DNA from: Choanephora cucurbitarum
Taxonomy: Eukaryota; Mucoromycota; Mucoromycetes; Mucorales; Choanephoraceae
Length of the DNA: 64,000 bases
Assembly: GCA_025331435.1 (NCBI GenBank)
Contig: JAIWNI010000005.1
Span: 248,001-312,000, forward strand
Reading direction: 5' to 3'
Both the position numbers and the translations under genes were made by a program. Below, piece by piece: positions 1 to 64,000 of this stretch. Positions within the stretch are counted from its first letter, which is position 1. Each line of letters opens with the position of its first letter. The notes under the pieces were generated by a model. That model was not told where the DNA came from, did no database searches, and worked only from the letters and a program-made list of their open reading frames with translations.

Positions 1-1622
1 ATCTTCATGCCATACATCTTCATCAATCACTACACTAGCACGATGACTGACCACCTTGTCCATTGTCTGACCACCACCAAGTTCAAGTTCCTTGATATGC
101 TCCTCCAGTAATTGAACCTGTTCCATATTACGGTCGCGCTCTGTTTCAAGATAGGCACAACTTTCAGCCATCAGTTTCAACTCTTCTTCTAATCGATTTC
201 TCTCTTTCAGAATTTCGCGGTTGCTTGATTCGAGCTGTTGTACTTGATCTTTATAGGAATCCATTAAGGTCTTGAAGGCCAACACTTTACGATATTCATC
301 TTCTACTTGATGACTTCTTTCAAGTAAATTTGAATTCTGGTCTTCGAGTGCTTTGATCTGTCTTTTCAAATCAGCTGACTCATCTATCTTCCGCTTGTAC
401 TTCTCAATAGCATTTTCCATCTTTTGCATCTTTTCGTAAGCATGCTTGTATTCTTCTAGTTGATCTCGTAAGACAGCAGCCTCTTCTGCCTGACCTGTCA
501 ACTCCTCTACTTTCTTTCTTAACTCGCTGATTGAAGCCAAATGTGTTTCCATCAAGGTCTCTGTCTCTTGGCGTCGATCTTCACTACGCTCTCTATGGAA
601 AACAATGTCAGTATAGACTACTGATAGGTCATAACACATACAAGTCCTGTTTCAAATGTTCGATTTCAGTTCTCATCACATAATCTGCTTTCCCTGTACT
701 GTTGGCTTGACTAATCGCTTCATCCATATCATGTAAACGTGTCTTTAGATCCTCCTTCTCAGCTAATAAATCCTCCTAGAAATTCCACAAAATTAATGGA
801 TATACTACAGACTCAATCTTTAAACTTACAAAGCGTTCACGAAGTTCGCCGTATTCTCCCAACAGTTGACTATGAGATGTCTCAAACTGCTTTTTCTCCA
901 ACAAGATCTTTTCAAATTCAAGTTGATATCGATAGGGCATGTCTTCTAACTGAAACGATTTTGTGCCTGATACTGTTGAATGACCAGAGAGATAAGAAAG
1001 TCGATTGTTACTGTTGGTGTCGGGCTCTGCATTGAAATGGCTCATGACTTCTTCAATTGAAACCATAAGCGCGTGCTGGCTCTTTTGCGTTAGACTTTGA
1101 ATCATTTCAATATATCGCTTGTTGTTATCAGATTGAACAGCAATAGCAATCACAAGCTGACACATCAGCAAGAGTTCGTGGAGGTCAGCGTCTTTAGCAA
1201 TAGCAGTTAAATTGACGTTGGGCAATAGATCAGGGTCTTGCCCGACAATGTCTTCAAAATAACGAGTGATAAGCTTATGAAGCTTCTTTTGGTTGTTGAA
1301 TCGAACAACCCAATTACTGGCTGTTTCAGTCGGTTTTATCTGCTTAAACCATTTTGCGTCGCTAAAAAGAAATTAAAGTGTTAAGCTGATCGTGATGACA
1401 AAAGACAAACAAAGAGATTACATGTCGGATAAGATGTCGGAAAGAACAACACCATCTGCTAATTCAACTACTGTGTCGATGGGATATGATTTACATTCGA
1501 AAGTGTTTATCTAAAAACGAGGCCAGGTTTGAGTCAACAGTTTAGAGAGAAAGAAGGGAAAGAAACTTTACCCATTCGACAAAAGCATCTTCCATAGCTG
1601 CTTCCATTTTTGAGAAGGTCAT
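1..1622 (-). CDS. HOOK-family microtubule cargo adaptor (N-terminal part, runs off window)
   Basis: The model has five exons: 1572-1622, 1422-1510, 830-1361, 642-775 and <1-592, all in phase, giving 466 codons before the window edge. The first ~170 residues form a Hook-type N-terminal domain (start MTFSKMEAAMEDAF, then ELADGVVLSDILSDIDAKWF and LLMCQLVIAIAVQSDNNKRY). The rest is a long charged heptad-rich coiled coil. In fungi Hook proteins link dynein/dynactin to early endosomes. The C-terminal cargo-binding part lies outside the window. An in-frame ATG at 1607 could also serve as start. Family assignment rests on the N-terminal domain plus coiled coil and is good; the cargo is inferred from the family. 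Confidence 0.85.
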
Positions 1623-1680
1623 AGGTGTAAATACAATAGTTGTTTAGGTCTATATACAAATACTTTTTTCTCTCCCTAAC

Positions 1681-1706
1681 GCACACACACACACACACAC
1701 ACACAC
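1681..1706. repeat. (AC)n microsatellite in a divergent promoter
   Basis: About 12 CA units lie in the ~570-bp head-to-head intergenic region between the HOOK and SFT2 genes. No other regulatory motif could be assigned there. Confidence 0.9.
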
Positions 1707-1897
1707 TTTAAACAGTAAAAGAGGAGAAAACGAAAAAAAAATGATATCTTCTTTTTTTTCTTTTGTCGGTGTCCCTTAATAATCTAGTTCCCTTTTTTGT
1801 AAAAATAAAAAAATCTGTTTGTTCAGAACGAGCCACTTCGGTGTTACTTAGCAATGAGTTGCATAACAACTATCCAGTTTAAGCACGATGCCAGTTG

Positions 1898-1951
1898 GTA
1901 AGTTTGTTTTCTATTTGAGCACCTGATCTACATTCTTTCTCTTTTTATCAG
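1898..1951 (+). other. Probable intron in the 5' leader of the SFT2-like gene
   Basis: The stretch begins GTAAGTTTG and ends TTTTTATCAG, which are canonical splice ends. The short ATG-led frames across it close quickly and cannot be joined in frame to the conserved SFT2 coding exons, so I read it as a 5' UTR intron with a minute upstream ORF. An unrecognised extra coding exon between 1952 and 2190 is not excluded. Confidence 0.45.
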
Positions 1952-2194
1952 TCTGACTTGGTAAAATTACATAGAAAAACAAAATCAAACAACAAAGATT
2001 ATGCAGAACTCAATGTTAGCTCAGCCTCTGATTGTTCGCGTTTATCCTACAACCCTCCCCCTTCTGGTACCTGTATTTTTCTGCTTCCGACTTGTTAATT
2101 TTCGAGATTGGCTGTACGTGCTTGTTTTTTGCCTCTTCTTTTCTACTTTCCATTTTACCTTCTATTTTCGTGAGTTTAAACTATTGACAAAACC

Positions 2195-3092
2195 ATGGCA
2201 TTCGGATTCTTTTCTTCACAATATGACGATCAAGGCACAATGGACGAAGGTATGTTGTTTGGGTGAGATTTGAAAAAAGGTGATCATCTCGGTTGACATC
2301 AGCTTCTTCAGGCAACTGGCAATTCTTCGGCCTTTCCAAAACGCAACGTCTCTATGCATTCGGTATATCGTGAGTCATGACAAACAACGATTTTTTTTCC
2401 TTCCTTTACCTTTAAGTTGTCTATGCTTAGTTGATCCTCTTTTACAGATTTATTGCTGGCACTGTTCTTTCGATTTTGGTAAGACATGAATTAAGCTTTT
2501 TTTTTTGTGGTATTAATTTCGTTTAGGCTACTATTGTCTTAATTTCAAGTGTACCTGCTTTTGCTATCCTTTACAGTCTTGGTAACGTTGTTTCCTTACT
2601 GAGGTAAAGTGAAAAGGAAAGCAATGTATTCGCTTTACTTACTTTGTATAAAAAGTTTAACTTTTATTATTGGTCTCAAGAAACAATTCAAGACCATGTT
2701 CGCACCAGGTATAAATTCTCTTGATCTGAAACAACCAATACTCCTTTAACATAACGATAATAGTTCGATTCTGGGCGACTGTCACTTACCTTGGTATGCT
2801 TGTTTTAACCATTATTCTCTCAATCACCGTAAGCAAACAAAAGAGAAGGAAATCAGCTGCTATCAGTGAACACTCAATTGCCTTTTCAATTTCTTGATTT
2901 AGCTGGCCAAGTTTTTCCTCTCACTTATACTGGTTATTATCCAATTTAGTGCCTTAGTTTGGTATTCGTAAGTCTATTGATAGCTTTGAATTCTTTTCAA
3001 CCACTCTAATAGTTTTGTTTAGCGCTAGCTATATCCCTTATGGTCGTGAGATGATTCGACGATTTTTTGGAAGCTGTATCACTTCCATCTAG
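2195..3092 (+). CDS. SFT2-family Golgi vesicle-transport membrane protein
   Basis: Eight exons (2195-2249, 2303-2369, 2448-2478, 2527-2603, 2656-2708, 2764-2828, 2903-2967, 3023-3092) join in phase to 160 aa. Four hydrophobic segments are visible: FIAGTVLSILATIVLI, then FAILYSLGNVVSLL, then a TYLGMLVLTIILSI helix, then AKFFLSLILVIIQFSALVWY followed by YIPYGREMIRRFFG. This is the SFT2/Got1-like arrangement, including the family-typical WYS.SYIP ending. SFT2 proteins act with Got1 in retrograde endosome-to-Golgi traffic. The start at 2195 is the first ATG of this frame after an in-frame stop. The gene is packed with short introns, some exons being only 31-77 nt. It ends convergent with the next gene, about 150 bp away. 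Confidence 0.85.
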
Positions 3093-3239
3093 ATGAACTG
3101 TAGCATCATTAATAGAATAATAGAAGTTTTTTTGTTTTCTTTCCTTTTTTTTTTTCTAGAATCAATAAATCTCTTTCCATTTGGTTTTGTTTAGTAAGGA
3201 AAGTACAAGTTTTAATTGCAATAGTAAATACAGAAAACA

Positions 3240-4544
3240 TTAAAGCTTTAGACCAAAAGGAAGTTCCTTTCCTTCCAAGCCTGCAATTGTGTTCTCAACG
3301 CACATGTCTCCCATAGTTTCGCGAGCTTCTACGGTAGCACTACCGATGTGAGGAAGAATAATACAGTTATTGAGCTGAAACAATGGATGATCAGTAGGGA
3401 GAGGCTCGGGCGTTGTCACATCAAGCCCGGCTCCAGCAATCAAGCCTTCCTTCAGTGCACGCACTAACACATTGTTCAGAAAACCAATCAGATATATATA
3501 TATAGAGAAAATAACAAATTTTATAAACTTACCTAGACCTTCTTGATCGACAACCCCGCCTCTTGCTGTATTAACAAAGATCTGTTCGATACAGAAATCA
3601 GTTTATAAAGAAGAATCGGGTGAACGAACTGGTACTTACTGCGTTTTTTCTCATCTTCTGGAAAGCTTGGTAATCAAACAGTTGTGTTGTTTCAGGTGTC
3701 AATGCGCAACAAGCAACAATAAAATCAGACTCCTTTAAAAGCTGATCAAAGGAAGCGAACTCAGCATGCATGGTCTTCTTAAGATCAGGCTTTTCTTGAC
3801 GCCCCCAATAGATGACACGGTCAATTCCGAATGCCTTTAAGCGATGTGCTACTGCTTGCCCAATACGACCCATACCTACAACGCCTAAAGTTCTTCCTTT
3901 GAATTGATAACCACACAACCAATTGGGCCTCCATTCTCTCCACTAAGAACAGATTAAAATAAGTACCCACTCTATTTTTTTTTCTTCATCCATGCATTCT
4001 TTTTCTCTTTTTATACCTCTCCTGAAGCTGCAGCGGAGAAACCTGACTTGAAATGTCTTGCGACAGCCAATGTTAGTAAAACTGTAAGATCAGCGGTTGC
4101 ATCTGTCAAGACATCAGGAGTGTATCCAATTTTAACTTGATTCGATTTAGCCGCTTGCAGGTCAATATGGTCATAGCCTACACTCATGGTAGAAACAACC
4201 TTCAATTGAGAGCCTATTACCATTGTTTGAGTATACGTGTGAGTTTGACCTATATGCGGCTTACCTGCAGCATCAAAAATTTCTTTATCGATTTTGTCTG
4301 AGAGCGTACAAATCAAACCATCAGCACCTTGAATATCATTTAAAAGTTTCTGACGTGGCATGGCGCTATCTTCGGGCCATTGAATCAATTCAAAGCCTTG
4401 GTTTTCAAGTCTTTTCTGGCTATTTTGTAAAAGCTTTCTCGTGGCTACCACTTTCCTAGCAGCATTTGCTACACTCGATGTATGAAAAGCACTTGATTTA
4501 ATCAAACTCTGAGTGAGGCCAAAAGGGCGGTTTGGTGCCAACAT
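3240..4544 (-). CDS. D-2-hydroxyacid dehydrogenase, glyoxylate/hydroxypyruvate reductase type
   Basis: Five exons (4265-4544, 4017-4213, 3640-3942, 3533-3581, 3240-3463) give 350 aa. The N-terminus (MLAPNRPFGLTQSLIKSSAF, rich in R/K/S and without acids) looks like a mitochondrial presequence. The NAD(P)-binding Rossmann motif is GVVGMGRIG. The catalytic Arg is in FVNTARGG, the Glu in TTPEPLP and the His in ILPHIGSAT, so the R-E-H triad is complete. Length fits the family (about 320-350). Enzymes of this branch reduce glyoxylate and hydroxypyruvate. Exact substrate cannot be settled from sequence alone; the C-terminal GLKL is not a clean peroxisomal signal. The next gene upstream, also on the minus strand, is threonine aldolase. 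Confidence 0.87.
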
Positions 4545-5069
4545 ATTTTTGTCAGGCACGATAAGAAAAAGGAAATTTAGAAAGGAAAAAAAAAGAGAAA
4601 ATTCGCCTAAAATTTAAACTTTTATCCAAAAACATCATCTGCCTACGATGTTTACAGACCCTTATGTGACATTGACATTAACTAATATAGTTCAACACTT
4701 AAGAAAAGAAGTTCATGAGTAAAACCATTTAAGGTCACGTTGGCTTGTGCTGAAAGGAAGACCCTTGAGCTAGCTAGTCTGAGTTTTCCTTATCTTTAAC
4801 AGTGTGTGTTCCAAATTGCATGAAAACATGTGCCCTCTTTAGCGTCGTTGCAAGCTAATCAAGTAAAAAAAAAGGCGGAGTGGAAAAAGGTGAATATTTG
4901 TTCCTGATTCAAATTGCATAACTTATCTGACTTTAGATTAGACAAGAAAGAGAGCAGATTTTTTGATAATTAAAGATAGGTATTATGTTTATTAGATGAA
5001 GTGTATGAATGATATAGATACAATGATGATATGAGAATGCATGAAGAACTTTACAGATGGTGGGTATAC
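4545..5069. other. Intergenic spacer upstream of the dehydrogenase
   Basis: About 525 bp of AT-rich sequence between the dehydrogenase start and the threonine aldolase stop. It presumably contains the dehydrogenase promoter. No gene, repeat or clear TATA element was recognised. Confidence 0.6.
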
Positions 5070-6342
5070 TTAAGCGGTGGTGCTTGAAGTAAGCCCTACA
5101 GTTTCTTCATTGCTTTGTTGCTGACGAGCAGCAACAGCCTCACGTACAACTTCTAATAGAGAATCAACACCTTTACGATCAATTTGGTGATGCAAGACAA
5201 GACGAGCCTTCTTTCCCATACCACCCATCTTGATGTTGCGCTCGGCTAAGGCAGGAATGAGATCGCGTTCAATTTGAAGACCAACACGGGTTGTGTCAAT
5301 GAAAACCATGTTAGTATGTGTAGGAACTTGAAGGTCGATACCCATAGAGACAAGTTCGTCAGCCAAGTACTTGGCAAGCTTGTGTGTTTCTTTCATAGTA
5401 GGGACAATACGATCAATACCATATTGAGCAGCTACAGCCAAGAAACCGCTTTGACGCCATCCACCACCAAAAAGCTTACGGTTGAAACGAACACGATCGA
5501 TGAACTTGGCATTACCAACCACAATAGAACCGATGGGGGCACCGACACCCTTAGAGAGACAGAGAGACATAGAGTCAAAATGTTTACCATATTCTTTTAA
5601 AGAGATACCGGTCTCTTGAGCAGCGTTCCAGAGACGAGCACCGTCCAAGTGCATAGCAAGACCGCGTTCACGAGCCATAGTAGAAATTTTGGCGATTTCA
5701 TCAATAGGGAAAATCATACCGTTCAAAGTGTTTTCAAGAGAAACGACACGAGTAGGAGCAGAGTAGATATCTTCACCCAAAAGGTTGCTTTCGATTTCTT
5801 CAGCAGTAACATGGATACCGTTAGCAGCAACGACAGGAGAGACTGATGCTCTGGAATGAACAGCAATACCACCAGCTTCCCACAAGAAAACATGAGCACG
5901 ATGATCACAGACAACAGAATGAGGAGGAGTAATCAAGTGAGTGCGAAGAGCCAATTGGTTTGTCATAGTACCACTTGCACAAAAGAGAGCAGCTTCATGA
6001 CCAGTAAGGTCAGCGACATAGTCTTGGAGATCGTTGACAGATTTGTCTTCCTATAAATGGAAGATTGTTATGACAACTTGCTTCATTGTTTACATTTTGT
6101 GTTCATAAGCTTACCTGGAAGACATCATCACAACGTGTGGCAGTTCTCATAAGGTCAAACATTTCTTCAGTAGGGGCAGTAACAGTATCACTTCTGAAGT
6201 CATAGAGTTTAGCATTGGGGTCAACCTTCTTGTGTTGATCAGACAACAATGAGCTTGTGTAGTATGCAGGACGAGCAGCAGCAGTAGAGAATAGGCGACG
6301 AGACACCAAAGGAGTTACCAAGTTTCTTGTAAAGGACATCAT
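5070..6342 (-). CDS. Low-specificity L-threonine aldolase (PLP enzyme)
   Basis: Two exons (6115-6342, 5070-6050) encode 402 aa. The protein starts MMSFTRNLVTPLVSRRLFST, a plausible mitochondrial targeting sequence, then reads into the conserved YDFRSDTVTAPT of the family. The PLP-binding lysine lies in LCLSKGVGAPIGS and the substrate/PLP loop in LFGGGWRQSG; MHLDGARLWNA is also diagnostic. The enzyme cleaves L-threonine/allo-threonine to glycine and acetaldehyde. I chose the ATG at 6342; the frame stays open a little further upstream but only with non-ATG codons. A 31-bp tandem duplication sits immediately upstream of the start. Confidence 0.93.
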
Positions 6343-6352
6343 TTCTAAAAGA

Positions 6353-6406
6353 GGTTCCACTCTGTAAAAAAAAGTGTTTATATGGTTCCACTCTGTAAAA
6401 AAAAGT
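6353..6406. repeat. Two tandem copies of a ~31-bp unit at the threonine aldolase 5' end
   Basis: The string GGTTCCACTCTGTAAAAAAA occurs at 6353 and again at 6384, the second copy nearly complete. It lies just upstream of the ATG, so it lengthens the 5' leader. Confidence 0.85.
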
Positions 6407-6409
6407 TTT

Positions 6410-9400
6410 ATTTAGTAATTTTTTTTTTCAAGTATTTATATGAAAAAAAGAGCCAGTCGCCGATTTTAATTCAACGTGACGCGTCTGTATTTTAGTTGGC
6501 CCTGAGGTTGAAAAAAGGTACAACAAAGTCACTTTTATGACTCAGTTGAAGCCCTGGGTCAAAAAAAAAAAATTTTTTTTGTCATGCTAACTAACCAATC
6601 ACTACATAAAGGTCCACTTCATCATGAGCTAGCGCGTAGTACAAACTATTTTTAGCACAGATAATCATATTGAAGACCATGGAGAAGATCTATTTGTACG
6701 CGTTTACTTTCATGTTTTTTCCTTCTTTCAATCAGGAACAGGGACTTTTACTTCACGAAGTTTCATTTTGTTTATTTCGCGGACTCTAGTCATATAACAG
6801 CCTTTAGAAGAGTGTCGCAAAATTTCAAGTTAATCTTGTAAAAATTACGTGATTAATTTTAGAAATTGTACCCTTGGAGCACGCAAGGGAACTTGGAAGA
6901 ATATGAAGTGTTATAGTCTATTACTCAATTAGTCGTCAACATTCGCTTTGAGTATGATGTTGTCTGCAAAGGGTAGACAGCAAGTTCTTCTATAACCATA
7001 CGTTCTTATCTTTTATCTTGCTGAACCTTTTTTCTTTTACAAAGACTTAAGACATTGTTTAATTATATTCCCCACTTAAGAACAGCGTGCTAATATCTCT
7101 GAATTTAATGAAACTGTTGCTCCTGTCGCCCGCATCTATAGCGACTCAATCTTTGCGTAAAAGTGTACTCGCTTCGATGAACAAAGAGTTTATCAACATT
7201 TTTCTTTGTTGTTTCCTGTCTAACGTATGTTAGTCTGAATTGCCAAAGGCACAGCATGAGCAGTCGGTAGAGATGCTACAGCATTTTAAGTGATCTGTTG
7301 TCAATTTTCTTTATAGTATTGTTGCTTAAACTAACGATCGAGCAAGTTTCGGTAGATTTGATAGAATTGATATATCCATATATTTCTTTTTGAAAGGGGA
7401 ATTCTTTCTATTTTCTCTGTCTTGAGATTCTAGGTAGACTAGGACAAAGTCTCCAAAATAATTATGCTTTCAAAGATCCTTAAATTAGAGGTTCAAGTAA
7501 TCTATAGCAAATGCATCTATCTGGAGACATTATTCCAAAAGTATATAGTGTTTTTTTCAGAAGGTTGAAGTGTACATAATTGAGATGTACTCTGCAAAAA
7601 TCAATAGAAAAGGATGTTTCTTATTGTGTATTTATAACTATTACAGCAGACTTTATTCGTTAGCATCTGCTTAGGCAGCGACACAAATGCTGCTACGTAA
7701 TTGACAAAAGAAGAAGAGCCTTTTGTATGATTGAAACAACAAGGCCCTTCTCTACAGTTAGTCTATATCATACACAGGTACGCTGTGTCGAATTAGTTCT
7801 TTGTAGCCACTTCTCGAAATAAGACTCGGTGCTAAGGTCCTATCTTGTTTTCTGATTTAAATTGCTCAATAGTTTGAACCAATTCGAGACTCCTGCTTGA
7901 TAGTAACGCTACCGCAAACTGTCTGATCTATTTTGAGTCCAAGCTTCAAATTGAGATAGATATGAGTAATATATATGTCTACTAGAGATCAATAACGAAC
8001 AACTTATTTTATAAGCTTGCTGAATGCTGCTTTTTTATACGGATGGTCTTGTTTTTGGTCTGAAAGCACTTCTAGCATCTGAGATTGATCGTTGAATCTT
8101 CACTAAATTAAAATGATAAATGCAGCGCAATGGCTCAAGAAGAGATATCCCGGCATAAGTGTTTTTATCTATATTGAATTGGCACCAAGACAATCAAGCA
8201 ATAATTGTTTTTCATAAATAAAAGGACATAAAGTTGTCCACAACTTCTTTCAATATGAAACAAGGCCATCTTTCACCAAAAGATGAGGTCACCATGCAAA
8301 AGAGTTTGAGAGGTGACATCTTTGTTAACAAAACGCTTGGTTATCCGACATATGCTCTTCCGTGGCAGAGGCCATGGAAAAATACTTATCTCTTTTATGA
8401 GCCTCTATCTTCTTTGCCTCTGTAGTATACAAGTCAATGCGCTCAGAATCGCATGTTCGAATTATAAAAGAAAAAACTTGTCTTTAGGCAGTTGTTGTAA
8501 ATTGATGTCTATCCTCTTTCTGAATTTCCTAAGCTATACTTTTTTGGTCTTTTCGATACCTGGATTTTGTTGTGTTAACTTATAGTTTTAATCACCTGAT
8601 CTACAAGAAAAGTCCAGTTTGGTTTGTAGAAAATCCGCATTTTCGAGCTGCGTTCATTGTAAACCTCGGCTGAACCAGATCTCATAAGTTGATGTTGCCC
8701 AAACTATCAATTTAACAGCTTGGGTCAACAAAATGTTAAGATACCGTCTCCTTCAATAGATTTTATACCAGAATTTATGATCAAGGATAGATTTGTTCTT
8801 TCTGTCTTTTGGAATGACATGTTCTGTAGTGGCTATGTACAACAGCTTTGTGCTCCCCAGAACGTCAGCCATAGTATTGTAATTGAATGGTTAACCTGTT
8901 TTTGCAAGTATTGAAAGTCTTGTATCATACCACACGCAATAGACATTTGATGTGCACAATTTTCCTTTTGTATTGTGTGTAAAAACAACTGCCAAATGAG
9001 TAATCAGATAACGAATGGTCTACGTTACATCAGGACATATTTGTCAATGTAGTTCTATGACCGAATAACTCTTGCCTAATTGTTAAGGCAAACCTTATCT
9101 GGGTTGATTTTTGATAGGACAATGTAAAACTATTTTATCGAGATTTTGAGATGAATATAGAAAGGTGGCTCATCAACTCGATCTGAATATTTCATGATTG
9201 CTCAATCAAACTTATATCCTTCCAGCGAATTAAGCTTCAATAGAGTAAAAGAAAAGAATCGCCTTTTTGCTTCAGCAAATACGTGTAAAATGTACTGTGT
9301 AGTTATTTTTATTACTAGGGACTGACTAGCTATAGGGCTAATTGAGAGTTACCTAAACAAACGGTATTTCATATGTGGTTTTTGCTTACGAAGCATCTAT

Positions 9401-10710
9401 TTGAAAAGGAAATCAAACCGAACAAGACTTTGAAACCATAATCAGAGAAATGCTGTCATATGCCAAAGTAAGTGCAAAAATTCCTTTCTATTTAAGCTTT
9501 TTCTACGTTAATATACGCTGAACCTAGCTCAGGTTGCTAAGTATTCTCTGGGAAATGATTCAATTCAGGCCTGTTGGAGAGTCACAATACAAAGAAGGTA
9601 ATAAGGCATCAAAGCTAATGATACCGAAGCATACAATAAAGTTGCACTTTTCGGAAAAAAATTACACTTTTAACAGTGAATGATTGACATAGTTTGAAAG
9701 GTGCTGTTTAAGCCACAAATACATTTTTTGTCAATGCATAGTGCCGGATTAAAAAGAAAGTTATTAATAGACAATGATAAGCCGCTTCAGTGAATGAAAG
9801 AGGAGAGAAGTCTAACCTGACTTTGACAAAGTACATGTAGGATTAGTACGGCCTTAAATTAAAGAATTCGGGCACAATCAGAATTAACTTACGCATTTTA
9901 TTTAGACATACCTTATGCAAGATTAAATGTCAGTTATAACATATAGAATTGCAGGAAACTCAATCTCATGCTTAAGCCCAAATTATCTATGAAAATATAA
10001 ATAACTCTCTAAGTACTTTGCCAAGAAATGCATAGATAAGTGTATGCACAATGTTGAAGGCCTTTTATTGATCGGCCATGTGCCTTTTTATTGTTCAATA
10101 TGTCTAATTTTAAAGACTGTATAAAGTGACGTTATTCTCTTGTAAAATTGATCTGCTCTAAAATTCCCTTCTGAAAAGTTATCTGCAAATTGCACATAGG
10201 TCTATTATTAACCCCCAGTGTTAAGAGCAATTGCTTATACAAGTTTTCTTGAGCATCTGCTTCTTTCAATACTGACGAACAAGCTTTCTTTAGTCTCATC
10301 ATTTATACGTAACATAAAGTAGTGTCACAAGCCAAATCTTCTTTCGAAATGCTGCTGAGGCTTAGGAAGCAAATGACGCTATGTACTTCTTCATATTGCA
10401 TTCTTTGCTAAGTAGAATTCTACAGAATACTGTATATAAACATATAGGCATATGTAGCACCAAACATGCTTTAAGCAACAACAACAGTGATAATAGCAGA
10501 GAATAAAAGAAGGTTAATGTGCACCCTCCTTTCCTATTCCTAATAGCACCTCACTATAAATAAGAAACAAGGGAGTGCTATTTTCAACTCTCCTAGTTAT
10601 GGTATTAATAGAATAAACATATACAGAATCAGAACCGCCAAAATGTCGATGCGCCGATCCCATTATTCTATTTTTATCATGCAAACAAAAGGAGAACGCA
10701 TTATGTCATG
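6410..10710. other. 4.3-kb gene-poor AT-rich stretch
   Basis: No frame here is long, spliced or family-like. The longest open frames (around 8234-8585) have no recognisable domain and unlike coding composition. No TIR, target duplication, LTR or tRNA-like fold was recognised. It may be a long intergenic region, decayed repeat or non-coding transcription unit. Confidence 0.5.
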
Positions 10711-10715
10711 AACCA

Positions 10716-10722
10716 TATAAAA
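10716..10722 (+). promoter_or_regulatory. TATA-like box
   Basis: TATAAAA stands 54 bp before the ATG at 10776 in an otherwise pyrimidine-rich leader. This spacing suits a fungal core promoter. Confidence 0.5.
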
Positions 10723-10775
10723 GTGCCCTTCTCCATCTTTTCTTTTTTCTAAATTCATTTATCACTTTGTTTTAC

Positions 10776-11207
10776 ATGTCCAGTTCATCTTGTTTAATTG
10801 ATTCTTCTCGCAAGAGAAAACGATCTCCCGGCTTACATGTCCATTTCAGTACACAGCCTCAAAGTATTATCTACACATATTCTCAATCAGATTATGATCG
10901 TAGTGGTTTGGTACCTGAGAGAAATGACCAACAAACAAACAGGATATTCCTTGCCTTCTCTATCAACATCGTCTCCAACCCAATGCATCCGACCAATGAT
11001 GATTATGCTACAAAAAAACAAAAGAAACATACGAAGCGGCCAAAGCTCACTATTGATACAACCAACTTGCAAGGTCCCCTTTACTTTACAAAACTAACCA
11101 CGAACCATCAAAAGATAAAGAAGGAACAGCCTGATGATGAAGAGATGGATCCACTAACGAAAGAGAATACTAGAAGAAACAGTTTACCACTCGAAGTACT
11201 TTGTTGA
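10776..11207 (+). CDS. Small basic protein of unknown function
   Basis: A single exon of 143 aa starting MSSSSCLIDSSRKRKRSPGL, preceded by a TATA-like box. It has a lysine/arginine cluster near the N-terminus, then the striking segment IIYTYSQSDYDRSG, and a second basic stretch ATKKQKKHTKRPKL that looks like a nuclear localisation signal. The tail is charged and ends LPLEVLC. I do not recognise a domain. The aromatic DYDRS motif next to hydrophobic residues looks like a conserved short linear motif, so a nuclear regulatory protein is a guess. It is convergent with the glutamyl-tRNA synthetase gene, ending 209 bp before it. Confidence 0.6.
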   Translation: MSSSSCLIDSSRKRKRSPGLHVHFSTQPQSIIYTYSQSDYDRSGLVPERNDQQTNRIFLAFSINIVSNPMHPTNDDYATKKQKKHTKRPKLTIDTTNLQGPLYFTKLTTNHQKIKKEQPDDEEMDPLTKENTRRNSLPLEVLC

Positions 11208-11416
11208 TATGTGCTCCTTTCGTCTTCTTCTTTTCCTTCATTTGTATCCATAATCATTTCATATCCTTCTTTTCTGTACACATAATATTTGATTTCGCAC
11301 TATACATATTTCTATTCTTTATCCTGTTTTTTTATACATATATAGATATTCAAACATTGCAAATAACAACAATAAAGTTTAAACAAATGACAAACATCAA
11401 ATTTATTTTAGTCAAT

Positions 11417-13815
11417 CTATTTCTTAGAAGCATCGGCCTTGGAAGCCATGTTAGCGGCTTTACCATCAGGGATGCGGATAAACTTAGCAGGCTCAGCACC
11501 AGTAGCAGGTGCGTCAAGGATGTAGTAACCCTTACGCTCGAATTGGATGATATCACCCTTCTTCAAGCTCTTGGTGTTGCCATCAGCAATACCTTCAGCC
11601 TTGAATTCGCTGACAGGGGTAACAAGGTCCTTGACTTCGTCGCCTTCCTCGACCTTCTTCTTGGTGATCAAATAATCGTAGTCGAGCAAAAGGATGTCAG
11701 CTACTTCATTGTTCTTGGTTAACCATGTCAACTTCTTCTTGGTCTTCTTGAAGTCACCAGCAAGGTGGAGTTCCAAGTCAACGCTGGTTACTTGGCCTTG
11801 AGCATCCTTGGCGATCTTGCGAACAAAAGCATTTCCCCAATCCATCAAGGTGATTTCTTCGTTGTCTTCAAGAGTCTTGGCATCTTCTTGATCCAAATAG
11901 ATTTCAGGACCATAGTGAGTCTTCTTGTTACCAAGCTCAAGGTTCTTCTTGTGAACAGGAACTTCCTTGACTTCAGCAGCAGCACCTTGAATGTTACAAA
12001 CAACGACATTTTCCTTGAGAACAGCAGTGTAACGAGGAGCAACGGGATCAATGATCTTCTTGTTCAAAGCCCAAAGCTTATCCCATTCCAACATCAAGAC
12101 GTTTTGAGAGGCACCTTGCATCAAAATGTATTGCTTCAATGCTTCAATTGTCAAACCACGACGACGAATACCGCGCACAGTAGGGAAACGGGGATCATCC
12201 CAACCGTTAACATGGCCTTGATCAACAAACCATTGAAGCTTTCTCTTGGAAAGAAGAGTGTAAACAAAGTTCATTCTACTGAAGTCCCAAATGTTGACCT
12301 TTCTGAGACCAAGAGCTTCGATCATCCAATGGAATTGAGCGTTACGGTCACGGTATTCGTTGGTTCTCAAAGCATGAGTGACGCCTTCAAGAGAATCGAC
12401 AATGGGACAAGCAAAATCGTAAGTGGGGTAGACCTTCCACTTGTCACCAGTGTAGTGGTGAGGAGTCAAGTTACAACGATAGATGACAGGATCACGCATG
12501 GTACCATTAGGACTGGCATAGTCAATCTTGGCACGCAAACAGTTTTGCAAACCTTCTTCGGAACCCTTGGTCATTTCAGCAAAGCGACGCAAGTTCTCTT
12601 CAACAGAGTTGTCACGACACTTGGAGGGAATACGAGCAGTACGTTGTTCACGCATAGTCATTTGGTCAGTATCATCACAGAAAGCCTTGCCTTCCTTGAT
12701 CATCTTGATAGCAAGTTCATACATTTGATCAAAGTAATCAGATGTGTGAGTAACAACTGAAGAGTCAACGCCGATCAAAGCAAGATCTTCCTTGATGGAT
12801 TCTTCAAATTCAGTCTTTTCCTTGCTAGGGTTGGTATCATCAAAACGAATGATCATCTTGCCCTTGTAGGTCTCAGCAAAGTATTGGTTAAGAAGAGCAG
12901 CCTTAGCGTGACCAATGTGAAGGTAACCAGAAGGTTCAGGAGGGAAACGAGTACAAACCTTGCCCATTTCAGCTTCGGTCAAACCAATTTCAAACTTTCC
13001 TTGATCAGCAGTCTTGGGAGCCTATCATGAAAACAACAAAGTTTGCTAAATACGTTTTTTTTGTCCTTTCAGATTGTCAAGTTTGCTTACCTTGCTTGAC
13101 TTTTCTTGCTTTTGAACAGCAGTCAAAGCGTATTGAGAGGCTTCAAGAGAAGCAACATATTCGTACCAACGAACAAGGTATGTACCAAGAGTTTCAGGCT
13201 TGGTCTTGACAATACGAGCAAAGACAGGAGAAGCTCTCAAAGAACCCCAGATAACGAAATCAGCAATGGTGGCTTGATATCCAACAACGAAAGAACGAAG
13301 GGTAAGGTATTTGTTGAGTTCCTTGTAGGCAATATCGAGAGCCTTGAAGTCAGAAGTAGCCAACTTGGATTCAGCAAAGTCTAACCATTGATCAACCAAG
13401 GTAGAACTGATAGGGTCTTCAGGGTTGTAAAGACCAGCTTCAGGGTGGAGTCTGGCTAAAAGTCTAACAATAGAGTTGGTGGTTTCATAAACTTCACTAT
13501 TGAAAGATAACTGAGGTGTAAGTATTTTTTTTATCGGTAAGGTTGCTCTTATAACACTCACCCGTTGTAGTTAACTAAAGCAGCAGGCTTAGAAGCTCCT
13601 TCGAGGTTCTTGCCATCACGGATCTCAACCTCAATGGCGTTTTTCTTGACAGAGTTGATTTGAGCAGCAACAGCAAGTACGCCTATTTCGATCAGAAAAC
13701 ATTGAGTCTTATCTTACTTACGAAACGTTTTAAAGAAAACAAAAAGCTACAAACAAAACGTACCGTAGCTGAAAGGAGAAGCCTTAGAGGCAACAACAAG
13801 TTTAATAGCACTCAT
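11417..13815 (-). CDS. Cytosolic glutamyl-tRNA synthetase
   Basis: Four exons (13764-13815, 13562-13682, 13091-13496, 11417-13021) join in phase to 727 aa. Residues 1-190 form a GST-like domain (start MSAIKLVVASKASPFSYG; later SLRASPVFARIV), as in eukaryotic GluRS that docks with an Arc1-type cofactor. The class I signature is RFPPEPSGYLHIGHAKAALL, and the KMSKS-equivalent is LSKRKL. A GluRS/GlnRS-type anticodon-binding beta-barrel domain follows to the C-terminus. It charges tRNA-Glu in the cytosol. The archaeal/eukaryotic-type barrel and GST domain argue against a mitochondrial bacterial-type enzyme. Length matches fungal Gus1-type proteins. Confidence 0.95.
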
Positions 13816-14251
13816 TTGTGTTAAACAAGAGAGATCAATTGTCAAAAAAAAAATCTTCGTGTCATTTATATTCGCTCATTCAAATAATTTTTTTAGGGTT
13901 CAAAGAGAAAGTTAAAAGGCTTAATCTTACCATGACTTGGTTGTTTCTACAACAATCATAGTATGGCTTGACCAAGTGCTTGAGAAGTACAAGATCTATT
14001 AAATTTGATGGGACGAACTAGATGTTGATTCTTATCTACTTTAGCATATAGGGCGATTGAGCTTCGAATAATGTAAGCAGAGGGATGGTGTAGCTTGCTT
14101 ATATTGTATGAGAATTTGTTGAGTATCAGTCCGAGCCATTGCGAGAACTTCACAATACAATCTCTGACATTCACACAAGCCAAGCAATATACTTCTTGTT
14201 GTTTAGAAAAATAATAATAGAATGTAATTTTTTTCTTTTACTGTACAAGAA
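13816..14251. other. Intergenic spacer upstream of glutamyl-tRNA synthetase
   Basis: About 435 bp between the synthetase start and the mariner A insertion. It should hold the synthetase promoter. No other feature was recognised. Confidence 0.55.
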
Positions 14252-14253
14252 TA

Positions 14254-14310
14254 CAGTGCTTACGGTCCCAAATGGCGGTTTCCAAAAATCCAATTGACGT
14301 AAAATAAAAT
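14254..14310 (+). repeat. Left terminal inverted repeat of mariner copy A (outer part)
   Basis: This 57-bp stretch is the reverse complement of roughly 21789-21848 with few mismatches, and also of the mariner B end near 44742-44797. Confidence 0.88.
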
Positions 14311-14953
14311 AGAGACTTTTGGGAGAAAATTTCATTGCCTCTAGGTTACCCTATAAGGTAATAACTCCGCTAATAGTCACGCGCTCTAAGGGCAAACCTT
14401 ATTCAATGGACCTTGCTAAGGTCCATTGAATAAGGTTTGCCCTTACGGCGGTATATGAATTCAGGCATTTCTATTGGCTGGAATTCGGTTCCGACGAGCA
14501 AAAATGAGTAAAAATGAACAAAAATCAGGATTTGAGAGAAGAAATATGTATTCCAAGTCTTTAAATCAATATATTGTTAGCATAATACTTATAAGATGCT
14601 ATTAACAAATTATACCAAGTTTTGCTGAGGAATTAGATAGTCGCATCGTATAGTAATCATTTAAGATACCATACAAAAAAATGCTAGCATTGCGTACAGA
14701 AACATCTCTAGATATAGCAGAGAAGTGAGAATGAATAACTTATAGACTTATCATAGGCAATCTATCAAATTTGAAAGCTATAAACCATTTTTTCGTATAG
14801 TTAACTATATCATTAATGCAAATTGATGTAAGACTGGTAACTGATTGATCCAAATCTTTTAAAGAGCGAAGGGCAATGATTTTTGACATTCAGCAGGTTC
14901 AAACTGCGCAACCTTTAACCGAGACATCTGAATTTTTTCTCCCAAAAGTCTCT
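14311..14953. mobile_element. 643-bp non-autonomous TIR element inserted in the mariner A TIR
   Basis: It begins AGAGACTTTTGGGAGAAAA and ends with the exact reverse complement (about 19 bp TIR). AAT flanks it on both sides (14308-14310 and 14954-14956). Mariner copy B has the uninterrupted sequence at the homologous point, with a single AAT, which proves the insertion and the 3-bp duplication (a 2-bp AT reading is equally possible). No coding capacity was seen. A 3-bp duplication would suit PIF/Harbinger-type mobilisation, but the family is not certain. Confidence 0.82.
14387..14445. repeat. Perfect 28-bp hairpin with 3-nt loop
   Basis: TAAGGGCAAACCTTATTCAA... at 14387-14414 pairs perfectly with 14418-14445, leaving only GCT as loop. 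It lies inside the 643-bp TIR element and is independent of that element's termini. Confidence 0.92.
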
Positions 14954-15061
14954 AATGTCAATGAGCGCATACCGAGATTTCAAATAGCGTATTCTCAAAA
15001 ACCAAATGGCAGACTTTCACATTCTAAAAGACGTCTCTCTTTTACTTTAAATATTTTTCAA

Positions 15062-16416
15062 ATGAGCAACACGCATAAATTCTTTATTGAGGACGGTCAG
15101 GGCAGAACAACTACGGAAGGCGGTGCAGAGGCCATGGACTACATTATCGAAGAAGGAGAGGAATTCAATCTTCGAAACTTGACTAATCTAAGTGAATATA
15201 ATGATTGTCAACCTGTTCCCATTGAGCTCGATGCCGAAGACGAGAACTTAGAGAGCAGAATATCACTTGTTACCGAAAAAAGTGAATAAGACTACTGCTG
15301 ACAAAGTTGGCAATGTTAGGAGCTACACGTCTTATACGGACGATCAGAAAACGTTGTTCCTTTACTACTTAAAAATCAATTTTTTTTTCGGCAGCTAAAG
15401 CGGCAGAGTATAGCTGGAATTGCCGAGAGAAACTGCTCAAACTTTGGCAAAACGAATCAGAACAGAACCCGGTTGGAAAATATATGAAAAGCAGACTAAC
15501 AAAAGTAGTCGGGCCATGAGTCCAGCTTCAAGAGCCACAAAAGTTACACATTCTTGAGCTTTTTGACAATAAGCCTTACACTACAACCGACGAAGTTGTA
15601 GATAGTTTAACAAAAGCTTTTGAAAGATTTACGTTGAAACAATCAACTGTCAATAGCTTCATATTACATGAGTGTAATTTGACGATCAAAAGGTTGCAAC
15701 GTCAACCTAAAGCTCGAAACGATCCTGCTCGTATCCAAGCGAGATACGATTGGGTGATGAAATACGATAGTTCAGACATGGATTTTCTTCGAAACTGCAT
15801 CTTTATTGATGAATCCGGCTTCGATATCAACATGAGGCCTTCGTATGGACGATCAGCTTCTGGTGCTCCAGCTATCGCTTCAACACCATCTGCAAAAGCT
15901 GAATCACATTCTATTTTAGGGGCAATGACTACTGTTGGGGTTGTTAATATTGAAGTACGAGTTCCTCAAATGAATGAGAGAATCAAAGTTTCTGGAGGTC
16001 GCAAAAGAAAAGCTACTGAAAGTAAAAAAGCAGGAAAAAAAGGCACTACAACAGGACATTATCTCAATTTTTTGAGAGGGACACTTGACCAGTTAGACAA
16101 ACACCCTGAACTAAAAGGCTTTTATCTCGTAATGGATAATGCACCTATCCACAACAATCAGGAAATAGAAACGCTAATCACCAGCAGAGGCTACATATGT
16201 GTATATCTTCCACCTTACTCTCCTGAGCTAAACCCCATAGAGCAATTTTGGTCGTTAGTCAAAAATAGAGTCAAACGTAGTAAATTCAACGATAAGGAAG
16301 ACTTGTTCACAAGAATTCGCGATGCTTGTAATGATATACCTCGGGATATAATAACCAAGTCAATTGAGCACTCTGTTGCAGCTTTGGAGAAGTGTAGAAA
16401 TAAACAGCCACTTTAA
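15062..16416 (+). pseudogene. Tc1/mariner-type transposase, frameshifted
   Basis: The N-terminal piece (MSNTHKFFIEDGQG..., 15062-15289) ends at a stop after a run of six A residues; dropping one A restores the frame into NVRSYTSYTDDQKTLFLYYL, the helix-turn-helix region. Further frameshifts occur between 15380 and 15540. The catalytic part from ~15570 to 16416 is open: first Asp in FIDESGF, second Asp in VMDNAPIH, Glu in SPELNPIEQFW. There are 34 residues between the second D and the E, so a DD34E signature of the DDE_3/Tc1-mariner type. A basic insertion (GGRKRKATESKKAGKKG) sits between the first and second Asp. The gene is inactive as it stands but the DDE half is intact. Confidence 0.85.
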
Positions 16417-16480
16417 TAAGGGCAAATAAAATAAACAACATGTACGCTAAAAGCTTTCATAATGCTGCCATTTGGTCTTT

Positions 16481-16495
16481 GAGAATACGCTATTT
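16481..16495. repeat. LINE target-site duplication, left copy
   Basis: GAGAATACGCTATTT here is repeated exactly at 21708-21722. It is part of the mariner inner TIR. Confidence 0.9.
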
Positions 16496-16601
16496 TTTTT
16501 TTGTGTAGAATTATTAGTTTATTAATAATTGAATGGAAAGTCACACGTCAAAAGAGAGGTGTGCTTGGAGCAATAATTAAAATAAAAAGAAAAGAAAATT
16601 A

Positions 16602-19600
16602 TTAACTAAGTTTAAGGATCTTGGCGATAATCATAGCTTCAGTGAACGGAATATTCTGGCGAATAAAAGCCCAATGAGCACACCAAACGGCACGGGCAGT
16701 AGCAGCGCAAAGGCTGAGGAATTGGTTAGCGGGAACATAGGGCGGGACAGCCATTGACCAAAGGGCCGAGACAATGTGAGAAGGCCGGAAACACATAAGG
16801 GAATCGAGACCGTAGTACGAGAGACCATAGTTCCCACTTCACAGGACATGCAACCAACAGATGTTGGCGATCCTCCACAGCGGTGTTGCAAAAAGAGCAG
16901 GAAGGGGAAACCTCGGCCAAAAACTGGGCAATGGAAGCATGACAATGGATCTTATTGTAGATAATGCGATACCACATTGAGCGACATTCAGGCATCAATG
17001 ACAGCGACCAAAAGAAGCGCCATGTACGAGAGGGAAGTACGGAGGCAACCGGTTGAAGGAGGGTATCCTCCAGAGAGACACGGAAAGAGCGATTGGAAAA
17101 GTCATCCCAGAACTCAGATTGAGCCCACAAGGCATCAAATGGTTGAGTAGTGACGGGAGCGAAACTCCCAGGAGGATGCAGGATGGCGGCGAGCAGGCGA
17201 GGCTGTAGAGATAATCCAGGAGAAAGCAGCATTGATCTGAGCTTGGAACAGAGTCGAGGGAACCGCGGTTGATCCTGTGGATGTAAAGGTCGAAAGCAGT
17301 TGCGCGACTCGTCGATGGTGAAGAAGTACTTCAGAAGCAAAGGAGTAGGTCGAGAAGCGGCAATCCAATGATCGTCCGGGAGGTTGGAGAAGCCATCCGC
17401 TAGAGGAAGTTCAAGTAAGGTGGAGAGGTTGCAGTCATCCGGAATTGTCAAAGCAAGTTTAGCCAAGTATTTATCCATAAAGAAAAACAAAGCGTGGACG
17501 AAATGCCCCTGATCCAGGCCACACGATTTTCTCAGACGAGGAAAGTAGAAGGACAAGGCAGGGAAAGGAGTGTGAACAAAGAAACGGCTGATGTGGTCAG
17601 TGAGATAGCAATGGAGAATAGAACCCGTAGACGGTCTGCGCAGTTCTTTAATCCAGCGAACAAAAAGGCTACCCTGCTGAACCAAAGGGTCCAAAAGACC
17701 TAGTCCCCCTTCATCAAGTCGCTGAAAGAGTAGATCATAGCGGAAGATGGGTTTAACGCCATGGTTGATGAAGCGGCCAGTAATGCTTCGGATCTTCTTG
17801 AAGAAAGACAGCGGAAAGGAAGTCACTCGAAGGACATGCCATAATGACGCCAGAAAAATAGTATTGACAACTGTGGCTCGGCCACGTAAAGAGAGATTCC
17901 TATCTTTGAACCGGTCACACATAGTCTGGAGAGAGTCCAAGAGTTGAAGTTCCACTAATTTTCTCTGTGACAAAGAGCTGATGAGAGGAAAACCGAGGTA
18001 GCGTAAAGCTTTATGGGAAGTCCGATCATGCCAGCTGTGAATTTTAAAGGGTCCCAGTAGAGAGTGCCGTGTAGACGAAGGTCGACCACTTAAGTAAACC
18101 GCCTCAATTTTGTGCATATTCACCTTGGCATTGGATACTTGGCCGTATCTAACGAGGTGGTGTTGAAGCAAGCGGAAATCAGCTGCATTAGACAGGAAAA
18201 CGCACACATCGTCAGCATAAGCCAGGACTTTCAGAGGCTCTAGAGTTGGCGGTGAGCTGGACGAGGCAACCTGATCAAACGCAAAACCTTGAAAAGCCGA
18301 GTCCTGCAGGATATGCCGGAGAAAAGGCTCAAGGGCAAAATTGAACAGAAGAGGAGACAAAGGGTCCCCCTGGCGAAGGCCTCGAAGCTGATTTACTTCA
18401 TCTGAGAAATAGCCATTGACGTTGACACGAACCCTGTTACCAAAGAAAAGGTTCATCAAACAGTCAACCAAAAGCAACGGAAAGTTAAGACGAAGAAGGG
18501 TCCGGCGAAGGTACAGAGGGTGTACACGATCGTACGCCTTCTCTTGGTCTAACAAAAGTGCAACATCAGCTCGCTGAGTACAACGAGCGTGTTCCATTAC
18601 CATGTTAACCAGAAGGCCATTAGTTGCTATGAAACGCCCAGGCATGAATCCAGTCTGGAAGGGAGTAATCACGGACGGAGCAACGTCTTTCATTCTTGCG
18701 TTCAGTATCCTGGTGAAAATCTTAGCATCACAATTGATCAAGGAGATGGGGCGCCAATTGCGAAGTAAGGTTAAATCCCCTTTTTTGGGTAGAAGCCGAA
18801 CTCGAACATCTCGCCAAGAGGAAGGAAATAAACAACGTAACAAAGCGTCGTTGTACACCTGGACAACTAAATGCTGAAGAGGGGGGAAGCGATACAAGTG
18901 GTATAGGAAAGCATATCCAAAACCATCAGAACCGGGGCTGCTCTGTTTGGAGACAACCTTAGCGGTAACAGCAATGATATCATCAATCGTGATTGGAGCG
19001 AGCAGTGACTGATGGTCATCATCCTTGATACGAGGCATAGATGATACTTCATTGATGTATTCATCCAGCTGAGTTGGATCCACTGAATCAGCCGTGTACA
19101 ACTGCTGATAGAAGCGATTCGCCGGTACGTAACATGGAAGCAGAATCGGAACGAGACTCCTCTGTTTCGTCATCACGGAAGGCTGTTATCCTCTCTGTTG
19201 CCTGCCTTTGCTACACTAGGCACTTCAAATAGCGAACCGAAGTTTCACCCTTCTCACGCCAACGTTATCCCGATTTAAGAGCCAAAATCTCAGTGGTCTC
19301 CTGCTGGGGAATGGTAACCTCTTGCTCTAAAGGCCGCAAAAAGGTGAGACGGGCCTCTCCAGAAGGTAGGGAACGCAGGAAGTGATTTCGCTGCGACTAA
19401 AGTTCACTTAGGCGAGCCTTTCTACTTTTTGTCCGATTGACTCCAAAGCATTTGGTCACCCGCTTGAGGGCTTTTTTGAAAGAGAGCCATTGATTCGGGA
19501 GTACTGCACTTGGAAGTGGCCTCATCCAGGATAGAGGGAATGATGTCAATCAACCGGTGATGGTATTCAGGAAGCTGAAGCATGTCTCGGGTTAGCCCGC

Positions 19601-20360
19601 CATAGTCCAGGCCCTGTGGGCGACGCGGCTAGGCCATCTGAACGGACAACAGAGAATGGTCTGTCCAACCAGGGTTGATAAGTTGCAGGTTGGCATTGAC
19701 TAAAACATTCTGAAAAGAGTGACTCACTGAAGATAGTAGTCAATAGTGGAGGTGACGGTATCGTTCCTCCGAAAAGTGGGAATCTCATGGAGACCAAAGG
19801 CCTGTAAAGCATTGAAGCAATGCGTGTCCAACGAGGAGACCCATTCTAGAGATGTAGCAGTACCAAGATTAGGTCTGCGATAAGAATAGCTAAAATCTCC
19901 ATAACTAGTAATCGGTCAAAATCTAAGGCCAATGCAGGAGACATGAGAGTCTCAAACAAAGAGCAAAAAAACTCACGACGCTCTCTTGCGCAAGTGAGCG
20001 GGTGCATAGATGACGAGAACATGGAAGGGTAAGAATAGTTGATTAGGGGATGAAACTTGAGAGAGAATCACCCTGTGTATGTCCGGCAGTAGGTCAGTCA
20101 GACAGGTGAAGCATAGGTGAAAAGGAGACTAGTCCACACTCATGGGTCCAAAGGGCCTGTTGAGCTTGGAACTGAGTATTGATAAACGATTGATTCATAG
20201 AGGAGACATGTGTTTCCTGAAAGGCCATAAGGTCAAAATTGAGGGAGCGAATGATAACGAATGAAATGGGCTTGTGTTTGAGGATTGTTTGACTTCACTA
20301 GGCTGTTACAATTCAGCGAAGCGAAGTTGAGCAATAGGGAAGATCTATCACTCATTAATT
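16602..20360 (-). pseudogene. LINE A ORF2: endonuclease and reverse transcriptase, frameshifted
   Basis: The endonuclease half (20360 to ~19200) is broken into several frames but shows the N-terminal LLLNFASLNCNSLVKSN segment and a QETH-like motif. The RT half is open from 19176 to 16726 (over 800 codons). It has NWRPISLINCDAKIF, QTGFMPGRFI, the D of LLLDQEKAYDRVH, GLRQGDPLSPLLF and the catalytic LAYADDVCVF. A Cys/His cluster (CSFCNTAVEDRQHLLVACP) lies near the end. One further frameshift near 16790 separates the last ~60 codons, which finish at 16602. The protein would nick target DNA and copy the LINE RNA. It is inactive as written. Confidence 0.88.
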
Positions 20361-20516
20361 ACTAGTGGATGGAGAGGTGAATTCCCTACTCTGGTTGTCA
20401 AGCAGAGGTAGAGAGGATTCTTGAGACAGCTGGATATCCTGGAAAGGCAGCAGGCTGCTATCCAAATTCATATCGTTATCGCTGTCACCTTGCCACATCA
20501 TCAGTCATGTCATTGC

Positions 20517-21707
20517 TCATAGTGGTGACCGCTTGGTCGATTGTCCACAAACAATATCTCCTGAGTTGAAAGTGGTGTGAAATTTAAGAGAGACGATGAA
20601 ATCAAGAGAATCTTTAACTGCATCTGCAGGAGGAACAACACGGGTAGGACGTGGTGAGGCAGTGGAAGCACGGTTGTCTTCGGTCACCACAAGAGCTTGT
20701 GCTCGTGGAGAAGTAGTAGCTCCATTACGACGTTTACTGCCATGTGGAGGAACTCTTTCGGAAAAGTCAAAAACAAGCTTAGGGACGACAGGCGCCTTAA
20801 CCTTGGGTTTCTTCTGGGGAGCATCCTTAGGCACAGCTGGCAGTCCATGTGGCCATTAGCTCCACAGGTCCAGCAAGAAAACTTAGTCCTTACGTTTGTC
20901 CCAATTGGCTAGGATGTGACCTTCGGCATGACAATATTTACAGTAGGGGGGCATCTGCTTCCAGACTGCATAGAAACTCAACTCCACAGAGTCCTCCCAG
21001 GAAACAAGATGGGTCAAAGGACAATATGCGTCCTCCTTCTTTTTAACATTCAGTACCGCATAGCCGGTACAAGCATAGGTCTTAGAAGCTGGATCCAAAA
21101 ATATCCCAACGTCTAAAATTTCACCAAATGGGCTTAAACTCTCTTTAAGTCCCTTTAGAAGCTTAGGCTCACGGAGAAAAGGTAAACTCGAGAGTCGAAC
21201 ATTGATTACTTCCATATGAGGCCCAAGCGCTTTACATGGAATGACAACACTACCATCTGCAAAACGAAGCCCCTCTTTCAAAAAGGTCGAGACCACTGTA
21301 ACGTCATCGTCGTCGAAACAAATTTCAGCATAACGGAGGTTACCCACCTTCTGAGGTAGAACTCCTACTCGAGAAGGGTACTGATGGGCGACCAACAAGA
21401 AAAATTCAGTAACAGATTCTTTTCTGCCTGTCATATCGACAAAAACGCTATTAGAGCCGTGTCCAGGTCGCCAAATGCTGGACTTAAACGTAGACGTTTC
21501 CGTCTGCGGTGTCGAAGACTCATCAGATGAGGAAGTAATGAGCGAGTATCTCACTTCGCGAACTCTCTTGGCTGCAACCTTGGACCAAGATCTGTCAGAT
21601 GAGGTGTTGGTTGGTTTGTTCCTGTTGTTGTGAGGTGATTTGGAGGCATCGGATGGTGGATCTAAGCCACCCGAGTGCCCAAAATTAATTTTGTGTGAAA
21701 GAGCCAT
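20517..21707 (-). pseudogene. LINE A ORF1 (gag-like nucleic-acid-binding protein), frameshifted
   Basis: ATG at 21707 opens 274 codons ending in a stop near 20883; the reading continues in another frame to about 20517. The middle shows an RRM-like fold region (LKGLKESLSPFGEILDVGIF) and the end a zinc knuckle, CKYCHAEGHILANW. There the last Cys is Trp, whereas the fragment B copy retains Cys (ADCDKKKD). A second Cys cluster follows in the shifted frame. ORF1 proteins coat LINE RNA. The frame break and the lost Cys indicate a dead copy. Confidence 0.8.
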
Positions 21708-21788
21708 GAGAATACGCTATTTGAAATTTCGGTATGCGCTCATTGACATTTTGAAAACCGCTGATTGGATATTTTTTTACGCTTATTG

Positions 21789-21848
21789 ATTTTTTTATTT
21801 TACGTCAATTGGATTTTTGGAAACCGCCATTTGGGACCCTAAGCACTG
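21789..21848 (-). repeat. Right terminal inverted repeat of mariner copy A
   Basis: Reverse complement of 14254-14310, ending CACTG and followed by TA. Just inside it (about 21750-21788) is an extra, partly duplicated segment not present in copy B. Confidence 0.88.
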
Positions 21849-21954
21849 TATAGGCAGTCACTTGATTTGAAAACGCCCTGTCGTAGTTTTATAATAAAAC
21901 TGCCTGACAACTTTTTTTTTCTTTTGCTTCCCAACACTCATAAAAAAAACTCCT

Positions 21955-22355
21955 TGCTAGGCTTTGAAACGCGACAACCACTCCATATAACGAGGGATTT
22001 TACAAGTTATATGATAGTGCGCAAGAGAAGAAGGTTATGGAGACACTTGGCAGCTATCCAAAGTTGCGACAATGGCGCCCACCTGTGTGATAGTAGACTT
22101 TATCGTTTTGCTGTTACCTGGTGGTAATCGTTCTCAACCTTCTTATTTTATGGGGCAGACAAGGCGATAGAAAAGATACAGCTAGGCTTTGAAACGCGAC
22201 GCAACATTACGACATATCAAATGGACTTTTGAAAGATATGCCCTACTGTGCTGTAAGGTATTGTTTTGGACTAGACAGCCATCCCTGGTTGTGACAAATG
22301 CCCCCGCTTGTGTGATGGTAGACTTTATTGTTTTTCTGTTGCCTGGCGCTGGCTG
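21955..22355. repeat. Two diverged direct repeats of ~170-180 bp
   Basis: GCTAGGCTTTGAAACGCGAC occurs at about 21956 and 22181. Each copy continues to a shared stretch resembling TGTGTGATRGTAGACTTTAT and TGTTRCCTGG. The copies differ at many positions, so the duplication is old. No coding role was recognised. Confidence 0.7.
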
Positions 22356-22489
22356 TCCATGCATACCTATACTTTTCTATTCGTTTTGTATTATGATAAT
22401 TGAAAACAGTGATGAAGGATTTTAAGTGCCAAATTATATATGTTTATATTCTCTACCAATATTAACTATAATTGTTAATTACTTCATTT

Positions 22490-22833
22490 CTTTAGGTATC
22501 AATGCTCGATTGTGCCGGAGTAAAGCGCCTACCATATGGCTTAATCACATTGATCCCTTCTATGCAGACGCTATTACACTTCATAAGCAAGCAGCTCAGG
22601 TTACCTTCTCCAAAAGTTTCTCACAATCTTGCATTGGTTATATATACGTCTCTAATGATCTGTATCCTGCTCGCACGTATGGTTCAGTCACGTACATGAA
22701 CCCCCTTGGGCAGTCTTACATCCCAGATACGGCTAGATTATCCGCAGAGTCGCAGAAGGATGATCTCTTAGAGGGTGTTACACGCTCCCCAAAAAGAATA
22801 GTTCTGGGACTGACGGTGTCGTGTTTGACATAA
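22490..22833 (+). pseudogene. Possible LINE endonuclease-domain relic
   Basis: An open stretch reads NARLCRSKAPTIWLNHIDPF and then SQSCIGYIYVSNDLYPARTY. The pattern N-A-R ... F..S...S.IGYIYVS...Y..R is like the C-terminal half of an apurinic-type LINE endonuclease (GDFNAR ... S.IDYIYVS). The catalytic SDH segment is not seen and flanking domains are absent. It lies between mariner A and the left palindrome arm. Family assignment is tentative. Confidence 0.4.
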
Positions 22834-22894
22834 CTGTATCTCAAATCAATAAAGAACAAGTCTATATTTGGAATGTAGACAAGAATGATAATCT

Positions 22895-25876
22895 AGAGAG
22901 TAGGATCAAGTAATCCAACCAACAATTGATAGAATCTGATGGATCAGATAGAATGTGAGGTGTGATAATTTGTCATAACAAAGCTCTTACTTTGCCTTCT
23001 ATATAAAACTATATCATATTTCTTTAACATCGGAATAACAATTACGAAACTTGACCCTGACAAGTTTCTAAGAAAAGATTATATTTCTTTAGGTCATGAA
23101 TTGTGTATCTTTATGAACACATCTAAAATAACAATTAAACATACAGCACTACATATTCAATTGATACAAGATACACAATATTTTATTGTACAAGATACAA
23201 CAACTCCACAAGATATAACAACACACTGCAACAATTATAAGATAAACTATTTCAAGATACATTCGACTCAGAAATTTCAATAATATTTAATTTTCATAAT
23301 TAGACAAGAAAACCCTTAAGGTTTCCAACTCAATAACTCAACGTAAACAATAATAGCTGTCAATCTACACATTGATGAAATTAAATCCAGGATTAATTAC
23401 TCCTCCAAACACTCTTGGTTTGAAATCAAGGATTAAACCATTATAGAATCCTTTAGTATAAACACTCTTGTGAAAGTCAGAATAGATAGAATACCTGTTG
23501 TGGAAAGGTAGGTTTATGGATAGAAGTTATGTAATAGAAGAACAAAATAAAATTCTGTGAGAAATTACATGGGGTGCTTTTATTTATGGAAAATAGAAGA
23601 AGGCACTTGTAATATAAAGTTGATGCCTTTCCATACTTTCATGAAGCGGACAGTTAAACTTGCTGAAGGACTGGTAATTTGAATGAGCAGAAATTACTTT
23701 TGACAGGACTTCTTTGTGCTTAGATATTTATGATCCTGACTAAGTGGAAATAAATAAAATAAAATAAAATATGAAAATGACAGTAAGCAAAATAGTGATA
23801 CGATAGTAAAGAATACGTTTTGAGCGTCATGGGCACAACAATACATATTAGTGATGTTATACATAAATATATTTAATCTTTGTGTGAGTGATTATATGTG
23901 AGATCTCCATTAATTCGAGTACTAGATTTTTTTTTTTTTTTTTTTACTTTTCAGGCGTTTCTTGTATACAACTTTTAAGAACTGTAATCAATGAACGTTT
24001 CAGTTGAGTGAGATAAGTCATAATATTTACATCAAATATAGTGTAAAGAGTTAGCTAATTAGAAAAAAGAAAATTCATGCCTTCCTATTTGGGATTTTAC
24101 GATTTTTTGCTTTTGTCTTTTTTAATATAATAGAAGCTAGAAGATGGCAAGCTAAGAGGAATCTGCAATTAGCTAGTTTCTTAGGCCTCGATGATAACAG
24201 TAATCAATTCATATCCTTGCCTATCTTCTTAAACACAAAAAAAAAAGAGATGTCCCGAGTAAATGTAAACAAAACTGCATTTGATTTTTATAGATGTAAG
24301 CAAAGCAATTTATAGACGGAAAACATCCAAAAGATGGTAATAGATAGGGGCAATCTATACAGTGTCCAATAGTACACCTATTATGTAACGCCATCCTTTT
24401 TCTAATCTCCTATATTGAAGAGGAGAGGGGACAAAGGATCTCCCTGTCTCAAGCCTTTACATTGGTCAACCCTAGGTGAGAACTGTCCATTGACATTTAC
24501 ACGAACGCAATTTCCGAAAAAAAAAAAGGTTGGTCAGACAATTGACTAGGGACTTGTGGAAATTGAAGTGCATCAGAGTTTGACCGAGATACGAAGGATG
24601 AACCCGATCAAAAGCTTCTTCTTGGTCCAATGAGAGAGCGATGTCTGTGCGTGTATTTTCCAAGATTAGATTAATTAGAAGTCTATTTGTTGCAATGAAT
24701 CTATTAGACATAAATACTGTCTGAAAAGGAGTGATGACAGAGAAAGCGACATGATTGATTCGCGCATTGAGTATACACGTGAAGATCTTTGCATCACATT
24801 TTGTCAACGAAATTGGGCGCCAATTATGTAGAAGAGTCAGATCTCCTTTCTTCGGCAGTAGACATACCCGAACATTTCTCCAACAATTAGGAAACTTCCT
24901 ATACATCAATACATCATTATATACTCGAACAATTAGCTCTTGTTGCGGGGGGGGGGGAATCGATAGAGATGATGTAGGAACGCATATCCAAATCCTTCGG
25001 ACCCAGGACTACTTTGCTTAAAGACGATTTTTGCTGAAGTAGCAATTATATCATCCATAGTGATCGGCTCTAATAACGACCCATGACCTTCATCTTTTAA
25101 GCAAGTCATTGCTGCCACATCGTTGAGGTAGTCCTCTAACTGAACTGCATTGACAGGGTCAACCGTGTATAATTGCTGGTAAAACAGATGTGCAGAATTT
25201 AGCATAGAGTCGGAACCTGAACGAGGTTCCTCATTCTCAACATCACGGAATGCCTGGATCCTCTCACTGTTCTGACGTTTTTGCACCAGTTCCTTCAGAA
25301 ACCTTACCGATGTTTCTCCTTTGTCTCGCCACCGTTGATTTGCCCTGCAAGCTAGATACTCTGAGATCTTTTATTGGAGATTCGCAATCTCCCCAGAGGG
25401 TTCTAAACGAAGAAAATGGTTTCGCTTTGATTGAAGTTCACGCAGTCGGGTTCGTCGGTGTTTTGCTTGATGGACCCCAAAAAATTTTGTAACTCATTTA
25501 AGCGCTCTCTTAACAAAGTCCCATTGGTTTTGAGGACTATCGCACTTGGAGAACGCTGCCTCAAATATTGAAGGCAAAGTGTTAATTGTTTTTTGATGAT
25601 ATGTAGACAGTAGAAGGAGTCTGGGGTTGGCACGCCATAGATCAGGGCCTGTGGGTGCTTTGGCCATGGCTAGTTAGATCGATAGCAATGAGTGGTCAGT
25701 CTATTGAGGATTAATAAGCTCCAAATTAGCATTTACGAGTATGTTGCGAAGGGAATGGCTGACGAATATGTAGTCTATGGTAGATGTGCCCTCACCTTTT
25801 CTATGAAAAGCGGAGACTTGGTGAAGATTGAAAGCTTGTAGTGCATTACAGCAGAGACTGTCTAGTGTAGATACCC
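22895..25876 (+). repeat. Left arm of a ~3-kb inverted duplication
   Basis: This 2982-bp arm is the reverse complement of 31669-39579 once a ~687-bp and a ~4.24-kb insertion in the right arm are removed. Translated segments (60, 145, 117, 88, 80 and 76 codons long) are identical between arms, so the copies appear nearly or fully identical. Outer junction: AGAGAGTAGGATCAAG; inner junction: the GGGTATCTACACTAG end of a LINE fragment. The arm holds a LINE fragment (24411-25876) and ~1.5 kb of mainly non-coding sequence that includes a Helitron-like 5' end read leftward from 24134. Confidence 0.92.
24411..25876 (-). pseudogene. LINE fragment in the left arm (endonuclease end to RT)
   Basis: This is the inverted copy of the LINE B fragment. 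It contains the end of the endonuclease domain (STIDYIFVSHSLRNILVN), the linker and the first part of the RT (NWRPISLTKCDAKIF, LSLDQEEAFDRVH). Frameshifts and a G/C homopolymer disrupt the frame at identical places in both arms. It is truncated at GLRQGDPLSPLLF, before the catalytic YADD box, so it cannot be active. Confidence 0.85.
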
Positions 25877-26086
25877 TCTCAGTATAAACGACATGGAAAA
25901 AAAACTCATTCATGCTACATCCTCAGATCAGCCTCAAACTTTGCAGAGTATCTCTTTGAACATCTCTGATCAACATAAAACCAAAAAAAACCTTAACTTT
26001 CTTCATTGTATTTACTGCAAACTGAATCTACACCTATTCGTTACGGGCGTCTGACCTTATATACGGTCGTTGGCACTTTTTACCCA

Positions 26087-26095
26087 CTTTCAAAC
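26087..26095. repeat. 9-bp target-site duplication, left copy
   Basis: CTTTCAAAC, repeated exactly at 26845-26853 on the outer sides of the 749-bp TIR element. Confidence 0.85.
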
Positions 26096-26844
26096 CGAAT
26101 AATATAGGGGCCACCCTTGGGATTTCCACGGGGCCACCCCTGACATAAGCAAGCGGCCCGGACTTAGTAGACTCTGTTAGGGGTGGTGAGGGGTGGTGAG
26201 GGTCATTGAGCCTAGAGGGGTTTGATACCTAAGTGGTGTTTTAGACATCAGGATTGTACGAATCTAAGGGTGTTCTTGTCCTCAAGATGATACAAATTTA
26301 GAGTTCTTGGGGGTAAAGATGTTGTGTTTCTTTAAATTTGTCAATTTGTAATGATACGAGCTTATATTTATATAGTTCTTTATTCGTCATCTTCAATTGT
26401 AATGACTTCAAATGAGGGTGCATTTTCTGCAATTTTGTGCTTAGGGAACTGTTCCCATTTGTTCCAATACTTGAAATAAGCTAATTCGTTTTCTTTTGTA
26501 GCAAAATACAAAGGATTTATCATTGAAAGCTGGGTGGCAGAGTTTGATAGCTTCGCACCATACCAATGTCTGTTAACTTGTCGGAAATGGATAGGTGATG
26601 GCTTTTGGCTTAGGTTTTTTGGCATACTCAAAGCAGATATGTCAAAGAATTGTTTGCTTTGTTCTTGTCAGATGCGCAAAGATAAATGCAGACTGATGAC
26701 AGGTAAGTATCATCCACCACCCCTCTAGGCTCAATGACCCTCACCACCCCTCACCACCCCTAACAGAGTCTACTAAGTCCGGGCCGCTTGCTTATGTCAG
26801 GGGTGGCCCCGTGGAAATCCCAAGGGCGGTCCCTATATTATTCG
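26096..26844. mobile_element. 749-bp Mutator-like (MULE-type) TIR element
   Basis: The ends CGAATAATATAGGG...CCCTATATTATTCG start long inverted repeats of about 120-130 bp (26096-26225 and 26715-26844) containing GAGGGGTGGTGAGGG-type G-rich tracts. It is flanked by the 9-bp duplication CTTTCAAAC. Long TIRs and 9-bp duplications are the classic Mutator-like pattern. No transposase is present, so it is non-autonomous. The interior carries an 80-codon open frame on the minus strand. Confidence 0.87.
26380..26650 (-). CDS. Open frame inside the MULE-type element, possibly a captured gene fragment
   Basis: The frame reads QFFDISALSMPKNLSQKPSP then HFRQVNRHWYGAKLSNSATQ and ends SFEVITIEDDE. The composition (aromatic, balanced charge, acidic tail) looks protein-like, and the frame stays open upstream of the first ATG (MPKN). 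No domain is recognised. It could be the tail of a host gene captured by the element or the remnant of an element protein. Confidence 0.3.
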
Positions 26845-27199
26845 CTTTCAAACTCCCCTTTGCGCCGTGGTGCATCAAAGCTACTACTCATTCGACTTGA
26901 AATTGAGCTTCATGAATCAACAAAAGACGAGCTTTGATTCAGTCTAGAACTCGTTTGCCTTCATCATATACCCTATTGATGAAGATAAATGCAACAAGTA
27001 AGTCCTGAGTTTAAGAAAGTAATCTGGTCGTCATAATACAAATAAAATTAAAGTTAAAAAAACTTTTGTTCTTTTTGCATGTGAAAAAAGGCCATTCGGT
27101 AATGCTAACAATGGAAGCTTATTTATTGTTATCAAACTTTGTTTTTAGTATAACAACAGGATTTGTGTTTGCTCTATTCTATTCTTTAAAGTAAAGTGG

Positions 27200-27350
27200 C
27201 AACTAATAGAAATCTGTACTTGAGTAATTTCTTAGGCCTCGATAACAGCAGAAATCGATTTACATCCTTACCTATCTTCTCAAGCACCAAAAAAAAAAGA
27301 TGTCCTGAGTAGATATAAACAAAGCAATTGATAGGCGGAAAGCATTCCGA
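27200..27350. repeat. Diverged third copy of an arm sequence
   Basis: TTTCTTAGGCCTCGATAACA and the following CTTACCTATCTTCTC.A..ACCAAAAAAAA..GATGTCC.GAGTA match the arm sequence at about 24178-24330 with substitutions and small indels. It lies directly upstream of the loop gene. Confidence 0.75.
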
Positions 27351-27702
27351 TTACACAAGCAAGCATGAATGTGTTTCATGGTCTGGTCTAGACGGGAGAG
27401 ACAAAAAGAAGGAAAGCTATAGATCATGAAGAGAGAAGGCGATGATAGCAAGAGATATTCAAATACAAAGGTGTTGGTATGGTGTTCATTCTCGCACTTC
27501 GCAAATGGACAAGGCCTCCGGATATTTGTGTGGAAGTCTATACTCTATACTTTCCTTCACATTGCCCAAAATGAAACGTCATTCTTTTTGCTTTCGGAGT
27601 TCTTAGTCCATGTAGTTTGTCTGTGTACCAAGAATCAACCATAAATATATATATATGTGTATACATTTGATCCCCCCTTTCAGTGTTTTTATTTCTTCAA
27701 AA

Positions 27703-29736
27703 ATGAATTGTCCCAACGAATTTTCACAATACACGCTAAGCTGCCCTGTCAACAATACTAGTCAAGAATTCTTTACTACGAATACTGCTCCAAACTGGGA
27801 TTTTGATAATTATTATCAATTCAATTGTCCTAGTGAAAGCTCCAAACACTATAAGAACGCCAAAAAGATTTTGCATTCTTATTTGAATGATTTACATTGG
27901 ATTCAAAGTTTGAAGTTACCTGAGGGACTACTTAGATATGTTTCCAAGTTAAAAAACAAGAAAGTAAGTGTTTCATAGCTAAGTTTAATTCATTTCTAAC
28001 ATACAATCAGTATCCACTATCGGACTTGAAGGACAAGGTATCGTCTCACCTGCCCATTCACATCAAAAATAATTATGGAACAATCAATGTGACAAAGGTA
28101 AAAAAAAAAAAAAAATAGCGACAATAGAAAGCTCACCATAATACTTTCTTCTCAGAGACAAACAGTAAAAAACTATCACCAAGCCAACGATGTAGTAACA
28201 AGCAGCACTTCGGCAACACCTAGTAAAAGGGATGTCAATGAAGATGCAGAAGAAAAGGTAATTTTATAAACTTCTTTAAACAAATGCAGTTATTTAAAGC
28301 CATAATAGGACTCCTTCAATTTCAAATGGAAGACATTCTTGCTCAAGGCTGAAACTGACGATTCCATTCATGAGTACAGGTAAACCTGAATAAGTAACAT
28401 ACAATATATATATGTATTGACATTTTCGTTTCATTTAGCCCTGCCAAACATGGGATCATCTGCAGTGGCGACAACGTTTCTGGAAGCCCACATTATCCAG
28501 CAGAGATCTATAATGAGTATAGAGAGAAGAAGAAGAGCAGTCAGAAAATATACTCGATGGGTCAAGAAGTGTGTTCATACATTGACCAAGTAATTGACAG
28601 TGTAATTATCCATATTTTTTTTATTTTTTGCAATTTTATTTATTCATTTAACAGGACTGCCTGAAAGAGTTCAAGAAGAATATTGCAAACATACCCGTCA
28701 CTGAAGACACCAGCATTGATTCGCAGGTTCTTTTTCTGGAAGAAATCTTTGCAGCTTCGTAAGTAATCCCTTGTTTTATTTCAATATGTATGCATATCTG
28801 ATTTAAATGTATCCTTGTATTCAGGTTGAAACTGTATAAGATCAACATACCCCTAAGCCACAACGAAGCAATTTTTAACAATTACTTTGTTGAGCCAAAT
28901 CTGAAGGCTGTATGTAATTCAATCGACCATGAGAAATACAGTTGGGCAAAGCTGGGATTCTTTGACGGTGAAGAAGAGCTTCGATCAATGACAAAGCAGC
29001 TAAAGAGAAAAGGGACGTTTGTAGATAACCGTTATATCTATAAGGCTGATGGTGTAGTACGTCTTCAAGAAGCTCATGACATTGAGATTTGCGTGGTCGA
29101 AGTGTCAAATGAATATCTGAATGACGACAACAGAAAGATACACTTCGACCACCACAAGGCAAGCTATGGCTGTCTTGCAATGCTCAAGACTATAGCTGAT
29201 CAATATACATATGCATCAGTTGATGTCTTTGAGCAGTTGAAGATCTATTTCGTGCATGCAGCAGGTAATGAACATTTCGTTATGGCTATAGCATAATCTA
29301 ATCATTTCACTATTTGATAGGCAGCAAAATTAGCCTTTGGTCTCTCTGCTACCAAGACGAAATGTTTCATTTCTGGAGAGAGGGTGTGCTCAACATTGAG
29401 CCAAAGTTCGAAGACAAGGAGATGTATCAGCAAGATGTGATAACTTTCTATTGGACTTTCAAGGTATGTATATGCATCATATAAAAATTTAAAAACAAAA
29501 AAGTACATACTAATATGTACAAATATTTCTAGTGCAAATTGGAGGAAAGCTTAGATACAGTAAAGATGATCCAAGATTCTCACAAAATCAACAGAAAGAA
29601 CAATAGATACAATTCTGGAGAGACCCCCCAGTTATTATCACGGATAATCAATCCTGATATAATCAAATTGACCGAAAATGAACACAAGAAAGCCATGGCA
29701 AATTTAGGACCATTTGATTCACCTGAACATGATTAG
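27703..29736 (+). CDS. Nine-exon gene of an uncharacterised fungal family, in the palindrome loop
   Basis: Exons 27703-27963, 28011-28097, 28156-28257, 28309-28379, 28439-28601, 28655-28758, 28825-29264, 29321-29463 and 29533-29736 join in phase to 524 aa with no stop. The N-terminal third is polar. The conserved-looking core begins KINIPLSHNEAIFNNYFVEP and contains RYIYKADGVVRL, then EICVVEVSNEYLNDDNRK, then FDHHKASYGCLAMLKTIADQ and IYFVHAAGSKISLWSLCYQD. The spacing A-D-G ... E-I-C-V-V-E-V-S resembles a D...ExK/S nuclease core, but this is only inference. I believe similar hypothetical proteins are multi-copy in Mucorales; I cannot name a function. The gene appears intact although surrounded by dead mobile DNA. 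Confidence 0.8.
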
Positions 29737-30290
29737 TGTAGAAATAAATTTGTTTTTCCTTGTTCATTTACACTTTATTCGTATTTCCAAATTGTAGTAA
29801 TTGGGGTTTATCGAACAAAGAAAAACAAAAGAAGTACTTTAATAATCTCTTTATTCTTAAAAAGTGGAATAATGTTTCTAAGCTAAATAATACAGTGGTT
29901 TATATACATTTTCTAAAGTTGGTGTCTACTCATATGTGAATGGTTTTTACTAATCCTTGTTCTCATCAACGCAAAGGGAAAAATCCTTTTATGACGGTTC
30001 AAGTCTTCTTCCTGAGTTCTACCATTGTCCTGTAATGTTACCGTTCCTGAATACAATGGAATTAGGACTTTAAATATGGGACGACCTGATTTAGAGCTTG
30101 TGTAATTTTCTCTGCCCTTTTTATTCTGAGTAAGCATTTAATACTTACTTTGTCTTATATTCATATTAGCTTTAACTCTGTACATTATGTTAAGCTTCTA
30201 GTAGTTTCGGTTGTATTGTATTTTGGATAAATGATCCTTTTATTTGTCATCATTTTCAATATCTAGTTTTATATCTTATATGGTGAAATC
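29737..30290. other. Spacer between loop gene and LINE fragment B
   Basis: AT-rich, about 550 bp. No gene or repeat recognised apart from probable 3' UTR of the preceding gene. Confidence 0.5.
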
Positions 30291-30517
30291 ACCACACAAC
30301 TTACCTCTTCTAAGGGAAGAGAAATTATTAAAGGGTTTAAAAGAGAGCTTGTCTCCTTTTGGAGAGCTCCTGGGTGTTGGAATTCTCTCGGAGCCTGAGA
30401 CAAAAACTTATATGTGTGCTGGCTTTGCTGTCCCTAATATCAAGCATACCAGCGATAAGGCATTCGCCCCTTTGATACATATCGTCCTATGGGCGGAGTC
30501 TAAAGTTATCGGTTTTT

Positions 30518-31076
30518 ATGCAAATGCCTCGCTACTGCAAGTATTGCCATGCTGAGGGTCACACAGTCGCTGACTGTGATAAGAAAAAAGATGGATTCTC
30601 CTGTTGGGCTTGTGGAGGGGTCAAAAATATGGTAGGTAGTTGTCCCAAGGATGTCCCTCAGAAGAAAGCAAGAGCTAAGGCAAATAAGTCCTCGCCCATA
30701 TCCTTAGAGTTTTTAAAGAAAGCTTCAGTGTCTGGATTAAAGCGTCGCAGAGCAGGAAGCTCTCAACCTCAATCAGATAAGCCTATCATGTTAGATGAGG
30801 CTCTAGTTCTCCCGCATTCTTTATCTCCCTCTGGAGATACACTACCTGCCTCTAATGAAGCACTACCTGCCTCTAATGAAGCACTACCTCCCTCTAAAGC
30901 TGCGATCGCTGATTCATTGACAATCTATCGACTCCTCCTCAGCCTCCTTGAAATTCAGTGTCATTTCAACACAGGAGCTATTAAATTCCGAAATAAGCGA
31001 CATCTACAATGCACTGGACAACGATATGGACAACGATATGGACATCGATATGATCTTGGACAGCGACTTAATCAGA

Positions 31077-31113
<37 letters not shown>

Positions 31114-31159
31114 AGTTGCTCAGAGAAGAGATGACAGCTCCTTATTCAGTAGTCAATAA
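30518..31159 (+). pseudogene. LINE B ORF1 remnant with CCHC zinc knuckle
   Basis: The frame opens at RYCKYCHAEGHTVADCDKKK, a CX2CX4HX4C knuckle followed by a second Cys cluster (CWACGGVKNMVGSC). A proline/serine-rich segment with a near-perfect repeat (TLPASNEALPASNEALPPSK) and a CT microsatellite follow. The RRM-like part upstream is in a different frame. It is the family counterpart of LINE A ORF1 but with intact zinc ligands in the first knuckle. Confidence 0.7.
31081..31110. repeat. (CT)15 microsatellite in LINE B
   Basis: Uninterrupted CT repeat near the junction of ORF1 and ORF2 of LINE B. Confidence 0.95.
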
Positions 31160-33414
31160 TGAGTAATAGTAGATCTCTATTACTTAACTTCGCTACGCTT
31201 AATTTTGACAGCTTAGTGAAGACAAACCGACCCCAAAAGCAAGCCAATTTTATTCATCACCTCCGCTCCTCAGATTTCGATATACTCGCTCTTCAAAAGA
31301 CCCACGTCTCTCCTTTAAACTTAACTATAATCGAAACTTAGTTCCAAGCTGATCGAGCTCTTTGGATCCGACATTGCGGACTAGTCTCTTTCTCATCTCT
31401 GCTTCAATTATCTGACAATCTACTCCCTATCATGGAACGAGTAGTCCTTTCTAAGGTCTCTTCCAATGATAATTTATTCCAACCTTTCTTTGTCCTAGTT
31501 GTTTATGCACCTACAGGTCCTCCAAGCGATTGTAGATCTTTCTTTTCAAACTTGTCTACAGCTCTTCAATCCGCTGCTTTAGTTTTGGATCCTGAGCGTC
31601 TGATTGTGTTAGGGGATTGTAACTATTCTTATCTTTGTTCAATCTAAGCACTGTTACATCTCTCGACTGGGTATCTACACTAGACAGTCTCTGCTGTAAT
31701 GCACTACAAGCTTTCAATCTTCACCAAGTCTCCGCTTTTCATAGAAAAGGTGAGGGCACATCTACCATAGACTACATATTCGTCAGCCATTCCCTTCGCA
31801 ACATACTCGTAAATGCTAATTTGGAGCTTATTAATCCTCAATAGACTGACCACTCATTGCTATCGATCTAACTAGCCATGGCCAAAGCACCCACAGGCCC
31901 TGATCTATGGCGTGCCAACCCCAGACTCCTTCTACTGTCTACATATCATCAAAAAACAATTAACACTTTGCCTTCAATATTTGAGGCAGCGTTCTCCAAG
32001 TGCGATAGTCCTCAAAACCAATGGGACTTTGTTAAGAGAGCGCTTAAATGAGTTACAAAATTTTTTGGGGTCCATCAAGCAAAACACCGACGAACCCGAC
32101 TGCGTGAACTTCAATCAAAGCGAAACCATTTTCTTCGTTTAGAACCCTCTGGGGAGATTGCGAATCTCCAATAAAAGATCTCAGAGTATCTAGCTTGCAG
32201 GGCAAATCAACGGTGGCGAGACAAAGGAGAAACATCGGTAAGGTTTCTGAAGGAACTGGTGCAAAAACGTCAGAACAGTGAGAGGATCCAGGCATTCCGT
32301 GATGTTGAGAATGAGGAACCTCGTTCAGGTTCCGACTCTATGCTAAATTCTGCACATCTGTTTTACCAGCAATTATACACGGTTGACCCTGTCAATGCAG
32401 TTCAGTTAGAGGACTACCTCAACGATGTGGCAGCAATGACTTGCTTAAAAGATGAAGGTCATGGGTCGTTATTAGAGCCGATCACTATGGATGATATAAT
32501 TGCTACTTCAGCAAAAATCGTCTTTAAGCAAAGTAGTCCTGGGTCCGAAGGATTTGGATATGCGTTCCTACATCATCTCTATCGATTCCCCCCCCCCCGC
32601 AACAAGAGCTAATTGTTCGAGTATATAATGATGTATTGATGTATAGGAAGTTTCCTAATTGTTGGAGAAATGTTCGGGTATGTCTACTGCCGAAGAAAGG
32701 AGATCTGACTCTTCTACATAATTGGCGCCCAATTTCGTTGACAAAATGTGATGCAAAGATCTTCACGTGTATACTCAATGCGCGAATCAATCATGTCGCT
32801 TTCTCTGTCATCACTCCTTTTCAGACAGTATTTATGTCTAATAGATTCATTGCAACAAATAGACTTCTAATTAATCTAATCTTGGAAAATACACGCACAG
32901 ACATCGCTCTCTCATTGGACCAAGAAGAAGCTTTTGATCGGGTTCATCCTTCGTATCTCGGTCAAACTCTGATGCACTTCAATTTCCACAAGTCCCTAGT
33001 CAATTGTCTGACCAACCTTTTTTTTTTTCGGAAATTGCGTTCGTGTAAATGTCAATGGACAGTTCTCACCTAGGGTTGACCAATGTAAAGGCTTGAGACA
33101 GGGAGATCCTTTGTCCCCTCTCCTCTTCAATATAGGAGATTAGAAAAAGGATGGCGTTACATAATAGGTGTACTATTGGACACTGTATAGATTGCCCCTA
33201 TCTATTACCATCTTTTGGATGTTTTCCGTCTATAAATTGCTTTGCTTACATCTATAAAAATCAAATGCAGTTTTGTTTACATTTACTCGGGACATCTCTT
33301 TTTTTTTTGTGTTTAAGAAGATAGGCAAGGATATGAATTGATTACTGTTATCATCGAGGCCTAAGAAACTAGCTAATTGCAGATTCCTCTTAGCTTGCCA
33401 TCTTCTAGCTTCTA

Positions 33415-34101
33415 TCTATTATATTAAAAAGATAACGGTCGAAGAAATCGTAAATCCCCAAATAGGAAGGTGTGACTTTTTTCAATTTTTTTCTTTGGGC
33501 CTATAGCTTTTGCAATGACAATCAACAAATCGCAGGGTCAAACTTTAGATTTCGTTGGCTTATATCTGCCTTCTCCCGTCTTCTCTCATGGACAACTTTA
33601 TGTGGCAATGTCACGTATTAGAAGTCCTGATTCTATCAAAGTCATGATAGATCATCAATACAGAAGACGCCTTCAAAATGCTACAACTAACATCGTTTAC
33701 AAAGAAGTCTTTAACTGTTAGCTGTCTTCTTTTTTCCAATAAAAATATATCTTATCAACTCAATCTCATAAGTAATCATTAAGCTTTAGTCAACATCGTT
33801 GTATTGGTTTAAATCTCAAAAGCTGCCCCGGGACCCGTGTTTTTTTTACCAAAGCAAAGGTTTAAAATACACGAAGCGCAGCGTAGGGGCTATTTTATAC
33901 CGTCGCGAAGGTCCAAAAAAAATTTGGGTGGGGCCCCAACATTGCCATGCTACTCGGATTAGCCAAAACAGCCCACTGCAAAGTGCAAGCCGGTTTCAAC
34001 AGCGAAGCGGGCAAACCTTAGTGAAGGTCGATAAAATTTACCATAGCGCAGCGAAGGTCAAAATTTTATCACCGCAATGGCGGTTTGACTTGAAACAGGC
34101 T
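33415..34101 (+). mobile_element. Helitron remnant (687 bp), internally deleted
   Basis: It begins TCTATTATATTAAAAAG, with the 5' TC typical of Helitrons, and is inserted between A and T of the target TCTA/TTATATT. The uninterrupted target survives in the left arm near 24134. It contains only the C-terminal end of a Helitron helicase and a GC-rich 3' part. A hairpin ACCGC-AATG-GCGGT at 34071-34084 lies ~17 nt before the end, as expected for a Helitron 3' terminus. The last bases (GGCT) are not a canonical CTRR. The target itself resembles the 5' end of another Helitron of the same family. Confidence 0.75.
33499..33721 (+). pseudogene. Helitron/PIF1-type helicase, C-terminal fragment
   Basis: The frame reads AFAMTINKSQGQTLDFVGLY and SHGQLYVAMSRIRSPDSIKV, the last two motifs of an SF1B PIF1-like helicase as found at the C-terminus of Helitron Rep-helicase proteins. 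The Rep domain and the remaining helicase motifs are absent because of an internal deletion. Not functional. Confidence 0.85.
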
Positions 34102-34220
34102 TTATATTAAAAAAGACAAAAGCAAAAAATCGTAAAATCCCAAATAGGAAGGCATGAATTTTCTTTTTTCTAATTGTGGGTCGTGCCTACCACAATTGCC
34201 GTATGGCTCACTCCGACTTC

Positions 34221-34322
34221 GGATGTGGTTAATGGCTCTCTAGCCGCGCTTTTATTCTCAGATAATTAATATATAAAAAAAAAAATTATTACATATTCTA
34301 TTCTTCATACCTTTCTAAGCCG
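34221..34322 (+). repeat. DIRS left inverted terminal repeat
   Basis: GGATGTGGTTAATGGCTCTC... through the stretch ending CTTTCTAAGCCG is complementary to 38289-38389. Confidence 0.9.
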
Positions 34323-34334
34323 CGCACCGTGGAA

Positions 34335-35135
34335 ATGTCAGAACAGTATGAACAACTTACACCTGAAGAAATTAGAGAATTCAGAGCACTCAAACAAAGA
34401 CTCCAAGCCCAAGAGCTTCGAGAAGAAGAAGAACGAGAACTCCCAGAAGAAGTTCACCTCGAACTGGAAGAAACTTCGAAGATTAACCTCAAAAAGAAAC
34501 TCAAACAATACCACCGAGATACAATCAAGTACGAAGGTGGAAAATGGACTCAAAGTGGGACGATCAACAAGACATATCTCCCAGAACTCAAACGCTACCA
34601 ATGCGATGCAGCGCAAATGGTGTCAGCCATCGGAAAAGGTGCTGACAGACTGCGAACAGCAGGCAGAGGCGCTACCGAGATTTTTAGCGAACTCAAATAC
34701 ATTTTCGAGGAAGGAGGAGATGAAGAAACACTTCGAGAAACCTTGGAAAAGGTTAGGCGCCTTGCAGTTTACTGTTTCGCAACAGGCAAGGAACTTGACA
34801 AAGATGCCAAAGAAGTGGCCTCAAGAGCAATTAAACTTCCAAACAGCCTCAGATACTTGGAAGAAGAAGATGATGACGAAGGGAAAGATTACTTCTTCAG
34901 TACTTCAGACATGGAGAAAATCCAAAAGACTCGATTTGAAGAATCAGTCCTCAGACAGTCAACAAAACAATTTGGAGGATTTGGACGAGGTCGAGGAAAT
35001 GGAAGAGGAAAGTACCATGGACACAACAGTTTTTTTGGGAAAGCGAAGGGCCGAGGAGGTCCATACCAGCAGACACATCGAACCACAGACACAAGCAACA
35101 ACAGCAGCCACAACAACACCAACAGCAGCAACTAA
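34335..35135 (+). CDS. DIRS ORF1, gag-like nucleic-acid-binding protein
   Basis: The ATG at 34335 opens 266 codons (MSEQYEQLTPEEIREFRALK...). The N-terminal part is highly charged and likely coiled coil. A middle segment (IKYEGGKWTQSGTINKTYLP) is followed by helical sequence, and the C-terminus is an RGG/glycine-rich region (FGRGRGNGRGKYHG) with a Thr/Asn/Ser tail. This matches the small first ORF of DIRS elements, thought to bind element RNA. It overlaps the start of the RT frame. No zinc knuckle is seen. Confidence 0.8.
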   Translation: MSEQYEQLTPEEIREFRALKQRLQAQELREEEERELPEEVHLELEETSKINLKKKLKQYHRDTIKYEGGKWTQSGTINKTYLPELKRYQCDAAQMVSAIGKGADRLRTAGRGATEIFSELKYIFEEGGDEETLRETLEKVRRLAVYCFATGKELDKDAKEVASRAIKLPNSLRYLEEEDDDEGKDYFFSTSDMEKIQKTRFEESVLRQSTKQFGGFGRGRGNGRGKYHGHNSFFGKAKGRGGPYQQTHRTTDTSNNSSHNNTNSSN

Positions 35136-35137
35136 TT

Positions 35138-37162
35138 GCAACCACAAACACAAGACAAGAAATATCCATAAACTCATCATCAAAAACAATAGAAAAGTCA
35201 AAACTAACAAAAACAATAGAAAATTCACAATTAACAAAAACAAAAGATACTCAACATTACACGATACCTCAAGATGGGATTCCACCAGGAGGTCGCTTAC
35301 AACGATTCCTTCACAATTGGAAAAACAAGATACATCATCAATGGCCCTTGTCTGTTATAGAAAAGGGTTACCAGATTCAATTCCAACATCAGCCGGTACC
35401 ATGGAAAGTAAAACCAATGAAATTGAACGAGACAGATCAATCAGCGGTGGACACAGCAGTGAGTCAGTTCTTGAAATCAGAAGTGATAGAGAGATCACCC
35501 GATCAGGACAACCGATTTCTGTCAAATTTGTTTACAATTCAGGAACCGAACAAGGTCCGACCGATTCTAGACTGCAGAAGAATCAACGAATTTGTGCAAT
35601 GTCATCACTTCAAGATGGAAGGTGTTCCGGCACTGAGAGAGATTTTAGAGGAGGAAGATTTTATGTGCAAGATAGATCTCAAGGATGCCTACATAGTTGT
35701 CCCGATTCATCCAGAGTCACGACGATTCCTATCATTCCAACACAGAGGTACAATTTACCAATACAAGTCATTGGCATTTGGTCTGAGTGTAGCACCCAGA
35801 GTCTTTTCCAAACTGATGAAATTCGCTTTGGAGCCATTGAGAGCGAGAGGAATACGATTAGTTTATTACCTCGACGATATTTGTGTTTTGACAAGAACGA
35901 AGATGGAGATGGAGAAGACAGTAAACGTCATATTAACTCATTTAACAGATCTGGGATTTATAATCAATTATCAAAAGAGCGAGTTACAGCCAAAGCACAA
36001 CCAGGAATTCTTAGGCTTCAATTTCAACAGCGTGCAGATGAAGATCAGTGTGCCTCAGAAGAAGATGAGCAAATTGATTGCGAGAGTTCGCCAATTGATG
36101 AAAGACAAAGAAAAGATGAAATCATGCAGATGGATAGCAGCCCTTCTAGGCAAGATAACATCAATAATTCCAGCTTTGGGGGAGGCATTGTTGCGAGTAC
36201 GGTTTCTACAAAGGGACTTAGCCAAGAGTTTGAAGATCCACAAGTACAATTGGGAGAGTTCTTGCAAGTTGTCGAACGACAGCTGGAAAGAATTAGCATG
36301 GTGGACAGAGAAATCGGAGCTCCACAATGGACTGATGATCAAGAGGCAGATAGAGTGTCAAGATCCAAGAGTGAGTATTTATGTGGACGCGTCGGACACA
36401 GGATGGGGGATAGCCTCCGAAATGATTCAGACAAATGGGTATTGGACAAAGGAAGAAAAAGAGACCTCGATCAATGCACGAGAACTGAAGACGATCCTGT
36501 TTGCAGTGAAATTACACGCAGAAAAATACCAAAACTCAACCATCCACATTCACACCGACAACATAACTGCACTCAAACATGCCAAGAAATCAGGAGGAAC
36601 GGCATCAGCCCTACTACAAACACTGACATTAGAAATACAACAAATCATCACAACATACAACTTACAAATACATTATTTTCATATCCAAGGAATCAAGAAT
36701 GTCCAAGCGGACAAATTGAGCAGAATTCAAAAACCGATTTACGAATGGACACTACCAAGACGATTTTTCAAGTTGATTCAACGTCGATGGAAAGTGATAA
36801 TAGATGGATTTGCAACACGAGAAAACAGACGCCTGAAGAAATTTTGGAGCCCGATGCCAGACCCCGAAGCCCTAGCTCACAACGCCTTCAACCAACAATG
36901 GCCGACAGAGGGATTGTATGCTCATCCTCCGTGGAGATTAATCCCAAAGGTACTCGAAAAGGTAAAGAAAGACAAAGTCAAATCAATGGTGTTAGTGACG
37001 CCGACGTGGCCGACTCAATTTTGGTGGCCTATGGTGATGAACATGAACAAGGGAAAAGCCTTAGAGTTCCAAATCAACAAGAAGCTGAAGCTGACCGCCT
37101 GGAGATTATCAGGCAATACAATTCAGAAGAAGAGATTTCTGAAAAAGCAAGTAGTTACTTAG
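35138..37162 (+). CDS. DIRS reverse transcriptase-RNase H polyprotein
   Basis: The open frame runs through a Gln-rich leader into GKGYQIQF-type DIRS RT sequence. Motifs: KVRPILDCRRINEF, FMCKIDLKDAYIVVPIHP, LAFGLSVAPRVFSKLM and the catalytic LVYYLDDICVL. RNase H follows with IYVDASDTGWG, NARELKTIL and IHTDNITALKH, then the DIRS/Ngaro-type C-terminal region ending with PTWPTQFWWPMV. No ATG precedes the RT core in this frame (an early non-ATG codon is at 35348), so expression probably depends on frameshifting or initiation within ORF1. The catalytic Asp residues are all present. Confidence 0.87.
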   Translation, partial: ATTNTRQEISINSSSKTIEKSKLTKTIENSQLTKTKDTQHYTIPQDGIPPGGRLQRFLHNWKNKIHHQWPLSVIEKGYQIQFQHQPVPWKVKPMKLNETDQSAVDTAVSQFLKSEVIERSPDQDNRFLSNLFTIQEPNKVRPILDCRRINEFVQCHHFKMEGVPALREILEEEDFMCKIDLKDAYIVVPIHPESRRFLSFQHRGTIYQYKSLAFGLSVAPRVFSKLMKFALEPLRARGIRLVYYLDDICVLTRTKMEMEKTVNVILTHLTDLGFIINYQKSELQPKHNQEFLGFNFNSVQMKISVPQKKMSKLIARVRQLMKDKEKMKSCRWIAALLGKITSIIPALGEALLRVRFLQRDLAKSLKIHKYNWESSCKLSNDSWKELAWWTEKSELHNGLMIKRQIECQDPRVSIYVDASDTGWGIASEMIQTNGYWTKEEKETSINARELKTILFAVKLHAEKYQNSTIHIHTDNITALKHAKKSGGTASALLQTLTLEIQQIITTYNLQIHYFHIQGIKNVQADKLSRIQKPIYEWTLPRRFFKLIQRRWKVIIDGFATRENRRLKKFWSPMPDPEALAHNAFNQQWPTEGLYAHPPWRLIPKVLEKVKKDKVKSMVLVTPTWPTQFWWPMVMNMNKGKALEFQINKKLKLTAWRLSGNTIQKKRFLKKQVVT

Positions 37163-38273
37163 ACAATGCGAACAAGAAAAGCACCCATAAACACTATGAC
37201 ATTTTGTGGCGAAAATGGGTAAAATGGTGTATGGATAAGAATCCGAAAATAAATCCTCTAGAATATAATCCAAAGGCAGTATTAGAATATCTTGTAGATC
37301 ACAACCAATTCTCCTCTCAACATTTGAATACCATGCGATCAGCAATAGCGTCCGTCTACCGAGTAACTCATCCTGACAAACCACCCATAGCATCCAACGA
37401 GAGAATAATACAATTTTTAAGGCCAAACGACGAAAGGATCCAAGATTGAGAAACAGTAACAAGGAGGTTTACTCTGTCGAGCCTGTGTTGAATATGATAC
37501 GTAATTGGGATGATGATGACAAGCTACCTTTACAAAGACTACAATTAAAGACTCTCATGTTGTTGACAATTGCTACTATGTGGAGACCACGATCGGATAT
37601 GGGTACTTTGCAATACCGAGATGTGACGTTTCAAGTAGATGATAATCATGAAATCAAGGGTGTGACTTTACTCGCAAGAAGCCCAAAGGAAATTGACTCT
37701 AAACAATCCAAGCTTGGCTTGATTGGAGAAGAAAAAGTGTGTCCTGTGAGAACGCTATGGAGGTTTGTTGACAAGACGAAGGAGTTCCGACAAAGGCTGA
37801 ACGAAGACCATACTTTGTTCTTGACTTACCTGTCCTCGGGTGACAAAGAAAAAGGGCCCGTGTCACCAAAGACAATTGGAAACTGGGTGAAGGAAGCTTT
37901 GAAAGAAGCCGGCATCAATACTGACATATATAAAGCACACTCGTTGCGAGCAGCTGCAAGCACCGAAGCAATCATCAAAGGAGCAACCTTTCAAGAAGTC
38001 AAGACGCATGGCAATTGGAGTCAAAACTCCAATACCGTAGAAGACTACTACTTCAGGCCACCTAACCAGCATGAAGCAGGAAAGCAAATGACTGAACGAA
38101 TTTTCCAATCAACGGAAAACAGAACCACATCCGAAGTCGGAGTGAGCCATACGGCAATTGTGGTAGGCACGACCCACAATGGCCAAGTTGGCGAAACGAA
38201 GACAGAGGATGTGGTGGGTACCCGCCCTTGGGCAATGCCTTGGCATTGGTTCTCCCGCCCAAAGAAGGATTGA
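37120..38273 (+). pseudogene. DIRS tyrosine recombinase, broken by a single T-run indel
   Basis: The N-terminal core-binding domain (SYLDNANKKSTHKHYDILWR ... SAIASVYRVTHPDKPPI) is in one frame and ends in a stop at 37449. The catalytic domain continues in the -1 frame: KAKRRKDPRLRNSNKEVYSV, ATMWRPRSDMG (Arg I), KAHSLRAAAS (HxxR), THGNWS and NTVEDYYFRP (Tyr nucleophile). Restoring one T in the run at 37414-37418 would join the two halves seamlessly. All catalytic residues are present. A real mutation, programmed -1 shifting or a homopolymer sequencing error are all possible. Confidence 0.83.
38125..38214. repeat. DIRS internal complementary region
   Basis: The first half (CCACATCCGAAGTCGGAGTG ... 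GACCCAC) is the reverse complement of the element's left extension. The second half (GGCCAAGTTGGCGAAACGAA ... GGATGTGG) complements the right extension, with AAT at the junction. It overlaps the recombinase 3' coding end. Confidence 0.93.
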
Positions 38274-38288
38274 AAAATTGCTTGCCTT

Positions 38289-38389
38289 GGCTTAGAAAGA
38301 TATGAAGAATAGAATATGTAATAATTTTTTTTTTTATATATTAATTATCTGAGAATAAAAGCGCGGCTAGAGAGCCATTAACCACATCC
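38289..38389 (-). repeat. DIRS right inverted terminal repeat
   Basis: Complementary to 34221-34322; runs from GGCTTAGAAAG to TTAACCACATCC. Confidence 0.9.
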
Positions 38390-39696
38390 TCTGTCTTCGT
38401 TTCGCCAACTTGGCCATTAGCTAACTCTTTACACTATATTTGATGTAAATATTATGACTTATCTCACTCAACTGAAACGTTCATTGATTACAGTTCTTAA
38501 AAGTTGTATACAAGAAACGCCTGAAAAGTAAAAAAAAAAAAAAAAAATCTAGTACTCGAATTAATGGAGATCTCACATATAATCACTCACACAAAGATTA
38601 AATATATTTATGTATAACATCACTAATATGTATTGTTGTGCCCATGACGCTCAAAACGTATTCTTTACTATCGTATCACTATTTTGCTTACTGTCATTTT
38701 CATATTTTATTTTATTTTATTTATTTCCACTTAGTCAGGATCATAAATATCTAAGCACAAAGAAGTCCTGTCAAAAGTAATTTCTGCTCATTCAAATTAC
38801 CAGTCCTTCAGCAAGTTTAACTGTCCGCTTCATGAAAGTATGGAAAGGCATCAACTTTATATTACAAGTGCCTTCTTCTATTTTCCATAAATAAAAGCAC
38901 CCCATGTAATTTCTCACAGAATTTTATTTTGTTCTTCTATTACATAACTTCTATCCATAAACCTACCTTTCCACAACAGGTATTCTATCTATTCTGACTT
39001 TCACAAGAGTGTTTATACTAAAGGATTCTATAATGGTTTAATCCTTGATTTCAAACCAAGAGTGTTTGGAGGAGTAATTAATCCTGGATTTAATTTCATC
39101 AATGTGTAGATTGACAGCTATTATTGTTTACGTTGAGTTATTGAGTTGGAAACCTTAAGGGTTTTCTTGTCTAATTATGAAAATTAAATATTATTGAAAT
39201 TTCTGAGTCGAATGTATCTTGAAATAGTTTATCTTATAATTGTTGCAGTGTGTTGTTATATCTTGTGGAGTTGTTGTATCTTGTACAATAAAATATTGTG
39301 TATCTTGTATCAATTGAATATGTAGTGCTGTATGTTTAATTGTTATTTTAGATGTGTTCATAAAGATACACAATTCATGACCTAAAGAAATATAATCTTT
39401 TCTTAGAAACTTGTCAGGGTCAAGTTTCGTAATTGTTATTCCGATGTTAAAGAAATATGATATAGTTTTATATAGAAGGCAAAGTAAGAGCTTTGTTATG
39501 ACAAATTATCACACCTCACATTCTATCTGATCCATCAGATTCTATCAATTGTTGGTTGGATTACTTGATCCTACTCTCTGCCGCTTTAGCTGCCGAAAAA
39601 AAAATTGATTTTTAAGTAGTAAAGGAACAACGTTTTCTGATCGTCCGTATAAGACGTGTAGCTCCTAACATTGCCAACTTTGTCAGCAGTAGTCTT

Positions 39697-39921
39697 ATTC
39701 ACTTTTTTCGGTAACAAGTGATATTCTGCTCTCTAAGTTCTCGTCTTCGGCATCGAGCTCAATGGGAACAGGTTGACAATCATTATATTCACTTAGATTA
39801 GTCAAGTTTCGAAGATTGAATTCCTCTCCTTCTTCGATAATGTAGTCCATGGCCTCTGCACCGCCTTCCGTAGTTGTTCTGCCCTGACCGTCCTCAATAA
39901 AGAATTTATGCGTGTTGCTCA
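39697..39921 (-). pseudogene. Transposase N-terminus of mariner copy B
   Basis: 75 codons, identical to 15062-15289 of copy A, ending at the same frameshift-induced stop (VTEKSE*). The remainder of the transposase is missing. Confidence 0.85.
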
Positions 39922-39964
39922 TTTGAAAAATATTTAAAGTAAAAGAGACGTCTTTTAGAATGTG

Positions 39965-39972
39965 AAAGTCTG
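39965..39972. repeat. 8-bp target-site duplication of the exonuclease element, left copy
   Basis: AAAGTCTG, repeated at 44679-44686. Mariner A carries this octamer once at the homologous point (complement of 15010-15017). Confidence 0.92.
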
Positions 39973-40174
39973 ACATGCCTGGGGGGAAACTCCGGTGTTA
40001 ATAACAGAATCGATTGGCCAAAGTCAACCAATCATACTTCTCATTAACACCTGTTTTTGAAATTTCGACTTCAGATATTCTGATTTCTTGTATTGCTGGA
40101 AAAGAATGCATTTTATTTATACTTTACTTTTCATTTTTTTTTGTTCTGCTTGCTTAGATTTCCTGTTACCAATC

Positions 40175-43100
40175 ATGAAAAGCAATCAAAAGCACAAGAT
40201 AACTAAGAGTTCTGCTAGACAGTTTAATACTGGTAGATTCTCTGCCACCAGAGGTTTTGACAGTAGTCAGCAATCGATCCAGAATGCTTTCAATCGCATT
40301 CAAAACAATGTAAACTTGCCATCAGCATCACAAGCCGTGAATTTTTCTGTAGAAGAAGTAGTATGTAGAATGAACCTGCAATAGTTTTGATATTTGAGCT
40401 AAATTCATATGTAAATATTTGAACAGGTCACCGACTATTCAGAGGGTGGCGTTATTAGTACTGGTTTGACAACTGAAGAACAAGAGCATGAGCAGAACGA
40501 ACAAGTTGAAGCAGAAGATTTCGAAGAAGATCTTGAAGAAGATACCGAGGAATTTATTTCTGACAGTTTGCCCGAAGAAAGTGTTATTTCACTTTACTTG
40601 GAGAGTATCCAAAACAGACTCTCTCAGGAAGATTATCCCTCAGAATATGCAAGAGGTACTTTCTGGATAGAGCCCATGATGCCCTTTTTTATGCTTAAGA
40701 AAAACAAGAAAGTCGAATCCCTTTATCACCCCCGAGTATTTCTGTGGATTCCTCACTTGTTGCTTAGCGAAGGGCTTGCTGCAATTCACTGTCCTTGTTG
40801 CAAATCAAAAATGGAGACTAAAGGATTCAATAAACAGCCTCATGCAAGAAGAATTGTTGATATTGATAGGTAAGATGCAGATTATCTTTTTTTTTTTCAT
40901 TTTCTTTTAACACATTCTTTTCTAGCTGCTTCTACCTTATGTCAATGAGATATAGATGTTTATCGTCTGGTTGTGGAAAAACGATCAACGCTCATGATAG
41001 TCAAGTTATCAAACAGCTACCCTATGAGCTTCAGTTTGAATTCCCTGCTATCTTGACACACAGAGGAGGCGTCTCTAAGATGGTTGCTGACTTGTTAAGA
41101 CCATGCATTCAAAATTCTGTTGGACCTGAGCGTTTTCAGAAAATTCTTGTTGAATTGCACCATCTTCGTCATGATCGCATAGAACTTCAGTATTTGCTTT
41201 CTGTTTACAGAAAAAGAAGCGGTGCTGCAAGATACTTTCTTAACTCTGAGCCTGATGTTTTTTCTTCTTTTGAGAATCAGATGCAATATGCAGGATTTGT
41301 GCCTTCGGGCACATATGTTCGTACTTTGTACACTGCTATTATTCAGACTCTTAGACCAAAGATGGATAAGCACATGATGCTTTTAGATGGAAAGATCTTG
41401 AAAGGAGATCATTCTTTTAAGTTTCCCAAGCACATGGCAAAAATCAACGAAGCTAGTGTCTTTACTGCACTCTATACAGTAACGAATGAATATGAAGAGA
41501 TAGTGCAACAAATGCTGGTGCCTTCAAAAGCATTGAGTTATCTTCGCTTTTCCTTTGAGAAAATGCGTGAGGGCTATTCTTTGTATGGCCATGAAATGCC
41601 AATTGCTTTCTTTACAGATAATGTAAAAGGTGATAAAAATTTCTTGGAGGGCGTTTTTGAATCTTTAAAACATCAAGTGCAACCCTTACCATACATTGTT
41701 GCTTCTTCTGTTGACGAAGACTCTGATTTTTTGAAGTTGCCTGAAACTGTCGAAGCTGTCTATGTTGCTCGTGATTATGATGCTATCAATAAGCATTTCA
41801 GACAGCTTCTTGAGGATTTGAAGAACGATGAAGATTGGACTGTTGGGTTTGATGCTGAATGGGTACCCTTCTCTGCTGGAAATAAGGTGGATGTTGTTCA
41901 AGTAGCCTACAAGAACAAGGTATTGGTAATCCACTTGGATCAGTCGTGGCAGGAATTGCCTCCTTATTTCCAAGCATTTCTGAGAGATGCAACTATCAGG
42001 AAGGTGGGAAGGCAAGTGGGCGGCGATCTCGGTAGAATCAATCGAGGTTACCACCTTATGTGTCGCGGCGCTCTTGAGCTTGGCTCCTTTTGTTCTGCAA
42101 GGAAATGCATTCCAAATGGCCAAATGTCTTTGACCGAAATTGCGTTCAAAGTTCTTGGAATGAAGATCAAGAAAGATGAGCGACTTTCTGACTGGAGTGT
42201 TTCACCTTTGTCTGCCCAACTAATTGAGTATGCTGCCATCGATGCTTGGGCAAGCATGGCTATATACAGTGCTGTAAGAGACAAACCTGAGATTGGTACT
42301 AGAATTAGTTCTAGAAACTGTCTTCCAGGTGTTTGTGTAGCTTACAAGCCTAGGCAAGCAAAGAGTGTAGTTGCGCTTGGTAAAGTTTGCAGTGACATCA
42401 CTAATCAAGGTGTAGTCATGGTAAGCATACTACATGTTAAGCTCCCAGGATTTCTTTTTTCTTTGAACTCAGGTACAATCGCTGAAAACCCAAGGCCTCT
42501 CAACTCTTTTGGTGCAGTTCCCTTTGAATTGAGTATACCGATGAAAGACCTTGTAACAGTAGCCGAGCAAGATGTAGAATGCATAGATGGATCTGGTAAT
42601 AACGAGCAAAATCTCACAGCCTCCTTTCAGCAAAGCGTTGATGTTCAATCCGCAAGCGATCGGAGTGCTACAGATAGTGAGGTTGAGGAAGCTTTTGCGG
42701 TTATGTTTGGAGAAGACACGGCGATGGTAGACAAAGAAAGCTTTTCTACTGGCTATAAAGCCTTTCTGAATGCTAATTTAAGCCCAAGCTATAATGATGA
42801 AGTCGATACCACCATAGTTCGGACAAGAGTAGTAAAAGACATATTCCACTTAATGGACATGATCAAGCCTTACAAAAAGCACACTCTCTACAAAGAATTT
42901 ACTCGTAGATTCAGTGACAGCCTTTTTGTTTTGAATGAGGAAGATAAGAGAGTTGTTGCAGAAGCACTCGAAAACAATGGATCTTCATGGGAAGTAAAGA
43001 TGAAGTATGACAGATCCTGGATCATGAAGCGTGTTAGAAGAAAAGTTCCTGCTCCTGAGCAGTTGTTGCCGCTGTTGAAATCTTTGTTTTTGTCTTTTGG

Positions 43101-44493
43101 ACCACTGAAGTGCTCGAAGTCTGCAAGACCTTTGTTTGACAAGCTTTCTTGGAAACAGGCTTTAAGTGTTCTCAGAACTGTAGAGTTAGGGCACGCCTCT
43201 GATCCCCCAGGAGTTCAGCTCTATTTCGAGACTGGCAAAAAAGACAGACTTGGCCTTACTTTGTATAGATGTGTAAGAGGCACTAACTCCCTTGAGGGTG
43301 GTGTCCATCAAAATTTAATTCGAAAGTTTGGCTCGTTTGGAGCAGGACCTGCATTGGCAGATGCCATGTTGACGGAATATCGACTGCGCCATAATATTGA
43401 CGTTGGAACTGCCAATCGATGCAGCCGTCTTCATAAAGGTCACTATGATCCATGGCTAGTTCAACACATTCAATTTTTAAGAAGCAAGCTCGGTATCAAT
43501 GGTTGTAAGCAACATATATCTGTCGATATTAATGCTTTGCATTACCAAGGTTCAAAAGAAGTTTTTGGAATTTGTCCATTTCCTGAAGATGAAATGAGAA
43601 AGCTTGGCATTGAAAGTAGCAATGGTAATACGGTTGCTTCTGGACTTTCTGATTTGACCATTCCAAAGATAGAAGATACTGTGCATCTATCTGTCAGTTC
43701 AACAAGTCGTCCGATAAATGCCAGATACACTTACGTTGCTCATGCTCAAAGGACCAGATTTGCTGTTATTGCGGTGCATACACTAGAAGAGTTGTTCCTG
43801 TTTTCTCGGCTGTACAACGAGCAGTTTTTAAATGTTCATAGCCCTGATTTTCAGAAATTTGCTTCCATCTGGAATGCTCATGCAAATGGTGAGAACATTT
43901 TCTACAAAACGCCAGAGCATTTGGAGAAGCACTTTGGCCACTGGAAAGAGCAGGAAGCGGCCAAGAAAACCAATAGCATTCATTATGGTATCATTGAGTC
44001 GTTTATGACTGAACAAAGATCTGTAAATGCACCTAGGCAGACTGAACAAGCTCGTGTACCTAGCCTTCCTATGACAGTAGGTAATGTCATGCTACCTGAG
44101 TCACCGTTGATCATGCCTGCCCCAACTTCTGTTCCTCCTGCTGTTGTGTTTCCTTTCGAAACACAAAACATACCTTTTGCTTTTAGCATACCACGCATGC
44201 AAATTCTTCAACAACATCCTGTAATATCAAGCTCAGTTCCACGAGTACTGCAGCCCAATATCCACAGAACTGCTGATGTGAGAACATCCAATTTGGCAGC
44301 AGTAGCAACAGTAGTAAGACCATCTAACATTACAATAGATGTGGCTAAGCGAAGATCATGCAAAGGCTGTGGATCTCACACTTGTCCCGGCAAAATCAAC
44401 AGAAAGCGGTGCCTTTTTCCAATATGCTTGAAATGCAAAAAAGAGAAAGACTGCGACGGATTGTTCGATCCAAGCAAGTGCAGTACTACATAA
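40175..44493 (+). CDS. ~1,398-aa transposon protein: zinc domain, DDE-like core and inserted 3'-5' exonuclease
   Basis: Exons 40175-40360, 40427-40869 and 40926-44493 join in phase. An acidic stretch lies at ~75-100. A DUF6729-like zinc region follows at ~130-260: FWIEPMMPFFM, then CPCC and, after an intron, YLMSMRYRCLSSGC. Next is an RNase H-like core with LLDGKILKGDHSFKF (~360) and IAFFTDNVKGD (~440). A WRN/RNase D-type exonuclease occupies ~510-660: WTVGFDAEW, VGGDLGRI, LSDWS and YAAIDAWAS, so DEDDy residues are present. At ~995 comes RGTNSLEGGVHQNLIRKFG, where the Glu may complete a D-D-E triad. The C-terminus has a Cys cluster (CKGCGSHTC...CLKCKKEKDC). A host gene with an exonuclease is the alternative, but the 8-bp duplication supports a transposon protein. 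Confidence 0.82.
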
Positions 44494-44516
44494 AGCATTA
44501 TGAATAAATTTCTTTT

Positions 44517-44610
44517 CATTTCTCTTTCTCTTTCTTTCTCTCTTTCTTTCTTTCTTTCTCTCTTTCTCTCTTTCTTTCTCTCTTTCTTTCTCTCTTTCTT
44601 TTTTCCTTCT
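44517..44610. repeat. Pyrimidine tract (TTTC/CTTT)n
   Basis: About 95 bp composed almost only of CTTT/CTCT units, in the 3' UTR of the exonuclease-element gene. Confidence 0.9.
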
Positions 44611-44678
44611 TTTTATTTTTCAAAATTACTAAATTTGGAAATTGAGTTTTGTATCCCCCCAGACATGGCATACGAGCC

Positions 44679-44686
44679 AAAGTCTG
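44679..44686. repeat. 8-bp target-site duplication of the exonuclease element, right copy
   Basis: AAAGTCTG; see 39965-39972. Confidence 0.92.
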
Positions 44687-44809
44687 CCATTTGGTTTTTG
44701 AGAATACGCTATTTGAAATTTCGGTATGCAGCTCATTGACATTTTATTTTACATCAATTGGATTTTTGGAAACCGCCATTTGGGACCGTAAGCACTGTAT
44801 AATAAATAA

Positions 44810-47800
44810 TTAACGATTTAAGCGAGCAAATTGGGGTGCTTCTAATTTGATTTGTGGCATTGGATTAACTACTTCTGGAGGGACAATAAGTTTTCCCAAG
44901 GTAGTTTTGATCTCTTTCACAACAATGCCGGCGTCTTTTAGCTCCTTTTCTTCCTCTGTTTCCTTCTTCTTTTTGGTACCAAAAAATGACGGAGGGCTAA
45001 ACAAGAGGGAGGATCGTGAATTGGGCTTGCTTTTGTCTAAAACAGAAGGGGAATCAAATGAGGTAGTATTGCTTTGAGTTAAAGATGATGACGAAGTCGT
45101 TTCGGATTTGGAGCCAAGAAAGCTCAAGGTAGAACGACGTTTAGTTCTTTGGCCAACAACTGTCGATTGAGAAACTGTTGTAGTTACGGTATGATCAGAC
45201 GGAGTATTAGAAATAGGTGCGATGGATGCCTTTCCTGAAGACAATGAACTGTAGGTTCCTGATTTTGATGATGCTGCAGCTGCAGCATTAGCAATAATGT
45301 CTGCAATAATATCAATATCCGACATAGGCCTTTCGCTCTTTCTCTTTTCGTTTGGCTCTCGAGGTGGTGTTTGAGATCCAACAGTCAAAGGTACAGTGGA
45401 GGAGGAAGCTGTTCTAGCAGGTGTATCGTCGTTGCCTTCGTCATTGCACTCTACTTCATCACTCACAGGCCCCGGAGATGTAGCCTTTGAAGAAATCTGA
45501 ATGGATGCTTTTCCAGATGATAAAGACGATAAAGAGTTTCTTTTAGTGACTGAACTCGTTGCTGAGTCTAGATGCTTATTTTTTATGTCGATAGAGTTTT
45601 TGCCATCCTTTGAGATTAAGCGATTTAGTCGTCTTTTGCCTATTTCATCTATGTAGATAGCTTACCTCTTCTGGTGATAGACTGAATCGATTCTTCTCTT
45701 TTTCTCTTATTGGTATCTCCTCTGATGTGACAACAAATCCTGCTCGTTTGAGTAATTTAGGCATAGATGCTCTATAGCTAAGATGTCCAGTAATTAGATC
45801 AGTGCAATCAACATTATGAACACGATTTCCTTCAATATGAGAAAGTGGACGAAGACCAGCAATGTTGCCGAGACCACCTGTTGATGTTCTAAAGAGGAAG
45901 CCAAGAAGCCAATCATTTGTTGCATATCCATTGACGAAACGGCCTGATACAACAGAGGTGCATTGCTTCCACTCCGTTTTTGATCCGCTGACAGGTGTAC
46001 CAAACAAGAACACATTCTCGACCAAACCAAAAGCGTTCACACGAGCAAGTTCGAGCAGACAGAAAAAGATAACTCGAGCGCCCAAAGAATAGCCCACCAA
46101 TGTAATAGGTCTTGTACCTAAGTTTCGATTCATTAGCGAATCTGCAAGTATAAGCCCAGCTATGCGTGATCGATCAAGGGCATTAGCCCATGGATTGTCT
46201 ACAATGTAACCTAGCTTTGTTAGAGCTAGTGGCCAAGCCAGGCCAGCTAAAAGGGCACCCATAATTGTATGTGCTAAAGCTTGTTGGATAGAAAATGTGA
46301 CAGCCTCTGTAGCTAAGATGCGGAAAGCGCTACCAAGCTCTTCGAGCATTTCCGGTTCCCAATAGAGATTGTAGTGATCTCCCATAATGTGGTCTATGGT
46401 ACTGAAAGGAAGCGAGCTCTCTTCCTGTTCCTTACTTGGTAACCAGCTGTATTATCATGTTATTAAAAAGGATTGCGTAAAAAAGTATGGCTTGTTATCA
46501 GTAAACTTACCCAGTAATGGTGACAATACAATTGACATTTTCATCTACATGTATTGGTAGGAATTCAAACACATCAATTGATTTCATACGTTTGTTCATA
46601 CTTTTCCCTAAATAAACAACCTTAAGTATTCCTTTCCAAAATGAATATATGATTGAACTTACCTCCAAGCCCTATATGTCATAAAAAAAAATATTCATGA
46701 TACATAAAAAAAAGAGAATGTGTAAAGACGTGCAATATTTGAAATTTTGGTGATCGACTTACGGCCACCTGCAACTGTAGCACCACCTGTAATTAAAGCA
46801 ATACCAGCTGTACCACCAAGAAATCCAGTTGTACCTGTCACACCAACGGTAGTTAAGATAGCGCCAAGACCTCCAGCGATAACTGGTGCCATCACACCAG
46901 CACTTAGGCCTAAAATTAAGCCTCCACCGATTGTAGCTAAACCAATCATGACATAGCGTTTCTTCTTGCGCTGCTTATTTCTGCTTGTTCTTTCTAGTTC
47001 GTTCTTTATCATGCCATTGCTGTCAACGTTAGCTGATGTCATGCTTGTCATTGTAGTTGATACACTTGTCACTGTCTCTGTTTCCCAAGCTGCATCTTGA
47101 AGCAAATGCTCGGCGATGCGCTTTTCAAAGCCAATCACTTGGAACCAGTCTAAGGACAAGTAAGAGGTGATTCGAGCAACAAACACTCTGGAACGAGCAT
47201 CATATGTTTCTGTGCTTAGACAAATCAAAAACAGGTCACACATCACTGTCCAGCAAAGGTCAATAATGATCTTATTTGGTTCGTTTCTCTCTGATTCTAG
47301 TGCCTTTCTCTCTTCGTCAGTGGCTGACTTGGTGTTAAGGTCATCTAATTGAACTTCGGCTGTTTCACCCTGAGATGTAAATTGATGAACAAGATCAGTG
47401 GGCAAAATGCTATGCTTTGATAGTGATTCAATCATCTTTATTTCTGTTGTTCTTGTTCAGTCTCTGTCATGCTCCTAAAAAAAAGACTTACCGTCAGGGG
47501 AGATGTCCATATGAACATAAAGCATTCTCATCATCTTCCGTTGCCAATTAGAAGCACTCATACGAGCGTCTGTAAAATCCTTGCCTTCAAAATCATGCAC
47601 GACCTCTAGACTTGTCAGATAACATAAACCCACATAAGCAACTTTTTGAGTTTCTGTAAAGACATCTTTTGTCTCTTGGATACGTGGTTGTGCTGAGTGG
47701 TTGTTGTTAGAAGGATGATTAGGATCAGTTTCATCGTCTAGTGTCAAATCTTCCATTTCGAAAATATGTGTTGAAGTAAGAATAGGTTGTACACTGTCGG

Positions 47801-48077
47801 GAACTTCTGGAAGATCTGCAGCCCAGGCCCGAATTGCATTGGGCTTAGGCTCTAGCTTGTTTGAATAGAGTTCGTTTTGTTCTGCTAGTAATTCTGCCGT
47901 CAACGGTTGGTTATGCACATTATCTTGACTGACAGATGCAAGAAATTTATCCGAGACGTCTTTCCTGCTAGCGTCTTTAGCTGGCATAGAGCTACTGTTG
48001 GGTTTGGATCGAGATGAACACATGCTGTTGCAATCGCCTTCATCCACTATAGATTCTGACTTGTTCTTGACACTCAT
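44810..48077 (-). CDS. DUF726/TMCO4-family alpha/beta hydrolase
   Basis: Six exons (47492-48077, 46763-47443, 46663-46671, 46511-46607, 45666-46446, 44810-45607) join in phase to 983 aa. The third exon is only 9 nt. After a low-complexity N-terminus come a conserved helical region, a Gly-rich transmembrane stretch (MIGLATIGGGLILGLSAGVM ... GVTGTTGFLGG) and the hydrolase core with nucleophile elbow TLVGYSLGARV. LFGTPVSG and GNRVHNVDCTDLITGHLSYR follow. The C-terminus is Ser/Thr-rich and poorly conserved. The family includes human TMCO4 and yeast Mil1/YFL034W, putative membrane lipases linked to adaptor-dependent traffic. The stop codon is 12 bp from the end of mariner B, so the native 3' UTR has been separated from the gene. 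Confidence 0.9.
46663..46671 (-). other. 9-nt microexon of the DUF726 gene
   Basis: GGCTTGGAG is preceded by ATATAG and followed by GTAAGT. Including it keeps the frame and yields AGGRLGGKSMNKRMKSIDVF; skipping it also preserves the frame but removes three residues of this Gly-rich junction. Confidence 0.75.
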
Positions 48078-48658
48078 AATATACTGCCAAATAAAGTGAC
48101 TAAAGAAAAAGGAAAGGAAAGGGTATTGAGCGAAGCGAAAGAATGAAGAAGAGAAGAAACAGAAAATGGAGGAGAGGCAAGAAAAAGAGAAAGAGAGACT
48201 AATCAAGAGAACTAGAAACAATTGCTGACATTTATTTTATCTACTAGAAGCTATCAGTTACCAAATTAAATGGCGGTTCTTGAAAAAAAATCTTTTGATT
48301 TCTAAAAATAGGATATTTTACACTTATAAAACCTTAAATGAAGCGAAAATATCTTTACGAAATGTAAGTTTAACTATCTTTATTGATTTTTCTATTAGGT
48401 AAGAGTGCAGCAGAGACATAAATTACAAGAAAGCATCAAGAAAAAAAAAGAGAAACGAGATAAAAGCAAATCATAGTTCTGGTGTACGGTTAAACAAGTT
48501 GCTGACGATCAGTGATTAAAAAGGCAACTTTATCAAGTACATTTGAGCTCTATAAAAAAAGGAACCTTATTTTATCAGACTAAACAAGAAATTAATGTTC
48601 TGTAACAATTGTGATACTACCTAACATGCCTTAAAGATTTGATATATCTGCCATTTTG

Positions 48659-48995
48659 TTACTTTAGGATATGGCTTCCCAAAACTAAAGAAGCACTATA
48701 GCCATTTGGCGTCAAGCAGACATCTATTGCATTATCTAACTTATCTTCAAAAGTTTTTATTCGGTAAAAGGAAATGCACACATATACGTGCTCTCGGTAT
48801 TCATCGTATTTTTGTTTACATGTCATGCTAATATCCCATTTCTTGTCATTTTTATTTGGCAGAGAGCATTTTAATTGAAGCCTGGAATCAAAGCAGAAAT
48901 ATACAAGGACATCCAACTCACCTTTTGTCTGACAAATGATTGTCATAGCATTCAATAATTTCTTCATTAGACCAAGGATGTGTGCATAATTGCAT
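48659..48995 (-). CDS. Small two-exon gene, unknown function
   Basis: Exon 1 (48922-48995) reads MQLCTHPWSNEEIIECYDNH; a 40-nt intron (GTGAGT...TTCCAG) is removed and exon 2 (48659-48881) continues LQLKCSLPNKNDKKWDISMT to the stop, 98 aa in all. Splicing in phase and even composition support a real gene. No domain, signal peptide or membrane segment was recognised. It stands alone in a long spacer between the DUF726 gene and the EF-hand gene, and may be a decayed or lineage-specific gene. Confidence 0.5.
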
Positions 48996-50163
48996 TTTTA
49001 CTCTGAGCTTCAAAAAGAAATTGTTAAAACAGTCTAATGAGAGGTCCTCTTTCTTTAGAAGAGTTTTCTATTCGACTTTGTCTCTTATGAGTTGTTTATC
49101 TATTTTTGGAGTGCAACAAGGCAACAGTGCAAAGAGAGAACTCCTTAGTTATAAATCAAGATATGATACCAGCCTGAACATATTGAACCTTTGGAATCTG
49201 TAACCGGACTTTGATTACTTTTGCAACATCTGGCCAAGATATATGTGCCATGAACTTAATACAAAAAAAAATATGTGTCATGAAATAGACTATGCGCTGT
49301 TCATGTATGTTGTTGCTGTCAAAACGTCTTCTATCAATTCAACCTTTTCTCCTTACATCTCTGCATAAGCGCACCATTTAGAAAAAGGTCGAAAAAATAA
49401 TCGTCTTCTATCAGTTGGATGCAATTGTTAGATTATGAAAAAAAACAAAAAAAAAGACTGTTATTATAGATTGTTTCTATTGAATTCTACTGAGAGACCC
49501 TTTTCATTCTCAATATCAATATACTGAAACAACTACAAAATAAATATTAATTTGCTTATGCAGCTAAAATAAGATACAGATACAGGGTACTTGAAAGCTA
49601 TTCGACAACGGCATATATCCGCTCATTCTTTCTCATCATTTACAGAAACTCAAATTCTTCTCTTAAGAAAGAAAATCTACAAAAGGACAATTTAACTACA
49701 AACAGGAACAAAAAGTCGAGGCTAGGCTTTGGTCATTGATAATTGAAATCCAGCTTGTGCAATAAACATTATTGACACTTCCAGTTCTCCGACTAACGTG
49801 TACATAAACTTTGATATAAGCAAAATTTATATTTCGAAGCATAGCTTAATTTTTCTATTCAGATAATTGCCTCTCCAATAGAAAGGCATCTTATTTATTA
49901 TTTCTTTAAAGAAGAAGACGTGTTTCTATTTTGTAATTACCTCGAATTAGTTAAGGAGTCAAGAGAAAGGAGCTCAGAACTTCGAATTGCTCTTCTTGAT
50001 ATGTTGATATACAATCCATGCTTAGCAATTATTCTATAAGACTGAAGATACATGCTTAATTTGAGCTCCTTAATGAGATTTTTTATATGAGGAATTGTTA
50101 ATATGATATGTTTCAATTAAAGCAGAAGGGTATATGACATTCTTTCTTTCTACTCTTTTTCTT
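48996..50163. other. Intergenic, AT-rich
   Basis: About 1.17 kb with no recognisable gene or repeat. Confidence 0.55.
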
Positions 50164-50776
50164 TTATAATCCTGCCTTTCTACATATCATAGTGAATTCT
50201 TTAGAATCAATCATGCCATCATGATTGAGATCGGCTTCATGCATCATCTCAACTACTTGCTGTCTGGTCCATGTCTCATCTTGTTCTCTACATGCTCTAA
50301 GTAAGCTTTCTAGTGTGATAGCATTGGTTGATGGATCCACAAGCATCTCAAATGCTTTGTCTGCAATTGACTCATCTTCTTCGAAAGCGTCTTCCTCCAC
50401 ATCATCTTCATTACTCTTTGCGTCATAAGCAATAGTAACGTATTTTTAGAGAATAAAAGAAATTAATGCAATTCTTAGTATAATTACCTTTAATTCTGTC
50501 ATAATCTCAAGAAATTCGTCTAGATTTACAAATTTGTCTTTTTCTCGACCAACACATTCAAGCAAGTCAGGAATATCCGTTTCAGTAATAGGTAGACCGA
50601 GAAATCGTAATGCCTTCACTAGATAAGTGCCGTCTAATCTACCTTCGTCATTGATATCATGATCCTTAAAAACTACGCATTTGAGATGGTTAAGCAAATC
50701 TTTCCTCAAATGAATGAGTTAAATAGGGCACTAATATACCTTGTGTTGCTTGCTTTTTTGTAAATGACTTCTTCAT
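50164..50776 (-). CDS. EF-hand calcium-binding protein
   Basis: Three exons (50740-50776, 50488-50699, 50164-50415) give 166 aa starting MKKSFTKKQA. The clearest EF-hand loop is DLNHDGMIDSKEF near the C-terminus, with all calcium-ligand positions filled. An earlier loop around DHDINDEGRLDGTYL is partly conserved, and VNLDEFLEIM plus DPSTNAITLESLL look like degenerate hands. The overall four-hand layout and size are centrin/calmodulin-like, but identity is too low to assign a member. Between hands 2 and 3 lies an acidic insertion (SNEDDVEEDAFEEDESI). Confidence 0.78.
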
Positions 50777-51743
50777 AATGGGCTTATTCTTGTTCGGCTC
50801 GAGGTTTTTAAGAAAGAAGAAGGTAGACAAATAAAACAGAAAAAAGAGGAGAAGAAATACATCAAAAGCAAGCCACTGCTTTATATGCGACGGAAATTTA
50901 AGGTGGAGATTTAAATAAAACGAAGTAATTAGACATTTCTCCTGCTTATACCTCAAGATGTCCATTGACATAAATAGACTTGATATGTAGGTCAAAAGAA
51001 AGAGTACCTCTGTTTTGCCTCGCCCATAAAAAAAAGCTTTCTTGTTGTTATTCCCATAACAAAAAGGAAGAAAAAAAGATGTATATGTCATGCCGCTTCA
51101 TCTATATCTGTGTGAAGATCATGTACATGCTAAGTCCTACCTTTAACATGAGCTTTGGTAGTGCTTGATACCGGCCATCAAGCACTATTAAAATGCGTTA
51201 TATTACCATATCCAGAGACTCTTGTCAGACCGCGAATTGGATTTCATAAGTCGACATTTGAAATACAACTAATAACTGCTTTTTTTTTGCGTTGTGATTT
51301 CATGCTCTTGGGATTTCTCCTAGTTTTGAAGTCTCTTTTTTTTCTCTATAGATTCTGAGTATACTTTTATACCAATAATCATTTACTAACACAAAGACGT
51401 GAATATTCTATTCAACTTATCTGTTGTCAAATAACATATATCACAATGATCATTCTCGTAGAATAACCCTGTTCTTATCCTTTGCTACAAAGAGGTCTAG
51501 GTAAACATCCTTTGAACATTTGGTAAAGAGAGTATAGCCAAGCCTTACGAAAGATGATATGCCTGATCAATTGTTGAAGAGGAAGAAAAAAGATCCATGC
51601 TCGACTTAATCGGCGGTTCAATGTTTTCCACGCATGATCGTAGCAACAGTCACTGGTATTCATCATTATTTCTCTTTCTCTCTCTTTTTCCCTTTTTCTT
51701 GCATTCTATTTATCAAACAAGAACAGTTTTAAGCTCTAATAAG
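50777..51743. other. Divergent promoter region, EF-hand / Sts1 genes
   Basis: About 970 bp between head-to-head genes. A pyrimidine-rich tract (CTCTCTTTTTCCC, ~51670-51690) precedes the + strand start. No other element was recognised. Confidence 0.5.
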
Positions 51744-52997
51744 ATGTCTTCGCAAAGCCAAAATAGTTTGTTCAGACAACAACAACATTTGTATCGCTCT
51801 GCTCATTACCTTGCCAAGTCAAAAGTACCCACACTATATACACCACCTATTCACGATGGCACACTTAAAGGTTATTCAACAAAGACCAAGAAAAAGAAGA
51901 CAATTCAGTATCAACTCACATTTCTTCTTGTTTAATTAGGTCGCAAAAGAAGAGCTTCATATGAAGATGAAGACATGGATCAAAATGAAATACCAGTAGA
52001 AACAAAGCCACCTGTGCAGCTGCATCATTTCAATTCAATACAATTTCCCATCAATAGAGAAGATACTATGCTTCATACAACAAAACGTAACAGAATGAGT
52101 GCAAAAAAAGAATTTCCTATAAGCAAACTGCTAGGTAACAACAGTTGCCATGAGAAGCATTTTGATGTCAAAAACGAACCACTGACTTGTTCATTAGCCA
52201 CTTTAGAGAAGGATAAACTGATTGAGTTGATCAACGATTTGGTTGACTCGAATCCGCATTTGAAATCGGAAGTAGATGCTTTTATTCCACCTCCAACGAC
52301 ACAATCAATTTCGCTTGTAATCGCAAATCTAGAAAAGAAATTAAACGACAGCTTTCCATTTGGAAAGACCTCTTCAAGAGATGAATATAGCTTTAATCGA
52401 GTAAAGGCAGCTCTACTTGACGTTGTAGTAAGCAATTTTGATACCATCACGAAAAGGAGTAGTTGATAACCTCGAACGATAGAATGCATTGATAGAATAC
52501 GCAGAGCACTTTGTATCTGTACCTGATGAGCATCCTACTACTATCTTTTCCTACTTACATTTTGCTACCTGTGTTGCTAACCGTTTGCCTGAATGGGAGA
52601 ATGATGGTAACAATTTCCAAATAGACTCGAAAAATAAAGAGACTCATGTAATTCTCTTTCTCCATTTTTGGCTACTAGCTCATAATCAGATAAAACAGGA
52701 ACTGTATACCGAGTTAGCTCAATTTTGGAAAAAAGCTATTGAGATGGCTGCTTCAAAGTTAAATCAGGGAAAAATATATGGTCAACAAATAGTTACTGAA
52801 TGGGCTAAACAGTAAGTTGTATTGTCACAAAAGATTTTTTTTCTAGTTTTCTTAGAACTTTTTTTCTTTATAGCCTTATGCAACATGATGTTGAAACTCG
52901 TGGTCAATTTGCGCAAGTAGTTCAATTGTTCAAAGAGAGACTAGGTTGGATCATTGGCATCGATAGCTTTTCTGGAAACAACTCGCAGCGTTTTTGA
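51744..52997 (+). CDS. Sts1/Cut8-type tether of the nuclear proteasome
   Basis: Exons 51744-51870, 51940-52458, 52496-52811 and 52874-52997 give 361 aa; the third intron is only 37 nt but is the one that keeps phase. The N-terminus has a basic cluster (GRKRRASYEDEDMD), as in Cut8, where it binds the proteasome. The core includes LIELINDLVDSNPHLKSEVD, then LEKKLNDSFPFG and YSFNRVKAALLDVV, and after the intron YAEHFVSVPDEHPTTIFSYL and CVANRLPEWEN. The six-helix bundle ends in QLFKERLGWIIGIDSFSG. The protein anchors 26S proteasomes at the nuclear envelope and supports proteolysis of nuclear substrates. The short intron is the least certain point. Confidence 0.85.
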
Positions 52998-53809
52998 TGT
53001 TACTAGCTCTTTTGCTCCTTTGCTCTGTAGCTCCCTTTTTCTTCCTTTAAATGTATGATTAGTTGTAGTGCTTTTGAATCGAAACAAACGAAAATGTTAA
53101 TTTGCCCTAATATTGTTACATCTCATAAATTGCTTACAGCTAAAAGCAGCATGACAATGTTATTTATGCTTCGTTGAAAAGATGGCTTGAGTGATGGGTA
53201 ACCTTTTATTGTTGCGATTTACTTTGTAGAAAACGTTCTCAGCAGCGTTTGTACAATGATTTTATAGAGTGCGCTTAATAATCGTGCATACTCTGCACAA
53301 TAATTTTCTGTCAATGATATAGTTAAAAGCTCATGTTTTGCACTTGTCGTAGATATGGTGTATAAGATCAACATAAAAAAATTAGTTTGGCCGTTTTATT
53401 TGCTAGCTTGAATGGTTCGCCTCAAAGAGTAATTGTTCTTCAGTCCCCGTACAGGGACTGAGCTATTCATTTCCGTTAGCAATGATAGCCTTGCGAGATT
53501 TTGTATCACGGCCTTCAGAGAAAGAAAACGCACCTATTAATAACTATATGCTTGTTTAACATCAACATTGCTATCCTTGTATTTCTTGCTTCCATAAAAC
53601 AACCTCTTTGCAATTTTACAAATAGCTTTCTGTTGCTTAAATTCAGACCTTGCTCAGCAGCTTTGATGACCAAAAGCTCCTGTCTTTTTTTGGGATTAGG
53701 TTCGTATCGATCTCTTTCATAGAATTCATAGCCTACTCATATGCACCGTCATGCTTGCAGTACAATCCTTAGGATAAATGTTCGTGTCTTCTCTTCTGTG
53801 CCCATTACA
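52998..53809. other. Intergenic spacer
   Basis: About 0.8 kb. Short open frames (for example 53501-53722) have no coding-like features. Contains the perfect palindrome CAGTCCCCGTACAGGGACTG at 53442, a possible terminator or regulatory hairpin. Confidence 0.45.
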
Positions 53810-54530
53810 TTAAAGGTCTTTCCTTTTGACAAATAGATAACACCATTCACATAAATACTTGTTGAGACCTGAAATGGAAAGATTTTCATGAATTCCTAAA
53901 CAATCAGGAACTACCCCACTCCCAGTAAGCTGTTTCATGAGCATAAGAGGTCTCTCAGTAAGATTTGTTCTTTGTACATAATTTACAACTCGCTTCATAA
54001 TATCAAAGCCTTGGCTGTGGCTAGAATGATCGTCATGCTCAAAATTTATCCTTTGAGCCAATTTGTTATATTTTTTGAATGAGCAGTTTCTGAATGACTC
54101 AGTCATAAAACTTTAAATACCTTTTAAAAGACCTGGGTAATCATCATACTGTCTAAACGAAACTCCAAATACAAGATCATTATGAGCGATTTAAGCTGAC
54201 TGTAAGTTTGAACCGTACTGACTTGTGATTTCTGATTTATCTTGGGCCTTTGGCTGCTCGCGTAACAGTTCAATCGAATCTTCAACCATGGACGGCTTCT
54301 TTACGATGAGTTAGACGGTTTTCTCTTCATGCTTATTGTACCTGCCTTGTTTGTTTTTACTGCCAGCCATGATAAAAAAAATTGAACGGAGTAGGTGTAG
54401 GATCTATTTTATTAAACTCTGCCTCTCCTCCTCCCCATTTGGTTGTTTTTGAATCCTTAGAGCAATAAATCTTTCTTTTTCGGCTGACAGGGGCATCTTC
54501 TTTGAAATTCATGAATGCTGAAATGTCCAT
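53810..54530 (-). pseudogene. Pseudogene of an unnamed multi-copy fungal family
   Basis: The reading starts MDISAFMNFKEDAPVSRKRK, continues GGGEAEFNKIDPTPTPF, then shifts by one base into GSKNKQGRYNKHEEKTV. The downstream frame is continuous for ~184 codons except for three TAA codons (after KTV, after NLQSA and after LLKGI). It runs through HNDLVFGVSFRQYDDYPGLL and TNLTERPLMLMKQLTG to the end LFVKRKDL. The coding-like text on both sides of each stop shows it was a gene. I believe relatives occur in Mucorales genomes but cannot name a function. No transposon termini were recognised around it. Confidence 0.65.
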
Positions 54531-55856
54531 TATATTACCCAGAGCTTGCTAGTATAAAGTAGTCTCAATTGTATCAACTGAATAATCCTAAACTTGTTTT
54601 TTTAAAGAATTTTAAAGTATCTTTCTTTGTGCGATGGATCTCGCTTTACCTTCCCTAGAAGATGTCATAATTAGTCATAAGTTGTAAAGGAAACTTTTTA
54701 GTGTGCAAAAACAAATCATAATCTACAGTTGAGATGTGGAGCCCCGAAAACATAAGTATAGTTGACTGCTTGTTATTGAGTTGAGCATCAAATTGATATT
54801 CTCATCCTTGAGCAGGAGAACACTGACTTCGCTTCCATTGTTGGAAGCCTTTCGCGGCACATTAGGCAAAAAAATACAACTAAAAAATAGAACTATAAAC
54901 TTATAAGCTCGATTTCTATCTCTCGACATGTATGTCTTATCAAAAAGAAATCCTTTCAGAACTTACAATGTTTTTGTATTTTCAAGCTCAAAGACACATC
55001 AATAATGATTTGCTCTTTGTAACCCGTTTTTATAAACAAACTATTTACTATACATTGACGAGACCAAATCAAAGTTAATAAGGAGATGAGGCTGCATAAC
55101 ATTATAATTGTTTCTTTAATTAAACATGCCAGTATCCTTTAATAGCAGCAACAACAACAGCAACAACAACAACAGAAACCTCAGACAGAGGCTTTTAGGA
55201 GCATCGCATGATTTAGGAAAAACGCCCTCTTCTCATCTTGCGTTACTCTTGACCCTAGATCAAAACAATATTAAGCGTGCCTTTATATCCTCCGTCGATT
55301 AACGGCTATTTGATCTTGTAAAAGACGAGTTTGAAGACGTTGTAGATTTCAAGCATTAATTGAGCGCATAACAAAGTCTCAGGAAAAGAAGTAGAGGTGG
55401 CTAATGTTTCCTCTTCTTTGGTTCACCTGCAACTTTATCCTTATCGGCAAAAAAAGTGTTCAAGCAACTGCGCTTTTTTTTATGGTAATTGTAGTGCAAT
55501 CACTTTCGATTTTTATCTTACTGCGCAAACCTTTTCCTTTTTATGCAGGTTCTTATTGTTTCCTTCCACCTTATCTCATATACACTTTTTTCTCCTCCTA
55601 TCTTAATCTGTGTCCATCTCAAATAAAACAGGTAAACAAACTGAAATTACATAAATAAACAAAGGTCTGTCTATATATGTACAATGTTGATTGTTTCGAT
55701 TTAAAACAATAATAGAGTGAAAAAAGGTACGGATTAGTTGTATCGTCACCTTGCGAGGGCTATACTTGGTTTCAAGCAGCTCTCTTTTTTTGTTGCTTTG
55801 CGTCATCTTAGCTTCTTTTTTTTAGTTCTTTCTTCCTTTCTTTTCAATTGATTACA
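54531..55856. other. Intergenic with a possible gene relic at 55126
   Basis: A frame beginning MPVSFNSSNNNSNNNNRNLR (55126, CAA-repeat rich) reads 59 codons to a TAA, then continues RLFDLVKDEFEDVVDFKH to a second TAA. It may be a decayed gene or an unrecognised first exon. The rest is AT-rich spacer. Confidence 0.35.
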
Positions 55857-57524
55857 ATGTCGTGTTATTGGGCTTTACTTTCGCTCGAAACATTTAAATA
55901 CATTTATTTACCGAGCAATGTTCGAGACGTATTGATGACTTCAGATATATCCATGGAAGACATTCTATTCACCCAGTCATTATTTGATTACATACATCCT
56001 GAAGAATCTTATTTGGCAACTATTGATTTATCCAACTTTGTACGTAAAAAGACATTATCAGGTGCAGTAACAAGGTAGAACAAAGAAGGCGAATGTCTAT
56101 TCCTTTCTTGTTTAACGACTTCTTTTGTGGCGGATGGTCTAGGTGTCGATTTTTGACTATTCAATCTATTATTCGACAACAAAAGAAGATACAAAAAGTA
56201 AGCATTAACTTCATCCCGCCCTTTTCTCACATTTTAGTTTATTAATGAATCACATACATACGCACACACATACATAAGCATACATGCACGATGAGCTATA
56301 TTGACCTATGTGTTCGTTAAGAATTCTTCTATTAGCAATGAAGAAATGGACTGGGCTGTCACTGATTTAGTCATGTATAATGCTACTGACAAGATTGTTT
56401 TGACATTCTTTCATACACTTTATATAGGTAAATTTCATTGCTGTATTCTCCTAAACAGCCCTCCTTTTTTTTCTTTTTATTGACATCATTATAGACGCAA
56501 CAGATCATCATTTTAACTGTTGTGGTAGTCCCGAAATCAGTTCAAACGTAAGAAAAAGAAAGAAACTATGTAGGGTTTCGATCGACTGAAGAAAGAAAAC
56601 AAAAAAAAAGAGAAAAACTGACTCTGCTTCAAACAATAGGAGATCAATTATATAAAAACCGTCTTGAGACAATATCATACTATTTCACCCTTGCATCCAC
56701 TTTGCTTATTCCAGATACATGACACTTTCAAGCAACATCCTTTATTGACCTACCATTCGATTAAATCGAGTGATCAGATCGAAACAAACTTTATGCGGAA
56801 TGTTCATTCAATGATTCATGAAATCACACTCCAAGAGATCAAAAAAAGTAGACGGAACGATATCACAAATCAGCCAGCCTGTACACAGCCTGCACAATCT
56901 ACAACCACTCAGTCTATTCCGCCTTATGATTCTTGTCGAGTGGAATCTATCGTGATTGTTTATGGTCGCCTTACATTTAGCTTAATCCAGGTCGTATCTC
57001 ATTGCTTGGACAATCAATCTAAGACTACACTGCAGCCTAATTTGCCCTTTTCATTTCAGAACAATCCTACTTCTTTATTGTACCACTCTTCGTCTCCTAA
57101 ACAACTTATGTAAGCCAAAGTCAAAGAAAAATGATGTATGTTATGTTGATTTGTTCTCAAAAAAAAAAGATCAGATCAGCTAAACAAAACAATTGTAGAA
57201 GGTGAACGAATCTCTCTTTCATCTCCTGTCATTTCACACAATCGTGGTAAATCATGGATAAACATTAACAGTCGATTTCAACATGAAACTTCTTTTCTAC
57301 CGAAAATTTGGCGAGGAAGGTTTGGTATTCATGAGAAGCGGTGCAAAAACTGCGATACAAGCAAAAGCCCTGAATGGAGACGTGGTCCAAATGGCCATAA
57401 AACGTAAAAGCAAAAAGAAAAGAAAACAAAGCCAGTTTCATAACCTTCTTTTATATATAGTCTATGTAATGCGTGCGGTTTGCGATATGCTCGATTAATG
57501 GCTAAGCATGAAAAAAAGACCTAA
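55857..57524 (+). CDS. GATA zinc-finger transcription factor with PAS-like N-terminus
   Basis: Exons 55857-56074, 56143-56197, 56322-56427, 56495-56547, 56640-57109, 57170-57403 and 57461-57524 join in phase to 399 aa. The N-terminal ~130 residues look like a PAS fold (LSLETFKYIYLPSNVRDVLM, LFDYIHPEESYLATIDLSNF, KTLSGAVTRCRFLTIQ, DLVMYNATDKIVLTFFH). No NCRFLQ flavin motif is present, so this is not a LOV photoreceptor. The C-terminus has a type IV zinc finger CKNCDTSKSPEWRRGPNG followed, after an intron, by LCNACGLRYARLMAKHEKK. PAS plus GATA is the WC-2-like architecture, whose members partner LOV proteins in light responses; a role here is inference. The intron inside the finger falls at a common position. 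Confidence 0.82.
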
Positions 57525-57629
57525 AAAATAATCTGCATAAGAACAATAAGCATTTATTGTTGAATATTCTTCTTTTTAAGCTGCATATGTACAAATAGTT
57601 TGATCTGGTTCTTCTCCTCTCCTTCTACC

Positions 57630-57997
57630 TTATTTCTTCTTGTTGGAAGCACGCTTGCCTTGACCTATAAAAAAATCAGTACAAAAATAAAAAAGTTTGC
57701 TTCTCATTTTCAAACTTTACCCTTCTTGGGAGCACCCTTTCCTCTTCTCTTTCTTCTAGCGATTTCGTCAAGACGTTCCTTTTCTTCTAAATCAACTAAA
57801 CCAAGTTGAGGGTACAATGCTTGGATATCACGGAAGTGGACCAGCTTTTGAGGATGATAGCCTGTGAGTGTGGATCCAAACAATCGCTGTCTCAAGATCT
57901 TGTTGCCTGTGCGTGCGCTTGTTGGATTATAGACATTGGAAAAGACTTTGCAAGAGAGTTGCGTTAATTGTGCTAATCGTGATGCAGGCTGGCTCAT
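57630..57997 (-). CDS. Mitochondrial small-subunit ribosomal protein mS33
   Basis: Two exons (57721-57997, 57630-57664) give 103 aa: MSQPASRLAQLTQLSCKVFS, NPTSARTGNKILRQRLFGST, HFRDIQALYPQLGLVDLEEK and the basic ending RRKRRGKGAPKKG plus GQGKRASNKKK from the second exon. This is the MRPS33/Rsm27 pattern, including the near-invariant RRGKGAPKK. It is a structural component of the mitoribosome small-subunit head. It lies tail-to-tail with the GATA factor gene, 105 bp apart, and head-to-head with ORC3. Confidence 0.9.
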
Positions 57998-58513
57998 CTC
58001 AACGCTATATATGAAGAAAAAAAATATATTCAAGAAAGAGGGACAGGTAGTTGAGTTTACCCCCAGTCGAATCTCAGATAATGTGACGGGCCTCTTTATA
58101 AAAGTAGAAGGATAATTGGCTTTTTGAAGCAAGATAGCAACAGAAGATCAAGAGCAATCAAATAGGAGCAAGTTGATGCTACATTTGTGTTTCATCTTCA
58201 TTTGGCTGTTAAGTAATTGTAAAAAGCATGGTGTTGTGACTGATAATGTGTTATTACAAAGTGGAAAAAAAAAGAGAAAGAAAAAGAAAATGAAGGTTGT
58301 CTATAGAAGAACATAGAAACCTTTAAGCAAACTGAATTAAATACCTATCTTTCCAGTAAACAAAGCTTGTGTATAGCTCAATATCATGTCCTATTCATGC
58401 TAATCAAGAATACCACTGTTGAGCCAATCAAATTTGATCGTAGAAAGTAGTTCAATCACGAACTCTATTTTTTTTTCTTTCTGGTTCGCCTTTTTTGTTT
58501 TAAAGATCTGATC
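57998..58513. other. Divergent promoter region, mS33 / ORC3
   Basis: About 515 bp between divergent starts. It contains purine-rich and T-rich tracts. No specific site assigned. Confidence 0.5.
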
Positions 58514-61500
58514 ATGACATTGGATAATAGTGCTTCTTCTGCTCTAGTTAGAGATCAGCTTGACTCTATTTCTGAGGTAAAGCCGATTACGACCTGTTTC
58601 AGTGTGAGATCTAACCTAGACTTCTTAAGGGCTGTTTTCTCGTCTTACCAGCCAAAAAGCGATCTCATACAGGTCCTAGTCAGTCAAGAACAGCAAAGAG
58701 AAACAAACCAACGAGTAAGTGGATAGCGAGATATTGTATGAACGCGAATAACTTACATACTACTAGATATCGACAACAAGCAATCAATTTTACATAATGG
58801 ATTTCAGCAGCTATTGAACGGACAGGAATCTTATCAGGCTATGCTTTATAGAAAACAATCGTTTGAGTCAGCATGGCATAAAATCGAAACAATGATCCAT
58901 GTAGGCTACAAAGGCTATACCATTCAGCCGTTGTTATTGATGTTCCTTTCTTTTTAGGATACTTTATTAGACATGAACGAGAGTGCTGTTCAAAAGATCT
59001 GCCATTTTGTCGATAAAGAACATGACTCAAAAGACAGGTAGACGAACGTAAATAGATGAAAAGCGAATCTAAACTTCCCAATTATTAGCCTTATTTCTTT
59101 GCCGTTCCATGAAATACCTACAGCGCTTGTGTTTGCAGGCATTAATACACCAGATCATGGCAAGCAATTTCAGCATATTGCAGCTAGACTAAGTCAATCA
59201 CCTTCTATGGACAATGAGCGCCAAAGAGACAATTTAGTTATTTTACTACACTCAAAAGATTGTACCAACATTAAGGCCATGATGAGAGTTATGATTGAAA
59301 AATTCATGAGTCTTCCTTCTAAATCCAAAGATCGAGTGGATATTGAAATGCAAGATTTAGATGAAGAGAATGAAGAAGAGGATTTGGATGATGAGGATCT
59401 AATTCATACTGTAAGTCAGATAAGGAATGCAGAAAACAACTTAACACAAGACGTAATAGACACCACACACAAACTCAGGCTATCAGTTTGGAGCAAAGGC
59501 AGTTGCAAAGCCTAGTAAATGCTTACCCTACGATATGAGACTACTTGAAGGATGGTACAAAAACACAGCACGTTACTACCAAAAGCAACCCAACTTAATC
59601 ATCATCCTTCAAGATTTTGAGTCATTTGAGCCCAATGTACTTCAAGACTTTTTTACTATTTGCAGGTAATATTTACATACAGAACCAAAGGTGTTAATAC
59701 TCATATGTAACAATTAGTAATTATCGACAAAACTTACCTATCATCTGCATCATTGGTATTGCAACTTCGACTGAAATTTTACATCAATCGCTTACAAAAG
59801 CCACTATTGGGTTATTGAGAATTGAAAAGTTTAGATTGGAATTAAGTGAAGTCTGGTTCAAGCGTATCCTTGAACGGGTGAGTTTTGTACAAGCGCTGTT
59901 GTATAAAGCATAATCTGACGAGTGTTTTTATCAGTTGTTTCTTGAATCCACAGACACATTGAAGTTTGGTGCACGTCCATACAAGTTTTTGCTTGATCGA
60001 TTCTATCTATATGATTTTTCAATCAGTAAAGTCACTGCAAGTTTGAAGGTAAAAAAAAACAAGCTTGAACAGATTGTGTAGGCTGATGCTAACAAACTGA
60101 TTAGTATGCCTTAATGCACCAATATTATGGAAATCCACTTTCTATTTTTCTTTCCCTGCTTGAAAAAGATCAACAGGACATGCAACAGACTGTTGAAAGC
60201 TGGCTTTATGACGACCTTTTAAATGAGCACCATGTGACTCATATTCGTATGCTAAGTTCTTTCAAGAGTTACATTGAGTCATTAGCACAGATAGATCCCA
60301 AACAGGCCTTGTGCTTACTTGAAGATGACCATACCTTGCTGGTTCAAACAGTACCCAGCATGTTAAGCGAGATCAAAATATACCAAAAGCAGTTTAAGTT
60401 GGGCTTTAACCTGATTGTCTCACTTCAAGCACAGTTTCCACGCTTTACTAGTTTCCGCAAATCAAGACATCTCATTTTACTTGAATCACTCCAGACAAGG
60501 GCTACAACTGATACAGATGAGACTCAAAAGACAGTCCATCTGTTGGCCAATCTAGTGCGGAAGATGGATGAGGAGCACATCAGCCAATTGTTGATTGAGT
60601 GGCGCAAGTTAGTGGATCAAGCAGCCTATCAAGACATCAATCAACCTGTTCTTGAACAGTTGAGCTTATGGGAGGAACGCTATCAGAATCTGATGGATGC
60701 TGATGACGATTATACAGCACGTATGGAACGTAAGGCAAAGCTGCTAGAAGGCATGGTCTTGCCTGAAGATGGCAGTGGTGGTAGACATACAGAGACAGCT
60801 AAGAAGGTCCAAACTCAGTCAATCGAACATATCAAGAAAAAGGGCACAGAAGCGTCTAAAATTGCCTTGAGTATAGCTGATTGGATTGAGAGAACTGTTA
60901 TGTAAAGTATACCGACTATATAGCCGTGCACACAACTCAAATTAACTCCTTTTTTATTAGTCATTATTTAAGACCCTATAACACAATGCCTCTTTATGAA
61001 ATTGTGTATTACACAAATGTAGCACTACACGAAAAGGTAAATCACAATGATCAGCTCTGATTGTATTCATAGTTACTGACAAATTACAAGTCATTTGCAC
61101 CTCAACCAAGAGCCTCTGTACAGACTGCTTTGACACAACCGCAACATTATATCAATTGCTCCTGCTGTTTAATTGAAAAGTCGGATCAAATCCTTCCTTC
61201 AGAACCTGATGCCTGTATTTTATACAAACTTTATTTAGAATGTGGTCGAATGATCAACTTGTATGATTGGTATGTTGCTTTTGAGTCATTTGTTGAGCGG
61301 GAAGAAAGACCTGTTAGCAAGAAGACTCTTTTGAAGAATGAAGTGCAGTAAGTCCATTGTTCTATCCTTGCACACAGTTATAATTGATATTCATCCGGTT
61401 CTTTTCTTTTATCAGGGCACGGTTTATTCGATCAGTTGCTGAATTACAGTTCCTGGGCTTCATTAAGCCTACTCAACGCAAAACTGATCATGTTATTCGA

Positions 61501-61521
61501 TTAACATGGTCAAACATATAA
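58514..61521 (+). CDS. ORC3: Origin recognition complex subunit 3
   Basis: Eleven exons (58514-58714, 58808-58900, 58958-59037, 59089-59410, 59487-59665, 59718-59877, 59935-60048, 60105-60901, 60961-61036, 61091-61347, 61416-61521) are phase-consistent and give 794 aa. ORC3-specific blocks include [60 protein letters not shown], the [20 protein letters not shown] segment and [20 protein letters not shown]. The C-terminal winged-helix end reads [20 protein letters not shown]. An acidic insertion ([16 protein letters not shown]) sits in the lid region. ORC3 pairs with ORC2 and helps ring formation at replication origins; like its orthologues it has no functional Walker motifs. The intron between exons 4 and 5 could be spliced slightly differently. 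Confidence 0.92.
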
Positions 61522-62358
61522 AAAAAGACTTTATCTGCTTGCTGATTTACCCGAAGTTCCGCTTTAAAAAGACTTATCAGATGAAATAGATTGTAAATAT
61601 TATAGCAAAGTCCCATTACTGTCGCCTTATTCATCAAGCGTGATGTACATAAAGTAAATAAATGACTTGCTTCAGAAAACGATGATAATTACTCATTTTA
61701 AACAAATTACCTTATTTTTCAAGTCATTTGTTTACTTCTTTATAAAGAAATGAATAAGCGTTATCTAATCTGAGATTGGTCAACCAGTGCTAGTTCGGGT
61801 CGGTGTTATTTGTTGACGCCTTGTGATGTTTATTTCTTATTCAAACAAATCAGAACGATAAAGGGAAAGATAGATAGAGAGTGAGAGAAGACATAAACTT
61901 TGTTGTCTACTCATATCATTTCTTATTCCGCGTATCACATTCAATCTACGAATAATACACAGTTAGATTTCACGTATCCTCAATAACTAGAGTAGCCTCC
62001 TTCTCCAGTATAGGAAGTCACATGTATAGCCAAGTTTATTGTATCCAATGGTTCGCTTTTGTAGAGTAACACTCGACATGTTTTTGGAATTTACGTGTTT
62101 CAATGATCCATTTGAGCTTTTTTAAGTGTATAGCGTGCTGAGTTTAAACTGAATGGACGTGAAATAGATCTTCCACGGTAATACTTTTATTCAAAGCTCA
62201 AGCGGTTTGTTCCACACGTCCCTATGAAAGGGATAATACGTATACAAATATATATAGAAAGTATGCACATGAGTCTTAAGATGTAGTACTATAGGGCGTG
62301 ATAAGAGTGTAGAGAATGAGAAGCTTATGGTCATTGCAATAATACACTTTTATTCTAT
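61522..62358. other. Intergenic between convergent ORC3 and queuosine-salvage genes
   Basis: About 0.84 kb AT-rich sequence; only 3' UTRs are expected. No gene or repeat recognised. Confidence 0.55.
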
Positions 62359-63837
62359 CTAATAAAAGCAGCTTCTAGTACAATGAGTAGGCACTGTCAT
62401 TTGGTCTTGTATTTCTTTTGCCATATCCCAAATGTAAAAGTCAATCAGGATAGCATTGATCTTGATGGTAGGTTCCATCTGCTGAATTCTTTGACGAACC
62501 AATTCAACAGCCCAAATAGAATTACCACGAATCTCTACTTCATCATTACAACCTGAGGGAAAATAAGTTCTCTTTTCCAATTTCTCTATCAATTCAGAAG
62601 AGTAACGAAGCAGTCCCAATTGATACAATGCTTGTGGTACTCTATAATCAGCAAACATAGTAATTGAATCAATGTCGTTGAATTGGCCATAATCTTGACC
62701 ATCGAAACATGCCCTAACGTTGTTGCGACATGAGCCAAATATACTTTTTTTGAGTCTTTTATAGATATAATTACCATAAATCAGCAATTAAGATTTGTGC
62801 GCGTTTTAGAATGTAAACTAGTTACATAAAATAGGTTATCATCATGGGAGTAGATAAAAAGCACGAGAAGTGGGAAAAGAAAGTTACCTTTTTTCCCGTG
62901 AAATTCGTGTATATCTTGGAAAGAAGTAAAGTTGGTTACAATGATATCCAGTAGTTTTTGAGCGGAATGATTGGCTTGTGCAATGCAGTTTGCGAATGAC
63001 CCATCAAATTTCTGTTACCATTCGTCAGTTAAGGGTTTGAAAACAAAGAAACCTATCTAGCTTACCTCACATAATACCTTGCCGGCTTCTCTCATGACTC
63101 TGATTCTTTCAGATAACATTGGAGCTTGTTCTTTTGTGTCTGACTTGAAGATCTCAGCAAGTTCATCATCCGATGCTTTCGCCCCATAATAAGCTGGGTT
63201 TGTAATAGGTATTTGACGATCCAATGCTGATTTTCACAATTGGTTTTAGAAATTAATAAACCTCATGATTACATAAATCAGGAACTCTTACCACGGTTGA
63301 TAGCGGCACATAAAGACCAATAGCCTGTATAAGACTGGTTGTCATAGATAATGGCATATCTATCTGGATGTGGTGTCTTCTTATCGGAAACATCAAGATC
63401 ACTCCAGAAAGAGAAATTCAATAGATCAATAAGAAAAATCCTAAAAAAGGTATAAAGTCTCTTTTAGTATTTTTTTGTTCCACTTCTTTTCTGATTCCAT
63501 TCTAACCAATCGACAGTATGACAATCTGCTGTCTTTGGGTGCATTGGATGCTCATTCCAAGTGGCTGTACTGTATTTTCTTATTTTCATGTTGTGCAATA
63601 TCTTTTTTATTGTTTAATGTAGAGTGTTTCATGAAAATATAAAAATAATCAGTGCAAGATAACACGTACCGTTTGAGCAGCATCGTCTAAGTTTTCTTTA
63701 GGAATAGTGACATGGCTACTATGCTAAGTTTTTCCTAATATATCAGATATGTAACCACCAAATAAACCTAATTCTATTTTCTCTACCTCTGCAATAAATT
63801 TTGCGCTATCCAACACTTTGTTTTCTGTTGAAGGCAT
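62359..63837 (-). CDS. Queuosine 5'-phosphate N-glycosylase/hydrolase (DUF2419 salvage enzyme)
   Basis: Eight exons (63787-63837, 63666-63723, 63507-63564, 63292-63440, 63066-63226, 62888-63011, 62775-62817, 62359-62713) give 332 aa starting MPSTENKVLDSAKFIAE. Family landmarks: HPMHPKTADCHTVDWI, LLNFSFWSD, YTGYWSLCAAINRALD, ITNPAYY, the KFDGSFANCI segment, YILKRAQILIADLWACFDGQ and DSITMFADYRVPQALYQLGL. The conserved Asp residues (DLW, FADYRVPQ) correspond to the catalytic/ligand region in Qng1. The enzyme releases queuine from queuosine-5'-monophosphate so eukaryotes can reuse it for tRNA modification. The Glu/Arg-rich C-terminus (NAILIDFYIWDMAKE) is typical. The second and third splice junctions are the least certain. 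Confidence 0.88.
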
Positions 63838-64000
63838 ACTAAACATAGTTTGGTCAGTTAAAAAAAAAGGGCGGTGAAAGGATAAAAATTTTAAAGCAGT
63901 CATCAGTCTGCAGTTGACGTGCGGGAATCAAAAGAAGGATAAAAGAATTTCAATTGCTCAGACAAATCACAAAAAGGCACCATGCAGAACAAACAAATCA
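63838..64000. other. Upstream region of the queuosine-salvage gene; possible next start at the edge
   Basis: On the + strand an ATG at 63981 (MQNKQI...) opens toward the window end and may begin a divergent gene. There is too little sequence to judge. Confidence 0.3.

Follow-up and report, generated by a model that had tools for sequence, protein, structure and literature searches.

The window, a 64,000-nucleotide stretch of the Choanephora cucurbitarum genome (C303:248001-312000), encodes a 1,398 amino acid protein in which an exonuclease of the WRN/RNase D type is flanked by motifs resembling those of DDE transposases. Is this a host gene or a mobile element and, if the latter, to which group of transposons does it belong and what might an exonuclease do there? 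The reading we favour, with a probability of roughly 0.74, is that of an autonomous, recently active DNA transposon from the exonuclease-bearing branch of Dada-like elements.

Copies, target site duplication and mobility

The genome (33.4 Mb, 357 contigs) was searched with the DNA of the element, yielding 48 matches in total, including degenerate pieces. Among these are three further full-length copies, on C164, C73 and C57, and a copy on C201 that covers element bases 1-4561 of 4706. The window copy and its boundaries are as follows:

39965..39972, + strand: target site duplication, left copy AAAGTCTG (from the sequence; single copy in empty sister sites)
39973..44678, + strand: transposon, window copy, lacking the outermost 10 bp of the left end
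39973..39990, + strand: left terminal inverted repeat, remnant (ACATGCCTGGGGGGAAAC), preceded in intact copies by GGCGGACCTG
44651..44678, + strand: right terminal inverted repeat, ending CATACGAGCC (from copy comparison)
44679..44686, + strand: target site duplication, right copy AAAGTCTG (from the sequence and empty sister sites)
14960..15140, - strand: empty site, a transposon-free sister of the host repeat, with AAAGTCTG once at 15010-15017

The window copy differs from those on C164, C73 and C57 by 8-18 substitutions in ~4.67 kb, plus 40-51 gap columns, and any two of the four full copies differ at 7 to 19 of the 4,665-4,677 bases aligned, the gap columns numbering 0 to 51. Near-identity of this order points to recent movement. 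The flanks of the C164, C73, C57, C201 and window copies are mutually unrelated.

A perfect 8-bp duplication had been noted in the first-pass annotation and is confirmed here. The 8-mer as such occurs in the window about as often as expected (4 matches against 3.99), and it is the empty site, not the 8-mer itself, that proves the duplication. The window copy lies within a multicopy repeat; when its two flanks are joined around one AAAGTCTG, they align gap-free across the junction to the minus strand at 14850-15140 and to five other copies of the repeat. In the sister repeat at 15006-15408, which is 99.3% identical over 403 bp, the sequence continues uninterrupted through one AAAGTCTG. Six empty sister sites were found altogether, with AAAGTCTG in one and GAAGTCTG in the five other repeat copies.

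The window element is a genuine, recently mobile DNA transposon. The alternative of a WRN/RNase D-type host gene might be suggested by the annotation of one homologue (P0041) as Werner helicase-like, but the near-identical copies at unrelated sites and the empty sister site refute this reading, leaving it virtually no probability.

Duplications at the other copies were read taking GGC...GCC as the element ends. C57 has an 8/8 duplication (CATTACTA), as does the window copy, and C164 a 7/8 duplication (GTTTTTTT/GTTTTTCT); C73 has the 7-bp TTTTTTG within a T-run, not in the 8-bp frame, and C201 has no duplication at its ends. An anchored test, in which 8-mers were taken at GG[CT] and [AG]CC in 10 copies with the window copy excluded, gave an exact duplication at the true ends of C57 and one with a single mismatch at those of C164; none was found in the other 8 of the 10, which are C73, C201, C70, C6, C290, C157, C2 and C279. 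In several older copies one end could not be located.

Insertion sites were also searched for small RNA genes. Five copies, taken together with their flanks, had no Rfam match at E<=0.1 and no ARAGORN match, and the window had no Rfam match at gathering scores. No tRNA was detected at the four rejoined target sites, tRNA being the only class searched for in those of C164, C73 and C57, and no common motif among the four is obvious by eye.

Terminal inverted repeats and a shortened left end

The element on C164, C73, C57 and C201 starts with GGCGGACCTGACATGCC, and the right terminus of these four and of the window copy is CATACGAGCC. The two ends match as inverted repeats at 20/28 positions in C164 and 19/28 in C57; the C164 value was reached by none of 200,000 shuffles of one end, so that the short, imperfect, G-rich inverted ends proposed at first pass are real.

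In the window copy the left end is shortened. The full copies on C164, C73 and C57 start 10 bp further out, with GGCGGACCTG, and that of C201 is likewise not shortened, whereas the window copy lacks these outermost 10 bases and its perfect duplication directly abuts the shortened end. The last three bases of both the window duplication and the missing decamer are CTG; a later deletion between these CTG repeats would therefore explain the missing decamer. Trimming of the end before insertion would predict an identical window sequence, the CTG match then being a coincidence of ~1 in 64. The sequence alone fits both and cannot decide between them.

A Fanzor-like family has left ends that resemble those of the transposon. 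As its right end was looked for and not found, mobilisation of this family by the present transposase is not claimed.

Gene structure

Predicted splice sites give the following gene model:

40175..40360, + strand: exon 1, residues 1-62; the N-terminus resembles P0002 by eye
40361..40426, + strand: predicted intron 1 (GTATGT...CAG)
40427..40869, + strand: exon 2, containing the N-terminal half of the DUF6729 zinc region (C184, C187), supported by the splice model, Pfam and alignment
40870..40925, + strand: predicted intron 2 (GTAAGA...TAG), splitting PF20499 between profile positions 101 and 113
40926..44493, + strand: exon 3, remainder of the 1,398-aa protein, with the stop at 44491-44493

The two predicted introns yield exactly 1,398 amino acids, so the length of ~1,398 residues given earlier stands, although the gene described as uninterrupted is probably not so. 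A third candidate intron, at 42421-42472, was rejected: its removal would disrupt the reading frame, and the alignment with homologous proteins runs on across this segment.

The DDE core

Homologues were gathered in three overlapping protein searches (22, 13 and 60 matches), giving a set of 92, with counts that are lower bounds since two of the searches scored only candidates sharing most words. Conservation is given below over those sequences of the 92-member alignment with a residue at the column in question. Among annotated proteins, those of Parasitella and Mucor are nearest; homologues with named hosts come from Mucorales, Agaricomycetes and diatoms.

41407..41409, + strand: catalytic Asp 1, D371 (GDHSFK), D in 90/90; strand 153-159 of the ORF model
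41617..41619, + strand: catalytic Asp 2, D441 (FFTDN), D in 91/91; adjoins strand 223-226 of the ORF model
42838..42849, + strand: DxxH motif D848-H851, where the core resumes; D in 81/85, H in 83/85
43294..43296, + strand: catalytic Glu, E1000 (RGTNSLEGG), E in 73/73; helix 783-797 of the ORF model

From alignment and modelling, the protein is predicted to be an IS256-like DDE transposase with D371, D441, DxxH at 848-851 and E1000; we infer DDE chemistry from the conserved residues and the fold. The late glutamate motif and the second aspartate (FFTDN) of the first-pass annotation are borne out, but its first aspartate is not: the LLDG residue is D in only 14/89 homologues, and the first catalytic aspartate is D371 in GDHSFK. 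D371 and D441 are exactly 70 residues apart in 81 of the 89 alignment rows that have both.

The structure models are of low overall confidence (pTM 0.45 and 0.44). In the structural search the best match of the DDE core was the IS256-type transposase of ISCth4, found from a model of homologue P0016 that may stem from a faulty gene annotation. ISCth4, a bacterial IS256-family element of 1,503 bp with 8-bp A/T-rich duplications (PMC7780238), shares with the present element a C/DxxH motif, a helical insertion in an RNase H-like core and a similar D1-D2 spacing (66 against 70 here), and the duplications here are likewise of 8 bp and mostly A/T-rich. It differs in being bacterial, and no exonuclease is mentioned in the available portion of its description (PMC7780238).

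The P element and Hermes were also among the structural matches. In P element and hAT transposases, as in the present protein, the RNase H core carries an insertion ahead of the E helix and there is a DxxH-type motif; their duplications are of ~8 bp (PMC3706591); DxxH and long duplications are common to hAT, P and Mutator-type elements (PMC3706591). These likenesses might suggest a KDZ, hAT or Mutator transposase that acquired an exonuclease independently, which we consider highly improbable given that the IS256-type structure is the best match and that the point of exonuclease insertion differs from that of the hAT helical insertion. Two window pieces and six homologues gave no hit to any Pfam transposase model at E<=0.5, nor did five homologues at E<=1, although absence from this library does not amount to exclusion. 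By term search, the word 'exonuclease' is absent from a paper on TET/JBP transposons, KDZ included (PMC12730594).

The inserted exonuclease and the cysteine-rich regions

41752..42279, + strand: inserted DEDDy 3'-5' exonuclease with D519, E521 (FDAEW), D577, Y645 and D649, from Pfam and alignment
42319..42573, + strand: small region rich in beta strands, downstream of the exonuclease (ORF model, strands 466-540)
44359..44481, + strand: C-terminal cysteine knuckles, C1355-C1395 (CX2CX4CX8C, CX2CX5CX8C), from protein sequence and alignment

The exonuclease, placed between the second aspartate (D441) and DxxH, matches Pfam DNA_pol_A_exo1 (E=2e-14) and has all three motifs recognised at first pass (FDAEW, VGGDLG and YAAIDAW). 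It shows the D, E, D and Y...D pattern in ExoI-III on a DnaQ-like fold that marks WRN/RNase D DEDDy enzymes; unlike those, it is embedded in a transposase. Its residues are widely conserved (D519 85/90, E521 85/90, D577 86/88, Y645 85/89, D649 87/89), the full DEDDy set being kept together in 76 of the 92 homologues. In P0016 and P0091 all four acidic positions are unoccupied in the alignment, and in 14 others, some of them fragments, one or more of these acidic residues are missing or altered.

Selection was gauged by comparison with the C70 relative, which carries stops and against which synonymous values are saturated. Nonsynonymous and synonymous differences per site were:

first core half: 0.073 and 0.668
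DxxH-E part: 0.138 and 0.740
exonuclease: 0.172 and 0.757
DUF6729 part: 0.174 and 0.734
beta region: 0.421 and 0.802
C-terminal part: 0.362 and 0.837

Judged by these values, constraint on the exonuclease appears slightly looser than that on the core and far tighter than that on the adjacent beta region.

A midpoint-rooted tree without support values, built from 80 of 93 sequences (>900 aa, window protein included), separates Mucorales, Agaricomycetes and diatom/environmental groups, labels that for unnamed proteins are our own assignment; P0022 and P0092 lie near the root. The simplest reading would be that the exonuclease predates the split of these element lineages.

The DUF6729 zinc region scores 25.2 and 24.8 bits in two exon pieces, just below the cut-off of 27, and 31.2 bits for one piece in a six-frame genome search. 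Its cysteines C184, C187, C221 and C226 are in the order CX2C...CX4C; the first three are well conserved in the homologue alignment (71/73, 72/72 and 76/77), C226 in only 9/61.

Relation to Dada elements

The layout had been thought at first pass to lack any characterised counterpart. The inserted exonuclease of that interpretation holds, but the absence of precedent does not: Kojima and Jurka (2013) described Dada transposons in which a DEDDy exonuclease separates the second D from DxxH, namely Dada-1_LB and Dada-2_LB of Laccaria bicolor and Dada-1_ES of Ectocarpus siliculosus (PMC3706591). In the portion of that paper available, the exonuclease is covered in one short paragraph and its carriers are listed without termini, targets or duplications. 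Judged by title and abstract, this is the only publication found with Dada as its subject. Searches on DUF6729, and a combined search on transposases or DDE proteins with an inserted exonuclease and zinc finger in fungi, found no paper.

Dada transposases are DDE enzymes with DxxH and distant similarity to those of MuDR, hAT, P, Kolobok and IS256; complete elements measure 4666-10979 bp, generate 6-7 bp duplications and target snRNA and tRNA genes (PMC3706591). The present element resembles them in having a DDE triad whose second D is followed by DxxH, in its C-terminal cysteine region, introns and length, and resembles the exonuclease-bearing members in having an intact DEDDy exonuclease at the same place. 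Its core spacings are close to those of Dada-U6_DR (D567, D635, E811; C389-C432; PMC3706591). An N-terminal four-cysteine region is also shared, with the spacing CX2C...CX4C here and CX4C...CX2C in Dada-U6_DR (PMC3706591).

Other traits do not agree. Here there are two all-cysteine CX2CX4-5CX8C knuckles instead of the Dada CCHC finger CX2CX9HX8C, 8-bp duplications instead of 6-7 bp, and terminal inverted repeats (20/28) where Dada has none, as described for the U6 and U1 families (PMC3706591); no small-RNA-gene target was detected at the insertion sites tested. The link to Dada is drawn from layout, spacing and host distribution, Dada being compared by description only. Because these Dada traits fail and the comparison is of this kind, we call the element a Dada-like variant, most likely of the exonuclease-bearing branch, and not a proven member.

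It is also conceivable, if somewhat unlikely, that the exonuclease-bearing elements constitute a separate superfamily, the sister group of Dada, marked by inverted repeats, duplications of 8 bp and untargeted insertion. The 8/8 duplications of the window copy and C57, the 7/8 of C164, the inverted repeats and the lack of Rfam and tRNA matches described above would fit this, as would the 2013 description, in which every Dada with clearly definable termini sits in small RNA genes and the names Dada-1_LB, Dada-2_LB and Dada-1_ES carry no target label (PMC3706591). Against it, the exonuclease insertion point and core spacings agree with the Dada descriptions, and the 2013 authors placed the exonuclease-bearing elements within Dada by sequence (PMC3706591). 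On the Dada-like reading that we prefer, the comparison suggests that strict small-RNA-gene targeting is not common to the whole group.

Possible roles of the exonuclease

In a working model, the N-terminal Cys4 and C-terminal cysteine regions would bind the transposon ends, and the RNase H core of IS256/P/hAT-like type, divided into two halves behind the helix that follows D441, would nick the GGC...GCC ends and link the 3'-OH groups to target phosphates separated by 8 bp. The exonuclease, positioned next to the active site, would trim 3' overhangs or flanking nucleotides of the cleaved transposon or donor ends, allowing joining or repair to proceed. Movement could be either cut-and-paste or copy-out/paste-in of the IS256 type. 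We put the odds that the exonuclease trims 3' ends in transposition at about even.

A stronger version would have the fungal and diatom exonuclease-bearing transposases form one old lineage apart from the small-RNA-gene-targeting Dada, with an obligatory exonuclease step that sets end length and with the window copy a case of over-trimming before insertion; this we regard as doubtful.

Transposons with an extra nuclease include Academ (XPG nuclease) and ISL2EU (YqaJ exonuclease), which differ from the present element in nuclease family, architecture and duplications. Nuclease passengers occur in other transposons, and among the relatives of DEDDy enzymes are the RNases RNase D, Rrp6, Nibbler and NrnC. 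Both points would favour an exonuclease that is a passenger here, degrading for example transcripts or silencing RNAs and unused in transposition, an explanation that we nevertheless judge decidedly unlikely.

Mechanistically, it would be unusual for a transposase to bring its own activity for trimming 3' ends. Since a single genome offers recent, nearly identical copies with exact ends as well as an empty sister site, the role of the exonuclease is directly testable.

A possible passenger family

A second multicopy family in the same genome has a left terminus, GGCAAGACTGTCATGTCYGGGG, that resembles that of the Dada-like transposon encoding the 1,398-aa transposase (window 39973-44678), with the junction at GGC; the terminus varies in some of the ends inspected. 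Two of its loci are:

C60:43810 on, Fanzor-like family locus L055
C268:93807 on, Fanzor-like family locus L056

The same left end begins matches on contigs C336, C257, C212, C347, C79, C299, C112, C325, C113, C3, C20, C12, C4, C47 and C316. The minus-strand ORFs of the family are fragmented and their zinc end appears TnpB/Fanzor-like by eye, with PF07282 reaching only E=0.036, under the cut-off. A right end and duplications were looked for in this family and not found. The family might be a passenger mobilised by the 1,398-aa transposase. Fanzor elements of unclear class have been described from Mucor (PMC3627910).

Divergent transposase homologues

In the distant relative P0033 the exonuclease scores under the Pfam cut-off, and in P0034, likewise distant, it has no Pfam match; both proteins nevertheless retain the full catalytic set D, E, D, D.

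Surroundings of the transposon

The transposon lies inside another repeat: the transposon's left flank (window 39780-39972) has 16 genome matches, itself included, and its right flank (window 44679-44803) is found in pieces at many genomic places. Other mobile-element sequences in the window include:

34221-38389, likely tyrosine-recombinase retrotransposon (RT PF00078 and Phage_integrase PF00589)
15520-16413, Tc1/mariner-type transposase (PF13358), adjoining the next
16729-19185, LINE-like reverse transcriptase with zf-RVT

The inverted ends of the first span 101 bp at 99% identity. Large inverted duplicated segments (99.2-99.9% identity) are located in the window between positions ~15 and ~40 kb:

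15006-15408 and 39576-39976, inverted pair
22895-24059 and 38416-39579, inverted pair
24070-25876 and 31669-33480, inverted pair
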